Program-made: the position numbers and the translations under genes
DNA from: Sphingomonadales bacterium
GTDB lineage: Bacteria > Pseudomonadota > Alphaproteobacteria > Sphingomonadales > Govanellaceae
Direction: 5' to 3'
Assembly (NCBI GenBank): GCA_019455285.1
Contig: JACFMS010000001.1
Coordinates: 1 to 64,000, forward strand
DNA length: 64,000 nucleotides
Notes under the pieces: generated by a model
What the model was told of the DNA's origin: nothing
Database searches by the model: none
What the model saw: the letters and a program-made list of their open reading frames with translations, nothing else
Shown here: positions 1 to 64,000 of the stretch, in pieces
How the letters are laid out: the number at the start of each line of letters is the position of its first letter
Numbering within the stretch: position 1 is the first letter of the stretch

Positions 1-1067
1 ACAGCATCCAGGGATTGCCCGAAGCGCACGCAAGCAATCGTGGTGCGCTCCAGCATGTCATGATGGAGCGGTCGGCCGGTAAGCGCCGACAGATCCTCCA
101 CCCAGTGGGCGATGTTGGCGCACCAGATGCGGGCGTTGGCCTCGATGAACGATTCCCATGTGACGCCAAGATCAAGCTCCACCTCCTCCACCTCATGGCC
201 CAAATCGCGGCAGCGTGCGGCGGCGGCGTCCAGCGCCTGCATCACCTCCGCCGTGGCCTGGGTGGCGGCGGCGGTCTTGCGCCACAGCGCAATCCGCAAG
301 GGCTTGGGATCACGAGTGATAGTTTTTGCATAACTCTCGGTGGGCCTCGCGATTTCATAAGGATCGCCGACGCCGGGTCCTTCCACCGCATCGAGAACGG
401 CCGCCATGTCGCGCACGCTGCGGCTGACTGCCAGCTCCGCGCCCAGACCGTTCAAGCCGTCGGCGCTGTCGGGCCCGATGGGCACCCGGCCGCGGGTCGG
501 CTTCAAGCCGATGATGCCGCACACCGCGGCGGGAATGCGGATCGAGCCGCCGCCGTCGTTGGCGTGCGCCACCGGCACCATGCCGGCGGCCACCGCCGCC
601 GCCGAGCCGCCGGAAGATCCGCCGGCCGATACGCCGGCTTTCCACGGATTGTGTACCGGCCCATGGGCCCGGCTTTCGGTGCTTAAGTTAAAGCCCATTT
701 CCGGCGATTTGGCGCGGCCCATGTTGACCAGCCCCGCCGTTTGGAAGCGGTTCGCCAGATCAGTTGCCCCCGGCGCGCGTAGGCCCTTCGCCAGTCGGCT
801 CCCTGACTCCAGCGTCTGTCCGGCTTCATGGCACACCAGGTCCTTGAACACCATCGGCGCGCCATAAAGCGGTCCCCTGGGCAGCGATGCGACATAGGCC
901 TTCGTGGCGCGGTCCTTATAGACTTCCACCATCGCCTGCACCGCGGGATCGAAGCGGGCGATGGCGTCAAGGGCGCACACGGCGGGCTCGTGCGCGGCGA
1001 CCTCGCCCCGCTTTACCAGCTCGGCCAGCGCGACCGCGTCATGAGACAGATACTCGGACAGTTTCAT
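1..1067 (-). CDS. Amidase signature family hydrolase, C-terminus cut by the window edge
   Basis: Hydrolyses an amide bond (R-CO-NH2 or aryl/acyl amide), probably in the cytoplasm since no signal peptide is seen. About 355 residues are visible; family members are usually 450-500, and the frame is still open at base 1. The Ser-cisSer-Lys triad elements are present: Lys75 in MVFKDLV, the glycine-serine stretch SAGGSSGGSAAAVAAG, and the nucleophile region DGGGSIRIPA. The ATG at 1067 starts MKLSEYLSHDAVALAELVKRGE, a typical amidase N-terminus. It lies 10 bases after the stop of the upstream amidohydrolase, so the two are probably co-transcribed and translationally linked. The exact substrate is not readable. 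Confidence 0.88.
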   Translation of the reverse strand, partial: MKLSEYLSHDAVALAELVKRGEVAAHEPAVCALDAIARFDPAVQAMVEVYKDRATKAYVASLPRGPLYGAPMVFKDLVCHEAGQTLESGSRLAKGLRAPGATDLANRFQTAGLVNMGRAKSPEMGFNLSTESRAHGPVHNPWKAGVSAGGSSGGSAAAVAAGMVPVAHANDGGGSIRIPAAVCGIIGLKPTRGRVPIGPDSADGLNGLGAELAVSRSVRDMAAVLDAVEGPGVGDPYEIARPTESYAKTITRDPKPLRIALWRKTAAATQATAEVMQALDAAAARCRDLGHEVEEVELDLGVTWESFIEANARIWCANIAHWVEDLSALTGRPLHHDMLERTTIACVRFGQSLDA

Positions 1068-1077
1068 CAACAAACCT

Positions 1078-2802
1078 TCAGGGTTTCGCCTGGTAGACGA
1101 TGTTGCCGGCAAAAAACGTCGTCAGCACCTTGGCGTCACCCACCGCGTCGATGGGGACATCGAACAAATTGCGATCGAGCACGATGAGATCAGCGGATTT
1201 GCCGACTTTCACGCTGCCGGTCTTGTGCTCGAGCTTTAGGGCGCGCGCGCCGTTCAAGGTATAAATGCGGATCGCTTCCTCCAGCGTGATGGCCTGTTCC
1301 GGCCACAGCGCGCCGGGCGTTTTGCCATCTGGATCACGACGGGTGACGAAGGCTTCGATACCGGTCCATGGCGTAGGCGAGGTGACGGCGGACGGCCAAT
1401 CCGATCCAGCGGCCACCTCGGTACCGTCATCAAGAAACTGGCGGATCGGCCAATAATGTTCGCCGCGCGGCTGGCCCACGGCATTGATGACCGACGTGAT
1501 GATGGGCGAGGGATGCCAGATCACCGGCGACACGTCGGCCACGGCGTTTAACGTCACAAAGCGTTTCATGTCGACGTCGTCGACATAACCGGCATGGGCG
1601 AGCTCGTGACGCAGACCGGAATTGCCGTTGGCCTCTCGCGCCGCTGCGATGGCGTTGAGCGCCACCCGCACCGAGCGATCGCCGGCGGTGTGAATCTTGA
1701 CGGTAAAGCCGCGGCGGTCGAGCTCGATCAAATCGGCGCTCAACTGTTCCTGCGGCACATGCAGCACGCCGTCGCCCGCATGGCCGTGCGCGTCGGGCGT
1801 ATAAGGCGCAAGCATGGCGGCGGTGCGCGATGCGGTGGGTACGCCATCCATGAAAATTTTCACGAAGTCGGTCAGCACATGAGGGGAAGCGTACTGCGTC
1901 CGCGCCGCTTCGAGCGTGGCGTAATCCAGCGCCACGTCGCGATGGCCATAGGGCGTGGAGATCGCTGCCGCCATGTACATCGACAACTCACCCGCCTTAT
2001 CCAGGATATTGAGCGCCGCCATGGCCGGCGGCTTGGCGTTGGCGTCCTTCATGCCGGTGATGCCAAGCGCATTGGCAATGCTCACCACCTGGCGCGCGGC
2101 TTGCACATATTCCGCCGGCGTGCGCTCCGGAATGACCGCTTCCAGGAGCGTCACCGCATCTTCCAAGAGGATGCCATTCGGCTCGCCGGTTTTAAGGTCG
2201 CGCCCGATTTTGCCGTTGGCGGGATCAGGCGTTTTTTTGGTGATGCCGGCCAGCGCCAGGGCTTTCGAATTGGCCCAGCCGTTGTGACCGGAATCATCGG
2301 CGAAGAACACCGCCTTGTCGCCGGAGACGCTATCAAGAAGTGAACGCGGCGAGGCGATGTCATGATTTTTGAAGAAATCGCTATCCCATTGCCCGCCGGT
2401 GATCCAGGCGGACGTCGGATTGGCGGCAACGCAGTCGCGAAGCTTGGCGACGATCTCGTCCGGCGCAGCGGAAAAAGGAAAGCTGCACTCGTAAAGCTCC
2501 TTGATGGCGCCGCTGAACGGGTGAGAGTGAGCATCATTGATGCCGGGCATCGCCATGCGACCGTTGAGGTCGATCACTTGCGTGTTCTTGCCGATGTGCT
2601 TTTGCATGGCGTCGTCGTCGCCGAGGGCGATGTAGACGCTATCCTTGATCGCCGCCGCGCTGACCCACGGCGTATCACTTTCCACCGTATAAATGCGGCC
2701 ATTGGTAAGGACGGTATCGGCGATCGGCGCGTCGTTCTTGGCGCCGCAGGCGGCAAGGCTTACGGCTAATGCGACGAACGTCAGCAGTCGACCCATGGAC
2801 AT
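1078..2802 (-). CDS. Lipoprotein amidohydrolase, YtcJ-like (amidohydrolase 3 family)
   Basis: A 574-residue metal-dependent hydrolase of the YtcJ/amidohydrolase-3 group. The N-terminus MSMGRLLTFVALAVSLAAC is a lipoprotein signal with lipobox LAAC, so the mature protein is probably anchored in the envelope. Next comes the small beta-domain (LTNGRIYTVE), then the metal-binding motif GINDAHSHP and later HTAGDRS, HELAHAGY and AGSDWP (the TIM-barrel Asp). The end DLIVLDRNLF is the usual closing beta-domain. The gene is first in a pair with the amidase and starts after a strong bidirectional terminator. Together with the TonB receptor upstream this suggests uptake followed by hydrolysis of an amide or cyclic-amide compound; this is inference from context. 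Confidence 0.87.
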   Translation of the reverse strand: MSMGRLLTFVALAVSLAACGAKNDAPIADTVLTNGRIYTVESDTPWVSAAAIKDSVYIALGDDDAMQKHIGKNTQVIDLNGRMAMPGINDAHSHPFSGAIKELYECSFPFSAAPDEIVAKLRDCVAANPTSAWITGGQWDSDFFKNHDIASPRSLLDSVSGDKAVFFADDSGHNGWANSKALALAGITKKTPDPANGKIGRDLKTGEPNGILLEDAVTLLEAVIPERTPAEYVQAARQVVSIANALGITGMKDANAKPPAMAALNILDKAGELSMYMAAAISTPYGHRDVALDYATLEAARTQYASPHVLTDFVKIFMDGVPTASRTAAMLAPYTPDAHGHAGDGVLHVPQEQLSADLIELDRRGFTVKIHTAGDRSVRVALNAIAAAREANGNSGLRHELAHAGYVDDVDMKRFVTLNAVADVSPVIWHPSPIITSVINAVGQPRGEHYWPIRQFLDDGTEVAAGSDWPSAVTSPTPWTGIEAFVTRRDPDGKTPGALWPEQAITLEEAIRIYTLNGARALKLEHKTGSVKVGKSADLIVLDRNLFDVPIDAVGDAKVLTTFFAGNIVYQAKP

Positions 2803-2837
2803 GATGGCCCTTCCTTCCGGCGACGAGGTTATACGCG

Positions 2838-2885
2838 AAAAAAGGCAGGCGACGCTGGGGGGAATGCAGCGCGCCCGCCTTTTTT
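2838..2885. terminator. Bidirectional rho-independent terminator
   Basis: AAAAAA, then GGCAGGCG and CGCTG, a short GGGGGAATG loop, CAGCG and CGCCCGCC, then TTTTTT. The stem pairs almost completely (one mismatch in the outer arm, one bulged base) and has an A-run on one side and a T-run on the other. It therefore acts on leftward transcripts leaving the TonB gene (stop at 2893) and could act on rightward ones. It separates the receptor gene from the amidohydrolase-amidase pair. Confidence 0.8.
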
Positions 2886-2892
2886 GCGCCGT

Positions 2893-5232
2893 CTAGAACT
2901 TGTATCCCAAACGGACGCCCCAGGTGCGCGGCATGCCGTTGACGCGAACGTAGGGGCCGTTGCCGCCGCGGAACGCCGCCGGGTAATAGTATTCATTAAA
3001 GACGTTGCGCATCCACAAGGTTGCGCTCCAGCGGTCGTCGGCGTCGCGCACGCCGACGCGGGCATTGGCGATAAAGTAGTCATCAGTGGCGTTTTCCGGG
3101 TTGACGCCGCCGGTGGTGGTATCCTTATAGGCGCCGTCCGCCGCCACCATGGCCAGGAGATTTTCGGAAATCAGCCATTCATAGGTGACGGTGCCGTTAA
3201 ACTGCCACTTGGGCGAGTTGGCCAACTCCTGCCCCGAGGCGTCAATGTAGAGCACGTTGCCGTAGGTGCTGTTGACGCCGTCCACCGCCATCCATTTCTT
3301 GATGGTGGTGTCAAGATAAGCCGCACCGAGATCAATGGTTAGCTCGTCGGTGGCGCGCCAGCGCAGTTCCATTTCCGCGCCCTTGATGCGGGATTTCGGC
3401 ACGTTGGTCAGGCCGGAAATGGCGCCGACGAAGGTAATGGCCCATTCCTTTTCCTGCTTGTCCTTATAGTCGTACCAGAAACCGGCGAGATTGAACTGCA
3501 TGCGGCCGTCCAGCATGGTCGCTTTCATGCCAAGCTCGACCGAGGTCAGCTTTTCCGGGCCATAGGGCACCAACTGTATATGCGTATTGGAGTTGGCGCC
3601 GTTAAAGCCGCCAGATTTAAAGCCGGTGGACAGGGTCGCATAAAGCAGCATGTCCTCCGTCACGTTGTAGTCGAGACCCAATTTCCACATCCATCTGTTG
3701 GTGGAAATCTTGTCGCTAAAGACCGCAAACGTGCCGAAGGTGGGCGACTCCGGCCGGTCGTCATAAACGCCGCAGCCGCCCGGCGCCACCAGGCCCGGAT
3801 CCGGCAGTCCTAATGGCAGAATGAAGAAGGGAGTGATGATGTTGTTCAGGCCCCCCGCCAGCGTGCCGTCGCCGGTGTCATAGGTGCAGCCCGACCACTT
3901 GCGGTCTTCCTCGGTATAACGCGCGCCCGCCGTCAAGCGCCAGTCGGTGGCGAATTCCCACTCCACATGCGCAAAGCCGGCGACCGATTCCGTCTTCTGA
4001 CTGTAAATGGTGTCCAGGGTTTGAATGCCGAGCGCCAGGGAGTAGAAGGATTCATTCATGAAGTAGTTGTAGGTTTCGGACATCTTGTCCCAGGAATAAT
4101 AGGCGCCGACGATCCAGCTCAACGCGCCGTCATTATCGGATGCAAGGCGCAGCTCCTCGCTGAAGGTTTCCAGGTCGGTCTCATTAAGATTGTTGGAATC
4201 GCGGAACGGCGAGCCGTCCCAATCGTTCCATTCGGCGCGGTCGAACTTATCATAGCCGGTGACGGAGGTGAGGATGATGCCGTCGAAATCCCAATTAAGC
4301 CGGGCAGCAACGCCTTTCAATTCGTTGTTGCGGCGCGGCCGGTAAATGCCGTCGTCCCAGTCCGCCAGGCGGTTCTCACCCACCGAGAACGGCGGCACGC
4401 CGATGGTGGGCAGGGCTTGGGTCGGCAACCCGATGAGGGTTCCGTCATACGCGGTGGTCGCGGTGTTGTCGGACTTGTCCTTCATCCAATGCACGTTCAG
4501 CATCAGATTGATGTTTTCCTGCACGTCCAGATCAATAATGCCGCGCGCGGCGATCACATCCTGCTCACCCAGGCGATCATCCGGGCGGGTGATGCTTTTC
4601 TGCCAGCCGCTGTCGGACAGGGATTGCGTCGCCTTGACCGCCAGACGGGCGCGCACGGTGTCGGCAACGGGGCCGCTGACGTAGCCTTCGACGTCGAGAA
4701 TATCAAAGCGCGCGTACTCTGCCTCGACTCCGGCCTCGAACTCGGCGGTGGGCTTGCGGCTGATGAAGTTGATCTGACCGGCGGTGGTGTTGCGGCCGTA
4801 AAGATCACCTTGCGGACCTTTCAAGACCTCGACCCGCTCGACGTCAAAGAAGATGCCGCGGGTCATCACCGCGTAAGGGATCGCCACTTCGTCGAAATAA
4901 ATGCCGACGGTGGAAGAGGCGGCGGTGGAGTAATCGGTAAAGCCAACGCCACGGATGGTGTAAATGGGAACACCGGTGGCGGCGGTCTGGCTGATGGTCA
5001 GACCGGGGGTCAGCAGAGCCATGTCCTCCATCGAGCGCGCGCCGTAGTTCGCCAGTTGATTGGACGTAAAGGCATTGATGGTCATGCCGACGTCAGTAAT
5101 GCTTTGCGCGCGTTTTTGCGCGGTGACGACGATTTCTTCAAAACCCGATGCCAACGCCTGGCCGCTCATGATCGTGGAACTGAACAGTCCGGCCCAGAGC
5201 AACGACCGGCGCATATGCTTTGTTGACCGCAT
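2893..5232 (-). CDS. TonB-dependent outer-membrane receptor
   Basis: A 779-residue outer-membrane active transporter. Start chosen at 5232: MRSTKHMRRSLLWAGLFSS is a Sec signal peptide ending near GQALA, and the upstream AGGAGGA sits at ideal spacing. An earlier ATG at 5334 would add 34 unlikely residues. The mature protein begins with EEIVVTAQKR, followed by the plug domain (VERVEVLKGPQGDLYGRNTTAGQINFI) and a beta-barrel ending in the aromatic LGYKF. This is the non-siderophore, catabolic type common in alphaproteobacteria. It is followed by a terminator, so it is its own unit, lying between the amide-hydrolysis genes and a MalT-like activator. The ligand is unknown. Confidence 0.93.
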   Translation of the reverse strand: MRSTKHMRRSLLWAGLFSSTIMSGQALASGFEEIVVTAQKRAQSITDVGMTINAFTSNQLANYGARSMEDMALLTPGLTISQTAATGVPIYTIRGVGFTDYSTAASSTVGIYFDEVAIPYAVMTRGIFFDVERVEVLKGPQGDLYGRNTTAGQINFISRKPTAEFEAGVEAEYARFDILDVEGYVSGPVADTVRARLAVKATQSLSDSGWQKSITRPDDRLGEQDVIAARGIIDLDVQENINLMLNVHWMKDKSDNTATTAYDGTLIGLPTQALPTIGVPPFSVGENRLADWDDGIYRPRRNNELKGVAARLNWDFDGIILTSVTGYDKFDRAEWNDWDGSPFRDSNNLNETDLETFSEELRLASDNDGALSWIVGAYYSWDKMSETYNYFMNESFYSLALGIQTLDTIYSQKTESVAGFAHVEWEFATDWRLTAGARYTEEDRKWSGCTYDTGDGTLAGGLNNIITPFFILPLGLPDPGLVAPGGCGVYDDRPESPTFGTFAVFSDKISTNRWMWKLGLDYNVTEDMLLYATLSTGFKSGGFNGANSNTHIQLVPYGPEKLTSVELGMKATMLDGRMQFNLAGFWYDYKDKQEKEWAITFVGAISGLTNVPKSRIKGAEMELRWRATDELTIDLGAAYLDTTIKKWMAVDGVNSTYGNVLYIDASGQELANSPKWQFNGTVTYEWLISENLLAMVAADGAYKDTTTGGVNPENATDDYFIANARVGVRDADDRWSATLWMRNVFNEYYYPAAFRGGNGPYVRVNGMPRTWGVRLGYKF

Positions 5233-5388
5233 GAGTGCAATCCTCCTCCTGGATGTATCCGCCTCCCGTAATATTTTGAGCGGATATTTATATGGGCAGC
5301 ACACGCTAGTTGATGGCTTGCAAGCGCAACACACTCGGACGGGTGGCTGGGAAAAAGAACCTGACCCACCCTTTCGGGTGGAAGAAGT

Positions 5389-8196
5389 TTATGAAATAAT
5401 ATCAAGGTGTTGAGCGGCAAGAACGGCGGCCGTGCGGTTGCCGACGCCCAATTTCTCGAAGATATTCTTCAAGTGCCATTTGACGGCGTTCTCGGATAGC
5501 TGCAACTCGAGCGCGATGGCCCGGTTGGGTCGTCCGGCCGCCAACAGGCGCAGCACATCACGCTCGCGCTCGCTTAAAGGCTCCACCAGGATGGCGGCCG
5601 GCTCAGGGCTGACTTGCGCCCGCTCGCCGGATGCCGGCGGCGCAGTGGCTTTATCGTCATAGGCCAAGAGCAGCCGGCGGGCATGAATCACCAGATCGGG
5701 GCTGCCATCCGCGCCTTTCGCCTCCTGCAGAAATTCTGTCACGAGGTCTTGCAACACATCCCCTTCATCAAGAAAAGTGCGGATGAATCCTTCGGCGTGG
5801 CCAAGCGATAACGCCTCCCTCACCGTCGCCAGAGCCTTGCGTCGATGACCTTGGGCAGCCGCCAGGACGGCCGACTGCGCCAGAAACTGCAACAGCCGCG
5901 CCCGCCGTCCGGTGTGCCGCGCCAGAATGAGCAGGTGATCGATCCAGGCTTCTGCCAAGCGATATTCGCCGATGGCGGCAGCGAGGCGCAGGCGCATCAT
6001 GGCGCGCAGCACGGCGCAGCGGTCCCAGGTGGTCTTGTCGCCAGGCATCTTGTCGGTCAGGCCGATGCCGTGTTCTTGGGCCAACCGGTGCGCATCCTCC
6101 AGGCGCTGACGCCGCAGCAGAAAGCGCAGATACTCCAGATCGCTTAAAAGAGCGAAACGGTCCGATCCGGCGTTTCGCCCCATGATGCGCGCTTCCATCA
6201 GCGCTTTTTGCGCCCGCTCGTCATCGCCCATGGCGGCGGCGATGCGCGCCCTGACCACCAGGCCGGTAAAGGGGCCATCGGGGTGACCGTAATCGCTGAC
6301 CAGGTCAAGGCTTTCGTCCAGGATGCGCGCCGCTTCCTGCACCTGATTCCATTCATAAAGAACACTGGCGCGCATCACATCGGCGGTGGCCACCAGGTTG
6401 CGCGGCACCAGGCGTGATTGCACCGAGGCATGGCGCGCCTTGTTGAACAAGGCGTAGGCGGCGCGCAGCGACCCTTGCGCGAGATCAACCTGACCAAGAA
6501 AAATATCGGCATAAACGACGCCGAACACCGCGCCGGCTTGCTGATGGACTTCCCGCGCCCGCTGGAACGAGCGCCGCGCCGCGTCAAAGTCCGAGCGCGC
6601 GTAACAGGCGTAACCGTGAATATTGTGGAGCGTGGCTTGGAAGAACGAGTGGCGCGGTGGATTGCGATCCAACAGTCGCGCGGTGATGGCAAAGCTCGCC
6701 TCCTGATCGTCGGCGGCAATGGCGGTGCCTGCCTTCAGGACTTCCAGTTCATCCTGTAAATCCCGACGTTCGTCGGGGTTGGGCAGGTTGCCGGTGGCGT
6801 CCAGGGTGTCGATGATGGTTTGCGCCCGCGCCAGCGCCGCGGCAGCGCCCTGATGTTGCTGGGTGTGAAATAGCGCCCAGCACAAAAACATCGACAGCCG
6901 TGGCCGGCGGGCGACCACCGGACCAGGCAGCTTGCTGATCCAGTTGGACAGCTCCGGCAGACGGCCGAAGGAAATCAGACGGCGGGCCTGATTTTCCACC
7001 AGATCGGCGGCGCGGTCATCCTCGCCGCCTTGCAGGTAATAATCGAGCGCCTCTTCGGCATAGCCTTCGCGCTCGAACCACGTCGCCGCCGCCACGCATA
7101 AATTTTTATGTGTCGCCGCCGAGACTTTCTTCAGACGACTGGCGAGGAAATCGCGAAACATGTGATGGTAGCGATACCAGGTGCGGGTGTCATCAAGCGG
7201 CACCACGAACAGGTTGTTGGTCTCCAGCCGCTCCAGAATCTGCTGCGCGTCGTCGCGGCCGGTCAATACGCCGCACACCGCGGCATTCATGCGGTCAAGC
7301 ACCGATGTGTGCAGCAAAAATTGCCGCACATCTTCTTCCAAGGCGCTTAAGACTTCGCTGGCCAGATAATCGGCGACATCGCGGGCGTCGCCCTTGAAAG
7401 AAGCGATCGAGGCGGCTTCCGCCCGTCCCGAGCCGAGCGCCAGGGCAGCCAGTTGCAGACCCGCCACCCAGCCTTCAGTGCGCGCCTGCAGGAGAGTGAC
7501 CAGATCATGCTGCAAATCAAGCCCGCGCGCGTTCGCCATGAAGGCGAAAGCCTCCTCGGCGTCGAACTTCAGGCCTTGCGCGTCAATATCGGTAACGCTG
7601 TCGCGCACCCGCAAATTGGCCAGCGGCAGAGTGGGCGTTTTGCGGCTGGCCAGCGCCAAATGAAAAGTCGCGGGGGCCAACGACAAGAAGGTTTCCACCA
7701 CGTCGTTGATCGCCTCGCAATCGGCGCGGTGGTAATCATCGAGAAACAGCACGATCCTGTCGCCGAAGTCGGCAATCAGATTGACCAGGCGGCGTAGGAT
7801 CAGCGGCAGGTTGAGCTCGGCGCCGGAATCCAAGAGCGCCGCTAAACGTTCGTCGCGGGGCATGCCGGCGCGGCCCAGCGCCGTTACCATGTAGGACAGG
7901 AACCGCCGCGGCTCGCGGTCGTCTTCATCCAACGACAGCCAGGAAACCCGGCAGCCGCGGCCCGCCAGGGCGCGGTAGCCATGGGCCAGCAAGGTGGTCT
8001 TGCCGAACCCGGCTGGGGCTGTGACCAGGGTCAGGCGTTTTAACGCAGCGTCAACAAACCCCTTCAGCAGCCGCTCCCGCTCTACCAAGGGGCCGCCGCT
8101 GATGGGCGGAAACAATTTGGTGGCCACCAGGCCCCATCGCTCCTGATCGGAAGCGCTGCCTGGTTCCCGGGTGTCGTCCACGTGTGTGCGTCCCAT
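5389..8196 (-). CDS. MalT-like LuxR-family transcriptional activator (STAND ATPase)
   Basis: A 935-residue regulator. An N-terminal NTPase carries Walker A APAGFGKTT and Walker B IVLFLDDYH. A winged-helix region and a long TPR-like helical array (about 400-800) follow, and the C-terminus is a LuxR DNA-binding domain (PLSERERDVLRLLAAGRPNRAIA, then SENAVKWHLKNIFEKLGV). MalT-type proteins multimerise when they bind inducer and ATP, then activate promoters with several short binding sites. It is divergent from the secreted cyclase gene at 8476 with a tandem repeat between them, and just upstream of the TonB gene on the same strand. It probably controls one or both. Confidence 0.93.
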   Translation of the reverse strand: MGRTHVDDTREPGSASDQERWGLVATKLFPPISGGPLVERERLLKGFVDAALKRLTLVTAPAGFGKTTLLAHGYRALAGRGCRVSWLSLDEDDREPRRFLSYMVTALGRAGMPRDERLAALLDSGAELNLPLILRRLVNLIADFGDRIVLFLDDYHRADCEAINDVVETFLSLAPATFHLALASRKTPTLPLANLRVRDSVTDIDAQGLKFDAEEAFAFMANARGLDLQHDLVTLLQARTEGWVAGLQLAALALGSGRAEAASIASFKGDARDVADYLASEVLSALEEDVRQFLLHTSVLDRMNAAVCGVLTGRDDAQQILERLETNNLFVVPLDDTRTWYRYHHMFRDFLASRLKKVSAATHKNLCVAAATWFEREGYAEEALDYYLQGGEDDRAADLVENQARRLISFGRLPELSNWISKLPGPVVARRPRLSMFLCWALFHTQQHQGAAAALARAQTIIDTLDATGNLPNPDERRDLQDELEVLKAGTAIAADDQEASFAITARLLDRNPPRHSFFQATLHNIHGYACYARSDFDAARRSFQRAREVHQQAGAVFGVVYADIFLGQVDLAQGSLRAAYALFNKARHASVQSRLVPRNLVATADVMRASVLYEWNQVQEAARILDESLDLVSDYGHPDGPFTGLVVRARIAAAMGDDERAQKALMEARIMGRNAGSDRFALLSDLEYLRFLLRRQRLEDAHRLAQEHGIGLTDKMPGDKTTWDRCAVLRAMMRLRLAAAIGEYRLAEAWIDHLLILARHTGRRARLLQFLAQSAVLAAAQGHRRKALATVREALSLGHAEGFIRTFLDEGDVLQDLVTEFLQEAKGADGSPDLVIHARRLLLAYDDKATAPPASGERAQVSPEPAAILVEPLSERERDVLRLLAAGRPNRAIALELQLSENAVKWHLKNIFEKLGVGNRTAAVLAAQHLDIIS

Positions 8197-8356
8197 GGCT
8201 AAGAGCTTATCCGAGCCGGAGGTTTTCGAACAATGATTTTGCGCCGGCCGGCGGCGTTAGCTGGAAAAATTAATGCAATTCAAGGCCATATAATAAAATC
8301 CCTTGAAAATTTTTACATCAAACCCGCCGACGAATGAACAGGCAGCCGCCTTAAAA

Positions 8357-8378
8357 TTTAGGCATAGTTTAGGCATAG
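8357..8378. promoter_or_regulatory. Perfect tandem 11-bp repeat in the divergent LuxR/cyclase promoter region
   Basis: TTTAGGCATAG occurs twice back to back (8357-8367 and 8368-8378), spaced one helical turn apart, about 100 bases before the cyclase start. The surrounding 8197-8475 gap is AT-rich and otherwise holds no recognisable gene. MalT-type activators bind arrays of short direct repeats, so this is a plausible activator site. The assignment is inference. Confidence 0.4.
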
Positions 8379-8475
8379 TGGAGAGCCGGCAGGCGGCAAT
8401 TTTCCAGGGTCGGATTGCCGGCGGCGGACTGATAGTATCTTGGCGGTATCCATAGCCACGCGAAGGGGAGAGACC

Positions 8476-9408
8476 ATGAAATTCAACCGGGCGCGTTGCC
8501 TTGCCATCGCTTTGGCGGCGCTCAGTCTAGCCGCGCCGGCGGCGGCCGAGGAGGCGGGACTTTGGCGGGTATACCAGGAATACTTGAAAGGGGCGAAGTA
8601 TGTGGACCTGACCCATACCATCACCCCCACCATCCCGGTATGGGCCGGCTTTGGCCGCTCGTCGTTTGCCCCCGCCAAGGCCGGCGCGGCCCTTGACGGC
8701 TATGCCGAGAAAGACGAGACGTTTGTTTACGAAAAGCATGGCTTTGAAGCCACGAGCTACGCCTTGCGCACCGATCAGTTGGGCACCCAGCTTGATCCGC
8801 CGGCCCACTGGGCGCCGGAATATCCGGCCATCGATGAACTGCCCGCAACTTACGCGCTGCGACCGCTGGTGGTGATCTCGATCGAGGAACAGGTGCAGAA
8901 GGATCCCGGCTATGCCTTGGCTGTCGCCGACATTACAGCCTTTGAAGCCAAATATGGCAGAATTCCCGAAGGTTCGGTGGTGTTCGTGCGCTCGGGCTGG
9001 TCGAAAAGGTGGCCCGATCCGGCGCTCGCCAAGGATAAGCCATTTCCCGGCGTTGGCCTGGCGGCGCTGAAATTCCTGCATCTGGAGCGCAAGATTTTGT
9101 TCCATGGCCACGAGCCCCTGGATACCGATTCGACGCCGACGCTGGAAGGCGAGGCATGGCTGATGCACAACGGCTATGCGCAAGCCGAAGGGGTCGCCAA
9201 TCTCGACAAGGTGCCGGAGACGGGGGCCCTGGTCGCCATCGGCTACGCCAAATTCGGCGGCGGTCTGGGCGGCTATGCGCGCTATATCGCCATCTGCCCG
9301 CCGGACTGGAAGTATGGCGTCGCCGTCGGCGAGGTGCCGGAAGCGCCGCTGCCGAAATTGAAGCAGCCGCTGCGTTATGATGAACAAGCCGGCATGCGGG
9401 TTCGATAA
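8476..9408 (+). CDS. Secreted cyclase-family hydrolase (kynurenine formamidase / isatin hydrolase fold)
   Basis: A 310-residue protein with a clear Sec signal (MKFNRARCLAIALAALSLAAPAAA) and therefore periplasmic. Start at 8476 is preferred to 8440 because the signal peptide begins there and AAGGGGAG lies just upstream. The family hydrolyses amide or cyclic amide bonds with a metal held by HxGTHxDxPxH. Here the motif reads QLGTQLDPPAH: the first two histidines are glutamines (Q101, Q105), while D107 and H111 remain. Later HGHEPLDTDST matches the family. A GTQ variant subgroup exists, so it may still bind metal, but activity is uncertain. It overlaps or abuts the aminotransferase gene and is probably co-transcribed with it. 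Confidence 0.85.
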   Translation: MKFNRARCLAIALAALSLAAPAAAEEAGLWRVYQEYLKGAKYVDLTHTITPTIPVWAGFGRSSFAPAKAGAALDGYAEKDETFVYEKHGFEATSYALRTDQLGTQLDPPAHWAPEYPAIDELPATYALRPLVVISIEEQVQKDPGYALAVADITAFEAKYGRIPEGSVVFVRSGWSKRWPDPALAKDKPFPGVGLAALKFLHLERKILFHGHEPLDTDSTPTLEGEAWLMHNGYAQAEGVANLDKVPETGALVAIGYAKFGGGLGGYARYIAICPPDWKYGVAVGEVPEAPLPKLKQPLRYDEQAGMRVR

Positions 9409-9412
9409 AAAA

Positions 9413-10615
9413 ATGCAGATAAGAGATTTCAAATTTGCCGCGCGGATGAACAACGTCAAGCCATCGGCCATTCGCGAGCTGTTGAAGTATGGCGCAGACC
9501 CGGAAATCATTTCCTTCGGCGGCGGCTATCCTGACGCCTCGCTGTTTCCGCTGGAGCAATTGCAGGCGGTCTATGCGGCGGCCATTGTGGAAAACGGCCG
9601 CACATCGTTGCAATACACCGTCTCCAACGGCATGCCCCTACTGCGCGAGCTGATTGCGGCGCGCATGAAAAAAGAAAATATCGAATGCACGGCGGATGAG
9701 GTGCTGATCTTGCAGGGCGGGCAGCAGGGCTTGGACCTGGCGGCAAAGCTGCTGATCGACCGCGGCGACGTCATCATCACCGAAAGCCCGACGTTTCTTG
9801 GCGCGCTCATCGCCTTCAACCCGTATGAGCCGCGCTATGTCACGGTCGGCATGGACGAGAACGGCATGGATACCGATGACCTGGCGCGCGTGCTGCAGGT
9901 GACGCCCGGCGTCAAGCTGATCTACACGGTGCCGGATTTTCAAAATCCCACCGGCGTCACCATGAGCCTGGAGCGCCGCAAGCAGCTCATCGCGCTTGCC
10001 AACCGGCACAACCTGATCATTCTGGAAGACTCGCCTTATCGCGAAATCCGCTATGAAGGCGCGCAGATCCCGACGCTGAAAAGCCTTGATACGGAGGGCC
10101 GCGTCATCTTTGTCGGGAGCTTTTCGAAAATCCTCGCCCCCGGCATGCGACTCGGCTGGGCCGTGGCGTCGGACGACTTGATCCAGAAGCTTGGCCTGTT
10201 AAAACTTGCCGTCGATACCCAATGCAGCACCTTGAACATGACCGCCGCGGCGCTTTTTTTGCAGCGCTACGACATCGATCAGCATATCCAGTCGCTGAGG
10301 CAAGCTTACCGCCGCAAGAAGACGCTCATGCTCGATGCGCTTCGGCAAAGCTTTCCCCAGGACATATCGTTCACCGACCCGAGCGGCGGCTTGTTCACTT
10401 GGTTGACCTTTCCCACCGGCTTTGATGCGGCGCGCTTCCTGCAGGAGGAGGCGCTGCCCAAGGCCAAGGTTGCCTACGTGCCCGGCGCAAGCTTTTTCCC
10501 GCTAAAGCCAGCGGCCAATCATGCTCGGTTGAATTATTCGTCGCAATCCGATGAGATGATCGTGAAAGGCATCGCCGCCCTCGGCCGTCTGTTGAAAAAC
10601 CGCTCGGGCGCGTAG
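9413..10615 (+). CDS. PLP-dependent aminotransferase, class I/II (LysN/2-aminoadipate type)
   Basis: About 400 residues. It moves an amino group between an amino acid and a 2-oxo acid using pyridoxal phosphate in the cytoplasm. The fold-type I pattern is clear: LILQGGQQGLDLAAKLL, YTVPDFQNPTG, EDSPYREIRY and the PLP lysine in GSFSKILAPGMRLGW. The N-terminus MQIRDFKFAARMNNVKPSAIREL matches the family start, so 9413 is chosen; an ATG at 9377 would overlap the cyclase gene by 32 bases. Neither start has a strong ribosome site. The order cyclase - aminotransferase - RraA-like protein suggests breakdown of an amide or amino-acid compound to a 2-oxo acid and then aldol cleavage; this is inference. 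Confidence 0.9.
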   Translation: MQIRDFKFAARMNNVKPSAIRELLKYGADPEIISFGGGYPDASLFPLEQLQAVYAAAIVENGRTSLQYTVSNGMPLLRELIAARMKKENIECTADEVLILQGGQQGLDLAAKLLIDRGDVIITESPTFLGALIAFNPYEPRYVTVGMDENGMDTDDLARVLQVTPGVKLIYTVPDFQNPTGVTMSLERRKQLIALANRHNLIILEDSPYREIRYEGAQIPTLKSLDTEGRVIFVGSFSKILAPGMRLGWAVASDDLIQKLGLLKLAVDTQCSTLNMTAAALFLQRYDIDQHIQSLRQAYRRKKTLMLDALRQSFPQDISFTDPSGGLFTWLTFPTGFDAARFLQEEALPKAKVAYVPGASFFPLKPAANHARLNYSSQSDEMIVKGIAALGRLLKNRSGA

Positions 10616-10651
10616 TCACGCCATGTTGTCACTGTTGGAAAGTGCAAAATC

Positions 10652-11332
10652 ATGACTGTAACTGTTCATCGCCTTCCCGTTGACACCCTTTCTTCTGATG
10701 ATATCGAGCGGTGGAGAACCATACCGGCGGCGGTGGCGGTGGACGTCAGCCGCGCCGCCTGTCAGATCGATCCCGCTATCCGCCCGCTATGCCCGCCGGG
10801 TCGCCAGCCGCATCTTTTCGGCCGGGCGGTAACGGCGCGCTGCGAGCCGCCGGATTTCAGCGCCGTGCTTCATGCCTTGGAGCTGATCAAGCCCGGCGAC
10901 GTGCTGATGATCGACGCTGAGGGCCACATTGATACGGCGATGATCGGCGAGATCATCGGCGGACACCTGCGCCGCCTTGGCGCGCACGGTTTTGTCTGCG
11001 ACGGGGCGGTTCGCGACGTGGCCGAACTGGCGAGCTGGCCGGACTTTTCCGTCTTCGCCCGCGCCATCACGCCGCGCGGTCCGATGGTGGGGGAGCGCGG
11101 CGCGGTCAATGGGGAAGTGATGATCGGCGGGCGGCGGGTCAATCCCGGCGACCTTATCATCGGCGATGATGATGGCTTGGCGGCGCTCAATGCGGATGCC
11201 GTTCGCTCGCTCATCGAGGCGGCGGAGGCCAAGCTTGCGCTTGAGGCAGCATGGCAAGCCGATCTCGCCGCTGGGCGTTCCGTCGCCGCGACCTTCGGTC
11301 TTGCGCCTGCCGGCGACGCTATTTCAGCATAA
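10652..11332 (+). CDS. RraA-family protein (HMG/oxaloacetate aldolase-like)
   Basis: A 226-residue member of the RraA / 4-hydroxy-4-methyl-2-oxoglutarate aldolase fold. Characteristic segments are GDVLMIDAEGHIDTAMIGEIIGGHLRRLGAHG, then DGAVRDVAEL and VNPGDLIIGDDDGL. The G-x-x-x-D of the metal site and the R of GAVRD are present. Enzymes of this fold cleave 4-carboxy-4-hydroxy-2-oxo acids to pyruvate or oxaloacetate; others have no known enzyme role. It lies 36 bases after the aminotransferase, probably in the same operon. Its 3' end overlaps the convergent SDR gene by 14 bases. Confidence 0.85.
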   Translation: MTVTVHRLPVDTLSSDDIERWRTIPAAVAVDVSRAACQIDPAIRPLCPPGRQPHLFGRAVTARCEPPDFSAVLHALELIKPGDVLMIDAEGHIDTAMIGEIIGGHLRRLGAHGFVCDGAVRDVAELASWPDFSVFARAITPRGPMVGERGAVNGEVMIGGRRVNPGDLIIGDDDGLAALNADAVRSLIEAAEAKLALEAAWQADLAAGRSVAATFGLAPAGDAISA

Positions 11333-12077
11333 TGCCGCCGTCGATCACCACGCTGGAGCCGACCATATAATCGCTGGCGGACGAGGCGAGGAACACCACC
11401 ACGCCGGCGACTTCCTCGCTACGGCCAATCCGCCCGGCCGGCACCTTGCGCGCCGCCTTTTCCGCCACGCGCTCGATGGTGTCCTGCTTTAATTCTGTGG
11501 TGATATAGCCGGGACAGACGGCGTTGACCTGGATGTTGTGGCGGATCAGTTCCAGCGCCATGGCCCGGGTCAGCATCATCACGCCGCCCTTGCTGGCGCT
11601 GTAATCGGCGCTGCACGGCAAGGGCAGGAACGAGCCCACCGAGGCGACATTGATGATTTTGCCATGGCCCTCGCGCACCATATGCCGGCCGACTGCTTGC
11701 GAGCACAAGAACATGCCGGTGAGGTTAATGTCGATCGTTTGCCGCCATTGCTCCAGCGTGATGTCGAGAAACGGCTGCGCCGCGCCGGCGATGCCGGCGT
11801 TGTTGACGAGAATGTCGATGCGGCCGAAGCGTTCGATAACGGCGGCGACCATCGCCTCGACCTCATTCTGCTGACTGACGTCGCAACGGAAGGCTTCTGC
11901 GGCGACGCCGGTCTGGCGGATTTCAGCGCACGCCGTCTCGCACACCGACAGCCGACGTCCGCAAAGCGCGATATCGGCGCCCGCCTTGGCCAGAGCGCGG
12001 GCGATGCCAAGGCCGATCCCGCTGCCGCCGCCGGTGACGATCGCCAACTTGCCGCTTAGATTAAAGGCGGCGTTCAT
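11319..12077 (-). CDS. Short-chain dehydrogenase/reductase (SDR)
   Basis: A 252-residue classical SDR that oxidises an alcohol or reduces a ketone with NAD(P). The cofactor motif is TGGGSGIGLGIA, then NNAGIA, and the catalytic Ser-Tyr-Lys lies in SVGSF...YSASK. The C-terminal VIDGGIM is standard. Its ATG overlaps the stop of the acyl-CoA dehydrogenase upstream by four bases (ATGA), so it is the last gene of the leftward operon that begins at 17022. A likely role is 3-hydroxyacyl-CoA or side-chain alcohol oxidation, inferred from this context. Confidence 0.92.
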   Translation of the reverse strand: MNAAFNLSGKLAIVTGGGSGIGLGIARALAKAGADIALCGRRLSVCETACAEIRQTGVAAEAFRCDVSQQNEVEAMVAAVIERFGRIDILVNNAGIAGAAQPFLDITLEQWRQTIDINLTGMFLCSQAVGRHMVREGHGKIINVASVGSFLPLPCSADYSASKGGVMMLTRAMALELIRHNIQVNAVCPGYITTELKQDTIERVAEKAARKVPAGRIGRSEEVAGVVVFLASSASDYMVGSSVVIDGGIMLK

Positions 12078-13243
12078 GATGCAGCGCCTTTCATGGCTTG
12101 TTCGGTAACGGCCGGTGATTTGTCACCCAGGAGCTGCGTCGCCAGCACCTCAAGATGATCATCAACATCGCCAAAAGCAGTTTCCGCCATGCGGGCATGA
12201 CGGAAGTAGAGCGGCATTTCATGCTCCTCGCAATATCCGATGCCGCCCATGACCTGATGGCCAAGTCGCACGATTCGACGATAGGCCTCATTGCAGCAGA
12301 TTTTGGCCTTGGCGACAAGGGACGGCTCAAGCGCCCCGCGGTCGATCGCGGCGGCCGCCTTGTAGGTTATCCAGCGCGCGCACTCCAGATCCATCAGCAT
12401 GTTGACGCAGTGATGCTGGATCGCCTGAAAGCTGCCGATCGGGCGGCCAAACTGCTCGCGCTCGCGGGCATAGGCAACAGCGGTGTCGAGCACGCGCTGC
12501 GCGCCGCCGACCATCTCGGCGCATTTGGCGACGGCGGCCTCGCTTAATGCCCGCTGCAGGCCGTCCGCCGTTTCCGTCGATTGGCCGAGCGTATCCGCTG
12601 CCGCCGTCTCGACATTTGTCAGTTCTACGGCATAATGATGCGCGCCGCCGATGGTTGGCATGGCGGAGAGCGACACGCCCGATGCATCCGGCGCGATGCG
12701 ATAGAGGGCCAATGCGCCATCGGCTTCACGAATCGCCGGGCAGAGGAGAATATCCGCCGCCGCGGCGTCGGCCACGAACAGCGCCGCGCCGTAAAGACGC
12801 GGCGCGCCGGCGCTGTTCGTGGCGCGCACGGACACGGTTGATAGATCAAAGCCTGCGCGCTGGGTATCGAGCGCCAACGCCAGCTTCAGTCCGCCGCGCG
12901 CCAGCACCGGCAGCAGCGAGCGACGCTGCGGTTCGTCTGCAGCATAGAGGATGGAGAGCGCGCCGGTCACGGCGGTGGAAAAGAATGGCCCGGTCATAGA
13001 GGCATGGCCGATTTCCTCCAACAGCACGGCAAGATCCAGGAAGCTGGCGCCGGCGCCGCCATAACGCTCCGGCACGACCAGCCCCATCCAGCCAAGATCA
13101 GCCATTTGCCGCCACAAGGCGTCGTCAATGCCGCGCGGATCAAGCCGCGCCGCGCGCGCGCGCTCCGACGGAAAAGCCTGCGCCAGAAATTCACGGGCGC
13201 TCTGGCGGATCAACGTCTGTTCTTCATCGAGTTGCAGGTACAT
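12074..13243 (-). CDS. Acyl-CoA dehydrogenase, subunit retaining the FAD-contact motif
   Basis: A 389-residue acyl-CoA dehydrogenase (alpha,beta-desaturation, FAD). Start at 13243 (MYLQLDEEQTLIRQSAREFL) is the typical N-terminus; an upstream frame reaching 13312 would overlap the previous gene. It keeps REREQFGRPIGSFQAIQH, the FAD-adenine contact at the dimer interface, and GGIGYCEEHEMPLYFRH, where family members place the loop near the catalytic Glu. Its neighbour at 13269-14480 lacks the FGRPIG segment. Tandem unlike acyl-CoA dehydrogenases of this size form alpha2beta2 heterotetramers in steroid side-chain breakdown, so these two are probably subunits of one enzyme. Confidence 0.9.
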   Translation of the reverse strand: MYLQLDEEQTLIRQSAREFLAQAFPSERARAARLDPRGIDDALWRQMADLGWMGLVVPERYGGAGASFLDLAVLLEEIGHASMTGPFFSTAVTGALSILYAADEPQRRSLLPVLARGGLKLALALDTQRAGFDLSTVSVRATNSAGAPRLYGAALFVADAAAADILLCPAIREADGALALYRIAPDASGVSLSAMPTIGGAHHYAVELTNVETAAADTLGQSTETADGLQRALSEAAVAKCAEMVGGAQRVLDTAVAYAREREQFGRPIGSFQAIQHHCVNMLMDLECARWITYKAAAAIDRGALEPSLVAKAKICCNEAYRRIVRLGHQVMGGIGYCEEHEMPLYFRHARMAETAFGDVDDHLEVLATQLLGDKSPAVTEQAMKGAAS

Positions 13244-13268
13244 GACATCCACTCTTTGCGACGATCGA

Positions 13269-14480
13269 TCACGGATCGCGCGGCAGGCGCAGGCCGCGAT
13301 AGGCGACGACATTGCGCAACACCTCGCTGGTGCCGCCGCCGATGGTCTCGATGACTGTCGCCCGGCTCATGCGCGCCGCCTCGCCCATCAGCGGCGCCCA
13401 TTTTGAGCCCTCCTCAAGCCGGCCGAAAGCGCCGAGAATGTCCAGCGCGTCATAAGCAAAGCGCTGCCGCAGCTCGCTGCCCACCAATTTGACGACCGTA
13501 CCCTCCGATTCGATAGTCTTGCCCTCGCGCAACAGGAATAGGGCATGGGCTTCGAAGCACAATGCCGCCTCCAGCTCCGCTTCCATGCGCGCCAGGCGTT
13601 GTCGCGCCGCCGGATGCTTCGCCAAGGGTGCGCCATCGCGCAGGGCGGTGCGCATGTAATTGGTCAAGCGGTCGAGAAAGTTTCGCAGTCGGATGTTTTG
13701 CGATAGCATCAATCGCTCATGCTCGATGGCTTCGATCATGTAATAGAAGCCGCGATTGGGCTCTCCCACCAGACGGCTTTCATGCACCTTCACATCATCA
13801 TAAAAAACGGCATTGGTGCGCTCGCCGCCAAGAGTGTGAATTGGATTGATGGTGATGCCAGGCGCCCGCTGATCGACGACAAACAGGCTGATGGCGCGAT
13901 GGCGCGGCGCATCGACGTCGGTACGCGCCGCCAGCCAGTGATAGTCCGCGAAGTGGCTCTGCGTATTGAAGACCTTCTGCCCATTGATGATGTAGTACTC
14001 GCCATCACGCACGGCGCGCATTTGCATGGCGGCCAAATCGGATCCTGCCGGCGGTTCGGTATAGCCCAAACCAAACTCCACCTCGCCGGCGGCGATGCGA
14101 GGCAGAAACTCGCACTTCATCCGTTCGCTGCCATGGCGCAGGATCACCGGCCCCGCCATCAATCGCGCCACGCTGTTGGGCAGATAGGCCTCCCGTCGCG
14201 CGAATTCCTGCGACAGGATGATTTCCATGGCAATGCTGCCGCCGACGCCGCCATATTGCTCCGGCCAGCCGATGCCAAGGAAGCCGGCGGCGCCAAGCCG
14301 GCGCATGAACTCCCGCCCTTCGGGACCGAGGCCGAGATCAAGCGGGTGCTGGCGACGCACTTCCTCAGTCAATTCGCGGTCCAGAAAATCACTCAACCGG
14401 CGCTGAAAGGCGCGTTCCTCCGGCGTGGAGGCCAGTTCGAAGTCGAGAATCCGTCGCCCTGGCGACATGCTTGCCCTCAT
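13269..14480 (-). CDS. Acyl-CoA dehydrogenase, partner subunit
   Basis: A 403-residue acyl-CoA dehydrogenase with the N-terminal helical domain, the GLGYTEPPAGSDLAAM substrate/flavin segment, NGQKVFNTQ and the C-terminal IGGGTSEVLRNVVAYRGL. The usual R-x-x-FG-x-x-I/L interface motif is replaced by YMRTALRDGAPLAKHPAARQ. This fits a heteromeric enzyme in which FAD is bound mainly through the partner subunit. Its ATG overlaps the stop of the CoA ligase by four bases, and its stop lies 25 bases before the second dehydrogenase. Expected to desaturate a bulky acyl-CoA, by analogy only. Confidence 0.9.
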   Translation of the reverse strand: MRASMSPGRRILDFELASTPEERAFQRRLSDFLDRELTEEVRRQHPLDLGLGPEGREFMRRLGAAGFLGIGWPEQYGGVGGSIAMEIILSQEFARREAYLPNSVARLMAGPVILRHGSERMKCEFLPRIAAGEVEFGLGYTEPPAGSDLAAMQMRAVRDGEYYIINGQKVFNTQSHFADYHWLAARTDVDAPRHRAISLFVVDQRAPGITINPIHTLGGERTNAVFYDDVKVHESRLVGEPNRGFYYMIEAIEHERLMLSQNIRLRNFLDRLTNYMRTALRDGAPLAKHPAARQRLARMEAELEAALCFEAHALFLLREGKTIESEGTVVKLVGSELRQRFAYDALDILGAFGRLEEGSKWAPLMGEAARMSRATVIETIGGGTSEVLRNVVAYRGLRLPRDP

Positions 14481-16018
14481 TTGCGCACCAACTGATCGCC
14501 GCCGAACCGCGCGCGCAATTCACCCTTGACCACTTTGTTCAAAGCGTTGCGCGGCAAACGGTCGAGGAAAACCACGTGACGTGGAATTTTATAGCGCGCC
14601 AGCCGGCCGTTGCAGTGCTGCAGAACCTGTTCAGCGTTCAGATTACTGCCCGCGCGCGCCACAATGGCGGCGCAGCCCACTTCACCCCATCGCTCATCGG
14701 CGACGCCGATTACCGCAACCTCGGCAATCGCCGACATTTCATAGAGCACGTTTTCCACTTCCGCCGGATAGACATTCTCGCCGCCGGAGATGTACATGTC
14801 CTTCCAGCGATCAACGATATAATAATAGCCATCGGCATCGCGCCGCGCCGCATCACCGGTACGAAACCACCCGTCGGTAAAGGCCTGGGCGGTGGCTTCG
14901 GGATTGTTCCAGTATCCCGGCGTCACGGTGACGCCGCGAATCCATACTTCACCCAGTTCGTCGGTGTCGGCATCGCGGCCGTCGCGGGTGACAAGGCGAA
15001 ATTCGCCATGTATCACCGGTTTGCCGCAAGAGCCGACTTTCTCCATCGGTTGGTTCAGGTCGCTGATGAATACGCCGGGTCCGCCTTCGGTCAGGCCGTA
15101 CCCTTCCTGAAATGGAACACCGCGCGCCAACCAACGGCGATGCAGACTGAGCGGCACCGGCGAGCCGCCCACGGCGGCCGCGACAATGCGTGACAGATCG
15201 ACGCTGTTGAACCGCGGATGATCGCTGATCATCTGGTAACTGGTCGGCACGCCCATCAAATGGGTAACGCCAAGCTCGCGGTCGTCAATCAGATCAAGAA
15301 TCCAATTGGGGTCGGATTGACGGGTGACGATTACCGTGCCGCCGGCGTGCAGCGCCGGGTTGGAGCCATTGCTCAAGCCCCCGGTATGAAACAGCGGCAG
15401 CGAACAGAGCTGCACCGATTGCTGACCGACGCGCACGATTGTGCCGTAGTTCATCACATTGAACAGCGCCATGGCATGGGTGATGATGACGCCCTTAGGC
15501 AGTCCCGTCGATCCGGAGGTATAAAGAATTGCACATGGTTCGGCGAGGGCGACCGCAAGGGGAGCAAAATCACGGCGCGCCCGGCTTAGCAAGTAAGCAT
15601 AGTCGCCGCCACAGCCATCGTCCCCCCAATCCAGCAGGCGTATGTCGCTGCCGGCGATGGCTTGCCGCGCCGTCTCAGCATACTGGCTCTGGTAGATCAA
15701 TATCTTCGGCGAAGCATTCACAAGCTGTTGATTCAATTCCCGGGCCGTCAAGCGCCAGTTCAGCGGCACATTGATGGCTCCCACCTTGTGGCAGGCGTTA
15801 TGCACTACCAAGTGTTCAGGCGTATTCTGCGACAGTACCGCCACCCGCGCGCCGCGACTGACGCCGAATTCATCCGCAAGCAATGCCGCCAGAATGCGAG
15901 CGCGATCATTGAACGCCGCATAGCTGATCATCCGCCGGCTATGGGCGTCGATGAGGGCGGGTTTGTCCGGCTGCCGCGCGGCGTGACGCGCGATCCAGTC
16001 GTAGGCCGTCAACTGCAT
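14477..16018 (-). CDS. Acyl-CoA synthetase (AMP-binding, class I)
   Basis: A 513-residue ATP-dependent CoA ligase that activates a carboxylic acid as its CoA thioester. Motifs: LYTSGSTGLPKGV (P-loop), GYGLTEGGPG (A5), TGDAARRDADGYYYIVDRWKDMYISGGENVYPAEVE (A7-A8 hinge) and the catalytic lysine in LPRNALNKVVKGELR. It has the full family length and no signal. It lies 14 bases after the MDR oxidoreductase and overlaps the acyl-CoA dehydrogenase by ATGA. The order ligase - dehydrogenase pair - SDR is a beta-oxidation set lacking only a hydratase, which is supplied by the gene at 17111. Confidence 0.92.
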   Translation of the reverse strand: MQLTAYDWIARHAARQPDKPALIDAHSRRMISYAAFNDRARILAALLADEFGVSRGARVAVLSQNTPEHLVVHNACHKVGAINVPLNWRLTARELNQQLVNASPKILIYQSQYAETARQAIAGSDIRLLDWGDDGCGGDYAYLLSRARRDFAPLAVALAEPCAILYTSGSTGLPKGVIITHAMALFNVMNYGTIVRVGQQSVQLCSLPLFHTGGLSNGSNPALHAGGTVIVTRQSDPNWILDLIDDRELGVTHLMGVPTSYQMISDHPRFNSVDLSRIVAAAVGGSPVPLSLHRRWLARGVPFQEGYGLTEGGPGVFISDLNQPMEKVGSCGKPVIHGEFRLVTRDGRDADTDELGEVWIRGVTVTPGYWNNPEATAQAFTDGWFRTGDAARRDADGYYYIVDRWKDMYISGGENVYPAEVENVLYEMSAIAEVAVIGVADERWGEVGCAAIVARAGSNLNAEQVLQHCNGRLARYKIPRHVVFLDRLPRNALNKVVKGELRARFGGDQLVRK

Positions 16019-16032
16019 GTGCCCATGGCCTC

Positions 16033-17022
16033 CTACTCAACCTTAAGCACGACTTTGCCCATGACTTGCCGGCTCTCCAACAGGCGGTGCGCCTCGGCGG
16101 CTTGCGCCAGCGGCAACACAGTATGGATATGGGGCGCGATGCGGCCCGCGCCGGCAAGGTTCGCCAATTCCTGCAAGGCCAAGCCCATATCCGGCGGATT
16201 GGCCGCGGCCAACGATTCCAGGCTCATCAGCCGCAGCGCCGGGCTAAGGCCGAAAGCGCCCATGAACGCCATCATGAATTCCGCCGTCGGCGGACCTTCG
16301 GCCATGCCGTAAAGCACGATCTGGCCGAATGGCGACAGCATTGCCACATCATCGGCCAGCGTCGAACCGCCGAGCGAATTGAACACCGCCTGCACGCCTT
16401 TTTCCGCCAGCGCCCGCACCTGCGCGGCAAGCGGACCGGCGCCGGATTGCAGGACGCCATCGGCGCCCTGACCGCGCACGAAACGGCATTTCTCCGCCGA
16501 GCCCGCCAAGCCGATCACCCGCAGCCCGTCAAGCCGCGCCAGTTGCACCAGCGCCGAGCCGACGCCGCCGGCGGCGGCATAGATCACCACCGTATCGCCG
16601 GCCGACAAGGCCGTGGCCCGGCGCAGCAGACACCACGCGGTCAGATAATTGGTGCCGATCGCCGCTGCCGTTTCAAAGGATACCGTTTCCGGCAGCCGCG
16701 CGGCGAAGATGGCGGGACAGGCGACATATTCGGCGGCGCAGCCGCCGGGAGTGACGACAAGCACGCGCTTGCCCATCCACTCTTGCGGCACGCCTTGGCC
16801 GACCTCGACCACCACGCCGGCGGCTTCATAGCCGGTGATGAACGGCAACGGCGGCATGTGTGGATATAAGCCGCGGCGCAATTGCACGTCGCCGAAACCG
16901 ACCCCGCTCGCCGCCACCTTGATCAGGATATGGCCGGGGGCCGCCTGCGGCCGCTCCATTTGCGCATAATCAAGCGTCTCAGCGGGACCCGTTTGTCGCA
17001 GTACGATCGCCTTCATCATCAT
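16033..17022 (-). CDS. MDR-family NADPH:quinone-oxidoreductase-like enzyme
   Basis: A 329-residue medium-chain reductase without zinc ligands (quinone reductase/enoyl reductase type). The nucleotide motif is AAAGGVGSALVQLA, preceded by ATALSAGDTVVIY, and the C-terminus LLESRQVMGKVVLKVE is family-typical. Three consecutive ATG codons (17022, 17019, 17016) follow a GGAGGG; the third has the best spacing, so the protein may start two residues later. It is the first gene of the leftward operon to 11319. The only non-coding space before it (17023-17110) carries one of four shared 25-bp boxes. A paralogue lies at 61536-62534. Confidence 0.88.
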   Translation of the reverse strand: MMMKAIVLRQTGPAETLDYAQMERPQAAPGHILIKVAASGVGFGDVQLRRGLYPHMPPLPFITGYEAAGVVVEVGQGVPQEWMGKRVLVVTPGGCAAEYVACPAIFAARLPETVSFETAAAIGTNYLTAWCLLRRATALSAGDTVVIYAAAGGVGSALVQLARLDGLRVIGLAGSAEKCRFVRGQGADGVLQSGAGPLAAQVRALAEKGVQAVFNSLGGSTLADDVAMLSPFGQIVLYGMAEGPPTAEFMMAFMGAFGLSPALRLMSLESLAAANPPDMGLALQELANLAGAGRIAPHIHTVLPLAQAAEAHRLLESRQVMGKVVLKVE

Positions 17023-17061
17023 CCCTCCGTTTTTTATCTCTAGCCTATTTTCATTCCGTAT

Positions 17062-17086
17062 AGTAGAAAATTATTCTATCCGGTAC
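17062..17086. promoter_or_regulatory. Shared 25-bp operator-like box, copy A
   Basis: Begins AGTAGAAAA and ends TTATTCTATCCGGTAC; it contains the short inverted repeat TAGAA-AATTA-TTCTA. The second half matches copy B at 17978-18002 in all but two of 16 bases. It lies 36 bases upstream of the MDR gene, in the right place to control the leftward CoA-ligase/acyl-CoA-dehydrogenase operon. Related boxes are at 29434-29458 and 32565-32586. The regulator is not proven; the TetR gene at 30371 is the nearest candidate. Confidence 0.5.
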
Positions 17087-17110
17087 AAGAAGCTTTCGGC
17101 TAGGCGTCCA

Positions 17111-17896
17111 TCAGCGTCCCTGCCATTGCGGCGGGCGCTTTTCCAGGAAGGCGCTGAAGCCTTCGCGGCAGTCCTGGGTGCCGCCCAGCAGCATGCCGGC
17201 GGCCTGGCAGAAGTCCACCGCCCCCTCAAGCGGCATGTCGGCGGCCAAGGTCACCGCGCGCTTGATCATGGCCACCGCCTCCGGCGCCTGGGCGGCGATT
17301 CGCGCGGCCAATTGGCGGGTCGTCGGCATCACCGACTCAGGGTCCGCCAAGCGCGCTACCAAACCGAGACGCAGCGCTTCATCGGCATCCACCGCCTCGC
17401 CGGTAAGACCCAGGTAGAGCGCCCGTTCGCGGCCGATCAGGTGCGCCAGCCGCGCCGTGCCGCCGGCCGAAGCCATGATGCCGAGCCCGACCTCGGGCAG
17501 GCCGAGGCGCGCCGTGGTCGATAAAATGCGGATATCGCAGGCCAGCGCCAGCTCCAGGCCGCCGCCCAGGGCATGGCCGTTGATCGCGGCGATGACCGGA
17601 ATACGCAGTCTGGTCAAGCGGTTGCCGATGCGGGTGATGCGGTCATGGAGGCGGAAGAAATCATAAGGATGCGCCAGTCCCGTCTTCATCATGCTGATAT
17701 CGCCGCCCGCCATGAAACAGCTGCCGCTGCCGGTGATGATAAGCGTTCGCAAGGCCGGTGTGGCGGCAACGGTGTCCAATGCCTGCTCTAATTCAATAAC
17801 CAATGCTTCGCAGATGGTGTTGCGTTGTTCGGGGCGAGAGAGGATGATGGTTCCTATCGCCCCCTCCATTTCCAGTCTTAGGGTCTGCTGGCTCAT
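17111..17896 (-). CDS. Enoyl-CoA hydratase/isomerase family protein
   Basis: A 261-residue crotonase-fold enzyme that probably adds water to a 2-enoyl-CoA in beta-oxidation. Start chosen at 17896 (MSQQTLRLEMEGAIGTIILSRPE), with AGGAG well placed upstream; an ATG at 17920 would add eight residues. Family marks are the oxyanion-hole segments SGSGSCFMAGGDI and ALGGGLELALACDIRI, and LPEVGLGIMASAGGTARL. The usual second glutamate position reads MASAGG rather than P-G-x-G-G-T, so whether it acts as a hydratase or an isomerase is open. It diverges from the serine hydrolase gene, with box B between them. Confidence 0.87.
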   Translation of the reverse strand: MSQQTLRLEMEGAIGTIILSRPEQRNTICEALVIELEQALDTVAATPALRTLIITGSGSCFMAGGDISMMKTGLAHPYDFFRLHDRITRIGNRLTRLRIPVIAAINGHALGGGLELALACDIRILSTTARLGLPEVGLGIMASAGGTARLAHLIGRERALYLGLTGEAVDADEALRLGLVARLADPESVMPTTRQLAARIAAQAPEAVAMIKRAVTLAADMPLEGAVDFCQAAGMLLGGTQDCREGFSAFLEKRPPQWQGR

Positions 17897-17977
17897 AGCC
17901 TCGGCTCCTGCGGTCGCCATTTTTTCGTCGCGTCACAGTCAGTCTTGCATATCACCGAACACGGTATTATTCTAGAC

Positions 17978-18002
17978 GGTATTATATTATTCTTTCCGGT
18001 AT
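17978..18002. promoter_or_regulatory. Shared 25-bp operator-like box, copy B
   Basis: Begins GGTATTATA and ends TTATTCTTTCCGGTAT, so GGTAT recurs 20 bases apart (two helical turns). A further GGTATTATTCT lies just before it at 17963-17973. It lies between the divergent enoyl-CoA hydratase and serine hydrolase genes, 25 bases before the latter. The serine hydrolase starts the rightward unit that leads into the molybdenum enzyme, so this box may link the molybdenum enzyme to the CoA genes. Confidence 0.5.
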
Positions 18003-18027
18003 CAACACCAGCGCCAGCGGGGGGAGC

Positions 18028-19188
18028 ATGCAGATAAACGATCCACAAACCGTCGGTATGGACGCGAAGCGTCTGCAGCGGCTGCCCAAGGCCATTGCCC
18101 GGGACATCGAGGCCGGACTTTATGACGGCGCCGTCATCGCCATCGGTCGTCATGGCCGGCTAGTGATGCACCAGGCGATCGGCTATGCCGACCGCGCCGC
18201 CGGCCGCAAGACGGCGCTGGATGATGTGTTCGGAGTGCTCTCGCTCTCCAAGACTCTGACCAATGTTCTGGTGCTCAATCGCTGCGAGCAAGGGCTGTTG
18301 CGCCTGACCATGCCGGTGGCGGAACTCATTCCCGAATTCGCCATCCTGGGCAAACAGCATATCACCATTCAACACCTGCTGGCCCATACCGGCGGCTTAG
18401 GCGGCATGCCGCCGATGCCGCTTGATCGCATGCCGCTTGAGGCCGCGATCGCCGCCGTGTGCATGTTGCCGCTGATGTCAAAGCCGGGCGAGGCGGTCAG
18501 CTACAGCGGGCTGACCGCGCATGTGGTGCTGGCCGAACTGTTGCGCCGCGCCGATGGCGGCAAGCGATCGTTCCGACAAATATTGGATGAAGATCTCTTA
18601 AAGCCGCTCGGCATGCGCGATACCGCGCTGGGACTGCGTTCGGACCTCGCCAAGCGACGCGTGCCGTTCGTCGTGCGCGATCAGCAGCCCGGCCTGTTGC
18701 CGCCGCCCATGCTGGAAAGTTACAACGAAGTGCTCAATGAGACGGCGGAGGTGCCGGCCATCGGCGTCTACTCCACCGCCGCCGACTTCTACCGCTTTTG
18801 CGAAATGCTGCGCCGCGGCGGCGAGCTGGACGGCGTGCGCCTATTGTCGCCGCTGACGCTGGACATGGCGACCCGCAACTGCACCGGCAATATGATCAAT
18901 GCGTTGTGGACCTATGCTCGGGAAAGCCGCGGCTGGGAAGATTTTCCCGCCTATCTTGGCCTTGGCTTCTCGCTGCGGGGCGAGGGCATTTTCCCGCACC
19001 ACTTCGGTACGCTGGCCTCGCCGCGCAGCTTCGGCCATGCCGGCGCCGGCGCCACCCTGTTTTGGGTCGATCCGGTTCAGGACATGAGTTTCGTCGCCCT
19101 TACCGCGGGCCTGGTGGAGGAAGCCGCCAGCGTGGAGCGCTTCCAGCGTCTGTCGGACTTGGCTCTATCATCGATCGTCGCGCCGTAG
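18028..19188 (+). CDS. Serine hydrolase of the beta-lactamase / EstB esterase family
   Basis: A 386-residue penicillin-binding-protein-fold hydrolase. The nucleophile motif SxxK is Ser72-Leu-Ser-Lys75 (in GVLSLSKTL), and the second motif is YSG in AVSYSGLTAH. The C-terminal HAGAGA replaces KTG, as is usual in EstB-type esterases. No signal peptide is evident, which points to esterase or lactonase activity in the cytoplasm rather than cell-wall work. The ATG follows GGGGGGAG closely. It lies 71 bases before the molybdenum enzyme gene on the same strand and may release an acid or alcohol substrate from an ester. Substrate unknown. Confidence 0.88.
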   Translation: MQINDPQTVGMDAKRLQRLPKAIARDIEAGLYDGAVIAIGRHGRLVMHQAIGYADRAAGRKTALDDVFGVLSLSKTLTNVLVLNRCEQGLLRLTMPVAELIPEFAILGKQHITIQHLLAHTGGLGGMPPMPLDRMPLEAAIAAVCMLPLMSKPGEAVSYSGLTAHVVLAELLRRADGGKRSFRQILDEDLLKPLGMRDTALGLRSDLAKRRVPFVVRDQQPGLLPPPMLESYNEVLNETAEVPAIGVYSTAADFYRFCEMLRRGGELDGVRLLSPLTLDMATRNCTGNMINALWTYARESRGWEDFPAYLGLGFSLRGEGIFPHHFGTLASPRSFGHAGAGATLFWVDPVQDMSFVALTAGLVEEAASVERFQRLSDLALSSIVAP

Positions 19189-19259
19189 CGGCGTTGCTTT
19201 AAGGGCGGGCTGTCAACGGCGCGCCAAATTGCGTTCTATCATCGTCTTAAGGAAACAGC

Positions 19260-22187
19260 ATGGCCACCAACGAGATTGAGACCTTGCCTAAGGCTGGCAC
19301 CACGCGCCGCGGCTTTCTCGCCCTTGGCGCTAAATCCACCGTGGCGCTGGCGCTGTGCGAGCTGGCGCCCGGCCTCAACGCCGCTTTCGTCGGCGAGGTC
19401 TTGGCGGGCACCCGCGCCATCGCCTATGCCGGCTGGGAGGATATCTACCGCAAGGAGTGGCAGTGGGACAAGGTCACCTGGGGCTCGCACACCAATGCCT
19501 GTTCGCCCGGCACTTGTCTGTTTCATGTCTATACTCGCAATGGCCTGGTCTGGCGCGAGGAGCAGGCGGCGCGCACCAAGGCCAGCAATCCCAAGTACAC
19601 TGATTACAATCCGCTCGGCTGCCAGAAGGGCTGCGCCTTTCATACCAGCTTATACAGCGGCGAACGGGTGAAATATCCCTTAAAGCGCGTTGGCGAACGC
19701 GGTGAAGGCAAATGGCAGCGCATCAGTTGGGATGAAGCGCTAACCGCCGTCGCCGACGCCATTCTCGACGCCCACCAACGGGGCGGCACATCGAGCTTCG
19801 TGCTTGACGGGCCGCACGTCCATGCCGGCAACGTCGCCTCGGCCGCCACCTTCCGCTTCATGGAATCGCTCAATGGCGTGATCACCGACCACAACATGCA
19901 AATCGGCGATACTTTTATCGGCAGCCTGATTACTCTGGGCAAGATGCAGGTCGGCTATACCCCCGACAACTTCTTTGATGCTCAGTTGGTGGTCATGACC
20001 CATGCCAACTGGTCCTATACCGCGCCGGCGTTGTATCACTTTCTCACCGAGGCGCGCTACAACGGCACTGAGATCGCCATTCTGGCGCCGGACGCCAACA
20101 CCACCACCCATGCCGCGGACATCCACATCCCGGTGAAAGTCGGAACTGATGCCGCCTTCTGGCTTGCGGCATGTCAGGTCATGATCGAAACGGGCAGCTT
20201 CAATGCCGGCTTCATCAGCGAGCAGACCGACCTGCCGCTCTTGGTGCATACCAAAACCCGCCGTTTCTTGCGCGCTGCTGAAGTGGATGGCGGGCGCGAG
20301 GACCAGCTTTATTTCTATGATAAAAAATCAGGACGCATTGCGTCGGCGCCGCGCGGCACGCTGCGGCATGACTTTGATCCGGCGCTTGACGGCGAGTATA
20401 CCGTGACTCTGCGCGACGGCGCGAAAGCCACGGTGACGCCGGTATTTGCCTTGCTGCGCCGCCAACTCGATCAGCGCTACCGTCCGGAACAGGCGCAAGA
20501 GCTTAGCGGCGTGCATGCCTCGGTGATCCGGGATATGGCGGCCAAGATCGCCAGTCGGCGCACCTGCGCCTACATCGGCTTTAGCAGCGGCAAGCATTAC
20601 CATGGCGACCTGATGGAGCGCAGCCTGCTGTTGGCCATGGCCTTGAGCGGCAATGTCGGCAAGCCCGGCACTGGCATCGCCATCTGGTCTTTTCCTGCGG
20701 ACGGCATCTCCATGCTGGCCGGGATGGAGCGGCCGATCGCCCAGGGGGGCATGGCCGCCGGCGCCGAATATGTCCAGGCGCTGGCGCGCGAACTTGCCGC
20801 AGAGGACCCCGAAATCACCGAGGAATTGGTACACATCGAAATGATGAAGCGGATGAGCCGCCGTCTTGGCCACTCGCCGTCAGCCTTCTGGTTCTACAAT
20901 CACGTCGGTTACGACAAGTTATGGAATCGCCGTGAGTGGCAGGATCCAGCCATGCCGCGCTCATTTGGCGACTATATGAAGGAGGCGCAGGCAAAAGGCT
21001 GGTGGGATGGCCTGGTGCTGCCGCCGCCGGGCAAGCCGCCGGAAGTGCTGATGTACATCGGCAACAACCCGCTGCGGCGGGTGCGCAGCGGCAATGTCCA
21101 GTATCCGACCGAGCTTTTCCCCAAGGTCAAGACCATCTTCACCGTGGAGACGCGGCTGTCATCCTCGGCCATGTACTGCGACTATGTTTTGCCGGCGGCG
21201 TGGTACTATGAAAAGCAGGATATGACGCTGTCGATGACCGCCAGTCCCTATATCTCGCTCATCGAAAAGGCGACCGAGCCGGTAGGCGAGGCGATGGAGG
21301 AATGGCGCATCTATGGCCGGCTGCTTAAAACCATTGCCGAGCGCGCCGCCGAGCGCGGCGTCGAAAGCTTTGTCGATCGTTTCGGACAATCGCATCGCTA
21401 TGCCGATCTTTATCACCATTACACGCTCGGCGGCGCGATCGAGGATCACGACGCGGCGGTGCGGGAAATGGTGGCGGTGAAAGTCGCCACCGGTATTTTC
21501 CCGCGTGATTACAGCTACGATCAGTTTCGCCGCGATGGTACCGTGACGCTGCACGGCATGGGCGTTACTTTTCAGAAACACGCCGTGGCCAATGAATTCG
21601 ACCCCAAGAAGCCGTTTTATAGCCTGCGCTGGCATACGGAGGAGAAAGTACCCTACCCGACCTACGCCCGGCGCATGCAGTTCTATATCGATCACGAATG
21701 GTTCCTCGAAGTCGGTGAAGAGCTGCCGGTGCACAAGGATATTCCACCGATCGGCGGCAATTATCCTTTCCGCATCACCAGCGGCCATCCGCGAATCAGC
21801 ATCAACTCGGTGCATCTGGCCAACCCGCAGCTCAATCGCTTGCACCGCGGCCAGCCGGTGATGTTCATGAACGATGCGGAAGCGGCGGCGCTCGGCATCG
21901 CCGACAGCGAGATGGTGCGGGTATATAATGATGTCGGCGAATTCGAGATCATGGTCAGCCTGCAGGCCTGCGTCGCGCCCAAGCAGGTCATCGTCTATTA
22001 CTGGGAGCCTTACCAGTTCCGCGGTTGGCAAAATTTCGACGGCGTGCTGGTCGGCATGCCCAAGGCCATTCACTTCGCCGGCGGCTACGAGCAGTTGCGC
22101 TACTTCTACATGCACGGCAGCCCCCATGCCTCGGTAGATCGCGGCGTGCGCGTGGGCGTGGAAAAATTGAGTCGAGGAGTTGCCTGA
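19260..22187 (+). CDS. Tat-exported Mo-bisMGD oxidoreductase, catalytic alpha subunit (ethylbenzene/steroid C25 dehydrogenase type)
   Basis: A 975-residue type II DMSO-reductase-family subunit. The N-terminus has the twin-arginine signal TTRRGFLALGAKS (Arg16-Arg17), so it folds with cofactor and goes to the periplasm. The FS0 cluster ligands are His77, Cys81, Cys86 and Cys121: HX3C is standard, but the second gap is CX4C where NarG has CX3C. Asp217 in MQIGDTFIG aligns by eye with the Asp that ligates molybdenum in NarG/EbdA. GTDAAFW, SSSAMYCDYVLPAAW and the C-terminal cofactor domain (ITSGHPRISINSVH) are all present. Relatives hydroxylate hydrocarbons or steroid side chains with water, or reduce chlorate, selenate or nitrate. 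The catabolic neighbours favour hydroxylation. The beta gene begins within its stop codon. Confidence 0.92.
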   Translation: MATNEIETLPKAGTTRRGFLALGAKSTVALALCELAPGLNAAFVGEVLAGTRAIAYAGWEDIYRKEWQWDKVTWGSHTNACSPGTCLFHVYTRNGLVWREEQAARTKASNPKYTDYNPLGCQKGCAFHTSLYSGERVKYPLKRVGERGEGKWQRISWDEALTAVADAILDAHQRGGTSSFVLDGPHVHAGNVASAATFRFMESLNGVITDHNMQIGDTFIGSLITLGKMQVGYTPDNFFDAQLVVMTHANWSYTAPALYHFLTEARYNGTEIAILAPDANTTTHAADIHIPVKVGTDAAFWLAACQVMIETGSFNAGFISEQTDLPLLVHTKTRRFLRAAEVDGGREDQLYFYDKKSGRIASAPRGTLRHDFDPALDGEYTVTLRDGAKATVTPVFALLRRQLDQRYRPEQAQELSGVHASVIRDMAAKIASRRTCAYIGFSSGKHYHGDLMERSLLLAMALSGNVGKPGTGIAIWSFPADGISMLAGMERPIAQGGMAAGAEYVQALARELAAEDPEITEELVHIEMMKRMSRRLGHSPSAFWFYNHVGYDKLWNRREWQDPAMPRSFGDYMKEAQAKGWWDGLVLPPPGKPPEVLMYIGNNPLRRVRSGNVQYPTELFPKVKTIFTVETRLSSSAMYCDYVLPAAWYYEKQDMTLSMTASPYISLIEKATEPVGEAMEEWRIYGRLLKTIAERAAERGVESFVDRFGQSHRYADLYHHYTLGGAIEDHDAAVREMVAVKVATGIFPRDYSYDQFRRDGTVTLHGMGVTFQKHAVANEFDPKKPFYSLRWHTEEKVPYPTYARRMQFYIDHEWFLEVGEELPVHKDIPPIGGNYPFRITSGHPRISINSVHLANPQLNRLHRGQPVMFMNDAEAAALGIADSEMVRVYNDVGEFEIMVSLQACVAPKQVIVYYWEPYQFRGWQNFDGVLVGMPKAIHFAGGYEQLRYFYMHGSPHASVDRGVRVGVEKLSRGVA

Positions 22188-23266
22188 TGGTTTACGCACC
22201 CCAGGGAAGCAAGCGGGATCTGGTCAAGGCCAAACGGCAACTCGCCACCGTCATCGATTTGAATAAGTGCATGGGCTGCCAGACTTGCGTGGTGGCGTGC
22301 AAAAATTTGTGGACGGTGCGCGACGGCACCGATCATATGCGCTGGATGAATGTCACCACCTATCCTGGCCATGGCTACCCGCGCGATTATGAGCACAAGG
22401 GCGGCGGTTTTCGCGATGGCGAACCGCAGCCGGGCGTGCTCACCACCATGAGCGATTGCGGCGATCATTTCCAGTTCAACCACGATGAAGTGCTCAATCA
22501 GGGCAAAGGCAACGCCGCGCGCTTTGAACCGAAAACGGCGAGCGGCGAGACGCCGTCATGGGGCTATAACTGGGACGAGGACAGAGGCGGCGGCGAATGG
22601 CCGAATGGCTATCGCTTCTATTTGCCGCGCATGTGCTATCATTGCAGCAATCCGCCTTGTCTGCAGGCTTGTCCCACCAATGCCATCTACAAGCGCGAAG
22701 AGGACGGCATCGTGCTCATCGATCAGGAGCGCTGCCGCGGCCATCGCCACTGTGTCGAGGCCTGCCCCTATAAGGCCATCTACTTCAATCCCGTCCATGA
22801 GACGAGCGAGAAGTGCATCCTGTGCTTTCCCCGGGTGGAGAAAAAAATCGCGCCCGCTTGCAATCGTCAATGTCCCGGCCGCACCCGCGCCTTCGGCTAT
22901 CTCGACGATGTGGAGTCGCAGGTTCACAAACTGGTGCGGGTGTGGCGCGTGGCGTTGCCGCTGCATCCGGAATACGGCACCGAGCCCAATGTCTATTATA
23001 TTCCGCCATGGTCGCCGCTTGCCTATGACGATGAGGGCAAACTCACCGATCAGATGCGCATTCCCGTCTCGCAACTGGAAGAATTGTTCGGCCCGGCGGT
23101 GCGTCAGTCGCTTGAGCTCCTCGGCCGCGAGCGGGCGAAGAAAAGAAAGGGCGAGCCCTCGGAGCTGATGGATATTCTCATCAGTCGGGTCTGGGAGGAT
23201 CGTTTCGGCGGCTTTACCGAGGCCCCGCTTGAACCGCATGCCGCGAAGGGAGGGCACAAGTCGTGA
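22187..23266 (+). CDS. Four-cluster Fe-S beta subunit of the molybdenum enzyme
   Basis: A 359-residue electron-transfer subunit. Its ATG shares a base with the alpha stop (TGATG) and has GAGGAG upstream; an in-frame ATG at 22025 lies inside alpha and is rejected. Ferredoxin-like motifs, in order: CMGCQTCVVACKN (Cys28, 31, 34, 38), CYHCSNPPCLQACP, CRGHRHCVEACP and CILCFPRVEKKIAPACNRQCPGR. In the third, a His stands where a fourth cluster cysteine would be, as expected for the [3Fe-4S] cluster of this family (other members have an aromatic residue or similar there). It passes electrons from alpha to the haem subunit. No signal of its own, so it probably travels with alpha. Confidence 0.94.
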   Translation: MVYAPQGSKRDLVKAKRQLATVIDLNKCMGCQTCVVACKNLWTVRDGTDHMRWMNVTTYPGHGYPRDYEHKGGGFRDGEPQPGVLTTMSDCGDHFQFNHDEVLNQGKGNAARFEPKTASGETPSWGYNWDEDRGGGEWPNGYRFYLPRMCYHCSNPPCLQACPTNAIYKREEDGIVLIDQERCRGHRHCVEACPYKAIYFNPVHETSEKCILCFPRVEKKIAPACNRQCPGRTRAFGYLDDVESQVHKLVRVWRVALPLHPEYGTEPNVYYIPPWSPLAYDDEGKLTDQMRIPVSQLEELFGPAVRQSLELLGRERAKKRKGEPSELMDILISRVWEDRFGGFTEAPLEPHAAKGGHKS

Positions 23267-23907
23267 AGGTCGTCAAGGTTTCCACCGCCGCCGCCGCGCT
23301 TTCTGATCCGCTCTCGCCTTATTGGTCGAGCGCCGCCAAGGAACGGCTGTCGATGATGCCAACGCCGCTGGCCATGGTCGATGAAGTGTCACCGTTTCTC
23401 GCCATCAGCAACGATCATGGCAGCGTCGAGGAGGCGGAAGTGGCGGCGCTGCATGATGGGCGGACGTTGACGCTGCGCTTGTCCTGGGCAATGCCGAAGG
23501 CGGCCGATAAAATCGATGACTTGGACCGCTTCGTCGATGCCGCAGCAGTCATTTTCCCGCTCGCTCGGAATGCCAGCGCCATGACCATGGGCGCAAAGGG
23601 TCAACCCACCAACGCCTGGTACTGGAAAGCGGGCAAGCCGCATCCTTATGACGTCATTGCCGAAGGCTTCGGCTCCAGCCAACGTCACGACGGCGCGACG
23701 AGCAGCTTAAGCGCGCGAGCCATTCACGCCGATGGACGTTGGCATGTGGTCTTTCAGCGGCCGCTGGAGACCAGCCGGGACAGGGTGCGATTCGTGCCCG
23801 GCAAAAAAACCGGCATTGCGTTTGCGATCTGGGATGGCCGCAATCGCGAACGTTCCGGCCGCAAGTCCTTCTCCGGCGAATTCATCCCGCTGGAAATCGC
23901 CGGCTAG
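23263..23907 (+). CDS. Haem-b gamma subunit of the molybdenum enzyme (EbdC/DdhC/ClrC-like)
   Basis: A 214-residue subunit starting with GTG at 23263, overlapping the beta stop (GTGA). The segment ARNASAMTMGAKGQPTNAWYWKAGKPHP is typical of EbdC-type subunits; one of Met107/Met109 is the likely axial ligand of haem b, the other being a lysine in this family. The C-terminal GKKTGIAFAIWDG and ERSGRKSFSGEFIPLEI match the family end. It takes electrons from the last Fe-S cluster and gives them to a periplasmic acceptor. No signal peptide is seen at the N-terminus, so export with alpha is inferred. A soluble haem subunit argues against a membrane nitrate reductase (NarI type). Confidence 0.88.
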   Translation: MKVVKVSTAAAALSDPLSPYWSSAAKERLSMMPTPLAMVDEVSPFLAISNDHGSVEEAEVAALHDGRTLTLRLSWAMPKAADKIDDLDRFVDAAAVIFPLARNASAMTMGAKGQPTNAWYWKAGKPHPYDVIAEGFGSSQRHDGATSSLSARAIHADGRWHVVFQRPLETSRDRVRFVPGKKTGIAFAIWDGRNRERSGRKSFSGEFIPLEIAG

Positions 23908-23922
23908 AGCAGGATCACAAGC

Positions 23923-24594
23923 ATGGAAAACGGCATGATGGGTGAACGCGGACTATGTGCTGAAGATCGCTCCTCGGCGCCGCCCAGCCTTGCCGGCGTT
24001 AGTGCCGGTCACGCGGCGCGCTGCGATCTTTACCGTCTGTTCGCTCAGGCCTTTCGTCATCCAAGCGATGAGATGGCGGAGCTTGTTGCCGAATTGCAGC
24101 AAGCCGTCGCTGGCCATCCCAACCCCGTAGCGTCGCCAATCATCGCGATGCCGCCGCTGGCCGAGCTCAGTCAGCGCTATACGCAATTATTCGAGGCAAG
24201 CAACGGACGCAGCGCCATTTCCCTGCACGAGTCGGACTTCGTGTCGAAAACGCGGGCGACGGTGTGGGAGGATATCGTACGCTTCTATGAGCATTTCGGG
24301 CTGAACTACAATGGCCAGAGCATCCGGCTGTGGCCCGATCATTTGGCCCTGGAGTTGGAATGCCTGCACTACCTGGTATTTCTGGAATCCGGCATGCGCA
24401 CCGATGCGGAACCGCTGCTGCGGGCAGAGCGGGATTTTATCGATCGCCATCTGCTGACGTGGCTGCCGGAACTCTTGCGGCGGCTGAAGGATGCGCCGCA
24501 GGCGGAGCCTTACGCAGCGCTTGTCGCATGGCTTTATGACTGCCTGCGCGCTGATCGGGCGTGGCTGGAGCAGGCCATTGCAGATATGAATTAG
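23923..24594 (+). CDS. TorD/NarJ-family cofactor-insertion chaperone
   Basis: A 223-residue all-helical protein of the TorD/DmsD group, which binds the alpha subunit and its Tat signal until molybdenum cofactor is inserted. Family marks are CDLYRLFAQAFRHPSDEM, LSQRYTQLFE and WEDIVRFYEHFGL followed by PDHLALELECLHYLVFLE. It lies 15 bases after the gamma gene, last in the operon, the same order as ebdABCD, ddhABDC-like and clrABDC-like sets (though position varies). Its stop overlaps the convergent DUF35 gene by four bases. Confidence 0.88.
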   Translation: MENGMMGERGLCAEDRSSAPPSLAGVSAGHAARCDLYRLFAQAFRHPSDEMAELVAELQQAVAGHPNPVASPIIAMPPLAELSQRYTQLFEASNGRSAISLHESDFVSKTRATVWEDIVRFYEHFGLNYNGQSIRLWPDHLALELECLHYLVFLESGMRTDAEPLLRAERDFIDRHLLTWLPELLRRLKDAPQAEPYAALVAWLYDCLRADRAWLEQAIADMN

Positions 24595-24995
24595 GCGGCG
24601 ACGGGTCTGAATTGGGGCAGGCTGATTGCTCCCCGCTTTTCAAACGCCACTTCAACTGGCAGACCCACTCGCACGGTTTCCGGCGCGCAGCCGATGATGT
24701 TCGCCATCATGCGCGGTCCTTCCTGCAGGTCGATCACCGCCACCACATAGGGCGCATCAGCTTCAAAGCCGACGCAGGGCGCGGCGTGCACCACCGAATA
24801 AGTGTGCACCGCGCCGCGGCCGCTTGCCGGCCGCCATTCCAGCGCGCCGCCGTAGCAATGCGGGCACCAGGAGCGGGGATAGAACAGATAACGGGCGCAG
24901 GCCGCGCAATATTGCAGCAACAGCTTGCCATTGGCGGCAGCCTCCCAGTAAGGAGCCGAAGCGGCGGAGATTGCGGGGAGCGGTTTTTCCGTCAT
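24591..24995 (-). CDS. DUF35 OB-fold/zinc-ribbon protein, partner of the thiolase-fold protein
   Basis: A 134-residue protein. The zinc ribbon is LLLQYCAACARYLFYPRSWCPHC (CxxC...CxxC); then GRGAVHTYSVVHAAP and the OB-fold end VGLPVEVAFEKR. Start at 24995 (MTEKPLPAISAASAPYWEAA) leaves four bases after the thiolase stop; a further in-frame start at 25052 would sit inside that gene. In steroid-degrading bacteria DUF35 proteins or domains bind thiolase-fold partners such as Ltp2 and are needed for retro-aldol cleavage of side-chain CoA esters. The tight pairing here suggests the same kind of complex. It is the last gene of the operon starting at 29393. Confidence 0.88.
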   Translation of the reverse strand: MTEKPLPAISAASAPYWEAAANGKLLLQYCAACARYLFYPRSWCPHCYGGALEWRPASGRGAVHTYSVVHAAPCVGFEADAPYVVAVIDLQEGPRMMANIIGCAPETVRVGLPVEVAFEKRGAISLPQFRPVAA

Positions 24996-24999
24996 GGCG

Positions 25000-26187
25000 T
25001 TACGCCTCGCGTGAGAGAATGAGCGTGCTGTGATCGGCCTGCATGCCGCCATAGCAATGCACCAGCGCGGCGCGGGCGTTCTCTGCCTGCCTCGCGCCGG
25101 CTTGGTTCATCACCTGCAAGGCGCCTTCGACGATCATCGACAGGCCGGAGGCGTCCCCCGTGTGACCGTAGGACAACAGGCCGCCATAGGTATTGAGCGG
25201 CAGGTCGCCGCCGGGAAGGATGCGTCCCGAGGCAACGAGCGCGCCGCCTTCGCCCTTGCGACAGAAACCCAGATCCTCCAGGCAGATGATCGGCATGGCG
25301 GAGAAGGCGTCATAAATCTCGATAACATCGATGTCATTGGGAACCATATCAGCGCTGCGGAACGCCTGCGCGCCCGCCTCGCGTGTCCCGACCGATATGT
25401 TGAAGGCGTCAGTTTGGCTTTGATAGCCGTGGGAGTGAAATTCGCCCATGCCGCGGATATAGGCGGGTTGCGCGCTGATCCGGCGCGCCAGTTCGCCGGT
25501 AGTGACCAAAATGACGCCGCCGCCTTCGCACGGCACCGAGCAATCAAGGAGATGAAACGGCGAGGCGATGAGGGCTGACTGAAGCACATCCTCTACGCTG
25601 ATCTCGCCGCGGGAGCGCATGTAGGCATGAGGGTGGCGCAGCGCCCAGGCGCGCGCCGCCACGGAGACCGCGGCAAGCTGTTCCGGCGTGGTGCCATAGT
25701 CGGCCATGTGCCGCGTGGCGAGGAGCGCGTACATGGCCGGGATTGTCGGTCCGTAGGGAAGTTCGAATTGGGGGTGAAAAATCTTCGACATACTGCGCCG
25801 GCCGGCTTCGTCCAGACGCGGGAATTTGCCGGCGCCGGCGCACAACACCGCCTCAGCCCGGCCGTCGGCGATGGCGAGCGCCGCGCGCTGGATCATTAGC
25901 CCGTAACTGGCGCCGCCGGCGAACATGGTTTCCGACAGCACCGTGCGTAACCCCAGCTCATCGCCGAAACGTTCGTGCATGAGAATATCCGGATGGTCGC
26001 CGGCCATGTCCGCCGGCGGCACCAGGAGGCCGTCGATGTCGCGCGCCTTGAGTGGCCATTTCGCCAAGGCGCGCGACAAAACTTCTCGATAAAGATCCAG
26101 CGTGGAGAGTTCCGGATAGCGTCCCGGCGGCAGCTCGAACACAGCGGCGATGGCCGGCTCGTTGCGCAAATGCCGCCGCGCGCTCAT
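25000..26187 (-). CDS. Thiolase-fold protein (SCPx/Ltp2-like) lacking the usual nucleophilic Cys
   Basis: A 395-residue thiolase-superfamily protein of the lipid-transfer (SCPx) branch. The segment where thiolases carry the acylated Cys reads RTVLSETMFAGGASYGLMIQ, with no cysteine. The His loop is NTYGGLLSYGHTGDASG, and the second cysteine region reads ALVHCYGGMQADH. Cys-less thiolase folds such as Ltp2 act as retro-aldolases together with DUF35 proteins in steroid side-chain degradation. Here the DUF35 gene follows after four bases, which supports an aldolase or lyase rather than a thiolase. Its ATG overlaps the SnoaL-like stop by four bases. Function is inferred; alignment is by eye. Confidence 0.85.
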   Translation of the reverse strand: MSARRHLRNEPAIAAVFELPPGRYPELSTLDLYREVLSRALAKWPLKARDIDGLLVPPADMAGDHPDILMHERFGDELGLRTVLSETMFAGGASYGLMIQRAALAIADGRAEAVLCAGAGKFPRLDEAGRRSMSKIFHPQFELPYGPTIPAMYALLATRHMADYGTTPEQLAAVSVAARAWALRHPHAYMRSRGEISVEDVLQSALIASPFHLLDCSVPCEGGGVILVTTGELARRISAQPAYIRGMGEFHSHGYQSQTDAFNISVGTREAGAQAFRSADMVPNDIDVIEIYDAFSAMPIICLEDLGFCRKGEGGALVASGRILPGGDLPLNTYGGLLSYGHTGDASGLSMIVEGALQVMNQAGARQAENARAALVHCYGGMQADHSTLILSREA

Positions 26188-26696
26188 GGTTGCTGTCCGC
26201 TCATCGGGCTGTCGGTGTAGATATCGGTGAGGATGCGCGGGTCGAACCAGTTCTCGGCGACCTCGATGGTCTTGATCTGCCAGCCCAGTCTGGTGTCGGC
26301 GCGCGCCACCTCCATACGGTAAGCGCCGCCGGCGGACAACAGCGCGCCGCCGCGGCTGACGCCGGTATCATGCATGGCGAATACAAAGGCGCGGGCCACC
26401 GCGTGCGCGCCGTCATCATCCAATTCGACATGGGTGTTGGTAATGTAATGCTGCACCGCCTGCACTTTCGGCCGTAAGTCCCGCATGATGTTAATCAGGA
26501 TATCGATGCCCTTGAAGGGCGGCGCTACGGCGTCATGCCGGGCAATCACGTCATCGGCGATCACCAGCCGCATGTCATCCTCGTTCCATTCATCCAAGGC
26601 CCGGCCATAACGGGCCAACAATTCAGCGATGGCGACGCGCGCTTCCAGGCGCTCCAGGCGTTTGGCAAGGGCTTGCAAGTCGTGGGCGGCGGTCAT
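26184..26696 (-). CDS. SnoaL/NTF2-like protein
   Basis: A 170-residue cone-fold protein of the SnoaL-like group used by hydratases, isomerases and dehydratases of polyketide and sterol chemistry. The pattern is LEARVAIAELLARYGRALDEWNEDDMRLVIADDV, then PKVQAVQHYITNTHVELDDDGAHAVARAFVFAMH and VARADTRLGWQIKTIEV. Start at 26696 has AAGGAGA at suitable spacing, 25 bases after the oxidase stop; an ATG at 26729 would overlap that gene. Its place between the FAD oxidase and the thiolase-fold protein suggests a hydration or isomerisation step in the same path. No catalytic assignment can be made. Confidence 0.82.
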   Translation of the reverse strand: MTAAHDLQALAKRLERLEARVAIAELLARYGRALDEWNEDDMRLVIADDVIARHDAVAPPFKGIDILINIMRDLRPKVQAVQHYITNTHVELDDDGAHAVARAFVFAMHDTGVSRGGALLSAGGAYRMEVARADTRLGWQIKTIEVAENWFDPRILTDIYTDSPMSGQQP

Positions 26697-26721
26697 TTCT
26701 TCCGGTCTCCTTAAATCCAGG

Positions 26722-28335
26722 TTACTCAAGGCCGAGCGCGCCGGGGTTCATCAGTCGCTTCGGATCGACGGCGTTCTTGATGTCCTCAAGCATGCTCCAG
26801 CAGTCCGGGTTATGGCGTGAAGCGCGATAAGGATAATACTTGCCGACTTGCACGTGGGTCGGCCGGAAGGGCGCGAAGACGTCCGTCACCATCTCGCGGC
26901 GCAGCGCCAGCGCCGCCTCGCGCGCGATCGCGTTTCCCGGTTGATTGCCGAAACGACGGCGGCGATCTTCGCCCAGCACGCTGTAGCGCAAGGGATTCAT
27001 GCGATCATGCCAGTAGATGATGGGCTCGACGCCGAAGGCATTGGCGGTGGTCAGATAAAGCCGCGTTGCCGTCAATCCATGGGCGCGCATGAAGTCTGCG
27101 CGCTCGGCGAAGAAAGCATCCAAGGCGCGTTTCAAGGCCATGCCTTGCGACAGGGAGACCGTACAATTACTGGGAAAGCTGCATTCGCCATCGATGCCGA
27201 CGATCAGTTCCTCGATCGGCACGAACGGCATGGCGCGCATGGCGATCACCAGCGACGGCGGAATCGGCTTACCGCCCAAGCGACGCGCGGCGCTACGCAG
27301 CGTGTCCATGGCCGCATCGGCAGCGCGCTGATTGACGCCGTCGACGATGGTTTGCACCGACCACGGCCAACGGGCGAGAAAACCGAGAGAGCCGCCGCGC
27401 AACAGATCAAACAGATTGCGCGCGGCGTTCAAACGTCCCGATGAATTGCGCGCGATGGTGCGCAGCAATGCCTTCAACTCATTGGCCGGCGGCCGCGGGC
27501 GGCCGTAGAACACGCGGTGGTGATAGGGGCCGAACACGAAGCAGTCGGTGGCCACGCCTAAGCGCCCGACTTCGCTCATCAGCGCCAGCGCCTGATTCTC
27601 ATCGGCAAAGCCCCAGGCGGCATAAGCGCTGCCGCCGGCCTTGCGCTCCAGACGGAAGCACGCCTTGGTCTTGATGCCGAGACTGCCGGCGTCGTTGATG
27701 AAGAGGCGCGTCAGGTCGGGTCCGTAACAGGTCAATGCGGGGTGCTGCGGATCGGTGGCCAGCGCGCCGGTGGCGAGCAGCCGGCCATCGGGGAGCGCCA
27801 CCTCGACGCCGAGAAGGTAGGTGGTGATATCGCCTTTGCCCCAGCCCACCGCCCAGTTACCCAGACCGCCGCCCACCGTGGCGCGACTGCCGGAGAAGGG
27901 GCCGTGGAAGGGGATTTCGTAAGCGCAATCGGCCAGCACCGCGCGCAAGTCGGCCCAGGTGACGCCGGTTTCGACGGTGACGGTAAGATCGTCAAGGTTG
28001 ATGTCGAGGATGCGGTTCATGCGCCGCATGTCGACGACGATCGAACCGTCGCGTTGGGGAATTGTGCCTAAGGTATAGGACATGCTGGCGCCGCGCGGCA
28101 CCAGCGGCGCGCCACGCTTTTCTGCGATGGCGATGATACCGCGCACATCGTCGACGGAACCCGGCCGCGCCACCACCGCCGCAGTGGCCAAGCGCAGTTC
28201 GCTGAAATCCACCGAACACAACTCCAGCTCGACCGGATCAGTGCTGACATGACCGTCGCCCAGCAAGCGGGTCAACTCCTCGACCAGCGCGGCATGATCG
28301 GCCTTTAATGTTGCCTTTGCGTCGCTGTTCGTCAT
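26722..28335 (-). CDS. FAD-linked oxidoreductase of the vanillyl-alcohol oxidase / 4-cresol dehydrogenase type
   Basis: A 537-residue PCMH-type flavoprotein. The FAD domain contains AAVVARPGSVDDVRGIIAIAEKRGAPLVPRGAS and VVDMRRMNRILDINLDDLTVTVETGVTWADL, then FHGPFSGSRATVGGGLGNWAVGWGKG. The cap domain and the end GKYYPYRASRHNPDCWSMLEDIKNAVDPKRLMNPGALG follow the VAO family. Such enzymes oxidise alcohols or para-alkylphenols and often carry covalent FAD. The covalent-attachment residue is not obvious to me. Start at 28335 overlaps the alcohol dehydrogenase stop by ATGA; there is no signal peptide. A likely role is oxidation of the hydroxylated product or a related alcohol, inferred from the operon. 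Confidence 0.88.
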   Translation of the reverse strand: MTNSDAKATLKADHAALVEELTRLLGDGHVSTDPVELELCSVDFSELRLATAAVVARPGSVDDVRGIIAIAEKRGAPLVPRGASMSYTLGTIPQRDGSIVVDMRRMNRILDINLDDLTVTVETGVTWADLRAVLADCAYEIPFHGPFSGSRATVGGGLGNWAVGWGKGDITTYLLGVEVALPDGRLLATGALATDPQHPALTCYGPDLTRLFINDAGSLGIKTKACFRLERKAGGSAYAAWGFADENQALALMSEVGRLGVATDCFVFGPYHHRVFYGRPRPPANELKALLRTIARNSSGRLNAARNLFDLLRGGSLGFLARWPWSVQTIVDGVNQRAADAAMDTLRSAARRLGGKPIPPSLVIAMRAMPFVPIEELIVGIDGECSFPSNCTVSLSQGMALKRALDAFFAERADFMRAHGLTATRLYLTTANAFGVEPIIYWHDRMNPLRYSVLGEDRRRRFGNQPGNAIAREAALALRREMVTDVFAPFRPTHVQVGKYYPYRASRHNPDCWSMLEDIKNAVDPKRLMNPGALGLE

Positions 28336-29393
28336 GGCGTCACGAGAATTTTGCAATGCGCGGCGCGCTCGGGTCCAAGGAGCGCGGCAAATCCTTCACT
28401 CATGACATCATCGAGCGGGATTGTGGCGCTGGTCATGGCCGGGTGCGGGTTGACTTTGCCGTTGGTAAGAAACGCTATGGCGATTTCGAACTCCGCGTTC
28501 GTATACCCTTGACTGGTGACGATGCTTTTTTCGCGAAAAAACAGATTGAAGAAATCGAAGCTCACCGGCTCGCGATGGACGCCCATCTCAAGAATGGTTC
28601 CGCCACGGCCGCATACCGCATCGGCAAGGTGCAGCGCCGGTCCGGAGCCGGCGCACTCGAACACGATGTCGGCGCGCCGGCCTTTGGTCAGCGCGCCGAT
28701 GATGCGGCCAGGATCGCCATCGCGCGGATCATGCGCCGTGGTTGCTCCCATTTGCAGCGCCAGCTCGCGGCGATGCGCCTCGGTCTCAAACACGTGAACG
28801 GCCTGCGCGCCGCACGCCATCGCCATTTGCATGGTCAGCAGACCAATCGGTCCGGCGCCGATCACCGCCGCCACCGCGCCCGGCTCAAGGCGGCTGCGCC
28901 GGACGGCGCGCACCGCGCAGGCCAGCGGTTCGACATAAGCGCCCGCTTGCCACGACACGCTATCGGGCAAAGGCAGGACACAATCGGCGCGCACCGTCAC
29001 ATAGCGGGCAAACGCGCCGTCGGCGGCGCCGCCGATGGCGGCAAGCTCCGTGCATTGTATGGAGCGCCCTTCGCGGCAATATTGGCAGCGGTAACAGGGC
29101 ATGGTGGGCCGCACCACCACGCGCGCGCCGGGAGCGATGCCGCTCACCCCTGCGCCGATATCCGTCACTTCGGCGGAAAATTCATGGCCATAGGTGATGG
29201 GCGCCATGCGGCCGGTCTGAGGATGCGGCCGGGACACCGGCAGCAGCCGCGGGCCATCGATGTAGTCATGCACGTCCGAGCCGCAGATGCCGCAGTAGCG
29301 CACCGCCAGCTTGACCTCGCCCGGCCCGGCTTGCGGCTCCTCCACCTCCTCAAGTCGGAAGTCCTGCTTGCCATAGACCCGCAATGCCTTCAT
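28332..29393 (-). CDS. Zinc-dependent alcohol dehydrogenase (MDR, threonine/butanediol dehydrogenase type)
   Basis: A 353-residue NAD(P)-dependent alcohol dehydrogenase. Catalytic zinc ligands are in CGICGSDVHDY and YGHEFSAEV; the structural zinc site is CYRCQYCREGRSIQC (four Cys). The nucleotide motif is VIGAGPIGLLTMQMA. It is the first gene of the leftward operon running to 24591, with the next gene overlapping by four bases. It diverges from an SDR at 29501, and the 107 bases between them hold box D. It could oxidise the alcohol made by the molybdenum enzyme if that alcohol is secondary or primary; a tertiary alcohol could not be oxidised this way. Confidence 0.92.
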   Translation of the reverse strand: MKALRVYGKQDFRLEEVEEPQAGPGEVKLAVRYCGICGSDVHDYIDGPRLLPVSRPHPQTGRMAPITYGHEFSAEVTDIGAGVSGIAPGARVVVRPTMPCYRCQYCREGRSIQCTELAAIGGAADGAFARYVTVRADCVLPLPDSVSWQAGAYVEPLACAVRAVRRSRLEPGAVAAVIGAGPIGLLTMQMAMACGAQAVHVFETEAHRRELALQMGATTAHDPRDGDPGRIIGALTKGRRADIVFECAGSGPALHLADAVCGRGGTILEMGVHREPVSFDFFNLFFREKSIVTSQGYTNAEFEIAIAFLTNGKVNPHPAMTSATIPLDDVMSEGFAALLGPERAAHCKILVTP

Positions 29394-29433
29394 GAGAGGC
29401 TCCCTAAAGCTGCAATAAAGTCTAATACCTACT

Positions 29434-29458
29434 GGTATAAAAAAATACTTTCTATTAT
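29434..29458. promoter_or_regulatory. Shared 25-bp operator-like box, copy D, with adjoining inverted repeat
   Basis: Begins GGTATAAAAAAAT and ends ACTTTCTATTAT, agreeing with copy B at about 17 of 25 positions. Its left end overlaps the perfect inverted repeat ATACC-TACT-GGTAT (29425-29438). It lies between the divergent alcohol dehydrogenase (start 29393) and SDR (start 29501) genes, so it could control both operons. It is the most diverged of the four copies together with copy C. Confidence 0.42.
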
Positions 29459-29500
29459 AATCGCCGTCAATCGCTCAAATTGTCGTGGGGAGATCGTTGA

Positions 29501-30283
29501 ATGAAGATTGCAGGACAGACCGCCATCGTCACCGGCGCCGCCAGCGGCATGGGCGAAGCCACGGCCGCCGCCCTTGCCGCCGGCGGGGCCAAGGTGGCGC
29601 TGTTTGACGTCAAGGCCGATGTCGTGCGCGCCACCGCTAAGCGGATCGGCGGCCTTGACGTGGTCTGCGATGTCAGCGACGCGGCGTCCACCGAGGCCGC
29701 CTTCGCCGCCGTGCGGCAGCAACTCGGCCCGGCGCGAATCCTGGTCAATTGCGCCGGGATTCCGGATTTTGCCCCGGTCGTCGGCCCGGACGGTCCCCTG
29801 CCCTTGGAGCGCTTCAACCGCGTCATTGCCGTCAATTTATCAGGCACCTTCAACACCATCCGGCTGGCGGCGGCGGAGATGATGGGCTTGGCGCCGCTGG
29901 AGGAAGGGGAGCGCGGGGTCATCGTCAACACCACCTCCATCGCCGCCACCGAGGGCAGCGAGTTCACCGCCGCCTATACCGCCTCCAAGGGCGCCATTCA
30001 TAGCCTGACGATAGCACTGGCGCGCGAATTCGGCGATGCCGGCATCCGCGTGCTGGCGATCGCGCCGGCCGGCATCCGGACGCCGATGATGACCATGCTG
30101 CCGCCGCAGGCGCAGCAGGCCATCGAAGGCACCATGCCCTTTCCCAAGCGTCTTGCCGACCCCATGGTTTTTGCCAAGCTGGTGCTGCACATCTGCGATA
30201 ATACCTTCCTTAACGGCGCCGCCATCCGTCTTGACGGCGGCGCGCGCGGTGCCTACAAGGTGCTCAAGCCCACCGGCGACTGA
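29501..30283 (+). CDS. Short-chain dehydrogenase/reductase (type II 3-hydroxyacyl-CoA dehydrogenase-like)
   Basis: A 260-residue SDR. The cofactor motif is TGAASGMGEATAAAL with an acidic FDVKAD after beta-2, which favours NAD. The active site is NTTSIAA...YTASKGA. The insertion EMMGLAPLEEGERGVIVNTTSIAA and the long C-terminus FLNGAAIRLDGGAR resemble 3-hydroxy-2-methylbutyryl-CoA/17-beta-hydroxysteroid dehydrogenase type 10 proteins, which oxidise 3-hydroxyacyl-CoAs and hydroxysteroids. That fits beta-oxidation of a branched chain, but is inferred. It precedes the TetR gene by about 90 bases. Confidence 0.9.
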   Translation: MKIAGQTAIVTGAASGMGEATAAALAAGGAKVALFDVKADVVRATAKRIGGLDVVCDVSDAASTEAAFAAVRQQLGPARILVNCAGIPDFAPVVGPDGPLPLERFNRVIAVNLSGTFNTIRLAAAEMMGLAPLEEGERGVIVNTTSIAATEGSEFTAAYTASKGAIHSLTIALAREFGDAGIRVLAIAPAGIRTPMMTMLPPQAQQAIEGTMPFPKRLADPMVFAKLVLHICDNTFLNGAAIRLDGGARGAYKVLKPTGD

Positions 30284-30370
30284 GCAAGGCGACGGCATGC
30301 TGCGGTTGCAGGGACAAGGAGGGGTGCCAGAGCTTCAGCGGCATAGTGATGCACAACGATTGAGCCGCCT

Positions 30371-31099
30371 ATGACGTCCGAGAACCGGAAAATGCAGAAG
30401 TCGAAATCACGCCGCCGCCCCACCAAGCGACGTGCAAATGACGACAAGAACAGCATCCGTGACCGGCTGTTCGATTTCAAGCGCGAGCAAATTCTGGAAG
30501 TCGCCGAGCGGTTGTTCTACGAGCGGGGCTTCAAATCCACCACGCTGGACGCCATCGCCGCCGAGCTGTCGGTGACCAAGCCCTTCATTTATTACCATTT
30601 TCATAACAAACATGACATTCTCCATGTCCTCGTCGAACGCACCATGCAGGGTAATGCGGAGGTGTTTGACAGCATCGATATCGAGAAGGGCAACCCTACT
30701 GATCTGTTGCGCGAACTATGCCGGCGGGTGGTGCTGCTGGTCATCAACAGCCGCACCAGCATCGCCATGTTCTGGCGCGAGCAGAAAGAAGTTCCCGATC
30801 AAGAAAAGCAGGTCATGCACGCCAGAAAGCAGCGCCATGACGCTCAGTTCGAGCGGATCATCGCGCGCGGCGTGCAGATGGGCGAGTTTGCGGTGGACGA
30901 TCCCAAGCTGGCGGTGCTCGCCCTACAGGGCATGCTCAACTGGGTCTACACTTGGTATCGTCCGAACGGCCGCCTGGATGCTGAAACCATCGCCGATCGC
31001 ATCGCCGACCTGGCGGTTCGTTCGGTATGCATCGCCTCTGCGCCGGCGGCGCTGGGCGTCAAAACGCGGACCCGCAAACCAGTTCGCGCTTCGAGCTGA
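30371..31099 (+). CDS. TetR-family regulator, candidate controller of the core cluster
   Basis: A 242-residue repressor-type protein. A basic N-terminal tail of about 35 residues (KSKSRRRPTKRRAND) precedes the HTH domain FKREQILEVAERLFYERGFKSTTLDAIAAELSVTKPFIYYHFHNKHDIL. The ligand domain ends in GMLNWVYTWYRPNGRLDAETIADRIADLAVR, a pattern common in regulators that sense acyl-CoA or lipid-like ligands. It lies among the CoA genes and near two of the four shared 25-bp boxes, so it is the first candidate for binding them. No box lies directly before its own gene. Confidence 0.9.
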   Translation: MTSENRKMQKSKSRRRPTKRRANDDKNSIRDRLFDFKREQILEVAERLFYERGFKSTTLDAIAAELSVTKPFIYYHFHNKHDILHVLVERTMQGNAEVFDSIDIEKGNPTDLLRELCRRVVLLVINSRTSIAMFWREQKEVPDQEKQVMHARKQRHDAQFERIIARGVQMGEFAVDDPKLAVLALQGMLNWVYTWYRPNGRLDAETIADRIADLAVRSVCIASAPAALGVKTRTRKPVRASS

Positions 31100-31116
31100 T
31101 TCTGATCACGGCAGTC

Positions 31117-32436
31117 CTATGGCAGGCGCAGCTTCAATAGCGCCGGGGTTTGTTGTGCCGGCGGCACTGGATCGCCTTCGGGCAGGGTGAACATTCCGCC
31201 ATCGGTGACCACATACAACACGCGCTGGCCATCCTGGTCACGCCCGAGCGCGGCAGCCGTCGGACCGACCACGCCTTCGGCCGCGCCGGCGATCACCGCG
31301 CGGCGGCCATCGCGGCCGATGCGCACCACGGTATTGAAGGGGTGGGTGGTCACGTAAAGCGTGCCGTCGTCATCGATGGCGAAATCGTCGCCGCCGATCC
31401 CTTCGCTGTAGATGCTGGGAGTTCCAGCGCTACCGTCCGCCGCAATCGGCACGGCGATGATCAGGCCGAGGTCGGAATTGGTGACGAACGCCGTCTGGTT
31501 CCATACCTGGATGCCGTTTGCGCCGGGGAAACGGCCGATGTTGGGCCGGCCGGCGAGCCATTCATGACGCAGCCACACCGTGGGCCGGCCCTGGCCGTCG
31601 ATACGCCACACGCAGCCGGTGGAATCGGCGATCAGCAAATCGCCGGCCTTGGTGCGGGCAATGCCGTTGGGGATGGTGCCGGGCGGCAGCGCCGCAAACG
31701 GTCGGCCCTGGCCGTCTGCGGTAATGCGCCATACGCCATGGCGGGCGGGGTCGGCGGCGTTGACATTGAGAAAGAATCCATCGCCATCGGCGGCGGCAAC
31801 CATGCACCAGGCGCCGTTCCAGGGACCATGGCCCGCCTCGACGTGGAAGAACTTTTCCCGCCGACCGTCCGGCCAGACGCGATAGACCGTGCCTTCGTGC
31901 AACGGCGTAACGTAAACCTCGCCCTTATTGCCGACCAGAACCCCCTCCAGAAAAGTCGGCGGATCGAATCGGGTGACGATCTTAGTCGGAACGATGGCTT
32001 TATCCAGACTGCCCGGCTGCGGATCGGTCATCTGCTGCACCAGAACCAGGCGGTCCATATACGAACGGCGCGATCGAATGCGGCCGTCCGCCAGATGCAG
32101 TACGTCCATTCCCTCCACCTGAACCGTAGCGCCTTTGGGCGGCACTGAACCGTAATAACCCCGCTGCACGCCCTGGCCATGGTAGCGCACCATGATCTCC
32201 TCGCCGGTCACGATCGCCGGCTCGGCGCTTAAATGCAGGTCCGGCAGCGCCGCGCGCAATTCCGCAAAGGGGGCGATCAGGGCCATGGGGCCGACGAATG
32301 GCAGACCATGGGAAGTGCAATCGGCGCTGGCCAGCGCCCCCAGCGCTCCCCAATCCTGGGCGTTGACGGCGGTAATGAGGGCAGAGACGAGGGTGTCGGC
32401 GGCCTTGGCCGCGGCGTCGGTCCGGGGATGGTGCAT
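31117..32436 (-). CDS. SnoaL-like domain fused to an SMP-30/gluconolactonase-type beta-propeller
   Basis: A 439-residue two-domain protein. Residues 1-145 look like a SnoaL/ester-cyclase domain (LVSALITAVNAQDWGALGALASADC; GQGVQRGYYGSVPPKGATVQVEGMDVLHLADGRI). Residues 155-439 form a beta-propeller (FLEGVLVGNKGEVYVTPLHEGTVYRVWPDGR; GTIPNGIARTKAGDLLIADST; GANGIQVWNQTAFVTNSDLG). Start at 32436 follows AAGGAGAG; no signal peptide is present. The propeller half resembles lactonases that open or close sugar or sterol lactones. A direct fusion of these two families is unusual. It is divergent from the TonB gene at 32623, with box C between. Confidence 0.82.
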   Translation of the reverse strand: MHHPRTDAAAKAADTLVSALITAVNAQDWGALGALASADCTSHGLPFVGPMALIAPFAELRAALPDLHLSAEPAIVTGEEIMVRYHGQGVQRGYYGSVPPKGATVQVEGMDVLHLADGRIRSRRSYMDRLVLVQQMTDPQPGSLDKAIVPTKIVTRFDPPTFLEGVLVGNKGEVYVTPLHEGTVYRVWPDGRREKFFHVEAGHGPWNGAWCMVAAADGDGFFLNVNAADPARHGVWRITADGQGRPFAALPPGTIPNGIARTKAGDLLIADSTGCVWRIDGQGRPTVWLRHEWLAGRPNIGRFPGANGIQVWNQTAFVTNSDLGLIIAVPIAADGSAGTPSIYSEGIGGDDFAIDDDGTLYVTTHPFNTVVRIGRDGRRAVIAGAAEGVVGPTAAALGRDQDGQRVLYVVTDGGMFTLPEGDPVPPAQQTPALLKLRLP

Positions 32437-32564
32437 CAGCGCGCTCTCCTTATGTCTCAATAGGCAAGGCTTTTGGTCCTGGCATTGTATCACGTCCGCC
32501 GCTAACCGGGCAGCGTTCGCCGGGCCATCGCATAGGCGCCCGCAATATAATTATACTTGTCAGT

Positions 32565-32586
32565 AGTATTATATTCTGTAAAGTAC
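32565..32586. promoter_or_regulatory. Shared operator-like box, copy C (22 bp form)
   Basis: Begins AGTATTATATTCTG and ends TAAAGTAC. It matches the first 10 bases of copy B except the first, then needs a gap of two or three bases to align the GTA-C end. It lies 36 bases upstream of the TonB receptor start at 32623, and also in the shared gap with the divergent SnoaL/propeller gene. Weakest alignment of the four with copies A and B. Confidence 0.38.
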
Positions 32587-32622
32587 AAGAATCAATTCTG
32601 GTCAGCCGGTAGGGAGGATAAA

Positions 32623-34965
32623 ATGATTCGTCGTTTTAGTACTGCTGACGTTCTGGGCCGCACGGCCATCGTAGCTTTAGGCATCAGCACCGCGCTCTGG
32701 TCGGCGCCGACGGCGGCGCAGCCCGTTGAGGAGTCGGACGCGGTACTGGACGTAATCGTGGTCACGGCGCGCAAGAAGGCCGAAAGCATGCAGCGCACCC
32801 CGATCGCCATTACCGCGGTCACCGCCGAGGAAATCCAGGCCCGCAGTTTCGCCTCCATTACCGATATCGGATCATTTACGCCCAATGTGAGCTTATCCGC
32901 CGGCGCGACGGACATCGGCGGCGCGGTCAATGCGGTTTTCTTCATCCGCGGGATTGGCCAGCTTGATTATGCGCTGACCAGCGACCCGGGCGTGGGTATG
33001 TATGTGGACGGCGTTTATCTCGGCCGCGCCCAGGGCGCGGTGATGGAGCTGTCCGACATCGCCCAAGTGGAAGTGCTCAAGGGGCCGCAGGGCACGCTTT
33101 ACGGCAAGAACACCATGGGCGGCGCCATCAACGTCACTACCGCGGATCCCGGCCGCGAATTCGGCGGCCGCATCGGCGTCACCATGGGCGAGGATGAACG
33201 CATTAACTTTGATGGTTACGTTGATGCGCCGCTTGGCGATACCATGGGCGCGCGCTTTGCGCTCTCCTATCGCAGCCAGGAAGGTTTCCAGAAACGGCCC
33301 TTTGCCAACGATGACAAATCGGGCGAGGAAGGAACCTTGGTGTCGCGCGTGAAGTTCGTCTGGGCGCCCAGCGACCAGACCCGCGTCGTGCTGTCGGGTG
33401 ATTACACCCGCATTCGCGCCGACGCCAACACGGTGTGGATCACGCAGAATCTGAACACGCTTGCCGGGCCGCCGAATCTGGTTGCGTTGTGGAACGGCCT
33501 GGTTGGCATTCCCAGCGGTATGCCCTACACCGCTGATGTCACCTCAGTCGATCCGCGGGTCAACAACGGCACCTATCCGATGCGCCTGGAATTCGACGGC
33601 GGCGGCGTATCGCTGAAAATCGAGCATCAATTTGATGCTTTCCTGCTGCGCTCCATCTCCTCCTACCGCGCCATCGATTCGCGCAACCAGCGCGACATGG
33701 ACGGCAGCCCCGCCGACTTCGGCTATGCCGATTATCGCGACGAACAATGGCAGATCAGCCAGGAGTTCAACCTGATCGGCAGCGCTTTCGACGGCAAGCT
33801 GGATTGGACGGCGGGCGCCTATTATTTCAAGGAAGACGCCGAAAGCGATTGGACCGTGGGGTTGGCCGCCGGGCTTTATCCGGCCCTGGAGGCGTTGCCG
33901 GGGCCGATCATTCCCTTTGCTCCCGGCATCAATCTCGGCGGTGCGGGCAATCCGTTCAACCTGCTGATGGAGCTGGTCGACCTCTATTCGCCGTCGCTGA
34001 AGACCAACTCCTATGCGGCCTTTCTTGAACTGGAATGGCACGCCACGGATGCGCTGTCATTCATCGCCGGCGTGCGCTATACCCGCGACGAGAAAGATTT
34101 CGGCTTCACTCAATCCGGCATTCTTTCCGGCGTGGTCGATCCCGGCTTTCCGGTATCGGCCAGCGAATCATGGAACGATATCTCGCCGCGCTTCGGCATC
34201 AAATACCAGGCCAGCGAGGATGTCTTGCTCTACGCTTCGGTCGCCAAGGGCTACAAGGCCGGCAGCTACACCGCGCGGCCATCGGACGCCATCGCCGCCG
34301 CGCTGTCCTATGACCCCGAGGAGCTCTGGGCCTATGAAGGCGGCATCAAGAGCGATCTTTTTGATCGCCGCGTGCGCTTGAACGGCGCGGTGTTTTATTA
34401 CGACTATAAAGACCTGCAACAGCAGACGAACCAGGTGCCGCCGGGCGGCGCCGGGCCGGCGCAGTATACCGACAACATCGGCTCGGCGACGATCTGGGGC
34501 GTGGAGGCGGATCTGACCTTCCTGGTCACCAGCCGTTTCACGCTGTTTGGCAGCGTCGGCTATCTGAATTCCGAGTATGACGAAGCATCCGAAGTGCTCA
34601 CTGGCGTCGGTCTTGATACGCCGTTGGTCAAAGCGCCGAAGTGGAGCGCCACCGCCGCGGCGCAGTACATACATCCCATGGCCGGCGGCGATCTCTTGAT
34701 GCGGGTGGATTATTCCTATGTCAGCGAGAACTTCCCCAACGCCCGCGCCACGGCGCAATTGCGTCAGGAAGCGCACAGTCTGGTCAACGCCAGAATGGCT
34801 TGGACCTCGCCGCAGGAGGATTGGACCGTCGCCGTTTACGGCAAGAACATCTTTGATGAGAAGTACGTCGCCAACGGCTTCGATGTGTCCGAATTCGTTG
34901 CTTATTTCCTTGGCATTCCGAGCAAACCGCGGGAGCTCGGGGCGCAAATCATCAAGCGTTTCTGA
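32623..34965 (+). CDS. TonB-dependent outer-membrane receptor of the core cluster
   Basis: A 780-residue receptor. Start at 32623 (MIRRFSTADVLGRTAIVALGISTALWSAPTAAQ) gives a Sec signal and has AGGGAGGAT upstream; the earlier start at 32557 is rejected. The mature part begins with DVIVVTARKKAESMQ, followed by the plug motif IAQVEVLKGPQGTLYGKNTMGGAINV and a barrel ending in GAQIIKRF. It is the only receptor inside the molybdenum/CoA cluster and has a shared box in its promoter, so it is the best candidate importer for the cluster substrate. Hydrophobic compounds such as sterols and terpenoids are plausible but not shown. Confidence 0.93.
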   Translation: MIRRFSTADVLGRTAIVALGISTALWSAPTAAQPVEESDAVLDVIVVTARKKAESMQRTPIAITAVTAEEIQARSFASITDIGSFTPNVSLSAGATDIGGAVNAVFFIRGIGQLDYALTSDPGVGMYVDGVYLGRAQGAVMELSDIAQVEVLKGPQGTLYGKNTMGGAINVTTADPGREFGGRIGVTMGEDERINFDGYVDAPLGDTMGARFALSYRSQEGFQKRPFANDDKSGEEGTLVSRVKFVWAPSDQTRVVLSGDYTRIRADANTVWITQNLNTLAGPPNLVALWNGLVGIPSGMPYTADVTSVDPRVNNGTYPMRLEFDGGGVSLKIEHQFDAFLLRSISSYRAIDSRNQRDMDGSPADFGYADYRDEQWQISQEFNLIGSAFDGKLDWTAGAYYFKEDAESDWTVGLAAGLYPALEALPGPIIPFAPGINLGGAGNPFNLLMELVDLYSPSLKTNSYAAFLELEWHATDALSFIAGVRYTRDEKDFGFTQSGILSGVVDPGFPVSASESWNDISPRFGIKYQASEDVLLYASVAKGYKAGSYTARPSDAIAAALSYDPEELWAYEGGIKSDLFDRRVRLNGAVFYYDYKDLQQQTNQVPPGGAGPAQYTDNIGSATIWGVEADLTFLVTSRFTLFGSVGYLNSEYDEASEVLTGVGLDTPLVKAPKWSATAAAQYIHPMAGGDLLMRVDYSYVSENFPNARATAQLRQEAHSLVNARMAWTSPQEDWTVAVYGKNIFDEKYVANGFDVSEFVAYFLGIPSKPRELGAQIIKRF

Positions 34966-34975
34966 TGGGCACGGG

Positions 34976-35974
34976 ATGACAGTATCGCGTACGATATATG
35001 CGCCATCGCGCGAAGGCTTGCGCGACGCCTATGGCGCCATGCAAAAGATTCGCTGTTTTGAGGAGCGGCTGCACGCGGAGTTCGCCGCCGGCCGCGTCCC
35101 ATCATCGGTGCATCTCTATGCCGGGCAGGAGGCCTCAGCGGCGGGAATCTGCGCCCACTTGGGCGCGCAGGATTATCTGCACAATACCCACCGCGCGCAC
35201 GGTCCGGCGATTGCCCGTGGCGCAGACTTGATCGCCATTACCAAGGAGATCTATCTGCGCGCCGGCGGCCTGTGCCAGGGAAAGGGTGGCTCGCCGCATC
35301 TGCATGACGCCCGCTTGCGACTCATCGGCGCCAACGGCGGCGTCGGCAGCGGCGCGGCTCTGGCTTGCGGCAGCGCGCTCGCCATCCGTCATCGCCAGGA
35401 AAACGGCGTGGCGGTGGCCCTGCTTGGCGATGGCGCGTGCAATCAGGGCGTGGTTTCCGAGAGTTTCAATCTGGCGTCGGTGTGGAAGTTGCCGGTGGTG
35501 TTCGCCATCGAAAATAATGGCTATGCCGAGGCCACCGCCACCAGCTACGCCATCGCCGGCGATAATCTTGCCGCCCGTGGACCGGCCTTTGGCATGCCGT
35601 CGACGCGGGTCGACGGCGCAGATTATTTCGCCGTCCATGAAGCCGCCGGCGTCGCCATTGAACGCGCGCGCTCGGGCGGCGGCCCCAGTCTCGTTGAGAT
35701 CATGGCGCCGCGCTTTTATGGCCATTATGAGGGTGACGCACAGAAGTACCGCGCACCCGGCGAGGTCGCGGAGCTACGCCGCACCCGTGATTGCTTGACG
35801 CGCTTGCGTCAGCGCATGATTGATGAATATCAGTTCTCCACTGCCGAAATCGATGCCATGGATGCTGAGATCGGCGTCGACATCGATCGCGCCTTCGCAG
35901 AGGCCGCGGCGGCGCCGCCGTCGGATCCTGCGTTGTTGATGCGCGACATCTACGCCGACCGCAGCGGTCTATAA
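34976..35974 (+). CDS. Thiamine-dependent dehydrogenase E1 alpha subunit (acetoin / 2-oxoacid type)
   Basis: A 333-residue E1-alpha. The thiamine-diphosphate motif is GDGACNQG with ENN 26 residues later, and the phosphorylation-loop region YRAPGEV matches the family. Start at 34976 (MTVSRTIYAPSREGLRDAYGAM) lies 10 bases after the TonB stop; a longer frame from 34718 would run through the receptor gene. With E1-beta and the lipoyl/hydrolase protein next to it this is the gene order of acetoin dehydrogenase (acoABC). It decarboxylates or cleaves a 2-oxo compound and passes an acyl group to lipoate. No E3 gene is in the window. Confidence 0.9.
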   Translation: MTVSRTIYAPSREGLRDAYGAMQKIRCFEERLHAEFAAGRVPSSVHLYAGQEASAAGICAHLGAQDYLHNTHRAHGPAIARGADLIAITKEIYLRAGGLCQGKGGSPHLHDARLRLIGANGGVGSGAALACGSALAIRHRQENGVAVALLGDGACNQGVVSESFNLASVWKLPVVFAIENNGYAEATATSYAIAGDNLAARGPAFGMPSTRVDGADYFAVHEAAGVAIERARSGGGPSLVEIMAPRFYGHYEGDAQKYRAPGEVAELRRTRDCLTRLRQRMIDEYQFSTAEIDAMDAEIGVDIDRAFAEAAAAPPSDPALLMRDIYADRSGL

Positions 35975-35988
35975 CAAGGATAGCCATC

Positions 35989-36996
35989 ATGTCAGTTAAA
36001 AGTTACCGCGCCGCTATTCGGGAGGCGCTTGAGCATGAGATGCAGCGCGATCCGGATGTGGTGCTGATCGGCCAGGATCTGGCCGGCGGCGCGGGTGGCG
36101 GCGGCGAGGATGACGCCTGGGGCGGCCCGATGGCGGTTACCAAAGGTCTGGTCGGCAAATTCGGCCGCGAGCGCGTGCTTGATACGCCGGTCAGCGAGGC
36201 GGCCTCCATCGGCGCGGCGGTGGGCGCAGCCGCCGCCGGTCTGCGGCCGGTGGCGGAGCTGATGTTCTGCGACTTCATCGGCGTGTGCTGCGACCAGATC
36301 CTCAACCAAGCGGCCAAGTACCGCTACACCTTCGGCGGCCAGGACCAGGTGCCGCTCACCATCCGCACCACCATCGGCGCCGGCCAGCAGCTCGGCTCGC
36401 AGCACTCGCAGGCGCTTTACCCCCTATTCAGCTACTTTCCTGGCCTGAAGGTGGTGGTGCCGGCGACCGCCTATGACGCCAAGGGCCTGTTGGCGACCGC
36501 CATTCGCGACAATGATCCGGTGATCTTTTGCGAGCATCGTCTGCTTTACCGGCTGCGCGAGGACGTGCCGGATGAGAGCTACACCATCCCCTTCGGCGAA
36601 GCGCGCATCGTCGAGGAAGGCGGCGATGTGACCGTGGTGGCGCTGTCGCGCATGGTGCACGTGGCCGCCGAAGCGGTGCGCGCCTTGCGCGAAGACGGCA
36701 TTGACTGCGATCTGATCGATCCGCGCACCACGACGCCGCTTGATACCGATACTATTTTCGACAGCGTCGAAGCGACCGGCCGGTTGGTCATCGTCGATGA
36801 GGCGGGCCCGCGCTGTGGCACGGCGTCCGACATCGCCGCCATCGTCGCCGAGGAAATGTTCAACGCCCTGCGCGCGCCGATCCGGCGGGTGACGCCGCCT
36901 TACGCGCCGGTGCCGGCGGCCCCTGAGCTTGAGCGGAGCTATGTTCCCGATGCATCGCGCATTATCGCCGCCGTGCGATCGGTGATGGAGCGCTAG
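35989..36996 (+). CDS. Thiamine-dependent dehydrogenase E1 beta subunit
   Basis: A 335-residue E1-beta (MSVKSYRAAIREALEHEMQRDPDVVLIGQDLAGGAGGGG). Family segments: DTPVSEAASIGAAVGAA, GLRPVAELMFCDFIGVCCDQI, RTTIGAGQQLGSQHSQALYPLFSYFPGL and the transketolase C-domain DLIDPRTTTPLDTDTI. It starts 14 bases after E1-alpha and ends one base before the E2-like gene, so the three are translated as one unit. It forms an alpha2beta2 E1 with the preceding gene. Confidence 0.92.
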   Translation: MSVKSYRAAIREALEHEMQRDPDVVLIGQDLAGGAGGGGEDDAWGGPMAVTKGLVGKFGRERVLDTPVSEAASIGAAVGAAAAGLRPVAELMFCDFIGVCCDQILNQAAKYRYTFGGQDQVPLTIRTTIGAGQQLGSQHSQALYPLFSYFPGLKVVVPATAYDAKGLLATAIRDNDPVIFCEHRLLYRLREDVPDESYTIPFGEARIVEEGGDVTVVALSRMVHVAAEAVRALREDGIDCDLIDPRTTTPLDTDTIFDSVEATGRLVIVDEAGPRCGTASDIAAIVAEEMFNALRAPIRRVTPPYAPVPAAPELERSYVPDASRIIAAVRSVMER

Positions 36997-36997
36997 G

Positions 36998-38104
36998 ATG
37001 AACGAGGGCATTACACCTTTGCTGATGCCCCGCTGGGGCGTCGACATGACTGAGGGCAAGGTCGTGCGCTGGCTGGTAGTTGAAGGCGCTGTGGTGCATG
37101 CCAATACCGAATTGGTGGAGGTCGAATCGGAAAAGGCGGTTGCCCCCGTGGAGGCGGGCGCGGAATCCGTTTTGCGGCGACGCATCGCGCCGGAAGGAGT
37201 GATGGTCCCGGTCGGCGGGCTGCTTGGCGTCCTGGCGCCAAACGGCGTGGCCGATGCCGATATCGAGGCGTTTGTACAGGCTTTTGCCGCTCCCAAGCAG
37301 AGCGTGGCGGCAATGCCAACCCAGGACGAAACGGTGACGGCGCTGGGGCAATCGCTCCGTCTGCTGTCGTTCGGCGCGGGCGACCCGCCGCTGCTGCTGG
37401 CGCATGGCTTCGGCGGCGACCGGCGCGGCTGGAGTCTGGTGCAAAGCGAATTGGCGCGGCAACGGCGGGTCATCAGCGTTGATTTGCCGGGTCATGGCGA
37501 TTCCAGCAAAACCATTGCATCGGCGTCGCCTGAATTCTTTCGCGATATCCTCCTCGCGCTCATGGATGCGCTGGGTCTGGCGCGGGTTCATCTCGTGGGG
37601 CATTCCTGGGGCGGCGTGCTGGCGATGGCGGTGGCCGAACAGGCGCCGCAGCGGGTGGCGAGTCTGACGCTGATCGGCACCGCAGGCCAGGAGACGCCGG
37701 TCGAGGCAAACTATATACGCGACTTTCTCGACGCCGCGCGGCGCGCCGAGGTCAAGACGGTGTTGCAGCGTTTGTTCGCCGATCCGGCCATGGTCAGCCG
37801 CGAGATGGTGGAGCAAGTGCTGCGCTTCAAGCGCATCGAGGCGGCGGATGACGCGCTGCGAAAAATCGCCGTCATGAGCCATGAAGCATCGCGCCGGCCT
37901 GATCCGGCGGCAGCGCCATCGGTTCCCACTCAGATCATCGCCGGCCGAGAGGACAGGATATGTCCGCTGGGCGAAAACTTTACGCCGCCGCAAGGCGTCG
38001 TCCTGCATCTGCTCGATCGGGTGGGGCACATGCCGCACCTGGAAGCCCCCGCCAAGGTGGCGTCCCTGATCAACGCCCACGTATCAGCGGCATCCGCCCC
38101 ATGA
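36998..38104 (+). CDS. Lipoyl domain / alpha-beta hydrolase fusion (AcoC-like E2)
   Basis: A 368-residue protein. Residues 1-80 are a lipoyl domain with the modified lysine Lys46 in VESEKAVAP. From about residue 115 comes an alpha/beta-hydrolase fold (LLLAHGFGGDRRGWS; nucleophile elbow GHSWGG; His near HMPHLEAP). This layout, with no E3-binding domain and no normal acyltransferase core, is that of acetoin dehydrogenase component AcoC. It would move an acetyl-type group from lipoate to CoA. In this cluster the true substrate could be acetoin-like or a 2-oxo fragment released by aldol cleavage. It starts one base after E1-beta. Confidence 0.9.
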   Translation: MNEGITPLLMPRWGVDMTEGKVVRWLVVEGAVVHANTELVEVESEKAVAPVEAGAESVLRRRIAPEGVMVPVGGLLGVLAPNGVADADIEAFVQAFAAPKQSVAAMPTQDETVTALGQSLRLLSFGAGDPPLLLAHGFGGDRRGWSLVQSELARQRRVISVDLPGHGDSSKTIASASPEFFRDILLALMDALGLARVHLVGHSWGGVLAMAVAEQAPQRVASLTLIGTAGQETPVEANYIRDFLDAARRAEVKTVLQRLFADPAMVSREMVEQVLRFKRIEAADDALRKIAVMSHEASRRPDPAAAPSVPTQIIAGREDRICPLGENFTPPQGVVLHLLDRVGHMPHLEAPAKVASLINAHVSAASAP

Positions 38105-38131
38105 GGATATCTATCCCTGGCGCGGCAGAGG

Positions 38132-38626
38132 TCACTTGGCGTCGATGGCGGGCGTATCCATGCCGACATAACTGTAATGATCCGCCGCAACCCGCCAGCC
38201 GTTTGCCGTCTTGACCCAGACATAGAGCGACTTGGCGGTGACAGGAGCTTCCTTCTCATCGGCAGGCATCAACTGAAACACCACGAACTGATACGCCGCC
38301 TCACTGCCAAGGGGCGCGGTCCAGACGGCGGTCGCCGTGATGCGAGGATAGGCGGCAATCAGCTCCGCAATCAGTTTCGTGCTTTGAGCATTGCCTGCCC
38401 ACACCGTGGGGCTATCCGACGCCGTGATGACCACATCATCGGTCAGAAACTCGCTGACGAACTTCGCCGCATCGCCCGTCGCCCAGATCGGGCCATAGGC
38501 CTGATCCAATTTCCCTTGGAGCGTCTGGTGCAGCGTGGCGTCGCTCGCGGACGCCGAACCGGCAAAGGCGGCGCCGACGGCGAAGCAAACCAGATAAAAG
38601 GCTGTCCTGAAAGCTCGGATAAACAT
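38132..38626 (-). CDS. Secreted SnoaL/DUF4440-like protein
   Basis: A 164-residue protein with a Sec signal (MFIRAFRTAFYLVCFAVGAAFAGSASA) and an NTF2-like fold: DQAYGPIWATGDAAKFVSEFLTDDVVI, then SLYVWVKTANGWRVAADHYSYVG. It is periplasmic and probably a small enzyme or binding protein; the catalytic role cannot be named. It lies downstream of the broken CoA ligase on the same strand and is convergent with the AcoC-like gene. A similar secreted protein is at 50117-50629. Confidence 0.8.
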   Translation of the reverse strand: MFIRAFRTAFYLVCFAVGAAFAGSASASDATLHQTLQGKLDQAYGPIWATGDAAKFVSEFLTDDVVITASDSPTVWAGNAQSTKLIAELIAAYPRITATAVWTAPLGSEAAYQFVVFQLMPADEKEAPVTAKSLYVWVKTANGWRVAADHYSYVGMDTPAIDAK

Positions 38627-38668
38627 GAAACCTCCTCTTATAGTCCGATGATCCGCACTAACCAGAAG

Positions 38669-40268
38669 TCACAGGCGCTTGCGCAATTCGGTTTTCTGAA
38701 TTTTTCCGGTGGACGTCTTGGGCAACGCCTCGAACAAGACCCGCGTCGGACACTTGTAATGGGCAAGCCGTTCCCGGCAAAAAGCAATCAGCTCATCGGC
38801 GGTAAGGGCGAAGCCCTGCTTTAATTCCACGAAGGCGACGGGCGTTTCCCCCCATTTCTCATGGGGGCCGGCGACAACGGCGGCTTCGGACACGGCGGGA
38901 TGCTTGTAGATCACGCCTTCCACCTCAATGGAGGAAATATTCTCGCCGCCGGAGATGATGATATCCTTGGAGCGATCCTTCAATTCTATCTGACCGTCAG
39001 GATGGCGCACGCCAAGATCGCCCGAGCGGAAATGCCCGCCGGCGAATGCGCTGCCGGTGGCGTCTGGGTTTTTCAAGTAGCCTTTCATGACGGCGTTGCC
39101 GCGGAACATGATCTCGCCCATGGTCTTGCCGTCCGGCGGAACTTCCGCCATCGTCGCCGGATCCCGAACGCTTAATTCCTCTTCGATGACGTAATTGACG
39201 CCCTGCCGCGCCCGCAGGTGAGCGCGTTCTTCCGCCGGCAGCTTGTCCCACTCTTGCCGCCAGGCGCAGACCGTCATCGGGCCGTATACTTCCGTCAATC
39301 CGTACACATGGGTGACGTCGATGCCCACCGCGTCGGCGCGCGCCAGCACCGCCGCCGGCCATGAACTGCACGCGGGGAGAAAACGTCACGCCGCGCTCTT
39401 GCGCCAGCGTAGCGACCATGTTGAGCACGATGGGCGCGCCGCACATGTGGGTTGCGCCTTCGCTCTGCAGGGCGTGCAGAATATCCGCCGCCACCGGCGC
39501 GCGCAGGCAGATGTTGACGCCGCCCTTGGCGGCAATCGCCCACGGAAAGCACCAGCCGTTGCAGTGAAACAGCGGCAAGGTCCACAAATAGCGCGGCTGC
39601 GCCGGCATGGACCATTCCAGCGCCGTGCCGATGGAAGTCAGGTACAAACCGCGATGGCTATAGACCACGCCTTTTGGCCTGGCCGTGGTGCCCGAAGTGT
39701 AGTTGAGCGCCACCGCATCCCATTCGTCATCCGGCATGGTATCCCAGGCGTCAAGCGGTTCGGCCGCCTTGATGACCTCTTCATAAGCAAGACCGGCAAG
39801 GCCCGATGCGTCCTCGCCATCGCCGCCATCAATAAGGATGATTTGCGGTCTGACCTTGGCCAGCGCCAACGCCTGCCGCGCCACGTCCGCCAGACCGGTA
39901 TCGACAAAAAATATTTCCGCCTCGGCATGATCAAGGATATAGGCCACATCGTCCGCGCCCAGCCGCGTGTTGATCATGTTCAACACCCCTCGGGACATCG
40001 GTACGGCGTACGACAGCTCCACCGCCGCCGGCAGATTACGGCACAGCACCGCCACCGTGCTATCCTTGCCAACCCCTTTGGCGCGCAACCCAGCGGCCAT
40101 TCTTAAACAACGATCGTAAACTTCGCCCCAGCTCCGCGTCGATCCTTCAAAGATGATCGCCGGCTGTTCCGCGTAAGCCTGCGCCGCCCGGCGCACCAAG
40201 GATACCGGGGATAATGGCGCATGATTGGCGCCGCATTTATCAAGTCCGTCGTCGTATTTAGCTACCAT
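38669..40268 (-). pseudogene. Acyl-CoA synthetase (long/medium-chain type), broken by a frameshift
   Basis: Reading leftward from 40268, the N-terminal two thirds are intact: TRSWGEVYDRCLRMAAGLRAKGV, then LNYTSGTTARPKGVVYSH and LPLFHCNGW. After VQFMAGG the frame changes near 39350-39365, and the rest ([24 protein letters not shown] through the catalytic lysine [18 protein letters not shown]) continues in another frame. Comparison with the usual GGAAPPAAVLAR segment implies loss of about 11 bases, in a place where the short string GCCGGCGG could have recombined with itself. Either a real pseudogene or an assembly/sequencing error in GC-rich DNA. If repaired it would be a CoA ligase of about 535 residues. 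Confidence 0.85.
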
Positions 40269-40315
40269 GTCCTGTACGCGATAAGTTTAGTTGACGGCCT
40301 TTTTGCCTAATAAGA

Positions 40316-40340
40316 GTTAAGGCAGAACGCCTGCCTTAAC
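40316..40340 (-). terminator. Perfect 10-bp hairpin after the TonB gene
   Basis: GTTAAGGCAG, loop AACGC, CTGCCTTAAC: a perfect stem 24 bases after the stop of the TonB gene at 40364. On the leftward transcript it is followed by CTCTTATT, which is only moderately U-rich, so it is a good hairpin with an imperfect tail. It separates the amine-oxidase operon from the broken CoA ligase. Confidence 0.6.
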
Positions 40341-40363
40341 CCCCATAGACTTTCCCAGAACAG

Positions 40364-42610
40364 CTAGAAGCGATAGTTGATCTCCGCCCCCCACCACCGC
40401 GGCCGGCCCCATTGGGTCTGGGTGAAGCCGAAGCTGCTGAAGTCGAGGGCGAAGGTCAGGAAGCGCTTGTCGGTCAAATTACGCACGAAGCCGGCGATCT
40501 CCCAGGTGTCATCCTGTCCGGCAAGACTGATACGGGCGTTCACCAGGGCATAAGAATCGCCAACGGTGGACGGATGATTGATGATCGAGTAATTGACCGT
40601 ATCCTGATAGGAGCCGTCGACCTGCACCGAAGCGACGCCGAATGGCACATCCCAGGAATAGCGCGCCAACGCATTCAGGGTCACATCGGGCGCAATCGGC
40701 AGCGTCTGGTCTGCAAATAAGCCATCGGGCAGCAGGACGTTCTTGGCCTCGGCCTTAAAGAGGAAGGACACGCCGAAGTTCAAATCCAGTCCCTTCATGG
40801 GATGGGCCTGAAGCTCGATTTCACCGCCGATGATGGTGGCGTCCACGTTCTGCACCCGCTGCGCCAAGCCGTCGAACACAAAGGCTTGATAGTCCTTATA
40901 GTCATAGTAGAACATGGCGCCGGTGAGAAATGCCGCGCCATTGAACAAGGAGCCCTTGGCGCCAACTTCATAGTTGCGAAGTTGTTCCCGATCGAAGGGG
41001 ATGGTATCCGCAAAATCGGGCTGGTAGCTGCCGTTAAATCCGGCTCCCTTGGAGCCTTGAGTGACGCCGGCATAAAGCATCCACTGATCATCCGGGCGAT
41101 ATTCAAGAAGCGCCTTGAAATCAACCAGGCTGTCTTTCGATTTGCCGCTGAATTGCGTCACCGCGCCTGGAAAAGCGAAATATCCGAATGGATCAAGCGC
41201 CACGGTATTACCCCAGGAATGGGAAACCTTGTCTCTGGTGTAGCGCAATCCGGCGACGGCCGTCAGTTGATCGGTCAGATCATACTCCACCTGGCCAAAC
41301 ACCGCCCATGCCGTTTTATTATGCTCCCAGAACGAATGGGTGTCAAAGGTCAGTCCATCGAGCGCAGCAATACCGCCAAAGGTGCTGCTATCCCAAACCT
41401 TGCTGCCGTAATCGCCTTTGATCCTCAGATAATTCACCCCGGCGAGCCAACGCAGATTGCCCGTTTCGCCGTTGGCGCGCAGTTCCTGCGAGAACGTTTC
41501 AACATTGGCAAGGCCGGCGAAGTTCAGCAGCGGATTGGGCGAGGAATCCCCTTCCTCCGCATAATCCTTCTCTGACTTTCGATAGTCGGTCAAACTGACG
41601 ATGGAGAAATTGTCTTTATTCAACGTAATATTTGCGCTGGCGCCGTAGATCTTTCGATCCAGGAAGCCTTCAAAATCATACTCGTTGACCAGGGGATCAT
41701 CGCTTGGCCGTAAATAGCCGAGCAAATCGCAGCCATTGCAGGTGCCCCACGGATTGTCGTTTGGACCGATGAGCTCGCCATAGCCATGCTCGCCGGTGGG
41801 CGCCGATGGCCGTTGGGTGTAAGCGCCGGTTTTCTCGTTGTCGTTTTCGGTGTAATGGCCCTTCAAGATCACCTGTAGTTCTTCGCTGGGCTTGAACAAG
41901 AACTGCCCGCGCACCGCCATGACATCCTGCTCATGGCGGTCCGGGCCAAGCAGGTTTTTATAATAGCCGTCGGCATTCTGGATAAGGCCGGCCACGCGAA
42001 CGGCCGCCTTGTCGCCCATCGGCAGGTTCACGGCGCCTTCCACCTCGATCTGGTCATAGCTGCCATAGGTGAACCGGCCGTAGCCGTTTATCTCCTCCGT
42101 CGAGGGTTTTTGCGTAATGAAGTGGATCAACCCGCCGGTGGCATTGCGGCCGAACACGGTGCCCTGCGGACCCTTCAGCGTTTCCACCCGATCAAGATCG
42201 AACAGCGGGAAACCCGCCGCCGTCATCGAGGCGACATAAGCTTCGTCCTCGTAAATGGCGATCGGACTTTCATGATGATCGGCAAAATCGTTCTGATTGA
42301 CGCCGCGGATATTGAACAGAACGATGGACGGGCTGCCGGATACGGCGCTGACCGCCAATCCCGGCACTTGCGCGATAATGTCGGTGCTTTGGTTAAAGCC
42401 GAGCTTGTTCAATTGCTCGGAGGAAAAAGCCGTCACCGCTACCGGGACATCCTTCAGGCTCTCCTCGCGCTTCTGCGCCGTTACGGTGATCTCCTCGATC
42501 AACAGGCCGCCCCGGTCCTGCGCGCCGGCGCCGCCAATCCACAGGACGCTGGCGCTGGCAAGCGCCGCCACACTCGTCAATGATTTACTGCGAAGAATTT
42601 TCATGTTCAC
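40364..42610 (-). CDS. TonB-dependent outer-membrane receptor of the amine-oxidase operon
   Basis: A 748-residue receptor with a Sec signal ending in VLWIGGAGAQ, then IEEITVTAQKREESLKDVPVAVTAF. The plug motif DRVETLKGPQGTVFGRNATGGLIHFI is followed by a barrel that ends in GAEINYRF. It is the last gene of a leftward operon (cupin, cytochrome c, flavin amine oxidase, receptor) and lies 69 bases after the oxidase. It probably brings that oxidase its substrate across the outer membrane; since both act in the envelope the substrate need not enter the cytoplasm first. Confidence 0.93.
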   Translation of the reverse strand: MNMKILRSKSLTSVAALASASVLWIGGAGAQDRGGLLIEEITVTAQKREESLKDVPVAVTAFSSEQLNKLGFNQSTDIIAQVPGLAVSAVSGSPSIVLFNIRGVNQNDFADHHESPIAIYEDEAYVASMTAAGFPLFDLDRVETLKGPQGTVFGRNATGGLIHFITQKPSTEEINGYGRFTYGSYDQIEVEGAVNLPMGDKAAVRVAGLIQNADGYYKNLLGPDRHEQDVMAVRGQFLFKPSEELQVILKGHYTENDNEKTGAYTQRPSAPTGEHGYGELIGPNDNPWGTCNGCDLLGYLRPSDDPLVNEYDFEGFLDRKIYGASANITLNKDNFSIVSLTDYRKSEKDYAEEGDSSPNPLLNFAGLANVETFSQELRANGETGNLRWLAGVNYLRIKGDYGSKVWDSSTFGGIAALDGLTFDTHSFWEHNKTAWAVFGQVEYDLTDQLTAVAGLRYTRDKVSHSWGNTVALDPFGYFAFPGAVTQFSGKSKDSLVDFKALLEYRPDDQWMLYAGVTQGSKGAGFNGSYQPDFADTIPFDREQLRNYEVGAKGSLFNGAAFLTGAMFYYDYKDYQAFVFDGLAQRVQNVDATIIGGEIELQAHPMKGLDLNFGVSFLFKAEAKNVLLPDGLFADQTLPIAPDVTLNALARYSWDVPFGVASVQVDGSYQDTVNYSIINHPSTVGDSYALVNARISLAGQDDTWEIAGFVRNLTDKRFLTFALDFSSFGFTQTQWGRPRWWGAEINYRF

Positions 42611-42679
42611 CTCCCTATTTCCTTATTTCCCTATTGCCGTTGAGGTATTTTCTCATTTTCAACCACCCCATCTGATTTC

Positions 42680-44167
42680 TTAAGCGCCCAATTGCTGACG
42701 GACGCGCTGCGCTGCGATGATCCCCTGCTCGATGGCGCCGTCAATGAAGCCGCGCCAGCCATTCGCCCAGTCGGAGTTGGCGAAATGAATATCCCCCTGG
42801 GACTTTTGCATATCGCCAATGAACTTCGACATCTGCCCTGGGCGCGAAGCAAACCATACGCCCTGGGAGTAGGGGTCGACATTCCAGCCATAGCCGAAAG
42901 CCTGCGTCACCTTGGCGTCGGGCAGGAATTGGCGAACCGCCGCTTCGACGGCTTCCTGGTCGTTCATGTCCAGCGTTTCCGTGCTGGGACCGAAGGTAAT
43001 AAGGTGGGTGTGGCCGTTTTTCGCGCTGCCCCACAAAACATAATTCATCGGCGCCTTGCCGCCCGGCGCCCAACCGCCGAAGATGGGATACTCCTTATCA
43101 AGCTGGATGTGCATCTTCGTTGCCTGCCCGGCATGGGTTTGCTTGGACGCCTCCAGTTTCGCCGCCAGGAGGGCGGGAGAGAACTCCACATCCTTCAGCA
43201 CGTTCATCGGGATAGCGCAGATCAAGGCGTCCGCCGTCAAGCGCTCGCCGCCATCGGTGATAACCTCAACCCCCTTCTCAAGCTGGCTGATTTTATAGAC
43301 CGGCGTTGACAGGCGGATATCGGCGCCTGTGTCAGCGGCGATTTTTTCCAAGAGCGCCTTGGTGCCGCCTTTGATTTTAAAACGGGTAATGGCGTCATTC
43401 ATGACGATGCCGCTGTAGCCGGTAAGGGCATACCAGCGCATCATATCAACCCAGGAAATTTGCTCAGGCGGCGCTCCGCCGTAGGTTGTAAAAAGCGTAT
43501 CGCAGAATATCTTGTCGATCGGGGAGAGATCCGTGCTGTCCAGTTTGTCTTGCACGGAGTATTTATCGGCCTTCACCCAGCCATCATCGGCAAACGGGCT
43601 TGCCGGCCGCGGCATGATCTCGTACGCGTCCTTGAAATAGGTTGCGATGACTTTTTCAAAAGCCTCGCGGGTCGGCCACAGCTTGGAAAACTTGGTGGTA
43701 TGACGCTTGCCTTGATAGTCAAGATAAATGATGTCTTCCGCGACGCCGCCCAGCGTCTCATCCAGCTCCATGTTGTAACGCCGGATCTCGGTCCACACAT
43801 GGGGCTGTAGCCAATGCACCCAGGTTCCCCCCATGTCCACCATTTCACCGGCGAACTCCGCCGTGAACGTCCGGCCGCCCAAGCGGTTGCGGGCTTCCAG
43901 GAGCGTAACGTCAAATCCCAAGACGCCCAGTTCGCGCGCCGCCGTCACGCCGCAGAAGCCGCCGCCGACGATGATGACATGACCCCGAGTACCGCTTCCT
44001 TTTGCCCGTTCCGACGCCTGCCCCGGCGCGCTGGATAGCGCGGAAGCGGCGAGTACGGATGCGCCGGCGCCGGCCAGCAGATGTCGGCGCGACACGGCTC
44101 CCTTCAGGACATCGCTGTCTTTACCAAGATTCCGGATATCGCCTTTATTTTTTCCACGCTCTGCCAT
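42680..44167 (-). CDS. Tat-exported flavin monoamine oxidase-family enzyme
   Basis: A 495-residue FAD enzyme. The twin-arginine-type signal SRRHLLAGAGASVLAASALSSA predicts periplasmic export. The dinucleotide motif is VIIVGGGFCGVTAARELGVLGFDVTLLEARNRLGGRTFTAEF; then GGTWVHWLQP. The C-terminal flavin segment FANSDWANGWRGFIDGAIEQGIIAAQ ends the fold. GAGGAGAG lies before the ATG. The gene directly upstream encodes a cytochrome c, so electrons may go to cytochrome c rather than to O2, as known for nicotine oxidoreductase NicA2 with CycN. The substrate (amine or other C-N/C-H donor) is unknown. Confidence 0.9.
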   Translation of the reverse strand: MAERGKNKGDIRNLGKDSDVLKGAVSRRHLLAGAGASVLAASALSSAPGQASERAKGSGTRGHVIIVGGGFCGVTAARELGVLGFDVTLLEARNRLGGRTFTAEFAGEMVDMGGTWVHWLQPHVWTEIRRYNMELDETLGGVAEDIIYLDYQGKRHTTKFSKLWPTREAFEKVIATYFKDAYEIMPRPASPFADDGWVKADKYSVQDKLDSTDLSPIDKIFCDTLFTTYGGAPPEQISWVDMMRWYALTGYSGIVMNDAITRFKIKGGTKALLEKIAADTGADIRLSTPVYKISQLEKGVEVITDGGERLTADALICAIPMNVLKDVEFSPALLAAKLEASKQTHAGQATKMHIQLDKEYPIFGGWAPGGKAPMNYVLWGSAKNGHTHLITFGPSTETLDMNDQEAVEAAVRQFLPDAKVTQAFGYGWNVDPYSQGVWFASRPGQMSKFIGDMQKSQGDIHFANSDWANGWRGFIDGAIEQGIIAAQRVRQQLGA

Positions 44168-44209
44168 TTTGCTCTCCTCAACCGGCGCCCTGAGCGCGCC
44201 GAAAATGCA

Positions 44210-44626
44210 TCATTTATCAGTCGTCGCCGCGTTCAGCGTCTGAAGAAAACAGATCAGATCCGCGCGCTCTTCCTCTTTTCGCAACCCGGCGAACGCCATG
44301 CTGGTGCCGCGGACGTATTTTTGCGGCGCGGCAAGAAATTGATCCAGTTCCTCCGCCGTCCATGTCGTAGTGATGGCGCGCAGGGCGCGGGAGTATTTGA
44401 AATCCGGATAACTGGCCGCTTGCCTTCCCACAACGCCGATGAGCGGCGGCCCTACCTTACTGATCGCATCGATATCAATGGCATGGCAGGCCACGCATCT
44501 TTTGGCCACTTCCGCGCCATGCTCGACGTTGCAGTCATCGGCAATGGCCGGCTTACCGCCGGCGATCGCCAACGCCGCCGTCAGCGCCACGCTACTTATC
44601 CATTTTGCTGCGGCCATCGCCTGCAC
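44210..44626 (-). CDS. Periplasmic class I cytochrome c
   Basis: A 138-residue c-type cytochrome. The Sec signal KWISSVALTAALAIAGGKPAIA is followed by GAEVAKRCVACHAID (CxxCH haem site), GPPLIGVVGRQAASYPDFKYS and the axial methionine in GTSMAFAGLRKEEERADLICFL. This is the mitochondrial/c2 type. The first codon is GTG at 44626; an ATG at 44617 is possible, and neither has a strong ribosome site. It lies 42 bases on either side from the cupin and amine-oxidase genes, so it is probably the electron acceptor of the latter. Confidence 0.92.
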   Translation of the reverse strand: MQAMAAAKWISSVALTAALAIAGGKPAIADDCNVEHGAEVAKRCVACHAIDIDAISKVGPPLIGVVGRQAASYPDFKYSRALRAITTTWTAEELDQFLAAPQKYVRGTSMAFAGLRKEEERADLICFLQTLNAATTDK

Positions 44627-44668
44627 TCATCGAGTTTGTCATTTCTCGCCGATCCGAGCGCGCCGTAC

Positions 44669-45037
44669 TCAGCGAATATTCCAGACGGCGTACTTGCGTA
44701 AGTATCCTGGCTGGCGCCAAATTCCCTTAAATCCCTTCACCAGCAGGAAACTATCCCCCGCCTTGAAGCGGGAGACATTGCCCGCATGGTCCACCAGCTC
44801 CACTTCGCCCTCGATGAGCGTTATGAATTCATCGACCGGATAACTTTCCAAGGATAATTCAAGCGCCGTGCGGTTTTCCCAAACCTGGACGATGAATTTA
44901 TTGTCCGGCGAGGCAAACAGCACTTTATGAAATTCCTGAATCTCCCCCGAACGGACCCAGGCCGGGTCCAGCGCATTGGATGGCGACATATCAGCTTTGG
45001 TCAGTGCTTTTGCATTTATGCTAACAATCATCATCAT
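44669..45037 (-). CDS. Small cupin protein
   Basis: A 122-residue single-domain cupin (MMMIVSINAKALTKADM...). The core is YPVDEFITLIEGEVELVDHAGNVSRFKAGDSFLLVKGFKGIWRQPGYLRKYAVWNI, which resembles the DUF861/EutQ-like group. The usual first His ligands are partly replaced (VDEFITLIEGE), so metal binding is uncertain. First gene of the operon leading to the amine oxidase. GGGAG precedes the three-methionine start. It could be an enzyme acting on a small product or a ligand-binding protein. Confidence 0.82.
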   Translation of the reverse strand: MMMIVSINAKALTKADMSPSNALDPAWVRSGEIQEFHKVLFASPDNKFIVQVWENRTALELSLESYPVDEFITLIEGEVELVDHAGNVSRFKAGDSFLLVKGFKGIWRQPGYLRKYAVWNIR

Positions 45038-45595
45038 GGCTCCCGGTAGATATTAATTGAACCTAATTCCACGCGATCGCTATGCGACCGCCGCTTTCAG
45101 GAAGTTCGACGCGGGCCTTATCCGTCACCCGTTCAGACGCTATCCTTCTCGTGCACGCCGAGCCACTAACGCAACCGTCCTGCGTCCGTCAGAATTACCG
45201 GCGATATGAAAACTGCATTCGGTCTTGATTTTCTGGCTTTTTGACCATGTGCGAATCATACTACCGTCACCTGACGGCTTCGTCAATCTTTTTTTCCGTC
45301 ATCTGACGGCATGATATAAGGAAGAGCTTGACGCAGGCATGTTTTTTCACTGATTCGTTGCTGGCAAAGGATTGACTTTAAAGTATTTTCCAGGATGATC
45401 CTTGACCAGTCCGGGGCGGCAACGGCGGTGGTCGCGCCAGGATCGGCCGGCGGCGGTGGGCGGACAGGCCAATGACTGTCGCGGCGGCGTGACGGATTTA
45501 TAATGTGGGCAGAGTTGAGCCTGCGTGTCACGGATCAGATACGAGGCATGAGGTGTTCGCCGGCGGAAGAAATGCAGGTGGTCTAAGGTTATGAA
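45038..45595. other. Non-coding gap between the cupin operon and the IS element
   Basis: About 560 bases. No open frame in either direction looks like a protein. The left part (45040-45330) is the promoter region of the cupin operon and holds two palindromes (annotated separately) plus the sequence CCGTCAGAATTACCGG near 45187. The right part (45340-45595) is GC-rich, with no recognised feature up to the IS end. Confidence 0.6.
45264..45309. promoter_or_regulatory. Two perfect palindromes CCGTCA-N2-TGACGG, probable operator pair
   Basis: CCGTCACCTGACGG at 45264-45277 and CCGTCATCTGACGG at 45296-45309. Arms are perfect, the spacers are CC and TC, and the centres are 32 bases apart (about three helical turns), so bound dimers would face the same side. 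A lone half CGTCAA lies between them. They lie about 230 bases upstream of the cupin start, with nothing but the IS on the other side. This is a typical layout for a dimeric repressor of the TetR or GntR class. Which regulator binds is unknown; the two TetR genes at 49423 and 54497 are candidates. Confidence 0.6.
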
Positions 45596-45610
45596 CCCAC
45601 ATTTCCCAAG
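45596..45610 (+). repeat. Left inverted repeat of the IS1380 element
   Basis: CCCACATTTCCCAAG; pairs with 47252-47267. The same AACCC string begins both ends if two outer bases are included. Confidence 0.7.
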
Positions 45611-45689
45611 TAAGGCGCTGATTTCGCTGTCCTGACCATTATATTTCCTATATAAAACATGGTGTTGAAGGCTGCGAGGGGCGCGTTTC

Positions 45690-47045
45690 ATGGATCACCC
45701 AGAGGGTGCGGGCTTGCAACGGGCAGATCGGGTGGATTTCGACCCTCGCGTGCGGCTGGAATTTCGCGGCACGCAGCTCAGTTCCGACGGCGGCCTTCTG
45801 GTGATGCGCGAGCTTGATGACGCGCTCGGGTTGTCCGATTTGGCGTCAGCGGCGCTGCGCGATACTCGCTCTGGCAAGAACACGGTCCATCGGCTCGACG
45901 GCCTGTTCCGGCAATCAGTCTTTGGGCGGCTGGCCGGATACGAGGATGTCAACGACGCCAACCGTCTCGCCTGCGATCCGGTCATGCGCCAAGTTGTCGG
46001 CGGCAGAGCGGTCGATGCACAAGCGGCCTCGGCATCGCAGATGGGACGGTTCGAGACCGAGACGCTGGCTCTGGCCGGGAACCGTGCCGCGCTGGCCGAC
46101 CTGAACGGGCAATGGATCGACCGGTTCCATGACCGTAACGGGCTGAAGTACATCGTTCTGGACATGGACAGCTCGGTCAGCCCGACCCATGGCGACCAGG
46201 AAGGGTCCGCCTGGAATGGCCATTTCGACTGTAGCTGCTATCACCCCAACTTTCTGTTCAACCAGTTCGGGATGCTGGAACGCTGCGCCCTGCGCCATGG
46301 CAACGTCCACAGCGCCGATGGCTGGCGTGATGTTCTCGACCCCGTCATTGCGCGCTACGCGGAGCGCGACCTTGGTGGCAGGTTCTTCCGGGCCGATGCT
46401 GCCTACGCGATCCCGGCGATCTATGAGCGATTGGAAGAAGCGCGGTTCTTCTACGCCATCCGGCTGCCCGCAAACGCGGTCCTCAAGGACAAGATCGCGC
46501 ATCGGCTAACGCGCCCTGTCGGGCGGCCGTCACTGACCAAGGTCAAGCGGTTCTTCGAGGAATTCGAGTATCAGGCGGCGTCCTGGGACAAGGAACGCCG
46601 GGTGATCGCCAAGATCGAATGGCATCCGGGCGAACTGTTCCCGCGTGTCGGCTTCATCGTCACCAACCTGCCGATGGAGCCGGACTGGGTGGTGCGGTTC
46701 TACAACCAGCGCGGCACCGCCGAGCAGCACATCAAAGAGGGCAAATACGCCTTTCGCTGGACGCGGCTGTCGTGCCGGAAGTTCCGCGACAATGAGGTGC
46801 GGCTGCAACTGCACGCCCTGGCGTACAACCTGGCCACCTTCTTGCGCTGCATCGAGCTGCCCGAGGCCATGGCCGACTGGTCGTTGACCAGCCTGCAACT
46901 GAAGCTGATCAAGATCGGGGCACGTGTGGTCCGTCACGCCCGCACCATCACCTTCCAGCTGGCCGAGGTCGCTGTCACCGGCACGATGGTACGCGCCATC
47001 CTCGCCGCTATCCGCCGATTGCGAGCGCCACCGCTATGCGCATGA
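45690..47045 (+). CDS. IS1380-family transposase
   Basis: A 451-residue DDE transposase of full length. The N-terminal RLEFRGTQLSSDGGLLVMRELDDALGLSDLA is the signature start of this family. The catalytic domain contains YIVLDMDSSVSPTHGDQEGSAWNGHF (first Asp), GGRFFRADAAYAIPAIYERLE (second Asp) and YNQRGTAEQHIKEGKYAFRWTRLSC (Glu region), then LQLHALAYNLATFLR. No frameshift, so the element may be active. The TATATTTCCTATATAAAACATGGTG stretch just upstream (split around 45650) resembles the promoter of related elements. Confidence 0.95.
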   Translation: MDHPEGAGLQRADRVDFDPRVRLEFRGTQLSSDGGLLVMRELDDALGLSDLASAALRDTRSGKNTVHRLDGLFRQSVFGRLAGYEDVNDANRLACDPVMRQVVGGRAVDAQAASASQMGRFETETLALAGNRAALADLNGQWIDRFHDRNGLKYIVLDMDSSVSPTHGDQEGSAWNGHFDCSCYHPNFLFNQFGMLERCALRHGNVHSADGWRDVLDPVIARYAERDLGGRFFRADAAYAIPAIYERLEEARFFYAIRLPANAVLKDKIAHRLTRPVGRPSLTKVKRFFEEFEYQAASWDKERRVIAKIEWHPGELFPRVGFIVTNLPMEPDWVVRFYNQRGTAEQHIKEGKYAFRWTRLSCRKFRDNEVRLQLHALAYNLATFLRCIELPEAMADWSLTSLQLKLIKIGARVVRHARTITFQLAEVAVTGTMVRAILAAIRRLRAPPLCA

Positions 47046-47251
47046 TCGCGATCCACGCTCAAACTGAACGAAAGCGGCTGGACAGATCTGTCCGCTGCGC
47101 TGAAAAACGCCGCCCCTGGGCAAGGAAACAGCGGCTTCGCGGTCTGATCCGTCCAGATCCAGCAGTCTGCGCGACCGCAGGTGCCGCTTGCGGCAGAAAA
47201 TCCTTGTCTAGCGCTCGGATACAGGCGATCTTCACCTCAAACGCCACGCCA

Positions 47252-47267
47252 CTTGGGGAATGCAGGG
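47252..47267 (-). repeat. Right inverted repeat of the IS1380 element
   Basis: CTTGGGGAATGCAGGG on the + strand, complementary with small differences to the left end at 45596-45610. Confidence 0.7.
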
Positions 47268-47368
47268 TTAATTTCGTAGAAATTATCCGCGTAATGGATC
47301 TTTTTGGCATGGCCCGGATATTCTCCCGCTATAAGCCATCCAGCAGTAAGAAGCTATGAGGATAAGCC

Positions 47369-48925
47369 ATGATCAGCAGCGCCAGGACCATCAAGGATCT
47401 GCCGGAACATTTCAATGCCGCGGTTGATTTGATTGCAGGCAATCTTGCCGCCGGACGAGGCGATAAGGCGGCGGTTATCGATTGTGATGGAGCGACCACC
47501 TACGGCCAGCTGGCGGAGCGGGTGGATCGCATGGCCAATGCGCTCTTGGCCGCCGGCATCAGGCGTGAGCAGCGGATTTTGCTGTGCTTGTTGGATACCG
47601 TGGACTTCCCCACGGTTTTTCTGGGCGCCATCAAGGCAGGGATTGTTCCGGTGCCGCTCAACACGCTGTTGGTGGAGGATGACTATCGGTGGATCCTGCA
47701 CAATAGCGGCGCGGCCGCCGTCATCGTTACCGACGAGCTGTCGCCGCAATGGCAACGAATTGCCCGGGAAAATCCATCCGTTCAATTCTTCTCAAGCGGC
47801 CAAGATGGTCCCTGGCCAAAACTTAGGGACATGCTTAAGGCCGCTGATCCCCAGGCTGAGCCTGCCGCTACGCATCGCGACGAAGTGGCGTTCTGGCTTT
47901 ACACATCCGGCTCCACCGGTCGGCCGAAGGGCGTCATGCATACCCATGGCTCGCTGCGGCTGACGGTAAATCTCTATGGTCAAGGCATTGTGCGCTATCG
48001 GCCGTCCGATATCGTTCTCTCGGTCGCCAAGCAATTCTTTGCCTATGGTCTCGGCAATTCCTTGACCTTTCCTTATGCCGCGGGGGCGACGGTGGTTTTG
48101 CACCGGGACAGGGCCACGCCATCGGCGATCAGCGATCTCCTGCGCCGGCACCAAGTGACGATCTTGAACGGCGTGCCGACCTTCTTTGCCGGCTGGCTGG
48201 CCAGCGACGATATCCCGACGCGCCAGGAGGCGCCGGCGCTCAGGCTTGCCACGTCGGCCGGAGAATGCTTGCCGGCCCATATCGGCCAGGCGTTTCATGA
48301 TCGTTTCCAGATTGATGTTATCGATGGTCTCGGCTCGACGGAAATGCTGCATATCTTCCTGTCGCAGGTTCCCGGCGCGGTGCGCTACGGCTGTACCGGC
48401 CGACCGGTTCCAGGGTATGAAGTGCGTATCGTTGATGATGCCGGCAACGCGTTGCCGCCCGGGGAAATCGGCGAGTTGCAGGTCAAGGGACCGACCATGG
48501 CGGCGGGGTATTGGAAGAACCGCCCGCAGTCCGTGACGACGTTTCTTGGCGAGTGGATGCGCACCGGGGATAAATATTCATGCGACGTTGATGGCTGGTA
48601 CGCTTATGCCGGCCGTTCCGATGATATGCTGAAAGTGGGCGGCATTTATGTGTCCCCCATGGAGGTGGAGGCGGCCCTGGCGTGCCACGATGCCGTGTTG
48701 GAAGTCGCCGTGGTCGGCGCGGCGGACGCGGACGATCTGATCAAGCCGCGCGCCCACGTGGTGCTGAAGGCCGGGTATATGGCTTCCCTTGAGATGGAAG
48801 TTTCCTTGAAAAACCACGTCAAGACCCGGCTTGCACCCTATAAATATCCGCGCTGGATAAAATTCATGGAGGAGTTGCCCAAAACCGCCACCGGCAAGAT
48901 CCAACGCTTTCATCTGCGGGATTAG
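47369..48925 (+). CDS. Benzoate-CoA-ligase-family AMP-binding enzyme
   Basis: A 518-residue CoA ligase. The N-terminus IKDLPEHFNAAVDLIAGNLAAGRGDKAAVIDCDGATTYGQLAERVDRMANALLAAGI follows the benzoate/4-hydroxybenzoate-CoA ligase branch. Motifs: LYTSGSTGRPKGVMHTH, SVAKQFFAYGLGNSLTFP, GLGSTEMLHIFLS, RTGDKYSCDVDGWYAYAGRSDDMLKVGGIYVSPMEVE and the catalytic lysine LPKTATGKIQRFHLRD. It activates an aromatic or similar acid as CoA ester. Only about 100 bases separate its ATG from the IS end, so its promoter may be disrupted or supplied by the IS. A GTCCGG/CCGGAC inverted repeat follows its stop. Confidence 0.92.
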   Translation: MISSARTIKDLPEHFNAAVDLIAGNLAAGRGDKAAVIDCDGATTYGQLAERVDRMANALLAAGIRREQRILLCLLDTVDFPTVFLGAIKAGIVPVPLNTLLVEDDYRWILHNSGAAAVIVTDELSPQWQRIARENPSVQFFSSGQDGPWPKLRDMLKAADPQAEPAATHRDEVAFWLYTSGSTGRPKGVMHTHGSLRLTVNLYGQGIVRYRPSDIVLSVAKQFFAYGLGNSLTFPYAAGATVVLHRDRATPSAISDLLRRHQVTILNGVPTFFAGWLASDDIPTRQEAPALRLATSAGECLPAHIGQAFHDRFQIDVIDGLGSTEMLHIFLSQVPGAVRYGCTGRPVPGYEVRIVDDAGNALPPGEIGELQVKGPTMAAGYWKNRPQSVTTFLGEWMRTGDKYSCDVDGWYAYAGRSDDMLKVGGIYVSPMEVEAALACHDAVLEVAVVGAADADDLIKPRAHVVLKAGYMASLEMEVSLKNHVKTRLAPYKYPRWIKFMEELPKTATGKIQRFHLRD

Positions 48926-49077
48926 GACACAGTCCGGGCGCAACATACGACCGGACGCCATCAACCAGAGAGAGAAAAATCATTGGATTTGGAGTCCGGA
49001 TTCTAGGGAATAACTAACAGGCCCGCCTTAGATAAATTACCATCTTTAGGGCTTAATTCGTTCCGGGACCAATGTCC

Positions 49078-49430
49078 TCATTTAACTTTCGTTCCATAAT
49101 GGAGCATAAAATTGGTTTTGACTTCCCTTGCCGCTTCATGGAACTTTCGCCGTAGCCAGGCGACTGTTGGACTCTTTTCATCTCGGACGTGATAGCCAGC
49201 CACAATCTTTACGGGCGCAAACTCAAACGGCATATCAAAGGTTTTCATGTTGTGAAGCTTGATAAGCTCACCAAAAATGATCTGCGGCACAGTAATAGCG
49301 TAACCACCTGCCGCCGCCACGGCGGGCAATGACGTAGCGCGTGAAACTTGCACCGCCACATCGCGATGAATGCCCATGTTGCGCAATTGTAATTCTGGCG
49401 CCTGATAGGCGGTGAATTCCGGATGAAAAA
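49078..49430 (-). pseudogene. LysR-family regulator, C-terminal remnant
   Basis: Reading leftward from about 49430, HPEFTAYQAPELQLRNMGIHRDVAVQVSRATSLPAVAAAGGYAITVPQ, then FDMPFEFAPVKIVAGYHVRDEKSPTVAWLRRKFHEAAREV matches the last third of a LysR effector domain (the usual 'LP-F--P---I-L-WH-R---DP---WLR' end). The DNA-binding part and most of the effector domain are missing. The frame continues upstream to 49596, but that part is antisense to the TetR gene at 49423 and does not look like LysR. It is a dead gene cut by whatever brought the TetR gene here. Confidence 0.72.
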
Positions 49431-50070
49431 TAGCAGCAAGAAAATTTCGAGCAATATCGAGAAGCCAAGCGGCCCTGTCAAATCGGAACAGGGGACTCGT
49501 CAGATCGAAATCCTGAATGCGGCCCGGCAGATTCTGATCGAGGAAGGATATCCTTCCTTTACCATGCGGCGTATCGCAAAGCGGGCGAACATTCACTTAA
49601 AAACATTGCAGCATTATTTCAATACCAAGCGCATCCTGCTTATGGAAACGGTGAACTACACGCTGGATAATTACTATTTCAAAATCTATGAAGACATCGA
49701 TAGCGGGGTTGCCAAGCGAAGTCCCAAAGACGCGCTCTCCTGGGTGCTGGAATTCCTGATCGCCGACTGCAAGGCGGAAGACACCTGCAAATTTTTCTTT
49801 GAGCTTTGGGCGCTTTCCTCACGGGACGAGGACGCGTGCGAGGCGCTCGATGCGCTTTACACCCGCCACCGTCAACAGATTGAAAAATTGCTGGCGCGGG
49901 CCAATCCGACGCTTTCCGCGAAAAAAATCAAGTTGCGCGCGGCGGTTATTGCGGAGCAGATCGAAGGGCTGGTGCCTTTCATCGGCTATGGCAAACCGCG
50001 GCACCCCGAGTTTGCCGGCTTGGAAGCCGAAGTGCACAAGAGATTGATGGAATACGCGCTGCAGCCATAA
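49423..50070 (+). CDS. TetR-family regulator
   Basis: A 215-residue regulator. N-terminal polar tail (MKNSSKKISSNIEKPSG), then the HTH RQIEILNAARQILIEEGYPSFTMRRIAKRANIHLKTLQHYFNTKRILLMETV. The recognition helix HLKTLQHYF differs from the other two TetR proteins in the window. The C-terminal domain with CKFFFELWALSSRDEDACEALDALY is like BetI/TetR_C_6-type regulators. Its 5' end overlaps the LysR remnant on the other strand. Possible target: the palindrome pair at 45264, though the IS now lies between. Confidence 0.9.
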   Translation: MKNSSKKISSNIEKPSGPVKSEQGTRQIEILNAARQILIEEGYPSFTMRRIAKRANIHLKTLQHYFNTKRILLMETVNYTLDNYYFKIYEDIDSGVAKRSPKDALSWVLEFLIADCKAEDTCKFFFELWALSSRDEDACEALDALYTRHRQQIEKLLARANPTLSAKKIKLRAAVIAEQIEGLVPFIGYGKPRHPEFAGLEAEVHKRLMEYALQP

Positions 50071-50116
50071 GGCCGGCCATGGCCTGTGCCGGCCGGCAGA
50101 ATCAAGGAGCCCACCA

Positions 50117-50629
50117 ATGATCATGGACACGAAAGCCGCAGTTTTAAGCGCCATGCTGACGCACCGACTGCGCGTTGCAAGTTTGCTGCTGGTCGCAGCC
50201 CTCTGGGCGCTCAACGCCACCGCTTCCCATGCCGGCGCCGGCCGAGAGGCTGAAGCGCAAACAGAAATCAGGCAGTTGCTGGACGCGGTGGAGGCAGCCT
50301 GGAAGGATGGCAGCCTCGACGGCTTCATGACGCTCTATCACAACAGCCCGGATACCACCTATGTGACGCCGGGCGGCTTGGTGCGGGGATACGACGCCAT
50401 CCGAACGATGCTCCACGATGATTTCGGCTTGGGCAAGGGCGAGGCGAAAGGCTGGATGAAATTTAACATCCTGGACTTTCGCCTGCTGCGGCGCGATCTG
50501 GCCTATGTCGCCACCAGCTATACCCTTGTCCTGCCCAGCGGCAGCGGCGGCGAGATGCGCGGCCATGCTTCGCTCATCCTGAAAAAAACCAAGGACGGCT
50601 GGAAGACGATTGCGGATCACGCAGGCTAA
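50117..50629 (+). CDS. Secreted SnoaL/DUF4440-like protein
   Basis: A 170-residue protein with a Sec-type signal (HRLRVASLLLVAALWALNATASHA) and an NTF2-like fold: EIRQLLDAVEAAWKDGSLDGFMTLYHNSPDTTYVTPGGLVRGYDAIRTML, then HASLILKKTKDGWKTIADHAG. AAGGAG precedes the ATG. Related proteins are often found with catabolic genes and TonB receptors; the function is not known. It is convergent with the TonB gene at 50652. Confidence 0.82.
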   Translation: MIMDTKAAVLSAMLTHRLRVASLLLVAALWALNATASHAGAGREAEAQTEIRQLLDAVEAAWKDGSLDGFMTLYHNSPDTTYVTPGGLVRGYDAIRTMLHDDFGLGKGEAKGWMKFNILDFRLLRRDLAYVATSYTLVLPSGSGGEMRGHASLILKKTKDGWKTIADHAG

Positions 50630-50651
50630 CGCCGCCCGAGTCAGGTTGGGT

Positions 50652-52943
50652 CTAATTCAATGACCAGCCGATCTCTAAACCATACATGCGCGGCCTGGCC
50701 GGGTAGCCGATGTTCTGGCCCGGATTATCCCCGATGGGCGGATAGGCGAGCAATGCCTGGCGGTAGGCTTTGTCAAAGACATTGTTGACATACCCGGTCA
50801 ATCGCCATGCGCCGCTGGCGTAGGACGCGCGCAGGTTTACCAGATGATAGCCATCCTCCCGAGCCTGGGGCTGCGGCGCGGGGATCATGGCTTCCCCTGG
50901 TTCATGGAAATATGAACTGCTGTAGGACCAATCGGCGCGAACGCTGATCTCATCGCTATCGCGCACCGGGATGGTGTAATCCACGGCTGCATTGAGCGTG
51001 TGCTTGGGCGAGCGCACCATGCGCGTATCCGAATAATCAATGAACTCATCGAATACATAATCGTCATATTGCGCATCCAAGTAGCCGTAGCCGAAGCTGA
51101 GCAACAGCTCCGGCAGCGGCCGCGCCAGAACCTCCAGCTCAAAGCCCTTGATGGTGCTGTTGGCGGCGTTGGTGATCACGCCAGATGCGCCGCCGGTTGA
51201 GGTGGCGACGATGCGCTGCACTTGCAGATCCTTGTAGTCATTGTAGAAGGCCGCGATGTTGACCGTCAGGCGGCGGTTGAGCCATTGCGTCTTCAAGCCG
51301 GCCTCGTAATACCGCACCTCTTCGGGATCAAATACCCGCTGCGCTAAAAGCGGATCGGTGACCGCCCATTGAAAGCCGCCGCCCTTATACCCGGTGCTGT
51401 AGGTTATAAAAGCCATGGCGTCGTCGCTGAAGTGGTAATCCAGCGTGAACTTCGGATCGACGGAACTCCAGGTGCGGCGCAGATCAAATTCAAAGGGAAA
51501 GAAGATCAGCAGCGTGCCGGGTATGTTGGTGAGACCGCTATAGATGCCGTGCTTCTTGTCATGGGAATAACGCAGACCGGCGGTGAAGTTGAGCGCCGGC
51601 GTCAGCGCCACCGAGACCTGGCCAAAGAAGGCGTAACTTTCGGTCTTTGAATCAAGCAGCAGCGTATTGAGAATGGTATCCGTGCCGCCCGCCAGCAGAT
51701 ATAGAAAGGCGGGAAGGCTATCGGGGCCCAGGATGAAGGTATCGGAGCGATCACTGGAATCATGCAGATAATAGCCGCCGATGATCCAGCTCATTCTGTC
51801 CTCAAAGGTATATGCGCCGCCATTCTCGGAGGCGATGCGCAGCTCCTGCGTGAACTGCTTGGAGGTTTCGGAGATATCCTGGTCGATGATGTCAAGAATG
51901 GTGGCGTCAATATCGCCGAATTCCTCTAGCTTGGAGTAGCGATAGCCGGTAACCGAGACAATCGAGACATTATCGTTCTGCCAGCGCGCCTTGCCGCTAA
52001 GCTGGGCCAGATTTCTTTCCAGCGTCGAGTCTTCGTTGTAGTAATCGGAGAAGCGGTCAGGCGTCGGCGCTACGATGGGCGCCACGGGGCTGCGCAGGAA
52101 GATGTCCGGCCCTTCCGCTTTGCCTTGCTGGCCCGGCGCGTCATCGTGGTTGTATTCACCGCTCAAGGTGAGCGAGAATTGCTCGGCGGCATCGAATTTC
52201 AATTTGCCGCGCACGACGATCTGATCCTCGCCCAAGGCGGCGCCGCCGGTGGCAAGATTCTTCAGGTAACCATCCCGTTTTGTGTAGCGTGCGGCCAGAC
52301 GCGCCGATACTTTTTCCGGCGCCACGGCGCCCGATACCGCCGCCTCGGCGAAGTAGGCGTCATAATTGCCGCCGCCGGCCTTCGCGAAGGCTTCGAGATG
52401 CTGCGTCGGCTCCGCGGTGATGATGTTGATGGCGCCGCCGATGGTATTGCGGCCATACAAGGTGCCCTGCGGACCTTTGAGAACTTCGACTCGCTCCACG
52501 TCCAGCATATGGTTGAAAATGTTGTGGGTGCGGCCCACATAAACCTCATCGATGAAAACACCGACGGACGGCTCCGATCCGATGTCGAATTGCCGGCTGC
52601 CGACGCCGCGAATGTAGATCTGCGGTTTGCTGGGGGCGAAGCTGCTCATGTAGACGTTGGGCGTCATGCGGCTGAGCGTATCAACGCTCACCACGCCGGC
52701 GGCATCCAGAAATGATTTATCGAAGGCCGATACCGTCACCGGCACCGATTGCAATCGTTCGGCTTTTTTCTGGGCGGTGACGATGATTTCTCCCAGCATG
52801 GCCTCGTCAGCGCCGGCAGTCGGCGCGTAGAGGGCGCAAAGCGCGGTCGTCGCCGCCGCCCATACGTAAAGTCGGCGCGACGCGCGATCCTGATTGCCGG
52901 TAGTCATGGCGACCATTCCCAGCGCGTATGACAGTTTTCTCAT
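50652..52943 (-). CDS. TonB-dependent outer-membrane receptor
   Basis: A 763-residue receptor. GGAGGAGGA precedes the ATG. The N-terminal leader is long, with the hydrophobic part LYVWAAATTALCALYAPTAGA, then LGEIIVTAQKKAERLQSVPVTVSAF, the plug motif DVERVEVLKGPQGTLYGRNTIGGAINII and a barrel ending GLEIGWSLN. It is the last gene of the leftward unit TetR (55186) - amidohydrolase (54452) - receptor, with gaps of about 40-50 bases, so its ligand is probably the substrate of the amidohydrolase. Confidence 0.93.
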   Translation of the reverse strand: MRKLSYALGMVAMTTGNQDRASRRLYVWAAATTALCALYAPTAGADEAMLGEIIVTAQKKAERLQSVPVTVSAFDKSFLDAAGVVSVDTLSRMTPNVYMSSFAPSKPQIYIRGVGSRQFDIGSEPSVGVFIDEVYVGRTHNIFNHMLDVERVEVLKGPQGTLYGRNTIGGAINIITAEPTQHLEAFAKAGGGNYDAYFAEAAVSGAVAPEKVSARLAARYTKRDGYLKNLATGGAALGEDQIVVRGKLKFDAAEQFSLTLSGEYNHDDAPGQQGKAEGPDIFLRSPVAPIVAPTPDRFSDYYNEDSTLERNLAQLSGKARWQNDNVSIVSVTGYRYSKLEEFGDIDATILDIIDQDISETSKQFTQELRIASENGGAYTFEDRMSWIIGGYYLHDSSDRSDTFILGPDSLPAFLYLLAGGTDTILNTLLLDSKTESYAFFGQVSVALTPALNFTAGLRYSHDKKHGIYSGLTNIPGTLLIFFPFEFDLRRTWSSVDPKFTLDYHFSDDAMAFITYSTGYKGGGFQWAVTDPLLAQRVFDPEEVRYYEAGLKTQWLNRRLTVNIAAFYNDYKDLQVQRIVATSTGGASGVITNAANSTIKGFELEVLARPLPELLLSFGYGYLDAQYDDYVFDEFIDYSDTRMVRSPKHTLNAAVDYTIPVRDSDEISVRADWSYSSSYFHEPGEAMIPAPQPQAREDGYHLVNLRASYASGAWRLTGYVNNVFDKAYRQALLAYPPIGDNPGQNIGYPARPRMYGLEIGWSLN

Positions 52944-52991
52944 CAGTTCCTCCTCCGGTTTTCTGCTGTCTCCCGGCGACGCCGGCGCGTG

Positions 52992-54452
52992 TTATGTCGT
53001 TGTTGGCGCAATTTCTTGATAATCGGCCCGGAACGCATCGACGTGACGGGCGCTGGTGACAGCTTGCATGAGTTGAAAAGTGCGTTGCGGATCAACATAA
53101 AATCCGCCCTTGGCGGCGACTTCGCGGGCGATATGCTCCGCCGCATCCGCCAACAGGCGACAAGCGCGCTTGACGTCGGCCAGCAAGACGCCATGGCGCT
53201 TTAAGACCTTGCCCTTGATCATGACGGTATCAACATCGGCGATGGATGCCTGCTGAATGATGGTGCCGGCCGGGTTGCTTCGATCCCAGCCGACCAGGGT
53301 AATGGAATCGGTATTGAGCAGGATGATGTCGGCGTCCTTGCCCGGCGTCAGGCTGCCGATCCTATGATCAAGCCCCAGCACGCGAGCTCCCTCCAACGTG
53401 CCCCAACGCAACGCCTCGTCACAGGTGATGGGAACGCCGTCATAAAGCTCGCCGTCCCGCGGCGCGTTGAGTTCCGCTCTGGCCGTTTGCAAGGCCATCC
53501 GCAGCGGCGTGAACATGTCGGCGCTGTTGTTGGATGTAATATCGGCGCCATAGCCATGGGCGATGCCATGCCGGCGGGCGATTATGGTGCTTGGATATCC
53601 CATGCCCATTTGCAGCTCGGTATCCGGCGTGAACGCCACCGCGACGCCGTGTTCCGCCACCAAGCGCCATTCCTCCGGCGTGGTATAACGCATGTGCGAC
53701 AAGACGATATCATGATCGAGCAAACCGAGAGCGTGCAGCCGGGCAACTTCGAAAGGACGGCCGCCGCCATGATTTAGGCAATTACAATGCCAAAAGAGAC
53801 GCGCGGCCAATTCCCGCGCCAAGGCGAACTGCGCCTTGCCGGCATCGTCATCAATCCACAGCGCCGCCTCCTCGGGCGCCACGCCCATGGTCAGGATGGC
53901 GTCGCGTTGAACAAAGTATTGCGCCGCCAGCGTTCTGGCGAATTGCAGCCTTTCCTGTTGCGTCTTGAACGCGGGATCGCCCAAGGGCGGACGATTGAAG
54001 CCGTAATTCCATATGGCGCGCAGCCCGGCGTCCCGCAGGCCGCGAATGGCCTCATGGGCGTGATCGGGCGTGTTCAGGTTGTGACAGTAATCGGTGATCG
54101 TGGTGACGCCGGCGTTGATGGCTTCCAGCGCCCCCTGGTATTGCGCGGCGTACATGTCCTCCGGGCGGTAGCAGGCGGCCGCCGACATGCGGATGCCGCC
54201 CAGATAGTTCAACAGCGACCAATCGGCGGTAACCGCCCGCATGGCGCCTTGCCAGATGTGTCGATGGGTATCGACAAACCCCGGCATGACGATCATGTGC
54301 GCGGCATCGATGATCTCCGCATCGGCGGCCGACAGGTTGCGGCCAACGGCGCTGATTTTTCCGTCCTCGATCAGCACGTCGGCATCATCAAGATTGCCGA
54401 GGCGCGGATCAACGGACACAACGAATCCACCCTTGATAAGTCGACGACTCAT
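52992..54452 (-). CDS. Amidohydrolase of the deaminase type (AtzA/TrzA/SsnA-like)
   Basis: A 486-residue zinc/iron hydrolase of the cytosine-deaminase/chlorohydrolase group. Beta-domain start RRLIKGGFVVSVDPRLGNLDDADVLIEDGKISAVG; metal motif PGFVDTHRHIWQ; then FWHCNCLNHGG, DIVLSHMRYTTPEEW and GYGADITSNNSADMF. The usual final Asp region has changed (TSNNSADM). C-terminal ADIILLNTD. The ATG at 54452 follows AAGGG; a TTG three bases earlier is possible. It removes an amino group or chloride, or opens a ring, on a heterocyclic substrate. It lies between a TetR regulator and a TonB receptor. Confidence 0.87.
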   Translation of the reverse strand: MSRRLIKGGFVVSVDPRLGNLDDADVLIEDGKISAVGRNLSAADAEIIDAAHMIVMPGFVDTHRHIWQGAMRAVTADWSLLNYLGGIRMSAAACYRPEDMYAAQYQGALEAINAGVTTITDYCHNLNTPDHAHEAIRGLRDAGLRAIWNYGFNRPPLGDPAFKTQQERLQFARTLAAQYFVQRDAILTMGVAPEEAALWIDDDAGKAQFALARELAARLFWHCNCLNHGGGRPFEVARLHALGLLDHDIVLSHMRYTTPEEWRLVAEHGVAVAFTPDTELQMGMGYPSTIIARRHGIAHGYGADITSNNSADMFTPLRMALQTARAELNAPRDGELYDGVPITCDEALRWGTLEGARVLGLDHRIGSLTPGKDADIILLNTDSITLVGWDRSNPAGTIIQQASIADVDTVMIKGKVLKRHGVLLADVKRACRLLADAAEHIAREVAAKGGFYVDPQRTFQLMQAVTSARHVDAFRADYQEIAPTTT

Positions 54453-54496
54453 CAACCCTTACTCCCGATACGTGATACGTGCGTTGTGGCGAGAGA

Positions 54497-55186
54497 CTAC
54501 GCTCTCAGTTTATTCAGTTTTTTTTCGTCGGCGATTTCCGCAATTCGGCGGTGCGCCGTGGCGGTCTTAGCCATCAAGGCGGGGCGGATCTCATCTATGG
54601 CAAAGGGAAACACCGCCATGGCGACGCCGGCCTCCACCCGCAAAAGAAACTCTTCATCGCCGATTTCCCGGCACAGCCACAACGAAAACACCCCGCGATA
54701 AACGATCGCCAGTTGTCGGCTGATGAATTCCAAGGACATGCCGGCAGCATCCGGACGTATCCAGGAACGATCGTCCGCGATCGGCGCCAACCACAGGCGG
54801 CTGGTGCGATCAAAGATCGGCGTTAGCGGCTGGTCCTTGGTGATGGTGGTCATGCTGCTGCACACGGCGCGATACACCACGCCTTCCTTCAGCACCTCCT
54901 CTACCGCGGCGCGCACGAACACAAAGAGCCGCTCCACGAACGAGCTGGTTTCCACGCTGTGCAGGCAGTCCAGGGTTTCCTGCAGCACCCGATCGAAGAG
55001 GGCCTGGCAGACGCCGTCTTTCGAACCGTAATAGTTGTAAACGGTGACGAAGCTGACATTGGCGGCGTCCGCCAGCTCCTTCATGGAAAAGCTGAGATCC
55101 GCGTCGCGGCGGATCAGGCGGCGGGCGGCGTCCAGGATGGTTTCCTGCACCAAACGTTTTTTTCGTGACCGAAGGCTCATGCCCAT
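54497..55186 (-). CDS. TetR-family regulator of the amidohydrolase-receptor unit
   Basis: A regulator of about 229 residues (MGMSLRSRKKRLVQETILDAARRLIRRDADLSFSMKELADAANVSFVTVYNYYGSKDGVCQALFDRVL). The HTH is clear; the ligand domain is typical, with MSLEFISRQLAIVYRGVFSLWLCREIGDEEFLL. ATG codons at 55186 and 55180 both fit; GGCGGGGA lies just upstream of the first. It is the first gene of the leftward unit, so it probably represses its own operon. Confidence 0.88.
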   Translation of the reverse strand: MGMSLRSRKKRLVQETILDAARRLIRRDADLSFSMKELADAANVSFVTVYNYYGSKDGVCQALFDRVLQETLDCLHSVETSSFVERLFVFVRAAVEEVLKEGVVYRAVCSSMTTITKDQPLTPIFDRTSRLWLAPIADDRSWIRPDAAGMSLEFISRQLAIVYRGVFSLWLCREIGDEEFLLRVEAGVAMAVFPFAIDEIRPALMAKTATAHRRIAEIADEKKLNKLRA

Positions 55187-55676
55187 TCCCCGCCATAACC
55201 TCACGAAAATACTTTAATCATATTCAAATATTTTCTGCAATAAATTTTTTTAATTAATTAAAATTAACTATAAGCATTTGAAATAAAAGGTAAAAAATAG
55301 ATGACAATGCTGGACTGGCCTCGTCGGCTCGCCACATTCCCAGATCCAGACACAAGCATCCGGCCGAGACTCAAAGAAAAAACACCGTCCCAGAACGGGG
55401 CGTTATGAGGGAGATGGCTGTCGGTAAGAGGGTGAAAATAAATGGTGCCCAGGGCCGGAATCGAACCAGCGACACGCGGATTTTCAGGTTTATTTTCCGG
55501 CCTTGCAGCCCATGGCGGAAGGTTCCTAATATATTGATTTAGTTCTATATATCAGGAAAATCAAATCTAACCTCGGCCGGAACGTTCCGCGAACTTCTGT
55601 GTAATCCGGTGCCGTCTTACACAGGAATTACACAAGATAAATTCCGGCTTGGTTCGCATCCTGTTCACGTTTGTTT
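55187..55676. other. AT-rich gap with an integration scar
   Basis: 55200-55310 is very AT-rich (AATTTTTTTAATTAATTAAA region), the promoter side of the TetR gene. 55443-55488 is the tRNA-Phe 3' half. 55575-55640 holds the inverted repeat TGTGTAAT ... ATTACACA, about 21 bases apart, possibly an arm-type site for an integrase. No protein-coding frame is seen. Confidence 0.6.
55443..55488 (-). other. 3' half of a tRNA-Phe gene, attachment-site scar
   Basis: On the minus strand, from the anticodon loop (CTGAAAATCCGCGTGTCG, containing anticodon GAA) through the T-arm (CTGGTTCGATTCCGGC) to the acceptor end CCTGGGCACCA, the sequence follows bacterial tRNA-Phe. The 5' half is missing: bases before the anticodon loop do not pair with the TCCGCG side. 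One C-to-T change in the T-arm gives a tolerable G-U pair. A block running from anticodon loop to CCA is the classic identity segment used by tyrosine integrases, so this is an att site and not a working tRNA. Its orientation predicts that the element lies to the right (higher coordinates), with the complete tRNA gene at the far end. Confidence 0.75.
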
Positions 55677-56333
55677 TTATTCAGGCCAGGGCAGGTCAAA
55701 ACTATCCCACACACCTATTCCAAAGAGCCGCATGGCGTCTTGGCACCACACCATATCCGCCTCTTGCGCCTGCCGCACCAGGCGATGATAAGTGGCCCAG
55801 CGCATGCCCTTAGGCTTGGAGGCATACGCGGCGGGTATGGTTATATCATCCCTCAAGCCCAGCTGTTGCCGCGCCTTGCGGGATTGGCGCATGGCCCGGT
55901 CCGCCCTTGTTTCGTTCTGGCAGGGGTAGGCTGCGCGGTGGCAATGACGGCACAGGAAACGCTTGCCGCCCCACAGCACGCCCACCCGGCGGCCACAGTG
56001 GGGGCATAAAAACCAGGGACGCTTACCGCCAAAGCGGCAGGCCTGCCAGTCCAGTGTAATGTATTCGTTGATATCTGTCTTCCGGCCGTCATAGCGGCTT
56101 GTATGGGTATAGATCAGCTTCAAGTGCAGTGGTGGCTGGCCGTTGCCCACCTCAACCTGGATATTGCCGCTGGGGTGGCCATTGCGGGACCATTGCATAG
56201 TTGACCAATGCAGGGGCTTTAAGAAGCCATTTTTATGAAGGTAGCGCACATCCAGGCGCAACAGATCAACACCCGCCACCGGCTTGGTGCCGGTACTAAC
56301 GCCATATTGTCTGCCGCTGCCGTGACCGCCCAT
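55677..56333 (-). CDS. Zinc-ribbon protein of unknown function, mobile-element type
   Basis: A 218-residue protein (MGGHGSGRQYGVSTGTKPVAGVDLLRLDVRYLHKNGFL). The middle has a two-CxxC zinc ribbon, CPHCGRRVGVLWGGKRFLCRHC, followed by a basic helix ADRAMRQSRKARQQLGL. I do not recognise a named family; proteins that begin MGGHGSGR are common cargo of prophages and integrative elements. It is the first gene next to the tRNA scar and ends only about 190 bases from it, where an integrase or excisionase gene would be expected. It does not look like either. Confidence 0.75.
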   Translation of the reverse strand: MGGHGSGRQYGVSTGTKPVAGVDLLRLDVRYLHKNGFLKPLHWSTMQWSRNGHPSGNIQVEVGNGQPPLHLKLIYTHTSRYDGRKTDINEYITLDWQACRFGGKRPWFLCPHCGRRVGVLWGGKRFLCRHCHRAAYPCQNETRADRAMRQSRKARQQLGLRDDITIPAAYASKPKGMRWATYHRLVRQAQEADMVWCQDAMRLFGIGVWDSFDLPWPE

Positions 56334-56383
56334 TTTCCGCCCCTCAGGCTTTTTTAGTCGAAATCATTTGGCTAACTTGGGGT

Positions 56384-58060
56384 TTATCCATCCGCCAAAT
56401 AGTCGGGTAACTTTGCTTTCCACTCGCTCATCAAAATCAGGGTACCCTGCACAACGTCGCCATCATCCTTGAACAGCTTTTCCGCCCGCGCCGTCCGCTC
56501 CGCATCCAGGCCTTTACCCAATTCCTCTATGATCAGGCTAGCCAGGCGGCCCAGTTTTTCATCATCAAAGCCCCGGCGTTTCAGGGCTTTCAGCAGGTTG
56601 CCCACAATCTCCATGCCGACAAAGGGATTAAGGACAATATCGGAAATCATGCGCACCGCGTGGGCGGCGTCAAACGCCAAGGTTTCCGAATTGGCGGCCA
56701 CCACCTCGCCTACAAACAGCTCATCGCCATCATCGGCCAGTTTGATCCGTTGAAGCTGGCTTTCAGCGGCCTGGGCGTTATCGGGTATGCGGGCGGCAAT
56801 GTCCTTAGGCTCAAAGCCGCGCCAATCAATGGCGGATACGATGTCCGTCTCATAATCCAGCTCGCGCAAATCTCCATCATCGGCCCGCATGACCTTGGGC
56901 AGATAGATTTCCGTCTTTTCAAATTCCGGCCGCCGCTTGATCTTGCGGGCAACTTTTTTGGCGCTGGATGAATCGTCTTGGGAAATCTGCAACACCAAGT
57001 CCCCCAAGCCATCCTGTTCCAGCCCGTTCTTGATGGCGTCCACCACATCAGCGGTGGCGGCATGGTGGGTAATCACATGACACTCATCAAGGGCGGCAAT
57101 GCCTGTTTTCAGGGCGTGGGGCTGGCGCAAAATGCGGCCCACCAACTGGGTCATGGCCTTCAGGTTGGAACTTGCGGCCAGCGCGCACAGAACATAAGCA
57201 AAGGGGCAGTCCCAGCCTTCCTGCAAGGCTTGTTTGGTGATGATCACCCGCACCCGATTCAAGGGCGACAGCAGGTCTTGATTTTCGGGTTGATTGAGGT
57301 CGTTTTGTTCGGCGGTCTTGATGGCGATTTCCGCTTCATCAAAGCCTGCCGTCAACAGCCAGTCCTTCACGTCTTCGGCGTGAATATATTTGTTGTCGCG
57401 TTGGTCCTTGCCGGTGCGTTCCACCTGGACCAGCATCATGGGGCGAATGTAGCGCCCGGCATTGGCGTTTAGCTTGCAGGCTTGGCCGTCCAGCTCGTTC
57501 AATTTGCCCAGAGCGGCGTTCAACGTCGCCTTCCAGTCGGTGCCTTGCCGGGGGTCCAGGTTTAGCGGCATTTTGATCATGCCCTCCCGGTCCAGCTCCC
57601 GCCCCGTCACGTCCACCAGCACGTTGGCGTATCGCCCTTCCCGTGGGCTTTTGCCGCCCCGTGGCTGTACGTCTTGCGGTGTGGCGGAATTCCAGCACGA
57701 AACACGGGTTAAAGCCATAAAGGGTCTTAAAGGCCAGATCGGAAATGGCGCGATGGCCTTCATCCATCACCACCATCGGCCGGATCATGCGCAAGGCGTT
57801 GCCCAGCGAATCCTTCACCATGGGGAACAGCCCGGCATAAGCGGCCAGATTGGGCGTGCGGTCCAAAGCGGCCTGGTGCGCCTGTTGTTCGCCTTCCGGT
57901 GGGAAGAAGCCGTGTACGTCGCCCCGGTCCTGAAACATCTTCAGCGAGTCTTGGGTTTCCCGGTTGGCGGATTGCAGCATCAGCAGCATGACGCACAAGT
58001 TGGATTCCACCAAGTTGAATTCCACGTCGCGGGCGTCCAGCCGGTCGGTTTTTTTCCATG
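56384..58060 (-). pseudogene. Type III restriction enzyme Res subunit, truncated and frameshifted
   Basis: Reading leftward from about 58060: NLVESNLCVMLLMLQSAN, then IRPMVVMDEGHRAISDLAFKTLYGFNPCFVLEF (DEGH helicase box), then a one-base deletion near 57688 that breaks the expected FSATPQDV. The rest continues in the next frame: NSATPQDVQPRGGKS..., VIITKQALQEGWDCPFAYVLCAL (motif V) and QLVGRILRQPHA (motif VI). The Walker A part and everything N-terminal of it are missing, replaced at about 58060 by a transposase remnant on the other strand. The nuclease end was not recognised. No Mod subunit is present, so the system is dead here. Confidence 0.85.
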
Positions 58061-58069
58061 ATCCGCACC

Positions 58070-58388
58070 CGGCCCGCTGTGGGCTTCCTGCACATCCAAT
58101 GCCAAGGCGGTCCGGACCATCACCCGCCATGTCTGGCAGGACGCTCGCGATCGCACCGACGCGCATCGCCTGACGCCGTGGGGCAAGGCAATCTACAAGC
58201 GGCGAAAGGAAACCGTCGACCGTTCCTTCGCCGATGCCAAGCAACTTCATGGCCACAGATACGCCCGTTTCCGAGGGTTGACCCGCGTCGCATGCCAATG
58301 CCTGCTGGCCGCCGCCGTGACCGCCGCTATCGGCCAACTTCTTGATGCCTTCACCCCGCGCGAATGTTCAAACTACTTTAGACTTTGA
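58070..58388 (+). mobile_element. IS1182-type transposase remnant, C-terminal end
   Basis: The + strand frame reads AVRTITRHVWQDARDRTDAHRLTPWGKAIYKRRKETVDRSFADAKQLHGHRYARFRGL (in pieces), the typical IS1182-family C-terminal end with the catalytic Glu in KRRKETVDRSFADAK. The tail after LLAAAVTAA reads IGQLLDAFTPRECSNYFRL and then stops. That tail resembles the end of IS630 transposases (compare IGCLLDAFSPQECANYFRN in the neighbour on the other strand), so the remnant may be a chimera. The start is not preserved; it cuts off the restriction gene. Confidence 0.75.
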
Positions 58389-58393
58389 TGACA

Positions 58394-58858
58394 TTATACT
58401 GACGCGTATCCGGCGTTTCTGAAATAGTTAGCGCATTCTTGTGGGGAGAATGCGTCGAGCAAGCAGCCAATGCGTCGCCAAGTTGCCTCCTGTGTTCGCT
58501 CAGCGGCTTTACGCAGCAGGTGCTTGAGCTTGGCGAAGACCTGTTCTATGGGGTTGAGGTCGGGACTGTATGGCGGCAGGAACAGCAGGCGGGCGCCTGT
58601 GGCGCGGATTGCGGCCCCGACGGCGGGCTTTTTGTGGCTGGAGAGGTTGTCCATGATGACGATGTCGCCTGGCCCGAGCGTTGGGCACAGCTGCTCTTCG
58701 ACCCATGCGGTGAAGCTGGCGGCGTTGATCGGCTGATCGAAGACGAAGGGCGCGTCGATGCGGTCGCAGCGCAAGGCGGCGATGAAGGTCATCGTCTTCC
58801 AGTGGCCATAGGGCGCCTTGGCATGGAGCCGCTGGCCTTTGGGTGCCCATCGCCGCAA
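58394..58858 (-). mobile_element. IS630-family transposase, C-terminal fragment
   Basis: A 154-residue frame corresponding to the second half of an IS630-type DDE transposase: RRWAPKGQRLHAKAPYGHWKTMTFIAAL, then DIVIMDNLSSHKKPAV (second Asp) and LPPYSPDLNPIEQVFAKLKHLL (Glu). The N-terminal HTH half and the first Asp are missing beyond 58860, where the sequence becomes AT-rich. It is tail to tail with the IS1182-type remnant, six bases apart. Not functional. Confidence 0.88.
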
Positions 58859-59095
58859 ACATGTTGGCGTACTGCGATACGTCGCCGCCGATATTAGACT
58901 TTCTTTTCACGCTTCTTCTTTCACCTTTTTGGAGCTAAAAATAACGTGTCTATATTTCAATAATAACGCAAGTATTGAATATAAGAAGGCCGCTGTTTGG
59001 CCGTCGGCGGATTTTTCCCCGTAGCGGCCCTAAGCCGGTATTTTTGCGTCAGAAACTTCGTTGTTGTTTTTTTCAAGGGCAACAAACAGAACAAT

Positions 59096-60313
59096 TCAAT
59101 TATTCAACGTCTCCACCGATTGCCGGACCTGATGAGGAAAAGTCGAAATAACGGCAGCAGCGATAAACAGAATGGTGGATGTCAATAGGAACGACGGCCA
59201 GGGCGAACCGCTTAAGTCTATCAAAGCGCCCGATATTATCGGCCCAGTAAAGCCAACCGTATTTCCAACCATCATCACCAGCCCTACGGCGGTGGCAATA
59301 TGCGAGACGCCGATTCTTTCCAATCCTATCAACGTTGTCAGCATAATGGGCAGAATCATGCCGCTGGCAAATCCAGCGATCAACAAAAGTAGTGTAAGGG
59401 AAATTCCCGTTAGCAGAAGAAATAAGGGGATGCATAGTCCCATGACAATGGCGGGTATTATTAAAAATGGTTTTCTTTTCCCGATTTTATCAGAGGCCAC
59501 TCCGCCAAGCGGGCTGCCCAACACACTTGCCCACATGATTAATGATGCCAGTTCACCCGAACGCGCTATGCCCCTTTCTTCCAAAACGATCGGCAATAAA
59601 CTCATAAGCGATCCCATGGCGAAGAAAAAGCAGCAACTGAATACTGCGATACGCCACAAATCCTTGATTGGGAACACTGCTTTAATATTCTCTGCTATCA
59701 TTCGCAGCTTGCCTTGTTCATCGGATGCAAGTTTCTTTTCCTGGAACACCAGTAACCAAAACACTCCCATCATAAGGCAGTTGAAAGCAACGAATTCCAT
59801 CACCCCCCGCCAACCTCCAAAATTTGGAGCAAGGACACTCGCGCCGGTTGCAATCCCCAGCCCGACCCCGATCGGCACGGCTGTAAGAACGATCCCGTAC
59901 GCCCTTCCAAGTTCACTTTGAGGAAACCGGACGCTTAGTACCTTTGCAACATTGGGGGGGATAAGGGCGAGGGCCAATCCGACAATGAAGGTCAACGCCG
60001 TTAGCTCCGTCACGCTGTCTGCAAAGGTTCGCATCCCGCCAAAAACCGCAACGGTAAGCAAAGCCCCGCCGATAGCCCGACGTGAGCCAATGATGTCGCT
60101 GAGCACCCCGCCGATTAGGGCAAATCCCGCCGCCGCCAGCGACACTACTCCATAGATCATTCCCATTTGGACTTTGCTTAACGGAATGTCCTGACTGATT
60201 TGTGAAAACAGCGGCGGCAGACAAGAATAGGACATCTCGATAAACAGGATACACAGGAACAGAAGAGCTACAACGGCCCAGCGAAATAGATTCTGATGAT
60301 TGGCCACAGACAT
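59096..60313 (-). CDS. Major facilitator superfamily transporter
   Basis: A 405-residue inner-membrane carrier with about 12 hydrophobic segments. Start at 60313 (MSVANHQNLFRWAVVALLFLCILFIEMSY) gives the first membrane helix near the N-terminus; 60379 would add 22 residues overlapping the previous gene. The loop 2-3 motif G-x-L-S-D-I-I-G-S-R-R (GGVLSDIIGSRR) and its second copy GGVASDKIGKRK are present. No substrate can be assigned. It is the last gene of a leftward unit (M24 - MDR - M24 - MFS) and probably imports the compound those enzymes process. Base composition is visibly more AT-rich than in the first 55 kb. Confidence 0.92.
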   Translation of the reverse strand: MSVANHQNLFRWAVVALLFLCILFIEMSYSCLPPLFSQISQDIPLSKVQMGMIYGVVSLAAAGFALIGGVLSDIIGSRRAIGGALLTVAVFGGMRTFADSVTELTALTFIVGLALALIPPNVAKVLSVRFPQSELGRAYGIVLTAVPIGVGLGIATGASVLAPNFGGWRGVMEFVAFNCLMMGVFWLLVFQEKKLASDEQGKLRMIAENIKAVFPIKDLWRIAVFSCCFFFAMGSLMSLLPIVLEERGIARSGELASLIMWASVLGSPLGGVASDKIGKRKPFLIIPAIVMGLCIPLFLLLTGISLTLLLLIAGFASGMILPIMLTTLIGLERIGVSHIATAVGLVMMVGNTVGFTGPIISGALIDLSGSPWPSFLLTSTILFIAAAVISTFPHQVRQSVETLNN

Positions 60314-60326
60314 TACGAGCGGCTTT

Positions 60327-61520
60327 TTACGCACCGGCGACGAAGATTTCGTCGCGCGGCAGGGCAGACAGATCATCAAAACCCGTGTCGGTGATGACGA
60401 TGGGATCCGCTACGATACAAAAACACTCCCCTATCGTGGCAAAACCGAATAGGCTTAAGGTCATGTTTTTTTCCAGAACATGGTTATCACCGACCCGTAT
60501 GATCAGATCTTCGTGCCATAGATTGCGGTAACCAATGCCGATGCTGTAACCGGCATGAAAGGCTTCGTGGTCCTTTATATCGCGGGCAGCCAGTACTTCT
60601 TGGATGATAGCTGACGTCGCCATCCCGGGCTTGATCAAGAACCGGGTCACGTTAACCGCTTCGCGGGCTCGGGCATAGGCTTCCCGCACGTCATTGCCCG
60701 GCTCAGATCCGCAAAACACCGTGGTTCCGCCGACCACATGATAGCGATTGAAGCATGCGCCGGCCTCGATAAAAAGCGGCTCTCCGGACTCCAGCATCCG
60801 ACGCGTAGGCGGAAGCATATGCGACTTCGACATGATTGCCGGAATCATCATCAGGGGTTGGGCAATATCTTCTCCCCCCGCGCGATGATAAGCGTGCAAA
60901 GCTTCGGCATTGACGTCGCATTCGCGTACGCCCGGCTGAATGGCGGAAAAAGCTGCGCTCATGAAGACGTCATACAAAATTCCAGCCTGGCGCATGCATG
61001 CGACCTCCGCCGTCGACTTATGGATACGAAGCTCCATCACCACATCGCTGGCATCGACCAGATGACCGCCTCCCCGCGCCACATGCTGACGGATAAGATC
61101 ATAGTCATAGGCATTCAGCGTTTGGCTTCGCATTTCGATGCCAATTTTCTTGCCCGACAACAGACCTAAATCGCTGAGAATTTCCACCGTCTTCTTGGCA
61201 TTATCGGCATCGAACGGCGTGTCATAGGTCCGAATATCGTTAAGGAAAGGCGAACGGCTCACCCACTGCGCCATGGTATTGCGCACGAAGGCCGTGGGTT
61301 CACCATCAAGCGGCGCAATGATCGTCTGATAGGGGATCGCCGCCCCAGCGGCCAGATCATAGCCGTAAAGGTAGAAGAAACTATGATTGGAATAGAGCAG
61401 CATAACATCCAGCTGTCGGCGCGCCATTTCGGCCTTGAAGCGCCGAATACGGCTTTCATATTCTTCCTTGGTGAAGGGCAATAATGATTCAAATTCAGGA
61501 TTCTGCATCGCGCTTCCCAT
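60327..61520 (-). CDS. M24-fold (creatinase/ectoine-hydrolase-like) enzyme with degenerate metal site
   Basis: A 397-residue pita-bread-fold protein: N-terminal creatinase domain (MLLYSNHSFFYLYGYDLAAGAAIPYQTIIAPLDGEPTAFVR), then the M24 domain. Positions that hold metal in aminopeptidase P (D, D, H, E, E) are mostly changed: LFIEAGACFNRYHVVGGTTVF lacks both Asp residues, and the second Glu region reads ADPIVIT. HAGYSIGIGYRNLW with LPRDEIFVAG at the end resembles ectoine hydrolase DoeA and its relatives, which act without the usual dimetal centre. It probably hydrolyses a small amide or cyclic amidine. Start at 61520 is ambiguous; 61508 (MQNPEFES) is possible. Confidence 0.85.
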   Translation of the reverse strand: MGSAMQNPEFESLLPFTKEEYESRIRRFKAEMARRQLDVMLLYSNHSFFYLYGYDLAAGAAIPYQTIIAPLDGEPTAFVRNTMAQWVSRSPFLNDIRTYDTPFDADNAKKTVEILSDLGLLSGKKIGIEMRSQTLNAYDYDLIRQHVARGGGHLVDASDVVMELRIHKSTAEVACMRQAGILYDVFMSAAFSAIQPGVRECDVNAEALHAYHRAGGEDIAQPLMMIPAIMSKSHMLPPTRRMLESGEPLFIEAGACFNRYHVVGGTTVFCGSEPGNDVREAYARAREAVNVTRFLIKPGMATSAIIQEVLAARDIKDHEAFHAGYSIGIGYRNLWHEDLIIRVGDNHVLEKNMTLSLFGFATIGECFCIVADPIVITDTGFDDLSALPRDEIFVAGA

Positions 61521-61535
61521 CGTTACACTCGTTTT

Positions 61536-62534
61536 TCATGGCTCGATAACCACATTGCCCATGACTTTCCGGCTTTCCAGCAAATCGTGACCCTTGGCCA
61601 AATCAGACAGCGGTAGTTTGGCGTATATTTGCGGTGCAATCTTGCCTGCTTCGAGCAGCTTTAAAAGTTCCCGCAGCGATTGCCTGATGCGTTCTGGTTC
61701 GTGTTCCATAACGGTCCATAGACTGAACATGCTAATAGAGAGGCTTTTGGCCATTACCTCGAACAAAAGAGTCTGAACAGCATCAGGCTTTGGAAGACCT
61801 TGTATCAGTCCGTATATAACCGCCTTACCGTGAGGCACGAGCATACGCACGTCGTCGTTGATCGTATCGCCGGCAACTGGATTGAAAACCAAGTCCACCC
61901 CGGCTCCCCCCGTCAAATCCAAAACCCGTTGCGATACCTGTTCGTGCCCATACTCGATCACATGATCAGCGCCCTGGGCACGGGCGAAAGCGCATTTTTC
62001 GGCGCTTCCGGCCATGGCGATAACCTTCAGGCCGACATGTTTGGCCAGTTGCACCAGCGCTGTCCCCACGCCCCCCGCCGCCGCCCAAACAACTGCGGTC
62101 TGCCCCGCCCTGGCGGTGACTGCCGTGTGCAGCAGGTGATAAGCCGTGAGGTAAAAATTCGGTATCAATGTCGCGACGTCAAAATCGACAGAGTCCGGCA
62201 TCTCAACAGCCGACCCTTCCGAGCAAACAAGGTATTCCGCATTGGTATGTGCGGCGTTGGCGACGACGCGACGACCGAGCCAGTTATTAGAAACACCGTT
62301 GCCCACGCCTTCGACAATACCACTGGCTTGAAAACCAAGAACCGCAGGCAACGAGTAGGAATGACTGTCTGGCCCACCTCTGTAGGCGCCTATTCGGATA
62401 AGCGTGTCACCGAATCCCACAGCCGTAGCCTTCACCCTGACCAGCAACTCACCGCTCTTCGGTTCCGGTTTATCAACTTCACAATATTCCAGTACGTCAC
62501 TAGCGCCGAACCGGGTCGCTACCACTGCTTTCAT
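61536..62534 (-). CDS. MDR-family NADPH:quinone-oxidoreductase-like enzyme
   Basis: A 332-residue zinc-free medium-chain reductase, MKAVVATRFGASDVLEYCEVDKPEPKSGELLVRVKATAVGFGDTLIRIGAY. The cofactor motif is AAAGGVGTALVQLAKHVGL, and the end KGHDLLESRKVMGNVVIEP is nearly the same as in the enzyme at 16033-17022, so the two are paralogues. It reduces a quinone or a conjugated double bond. It lies 15 bases before the first M24-like gene and 115 bases after the second, in the same leftward unit. Confidence 0.9.
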   Translation of the reverse strand: MKAVVATRFGASDVLEYCEVDKPEPKSGELLVRVKATAVGFGDTLIRIGAYRGGPDSHSYSLPAVLGFQASGIVEGVGNGVSNNWLGRRVVANAAHTNAEYLVCSEGSAVEMPDSVDFDVATLIPNFYLTAYHLLHTAVTARAGQTAVVWAAAGGVGTALVQLAKHVGLKVIAMAGSAEKCAFARAQGADHVIEYGHEQVSQRVLDLTGGAGVDLVFNPVAGDTINDDVRMLVPHGKAVIYGLIQGLPKPDAVQTLLFEVMAKSLSISMFSLWTVMEHEPERIRQSLRELLKLLEAGKIAPQIYAKLPLSDLAKGHDLLESRKVMGNVVIEP

Positions 62535-62649
62535 CGGACGTCTCCTGCCCTTTGCACATTATTCTATTTCTGATCCGCAGACCTTTACAATGAAGAGCGG
62601 CCAAGGCTATACGCTATCTTCCAGTCTTGCCGCTTGCCGTCATATCGAT

Positions 62650-63852
62650 TCATGCTTTCGGGTCCAGTTCAAAGCGTGTTGTCGTCATTACCTCGCAACC
62701 GGACGAGGTAATGATAATATTATCTTCCAGGCCCAGCCATCCTCGGCCGGGAACCATCACCGACGGCTCCAGCGCGATACACATATTGGCCTCCAGCACC
62801 ATCTCTTCGACCGCCCCACGGCTACCTATCATTGGGTTTTCGTGAATGCCAGCGCCCAACCCATGGCCGCCATAGGACCCAAGATCGTATTTTCCTGCCG
62901 AATGTTCATCTAGCGCCCGCGACATGATTTGATGGAGTTCTATGTTAGTCACTCCTGGGCGGGCGGCAGAAATGCCCGCCGCCAATGCATGGTGGACAGC
63001 CGCGTAGGCTTGTTGCACTTGATCGTCCGGGCTGCCGACGTAAACCGTTCTGCCGAAACATGAGTGATAGCCGTGAGAGCAACACCCAATATCAATCCTA
63101 ACCAATTCGCCGTTACGTATGAGTCTGGAAGATGGACTGTTATACGGCATAAGCGCATTCAAACCTGAGAACACCTGGGGCGTGAAGGCGCTGTATTCGG
63201 CCCCATGGACCCGAAACGAATGTTCGGCAGCCGCGGCAATATCCAGTTCGCTGGCGCCTGGGCGGACCGCCTTAAAGGCGTCTTCCATCGCGATATCCGC
63301 CAGCAGGCAGGCGTTTCGCAACGCCTTTAGCTCTTCTTCATTCTTGATCAGCCGCGCCTGGCGCAATATCTCGCCGCCATCTACTATCTGGGCTGTCTGC
63401 AACCTATTTTGTATTGCTTCTTTAAGGGCGAATGGCGTCATCGGGTCGACAGCGATCCGGCTTTTGGAAAGGCCAAGCTGCGACAGCTTGTTGGCAATGA
63501 TCTGCGGCCACTTGTCCACCATCATCGGCTGCAAACCTTCGCCTGTGCCTTCCATTGGAAGTTCTTCGATATCTTCCATCCATGGGGCGCGCTGACTCAT
63601 CGGACTGCCAAATCCTTGCAAAGGGAATAATGTCGGAAAGGGCTTGTCAAGGCAAACTAGAGCGGCATTTACCATCGATGAAAAAATAGAATGAAGCATG
63701 GGCAGGGCGGTCGCATAGCGCCAGTTGTCCGGCGCAATAACGAACAACGCATCCACACCTCTCGCGCGCATCAGTTCATGCAAACGACCGTTGTTGAGTT
63801 CTGCGAGCTTCCTGTCGTCAATCGGGTTTTCCGCGAAATCCGTTATCCTCAT
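62650..63852 (-). CDS. M24-family (Xaa-Pro dipeptidase-like) enzyme with one altered metal ligand
   Basis: A 400-residue pita-bread-fold enzyme. Start at 63852 (MRITDFAENPIDDRKLAELNNGRLHELMRARGVDALFV) has GGAGTT upstream; 63903 would add 17 residues. The first Asp is kept (VRIDIGC), but the second, expected in GYHSD-xGRT, is Cys (GYHSCFGRTVYVG). The His (GGHGLGAGIHE) and both Glu residues (LEPSVM, LEDNIII) are kept. Activity as a metallopeptidase is therefore uncertain; lyases of this fold, such as DMSP lyase DddP, also have unusual sites. First gene of the leftward unit ending with the MFS carrier. Confidence 0.87.
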   Translation of the reverse strand: MRITDFAENPIDDRKLAELNNGRLHELMRARGVDALFVIAPDNWRYATALPMLHSIFSSMVNAALVCLDKPFPTLFPLQGFGSPMSQRAPWMEDIEELPMEGTGEGLQPMMVDKWPQIIANKLSQLGLSKSRIAVDPMTPFALKEAIQNRLQTAQIVDGGEILRQARLIKNEEELKALRNACLLADIAMEDAFKAVRPGASELDIAAAAEHSFRVHGAEYSAFTPQVFSGLNALMPYNSPSSRLIRNGELVRIDIGCCSHGYHSCFGRTVYVGSPDDQVQQAYAAVHHALAAGISAARPGVTNIELHQIMSRALDEHSAGKYDLGSYGGHGLGAGIHENPMIGSRGAVEEMVLEANMCIALEPSVMVPGRGWLGLEDNIIITSSGCEVMTTTRFELDPKA

Positions 63853-63875
63853 ACATAACTCCATTAGTGCTGGAT

Positions 63876-63888
63876 AGAGTATTACTCT
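63876..63888. promoter_or_regulatory. Perfect short palindrome AGAGTA-T-TACTCT before the M24 gene
   Basis: Six-base perfect arms around one central base, 23 bases upstream of the 63852 start and overlapping where the promoter should be. It could be an operator for the four-gene unit. The rest of the window to 64000 is AT-rich, with no gene seen. Confidence 0.35.
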
Positions 63889-64000
63889 CGGCGATGTCAT
63901 CAAGCCGGTAGTCAGTCCCGTAAAATCAATTCAATCGTAATTAAAGGATCGAGATTTATCAATTACCCAATTCATGAGCGAAATATGGGTTTTTCCACGC

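Follow-up and report, generated by a model that had tools for sequence, protein, structure and literature searches.

The window, the 64,000-nucleotide stretch of DNA analyzed here, encodes what is probably a periplasmic alkylbenzene hydroxylase of the ethylbenzene dehydrogenase (EBDH) type, a reading to which we give a probability of about 0.7. The host is an alphaproteobacterium known only from metagenomes, and its predicted enzyme is a close relative of EBDH. EBDH hydroxylates alkylbenzenes in the absence of O2, with oxygen taken from water. The best-known cases of anaerobic ethylbenzene hydroxylation are in denitrifying Betaproteobacteria of the Rhodocyclaceae type. The substrate of the window enzyme would be ethylbenzene or a near analogue.

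Subunits, cofactor ligands, and gene order

Alpha is a 975-residue protein with an RRGFL twin-arginine (Tat) motif. Motif positions identify His77, Cys81, Cys86, and Cys121 as the FS0 ligands, the one-His, three-Cys set of type II enzymes. The best match is EbdA (1188 bits, 51.8% identity), far above chance, and the next is PcrA at 372 bits. Alignment places His186, Asp217, and Lys445 at EbdA His192, Asp223 (the Mo ligand), and Lys450. EbdA Trp87, which with Trp481 we take to be a pocket residue, is replaced by Ser82, and therefore the alpha pocket may differ from that of EbdA. The NCBI curated type II subfamily profile scores alpha at 951.2, just below the cut-off of 984.75. Alpha has a dN/dS of 0.05 and beta one of 0, and the source genome (G000) contains one full-length alpha.

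The 15 cysteines of beta are kept in all seven aligned beta subunits, the number needed for three [4Fe-4S] clusters and one [3Fe-4S] cluster. The candidate haem ligands of gamma are Met109, kept in 7/7 aligned gammas, and Lys201, kept in six (the seventh ends before that position). Met and Lys are the haem b ligand types of EBDH-type gamma subunits according to the available excerpt of PMC8840923, and in an alignment that had no EbdC the two residues probably mark the positions of the known EbdC ligands. Delta is nearest to the type II chaperone family, with a score just below the cut-off. Alpha and beta overlap by 1 base, beta and gamma overlap by 4 bases, and 15 bases separate gamma from delta. 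The preliminary description had named the Tat signal, the FS0 ligands, a likely Mo-binding Asp217, four Fe-S clusters in beta, a haem b gamma subunit, and a TorD-type chaperone, and all of these are recovered. Its gene order alpha-beta-gamma-delta is correct, and the genes overlap as described at the first two junctions but not at the third. It had started the enzyme at 18028, where a separate PF00144 serine hydrolase begins; alpha begins at 19260. The hydrolase gene adjoins alpha in the congener too.

Table 1. Predicted features of the window, with the evidence for each assignment.
Feature	Position	Strand	Basis
TonB receptors	2893, 32557, more further out
SDR	11319-12077	-	Part of adjacent CoA cassette (11319-17920)
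Acyl-CoA dehydrogenase	12074-13312	-	CoA cassette
Acyl-CoA dehydrogenase	13269-14480	-	CoA cassette
CoA ligase	14477-16018	-	CoA cassette
Zinc ADH/quinone reductase	16033-17022	-	CoA cassette
Enoyl-CoA hydratase	17111-17920	-	CoA cassette
Beta-lactamase-fold serine hydrolase/esterase (PF00144), no enzyme subunit	18028-19188	+	Profile matches
Alpha, putative Mo-bisMGD catalytic subunit of EBDH-type hydroxylase	19260-22187	+	Profile scores, EbdA match, tree, ligand alignment
Beta, four Fe-S clusters	22187-23266	+	TIGR03478 528.6 bits (cut-off 480.7); 15 conserved Cys
Gamma, haem b	23263-23907	+	PF09459; TIGR03477 188.5 (cut-off 169.85)
Delta, TorD-type assembly chaperone	23923-24594	+	TIGR03482 143.4 (cut-off 152.3)
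DUF35/ChsH2-type protein	24591-25052	-	Family matches
Thiolase-fold partner of DUF35 protein	25000-26187	-	Nucleophilic Cys replaced by Gly
SnoaL-like protein	26184-26729	-	Pfam
FAD_binding_4 flavoprotein	26722-28356	-	Pfam; solved relatives
Zinc ADH	28332-29393	-	Family match
HSD10-like SDR	29501-30283	+	Closest to 3-hydroxyacyl-CoA dehydrogenases
TetR-family regulator	30371-31099	+	Family match
Amine-oxidase-type protein	42680
Benzoate-CoA ligase family protein	47369-48925	+	TIGR02262 686.2 (cut-off 375.25)

Placement of alpha among type II enzymes

The alpha tree has 24 rows, including the window alpha, its congener, EbdA, PcrA, ClrA, NarG, a haloarchaeal protein, and the multi-copy paralogues of three genomes (G441-G443). 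Some rows are the matched stretch rather than the whole ORF. The tree was built without SerA, DdhA, labeled S25dA1-8, CmdA, AhyA, the partial alpha of G441:C114, and the alphas found after tree building. Six rows form an EBDH clade at 100/100, namely the window alpha, its congener, EbdA, and three distant homologues. Within the clade, support for joining the window alpha to EbdA is low (82/65). PcrA, NarG, and the haloarchaeal protein form a far group (100/99), ClrA is on a long branch, and the G441-G443 paralogues fall outside the EBDH clade. The preliminary description had placed an EBDH/S25DH-type enzyme within an apparently alphaproteobacterial CoA-catabolic cluster. The clade with EbdA and the bcr, oah, and apc-like genes of this genome support an enzyme of EBDH type in an alphaproteobacterium equipped for aromatic degradation. 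One check set for that description was a tree, and in this one, without SerA and DdhA, alpha lies outside the nitrate, chlorate, and perchlorate reductases (NarG, ClrA, PcrA).

The Asp223 equivalent is present in all 24 rows. The His192 equivalent is present in 6/6 EBDH-clade rows, within a PHxHAG motif, and in 0/18 others (11 gaps, 7 other residues). Five further alphaproteobacterial alpha paralogues have Thr or Gln at this position. According to the available text of PMC7803848, ahy, cmd, and S25d sequences have another residue in place of His192, and that of PMC6153880 describes the steroid C25 dehydrogenase (S25DH) without this His. The window alpha keeps it, and the enzyme is therefore EBDH-type and probably not S25DH-type, as far as these excerpts go. 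The set proposed earlier, EBDH, S25DH, or p-cymene dehydrogenase, is thereby refined, with the enzyme placed with EBDH and probably not with the steroid enzymes. All four subunits miss the NCBI EbdA-D equivalog cut-offs (NF042978-NF042981), with scores of 1279.4/2000 for EbdA, 592.6/740 for EbdB, 259.2/400 for EbdC, and 137.6/360 for EbdD. This counts against the ethylbenzene assignment, and alpha is therefore not filed as an EbdA equivalog.

Flanking genes and other readings of the enzyme

Profile matches bear out the flank content of the preliminary description (CoA ligase, acyl-CoA dehydrogenases, hydratase, ADH, FAD protein, and TonB receptor). The SDR at 29501 is closest to 3-hydroxyacyl-CoA dehydrogenases. 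Candidates for a 1-phenylethanol dehydrogenase are the SDR at 11319 and the ADHs at 28332 and 16033. An ORF at 28308-29504 (+) has no Pfam match and overlaps the zinc ADH on the opposite strand. In both congeneric genomes, the source and its congener (locus L006), the CoA cassette lies colinear with the enzyme genes. Around the three distant EBDH-clade homologues there are weak paralogous matches, and one of these loci (L007) ends early at a contig end. Conservation of the adjacent genes beside the enzyme is thus seen in the congener and, apart from those weak matches, not beyond it. Lack of conservation of these genes in relatives had been named as evidence against the earlier reading, and that outcome is found in part, because the cassette is not kept around the distant homologues. 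The flanking acyl-CoA genes might still act together with the enzyme, though this link is weak. They do not match known ethylbenzene steps, and two acyl-CoA dehydrogenases, a hydratase, and a Cys-less thiolase fold are not needed for that route. Stronger pathway evidence comes from outside the window, where bcr and oah lie at a distance of about 40 kb and a different contig carries an apc-like operon. The congener MAG, PRO5 J3 (QEVO01), shares its label with PRO5 bins of two anammox-reactor papers, and no accession ties them. A 16S search of G000 and G001 gave no match in either.

In a second, less probable reading, an EBDH-type enzyme attacks a side chain that is longer or branched (as in propylbenzene, or a terpenoid or other isoprenoid-substituted ring). 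The adjacent CoA ligase, paired acyl-CoA dehydrogenases, hydratase, and Cys-less thiolase-fold/DUF35 protein would then shorten it by beta-oxidation and a retro-aldol cut. Colinearity of the cassette in the two congeneric genomes and the Trp87 to Ser pocket change are consistent with it. The acyl-CoA dehydrogenase at 13269 is closest to Tcur3483 and 4x28 (238 and 221 bits; next 159), which we take to be steroid side-chain enzymes; however, the NCBIfam models nearest to the pair are pimeloyl-CoA dehydrogenases, far below cut-off, and the second member is nearest to glutaryl-CoA dehydrogenase (121 bits versus 116 for Tcur3481). In the thiolase-fold protein the nucleophilic Cys is missing while the YD-F motif Tyr is retained, as in steroid aldolases, but its motif is YDAF and a His occupies the acid-Tyr position of Ltp2, so that neither described aldolase type fits fully. 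Around the distant homologues the cassette is absent apart from weak matches, with L007 truncated by its contig end, which also counts against this reading.

A steroid C25/C26 dehydrogenase opening sterol side-chain degradation has the same subunit plan and is improbable here. Sterol degradation was favored first for the ChsH2-type DUF35 protein, the steroid-like acyl-CoA dehydrogenase, and the VAO-like flavoprotein, and the hydratase is EchA19-like, although well under the model cut-off (216 versus 400). It was dropped because the His192 test, which uses the excerpted reports cited above, and the bcr and apc finds went against it. In the tree, which has no labeled S25dA rows, alpha also falls with EbdA, apart from the multi-copy paralogues, and its single full-length copy compares with eight in Sterolibacterium. 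A delta-24 desaturase related to CtmAB is described in PMC11061730; the FAD protein at 26722 was not equated with it because its solved relatives are lactate/glycolate dehydrogenase and VAO types. A respiratory type II reductase of nitrate, chlorate, perchlorate, or selenate would share the family and cofactor set, but it is very improbable given the split from PcrA and NarG and the long ClrA branch in the tree without SerA, identities of 25-31%, the conserved Lys450 equivalent (NarG and PcrA have His at this position, ClrA has Lys), and a separate NarG-like gene in the genome.

Aromatic pathway genes and comparison with known systems

The benzoyl-CoA reductase subunits encoded by bcrC, bcrB, bcrA, and bcrD of the source genome score 711, 792, 758, and 494 bits and pass their cut-offs of 421, 487, 578, and 313. 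The ring hydrolase Oah scores 655.6 in the congener (G001; cut-off 464.45). In the source genome it is split into halves at the ends of two contigs (C20 and C57), at 347.8 and 329.3 bits, each below the cut-off. None of G441-G443 or 14 control genomes has an Oah above cut-off. Contig C33 carries a cluster in the order TetR-HyuA-109aa-307aa-HyuA-HyuB-CoA ligase-DUF35-thiolase-TonB, with the thiolase Cys present. Its HyuB, the one of 12 Hydantoinase_B matches in the genome compared with solved structures, has acetophenone carboxylase delta as its best PDB match (298 bits; acetone carboxylase 125). Gene order and homology are the basis for naming the remaining Apc subunits, the CoA ligase, and the thiolase. 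The cluster is kept at 91-92% nucleotide identity in the congener, lies on a contig separate from the enzyme in both genomes, and has no match at locus L096. The genome also encodes a NarG-like frame of 1259 residues. A second EB_dh gene (contig C43) lies beside an MtrB/PioB porin and multihaem cytochromes, not beside Mo-enzyme subunits. The bcr, oah, benzoate-CoA ligase, and apc-like genes fit an anaerobic route from ethylbenzene to benzoyl-CoA and ring opening.

The subunits, ligands, clade, and bcr, oah, apc-like, and NarG-like genes are seen in the DNA; from them we infer the reaction, substrate, electron acceptor, and linkage of the loci into one pathway. In this model, the delta chaperone would assist in loading Mo-bisMGD, and Tat would export the complex. 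At a Mo(VI)=O center ligated by Asp217, with Lys445 hydrogen-bonded to it and His186 as base, hydride would be taken from the benzylic carbon and a water-derived OH returned. Electrons would pass through FS0-FS4 to haem b in gamma, cytochrome c, and nitrate. The acetophenone-carboxylase-like complex would carboxylate the ketone formed, the C33 CoA ligase would activate the carboxylated product, the DUF35-thiolase would cleave the CoA ester to benzoyl-CoA, and BcrCBAD with Oah would dearomatize it. It is possible, though doubtful, that this uncultured genus holds the complete O2-independent pathway from hydroxylation to ring opening as EBDH, apc-ligase-thiolase-TonB, and bcr-oah modules, with TonB receptors importing the hydrocarbon or its ketone. 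The genus would then be an ethylbenzene degrader among the Alphaproteobacteria, and one that takes up its substrate actively. A His192-type enzyme with candidate downstream genes in this class would extend the range of hosts for the pathway, would point to its storage in separate modules, and would provide anoxic nitrogen-rich systems with a candidate degrader. The PHxHAG motif may separate the EBDH clade from commoner paralogues in metagenomes and could be used in marker-gene surveys.

Literature search listings returned no earlier report of an EBDH-type enzyme in Alphaproteobacteria; 11 papers mention both, among them PMC7438803, in which acetophenone carboxylase is named too, so absence is not established. 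A genome-contig scan for labeled S25DH, CmdA, or AhyA references gave four loci, none from known degraders, and seven plasmid records with >80% coverage were all 26-31% identical. Gamma was found in 11/398 genomes of a phylum sample at E <= 1e-10, including the source; the other ten scored only 43-62 bits. Among 96 relatives of G442 the one positive was G442 itself, and the order of G159 (taken as Burkholderiales, 88% 16S match) gave 0/399 at E <= 1e-80 in a sample without a known positive. Some of these draws, that of the G159 order among them, were even samples with at most two candidates scored per genome, and rarity is therefore only indicative.

Homologues at L007 and L009 (MAGs titled Deltaproteobacteria) and L008 (Alphaproteobacteria CSMAG_2577) share 50-55% alpha identity and keep His192. 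Unlike the window genome, theirs have 3-7 more distant full alpha paralogues, other neighbors, and no Oah above cut-off. The p-cymene dehydrogenase and the alkane C2-methylene hydroxylase AhyABC belong to the same subfamily, but His192 is replaced in cmd and ahy in the excerpt of PMC7803848, whereas the window enzyme keeps it. The steroid C25/C26 dehydrogenases of Sterolibacterium denitrificans share the family, architecture, and, from the literature, water-derived hydroxylation; they are reported as many paralogues without the His192 equivalent, in contrast to the single His-bearing copy here. Compared with EbdABCD of Aromatoleum aromaticum EbN1 (2ivf), the window differs in its alphaproteobacterial host, the four missed equivalog cut-offs, Trp87 to Ser, the flanking cassette, and apc-like genes that are not adjacent to the enzyme as they presumably are in EbN1. 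The two share subunit set and order, the FS0 His and three Cys, Asp223, Lys450, His192, Trp481, 51.8% alpha identity, a clade at 100/100, and apc-like and bcr genes in one genome.

Relationship and selection of the enzyme

Comparison with solved structures matched the window alpha to EbdA of ethylbenzene dehydrogenase (EBDH; 2ivf) at 1188 bits over residues 14–969, and to PcrA at 372 bits. Maximum-likelihood analysis of 24 alphas joins the window alpha, the congener alpha (locus L006 of G001), EbdA and one alpha each from the distant loci L007, L008 and L009 in a clade supported at 100/100. This tree, of the kind proposed in the preliminary description, places alpha with EbdA, away from ClrA, PcrA and NarG. 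Nine paralogues of G441, G442 and G443, genomes with multiple alphas, are the sister set at 94/94, below the starred threshold. Further paralogues and ClrA, on a long branch, also fall outside the clade, and the far group (100/99) consists of PcrA, NarG and a haloarchaeal enzyme. Inside the clade, support for pairing the window alpha with EbdA is weak (82/65). Identity to the window alpha is 99.6% for the congener, 50–55% for the rest of the clade (EbdA, 51.8%), and 25–42% outside.

The enzyme genes occupy 19260–24594 of the interval 18028–24594 first assigned to them; the segment 18028–19188 encodes a serine hydrolase and no subunit. The Tat signal, FS0 ligands and Asp217 described earlier for alpha are all present, as an RR motif, the motif residues His77/Cys81/Cys86/Cys121, and Asp217. 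Fifteen Cys of beta are kept in all seven betas aligned. Met and Lys are the haem b ligands of EBDH (excerpt of PMC8840923); in the alignment of seven gammas, a Met is kept in 7/7 and a Lys in 6/7, the seventh sequence stopping before the Lys position. All four subunits score below the NCBI equivalog cut-offs for EbdA–D, so the enzyme is not filed as EbdABCD.

Compared between the congeners, alpha has a dN/dS of 0.05, beta of 0, gamma of 0.13 and delta of 0.14; values this low suggest purifying selection on the complex. Nucleotide identity to L006 is mosaic: 95.8–100% per 500-base bin across 14500–22500 and 30500–32181, and mostly 87–97% in the remaining bins of 9259–32181, with a single other high bin (11500–12000, 99.2%). 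The dS is 0.006–0.033 for the CoA ligase, hydratase, hydrolase, alpha and TetR genes and 0.17–0.43 for the nine other genes compared. The mosaic could stem from homologous exchange in the recent past or from a chimeric assembly.

Features of the window and of other contigs of the same genome
Feature	Location	Strand	Remarks
Left of enzyme			CoA ligase, two acyl-CoA dehydrogenases (ACADs), hydratase, ADH, SDR
Serine hydrolase, beta-lactamase fold	18028–19188	+	PF00144; outside the complex
Alpha	19260–22187	+
Beta	22187–23266	+
Gamma	23263–23907	+
Delta, chaperone	23923–24594	+
Right of enzyme			DUF35, thiolase-fold protein, SnoaL, FAD protein, ADH, SDR
DUF35/thiolase-fold pair	24591–26187		no nucleophilic Cys
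DDE transposase	45690–47045		PF13701; between TonB/amine-oxidase genes and benzoate-CoA ligase
Benzoate-CoA ligase family protein	47369–48925		above cut-off
Second DUF35/thiolase-fold pair	L091:2855–4500		apc-like operon; with nucleophilic Cys
Cluster between window and bcr/oah	L082:1929–13289 (C20)		hydrogenase-4-like membrane subunits B and F above cut-offs; NuoD-like protein; 914-aa protein with weak thiosulfate reductase PhsA match
Candidate extracellular electron-transfer cluster	L003:7429–12323 (C43)		MtrB/PioB porin, multihaem cytochromes, NapC/NirT protein, stand-alone EB_dh-domain protein
C33 cluster		one strand	TetR-like, HyuA (685 aa), 109 aa, 307 aa, second HyuA (727 aa), HyuB; also CoA ligase, DUF35 protein, thiolase with nucleophilic Cys, TonB receptor

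Active site and type

In EbdA numbering, Asp223 is kept in all 24 rows and Lys450 in 20, with Arg in G443_a4, His in NarG and PcrA, and Asp in the haloarchaeal row. Position 192 is His in 6/6 clade rows, each inside PHxHAG, and in 0/18 non-clade rows (11 gaps, 7 other residues); three of these 18 have some His within 4 columns, none at the position itself. Pairwise alignments give Thr or Gln there in five further alphaproteobacterial paralogues. The test between EBDH and steroid C25 dehydrogenase (S25DH) combined this alignment with published statements on S25DH, CmdA and AhyA. Sequences of ahy, cmd and S25d are reported to have another residue in place of His192 (excerpt of PMC7803848), and S25DH to lack the equivalent His (available text of PMC6153880). 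Since His192 is kept here, the enzyme falls on the EBDH side. Of the earlier EBDH/S25DH label, the first half stands and the second probably does not. The assignment to the EBDH type is well supported, and judged from sequence the enzyme most likely works like EBDH. EbdA Trp87 is Ser82 in the window alpha and Trp481 is kept, so the substrate may be near, rather than identical, to that of EBDH.

Flanking cassette and aromatic genes

In L006 both flanks keep their order around the enzyme, with 88–100% amino acid identity. Conservation of the flanking catabolic genes in relatives holds for the congener; around L007, which ends at a contig edge, L008 and L009 the cassette finds only weak paralogous matches. 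Each of these loci has comparable genes of its own (L007, ACAD, thiolase and AMP ligase; L008, ACAD and TonB receptor; L009, thiolase and hydratases). ACAD 13269 has steroid side-chain ACADs as its closest matches, which is not clear for its partner; pimeloyl-CoA dehydrogenases rank nearest for both in NCBIfam. The known ethylbenzene route does without the cassette genes, so the cassette may act on a longer side chain or have an unrelated role. The window thiolase-fold protein, from one of two DUF35/thiolase-fold pairs in the genome, has Gly at the nucleophilic Cys position and the motif YDAF, with a His replacing the acid Tyr of Ltp2 (excerpt of PMC12329534). These replacements suggest that it probably performs no thiolysis; a retro-aldol role is speculative.

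The ring hydrolase gene oah is split into two pieces, one at an end of C20 and one at an end of C57, each below cut-off; both contigs follow C42 in the G001 order. The adjoining genes bcrC, B, A and D each score above the equivalog cut-off (711/421, 792/487, 758/578 and 494/313), and a 2-oxoacid:ferredoxin-oxidoreductase-like pair (POR_N, POR and TPP domains) separates oah from bcr. This stretch is 94% identical to that of G001. One of the genome's 12 Hydantoinase_B matches, on C33, was compared with solved structures; its best relative is acetophenone carboxylase (apc) delta (5l9w, 298 bits), with acetone carboxylase at 125. The C33 cluster, its proteins named by similarity to window-contig proteins and its stretch kept in the congener at 91–92% nucleotide identity, fits an apc-type complex with its own ligase and thiolase. 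Its HyuA pair is mutually 35% identical, and its 307-aa protein is consistent with the 34-kDa epsilon subunit described in the PMC5214803 abstract. Contig C14 carries a putative NarG-like frame of 1259 aa. Gene content makes an alkylaromatic substrate and an anaerobic route to benzoyl-CoA likely, and ethylbenzene itself would be a plausible substrate.

Host and distribution

The congener enzyme sits on a 1.03-Mb contig of MAG PRO5 J3 (G001), which argues against misbinning. Among 60 genomes including the host, 46 gave any match, full-length only in the host and G001; the other 44 reached at most 68 bits. Type II alphas match at E ≤ 1e-60 in five of 385 evenly sampled alphaproteobacterial genomes, host included; only the host and G1006 have one of the EBDH clade. 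These two share one class in the kinship table, and G1006 is taken as G442 from the same contig number and positions. L008, which comes from G442, carries the title Alphaproteobacteria, and among the full-length rows listed for its partial 16S, alphaproteobacterial plasmid copies at 82–88% identity come first.

For denitrifying degradation of toluene, ethylbenzene and xylene, the available part of PMC5400083 names Rhodocyclaceae, and the alphaproteobacterial Magnetospirillum for toluene only. In an excerpt of PMC12529799, ebdA is one of the abundant hydrocarbon genes of the benthos, and Pseudomonadota holds more of these genes than any other phylum, so genes similar to the window ebd may already be in survey data. 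The EBDH-type enzyme is a known kind; its host class may be new.

A single 62.8-kb contig (C63, L062–L064) of G442, an alphaproteobacterial MAG titled CSMAG_2577, carries five EBDH/S25DH-like alphas with three betas; a PepSY-TM reductase lies near this array, as does a TonB receptor. G441, a MAG titled Deltaproteobacteria and labelled Myxococcota in the tree, carries eight or more type II alphas and five or more betas (L065–L068). In gene number both arrays resemble the S25DH sets of Sterolibacterium, alphas outnumbering betas (excerpt of PMC6016249), and the G441 count recalls the S25DH/S26DH expansion of that organism.

Follow-up and report, generated by a model that had tools for sequence, protein, structure and literature searches.

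A thiolase-fold protein without the nucleophilic cysteine, encoded beside a stand-alone DUF35 protein, as a probable retro-aldolase of a Sphingomonadales bacterium

In the window, by which we mean the whole 64,000-nucleotide stretch analyzed, two neighboring minus-strand genes encode a thiolase-like protein of 395 aa (25000–26187) and a stand-alone DUF35 protein of 134 aa (24591–24995, from its likely ATG). With this start, the gap between the thiolase-like stop codon and the DUF35 gene is 4 bases (24996–24999), in agreement with the first-pass annotation, which had placed a stand-alone DUF35 gene at that distance. The thiolase-like ORF matches the Pfam family Thiolase_C_1 (168 bits), while the DUF35 ORF, a zinc ribbon followed by an OB fold, matches OB_ChsH2_C (90 bits) and zf-ChsH2 (50 bits). 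The zinc ribbon is of the C4 type (C30-x2-C33-x10-C44-x2-C47), and the best PDB match of the protein is the ChsH2 DUF35 of 6ok1 (chain B, 1.3e-24). Of 67 homologs, 66 have a same-strand DUF35 gene no more than 250 nt away, one of them apparently fused. In L060 (1486–3105), the DUF35 and thiolase-like parts share a single open frame, possibly a natural fusion. From the gene pairing and the ChsH2-type DUF35, it is probable that the two proteins form a complex, and the genetics of atf1/chsH4 (PMC10398937) offer a precedent for a stand-alone DUF35 beside an aldolase. We rejected the pairing itself as proof of an aldolase, as BbsAB, the archaeal thiolase, and two true thiolases of the same genome (L003 and L004) are also paired. 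These two Cys-bearing paralogs have weak DUF35-like neighbors, and their HDAF motif and second cysteine resemble a possible ancestor of the pattern described below.

The pair closes what is probably a single operon, as the first four ORFs overlap head to tail. On the minus strand, it runs from a zinc-type alcohol dehydrogenase (28332–29393), likely the first gene, through an FAD_binding_4 (VAO/GlcD-type) oxidoreductase (26722–28356) and a SnoaL_4 protein (26184–26729, overlapping the start of the thiolase-like gene by 4 nt) to the thiolase-like and DUF35 genes. The FAD_binding_4 oxidoreductase has no recognized C-terminal domain, and its PDB relatives are distant (GlcD/VAO types). The SnoaL_4 protein is a candidate hydratase/dehydratase: in a weak match (E 0.036), its Tyr41, Asp46, and His94 align with identical residues of BaiE, which we take to be the catalytic Tyr30, Asp35, and His83. 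By analogy, it could supply or remove a β-hydroxyl, the role of MaoC in Shy and ChsH2; none of the neighboring genes that were scanned matches MaoC. In the related genome L009, the SnoaL gene is duplicated in tandem (3428–4386), with one copy having Phe at the Tyr41 position.

Convergent with the pair, the plus strand carries a complete α-β-γ-chaperone operon (19260–24594) of the ethylbenzene/steroid C25 dehydrogenase family of molybdenum hydroxylases. It consists of the α subunit (19260–22187), which is homologous end to end, the iron-sulfur β subunit (22025–23266 as the ORF is listed, with the true start probably farther downstream, past the α gene), the heme γ subunit (EB_dh, 23263–23907), and a chaperone of the Nitrate_red_del family (23923–24594) that converges on the DUF35 gene. 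When compared to EbDH, the α subunit keeps the residues at Asp223 and Lys450, while Asp485 aligns with Ala. A beta-lactamase-family esterase (18028–19188, plus strand) is conserved beside this operon. The module of esterase, molybdenum hydroxylase, DUF35, thiolase-like protein, SnoaL, FAD oxidase, Zn-ADH, and SDR recurs in L008, which is of the same genus, and in L009, a MAG whose thiolase-like protein is 77% identical, so that the neighborhood is kept in three genomes. Its conservation suggests oxygen-independent breakdown of a hydrocarbon or side chain, and the retention of a molybdenum hydroxylase beside the pair points to a degradation route of this kind that has yet to be described. The distribution of the hydroxylase was dropped as evidence, as it is too rare in the sampled genomes (2/385 and 2/246).

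Farther away, two overlapping minus-strand genes (12074–14480) encode PimD-like and PimC-like acyl-CoA dehydrogenases. The proposed fit of the pair with heteromeric acyl-CoA dehydrogenases is borne out insofar as these are of the heteromeric type, although they lie 10–13 kb off in a separate transcription unit. An acyl-CoA synthetase, a PIG3-type oxidoreductase, and an enoyl-CoA hydratase (14477–17920, minus strand) probably belong to the same pathway. Elsewhere in the window, we observe a protein that joins a SnoaL domain at its N terminus to a C-terminal part resembling a beta-propeller (31117–32493, minus strand; weak Vgb_lyase and SSL_N matches), acetoin/pyruvate-type dehydrogenase E1 α/β genes followed by a lipoyl-domain/alpha-beta-hydrolase fusion (34718–38104, plus strand), and an IS-type transposase (DDE_Tnp_1_4; 45690–47045, plus strand).

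The AlphaFold2 model of the thiolase-like protein, computed from an alignment without plasmid-derived rows, is confident (pLDDT 87.7, pTM 0.91), and we regard the predicted thiolase fold, as first annotated, as certain. Its best Foldseek matches are 4u4e, 9myr (Sal), and 6ok1 (Ltp2). In VIA-align, the model superposes on 9myr with a Z of 50.3 (2.7 Å over 381 residues), on the true thiolase 6esq with 49.2 (2.2 Å over 377), and on 6ok1 with 47.8 (2.2 Å over 365). With 9myr and 6esq only about 1 Z unit apart, structure search was rejected as a discriminator of aldolases from thiolases.

To examine the active site, we aligned the query with some 70 related proteins encoded in other genomes and on plasmids and with the sequences of solved structures, and counted residues over 71 Cys-less sequences; for the 9myr chain, a 24-residue offset puts Gly89, Tyr165, Tyr302, Cys304, Tyr305, Gln347, Gln352, and Gly391 on the expected letters. 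The nucleophile loop reads ETMFAGGASYG, as quoted in the first-pass annotation, and Gly92 occupies the column of the nucleophilic cysteine of true thiolases and aligns with CtSal Gly89. The missing cysteine is neither chance nor sequencing error, because the position is Gly in 70/71 Cys-less relatives, including neighbors at 96% and 77% identity. Where thiolases of the SCP2 and T1 types have HDxF/NExxF, the query has YDAF. Its Tyr292 aligns with TcLtp2 Tyr294 and CtSal Tyr302, each the catalytic base of its enzyme; in CtSal, Tyr302 is essential and Gly89 contacts the hydroxyl (PMC12329534). Both Tyr292 and Asp293 are invariant (71/71 each), while Ala294, at the place of Ltp2 His296 and Sal Cys304, belongs to a variable position (Ala 36, Ser 22, Cys 9, His 3, Pro 1). 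His342 corresponds to the histidine in the GHP motif of thiolases and falls on Tyr344 of Ltp2 and Gln352 of Sal; histidine is the rule at this position (His 64, Tyr 5, Gln 2). Thus, of the Ltp2 catalytic tyrosines that had been named as a check on the retro-aldolase reading, the first is present and the second is a histidine. Cys378 (VHC-YGG) aligns with the second thiolase cysteine and was rejected as the key reactive residue, as two of the five members of the query clade have Val and Thr there.

We inferred two maximum-likelihood trees, one of 71 rows and a second of 39, to which SCP2-thiolase and BbsB were added. Both split the Cys-bearing thiolases from all Cys-less proteins with high support (100/99 and 100/100, respectively). 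In the 39-row tree, the Cys side holds SCP2, BbsB, 7yvy, and 6esq, while the query groups with the experimentally studied retro-aldolases Ltp2, Sal, and IpfD across the split. The query clade has five members (100/100), the others being L009 (77% identity to the query), a protein of Sphingobium herbicidovorans plasmid pSHV1 (51%), one of Cupriavidus necator pBB1 (50%), and G548 (46%). The fork joining Sal and the query clade is weak (88/84), IpfD sits on a long branch, and the query is only about 30–33% identical to Sal, Ltp2, and IpfD. Provided that the root falls between the Cys and Cys-less halves, the query would be bracketed by retro-aldolases. Judged by its residues, it is neither an Ltp2 nor a Sal, because Ltp2 Tyr344 is replaced by His342 and His296 by Ala294; its clade belongs to a large and mostly uncharacterized Tyr/His group. 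Toward the NCBIfam PRK06158/PRK06064 group, the query scores below the cut-offs (295 vs 421). Among 385 sampled genomes of the class, 89 carry such a gene at E <= 1e-55.

Taken together, the tree position, the invariant Tyr292, and the matches to Sal and Ltp2 make retro-aldol cleavage of a 3-hydroxyacyl-CoA the best reading, and we conclude that the pair is probably a CoA-thioester retro-aldolase with a catalytic layout unlike those of Ltp2 and Sal. The original proposal of a retro-aldolase therefore stands on the fold, the Gly in place of Cys, the DUF35 partner, the YDxF tyrosine, and the place among Ltp2, IpfD, and Sal, whereas the second Ltp2 tyrosine and the link to steroids drop out. In this proposed reaction, the DUF35 protein would bind the thiolase-fold protein, probably as an α2β2 assembly, and help shape the substrate pocket. 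The adjoining molybdenum hydroxylase would begin the oxidation of a hydrocarbon or branched side chain that furnishes the 3-hydroxyacyl-CoA. Tyr292 would deprotonate its β-hydroxyl, the Cα–Cβ bond would break with the Gly92 amide holding the hydroxyl, and His342 would protonate the enolate of acetyl- or propionyl-CoA, leaving a ketone or aldehyde as the second product. In the members that have it, Cys378 may assist.

It counts against this reading that replacing Cys304 by Ala abolishes the activity of CtSal; with Ala naturally at this position, the query must use another acid. That Ala is tolerated here in retro-aldol chemistry is indicated by IpfD, which has the same YDAF motif. The acid position itself varies, being Tyr in IpfD, Gln in Sal (with Cys304 as the acid), and His in the query. 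Whether a His at position 342 substitutes for the Tyr and Cys acids of Ltp2 and Sal is the sharp question raised by this pair; in the literature, we found no assayed member with the Tyr/His pattern, and 4u4e, from the wider group, is a structure only.

Since His342 and Cys378 are retained from the thiolase active site, one may ask whether the pair catalyzes some other CoA reaction, such as malonyl-type decarboxylation, Friedel-Crafts-type acyl transfer, or a condensation run in the direction of synthesis. The fold and a DUF35 partner also occur in PhlC-type acyl transferases, but these seem to rely on Cys88, to judge from the deposited C88S variant of CsATase, and the query has Gly at that place. 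TbSLP slowly decarboxylates malonyl-CoA, whereas CtSal has no such activity (PMC12329534). With every studied neighbor on the Cys-less side being a retro-aldolase and the gene context being catabolic, we consider these reactions unlikely.

Still less probable is an Ltp2 or Sal ortholog acting on steroid side chains in an anaerobic sterol pathway like that of Sterolibacterium. The adjoining hydroxylase does belong to the ethylbenzene/steroid C25 dehydrogenase family, and the genome has a weak second hydroxylase match of nitrate-reductase size, along with acyl-CoA dehydrogenase pairs and an EchA19-like hydratase. However, the catalytic motifs differ from those of both Ltp2 (YDHF/Tyr344) and Sal (YDCY/Gln352), none of the genome's paralogs has a Sal or Ltp2 motif, and no MaoC hydratase is fused or adjacent among the neighboring genes scanned. 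The best genome match to PRK12845, which we take to be the model for KstD (3-ketosteroid delta-1-dehydrogenase), reaches 21.7 bits against a cut-off of 793, and for IpdE2 nothing in the genome rises above the cut-off. Apart from the weak match, the genome has a single hydroxylase α subunit, versus eight in S. denitrificans (PMC6016249). Around the 51% relative on pSHV1, no steroid genes are annotated, the neighbors on pBB1 and in G548 having been scanned in part. The steroid-breakdown analogy first drawn for this locus is therefore not supported. With no KstD, no IpdE2 above the cut-off, one α subunit, and no paralog with a Sal or Ltp2 motif, we keep an alkylbenzene, a terpene, another branched side chain, and an unusual steroid route as candidates for the upstream substrate.

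That a dead thiolase which has lost its classical nucleophile is kept as a scaffold for the DUF35 or SnoaL protein is hardly credible, given that Gly92, Tyr292, Asp293, and His342 are conserved over 71 divergent proteins and relatives that also lack the cysteine are catalytically active.

Returning to the retro-aldolase, we tentatively extend it to a third layout, with a Tyr base, a thiolase-type His acid, and neither Cys nor His in YDxF, that might account for most of a very large group of DUF35-paired proteins mis-annotated as acetyl-CoA acetyltransferases; here it would work with a SnoaL-type hydratase in place of MaoC, acting after an oxygen-independent molybdenum hydroxylase in an undescribed catabolic pathway. 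Many bacteria have several genes of this kind in their genomes, under the name of thiolase or acetyl-CoA acetyltransferase. Should the residue pattern indeed mark retro-aldolases, such genes are misnamed, and catabolic pathways conceal a whole class of steps that cleave C–C bonds.

Among known systems, BbsAB (benzoylsuccinyl-CoA thiolase) and the SCP2 and archaeal thiolases share the fold, and BbsAB and the archaeal complex also have a DUF35 partner, but they retain the reactive Cys and HDxF and lie across the 100/100 branch. The nearest PDB sequence is 4u4e (241 bits), a putative thiolase of Sphaerobacter thermophilus, which with the PRK06158/PRK06064 group has the same GG[AS]S loop, YD[SA]F, and His at 342, although the query clade is separate (100/100). 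CtSal-Shy(DUF35) (9myr), the bile-acid side-chain aldolase of Comamonas testosteroni, is the top VIA-align match and likewise combines a thiolase fold lacking the nucleophilic Cys with a DUF35 partner. It agrees with the query in Gly89 (Gly92), Tyr302 (Tyr292), and Tyr165 (Tyr153), and differs in Cys304 (Ala294) and Gln352 (His342) at 31% identity; the Shy DUF35 has a C3H1 zinc site and is fused to MaoC, whereas that of the query is C4 and stand-alone. TcLtp2-ChsH2(DUF35) (6ok1), an aldolase for C3 steroid side chains, shares the Gly for Cys, the base (Tyr294 for Tyr292), and a C4-type DUF35. At about 30% identity, it differs in its oxyanion-hole His296 (Ala294) and catalytic acid Tyr344 (His342), and its DUF35 is carried on a MaoC hydratase (ChsH1/ChsH2), whereas the stand-alone DUF35 of the query has no apparent MaoC partner. 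A further parallel is IpfD-IpfE of plasmid pIBU218, a proposed retro-aldolase of ibuprofen-CoA diol, where we assigned the ipfD and ipfE names by operon order. Strains with an insertion in ipfD no longer grow on ibuprofen, and retro-aldol release of propionyl-CoA has been proposed (PMC9195938). IpfE (L091, 13228–13626) has lost most of the zinc-binding cysteines of DUF35. IpfD resembles the query in its YDAF motif, its Gly in the nucleophile column, the adjoining stand-alone DUF35 gene, and the CoA ligase of its operon, and differs in having Tyr rather than His at position 342, in working with a ring dioxygenase, and in two-thirds of its sequence (33% identity).
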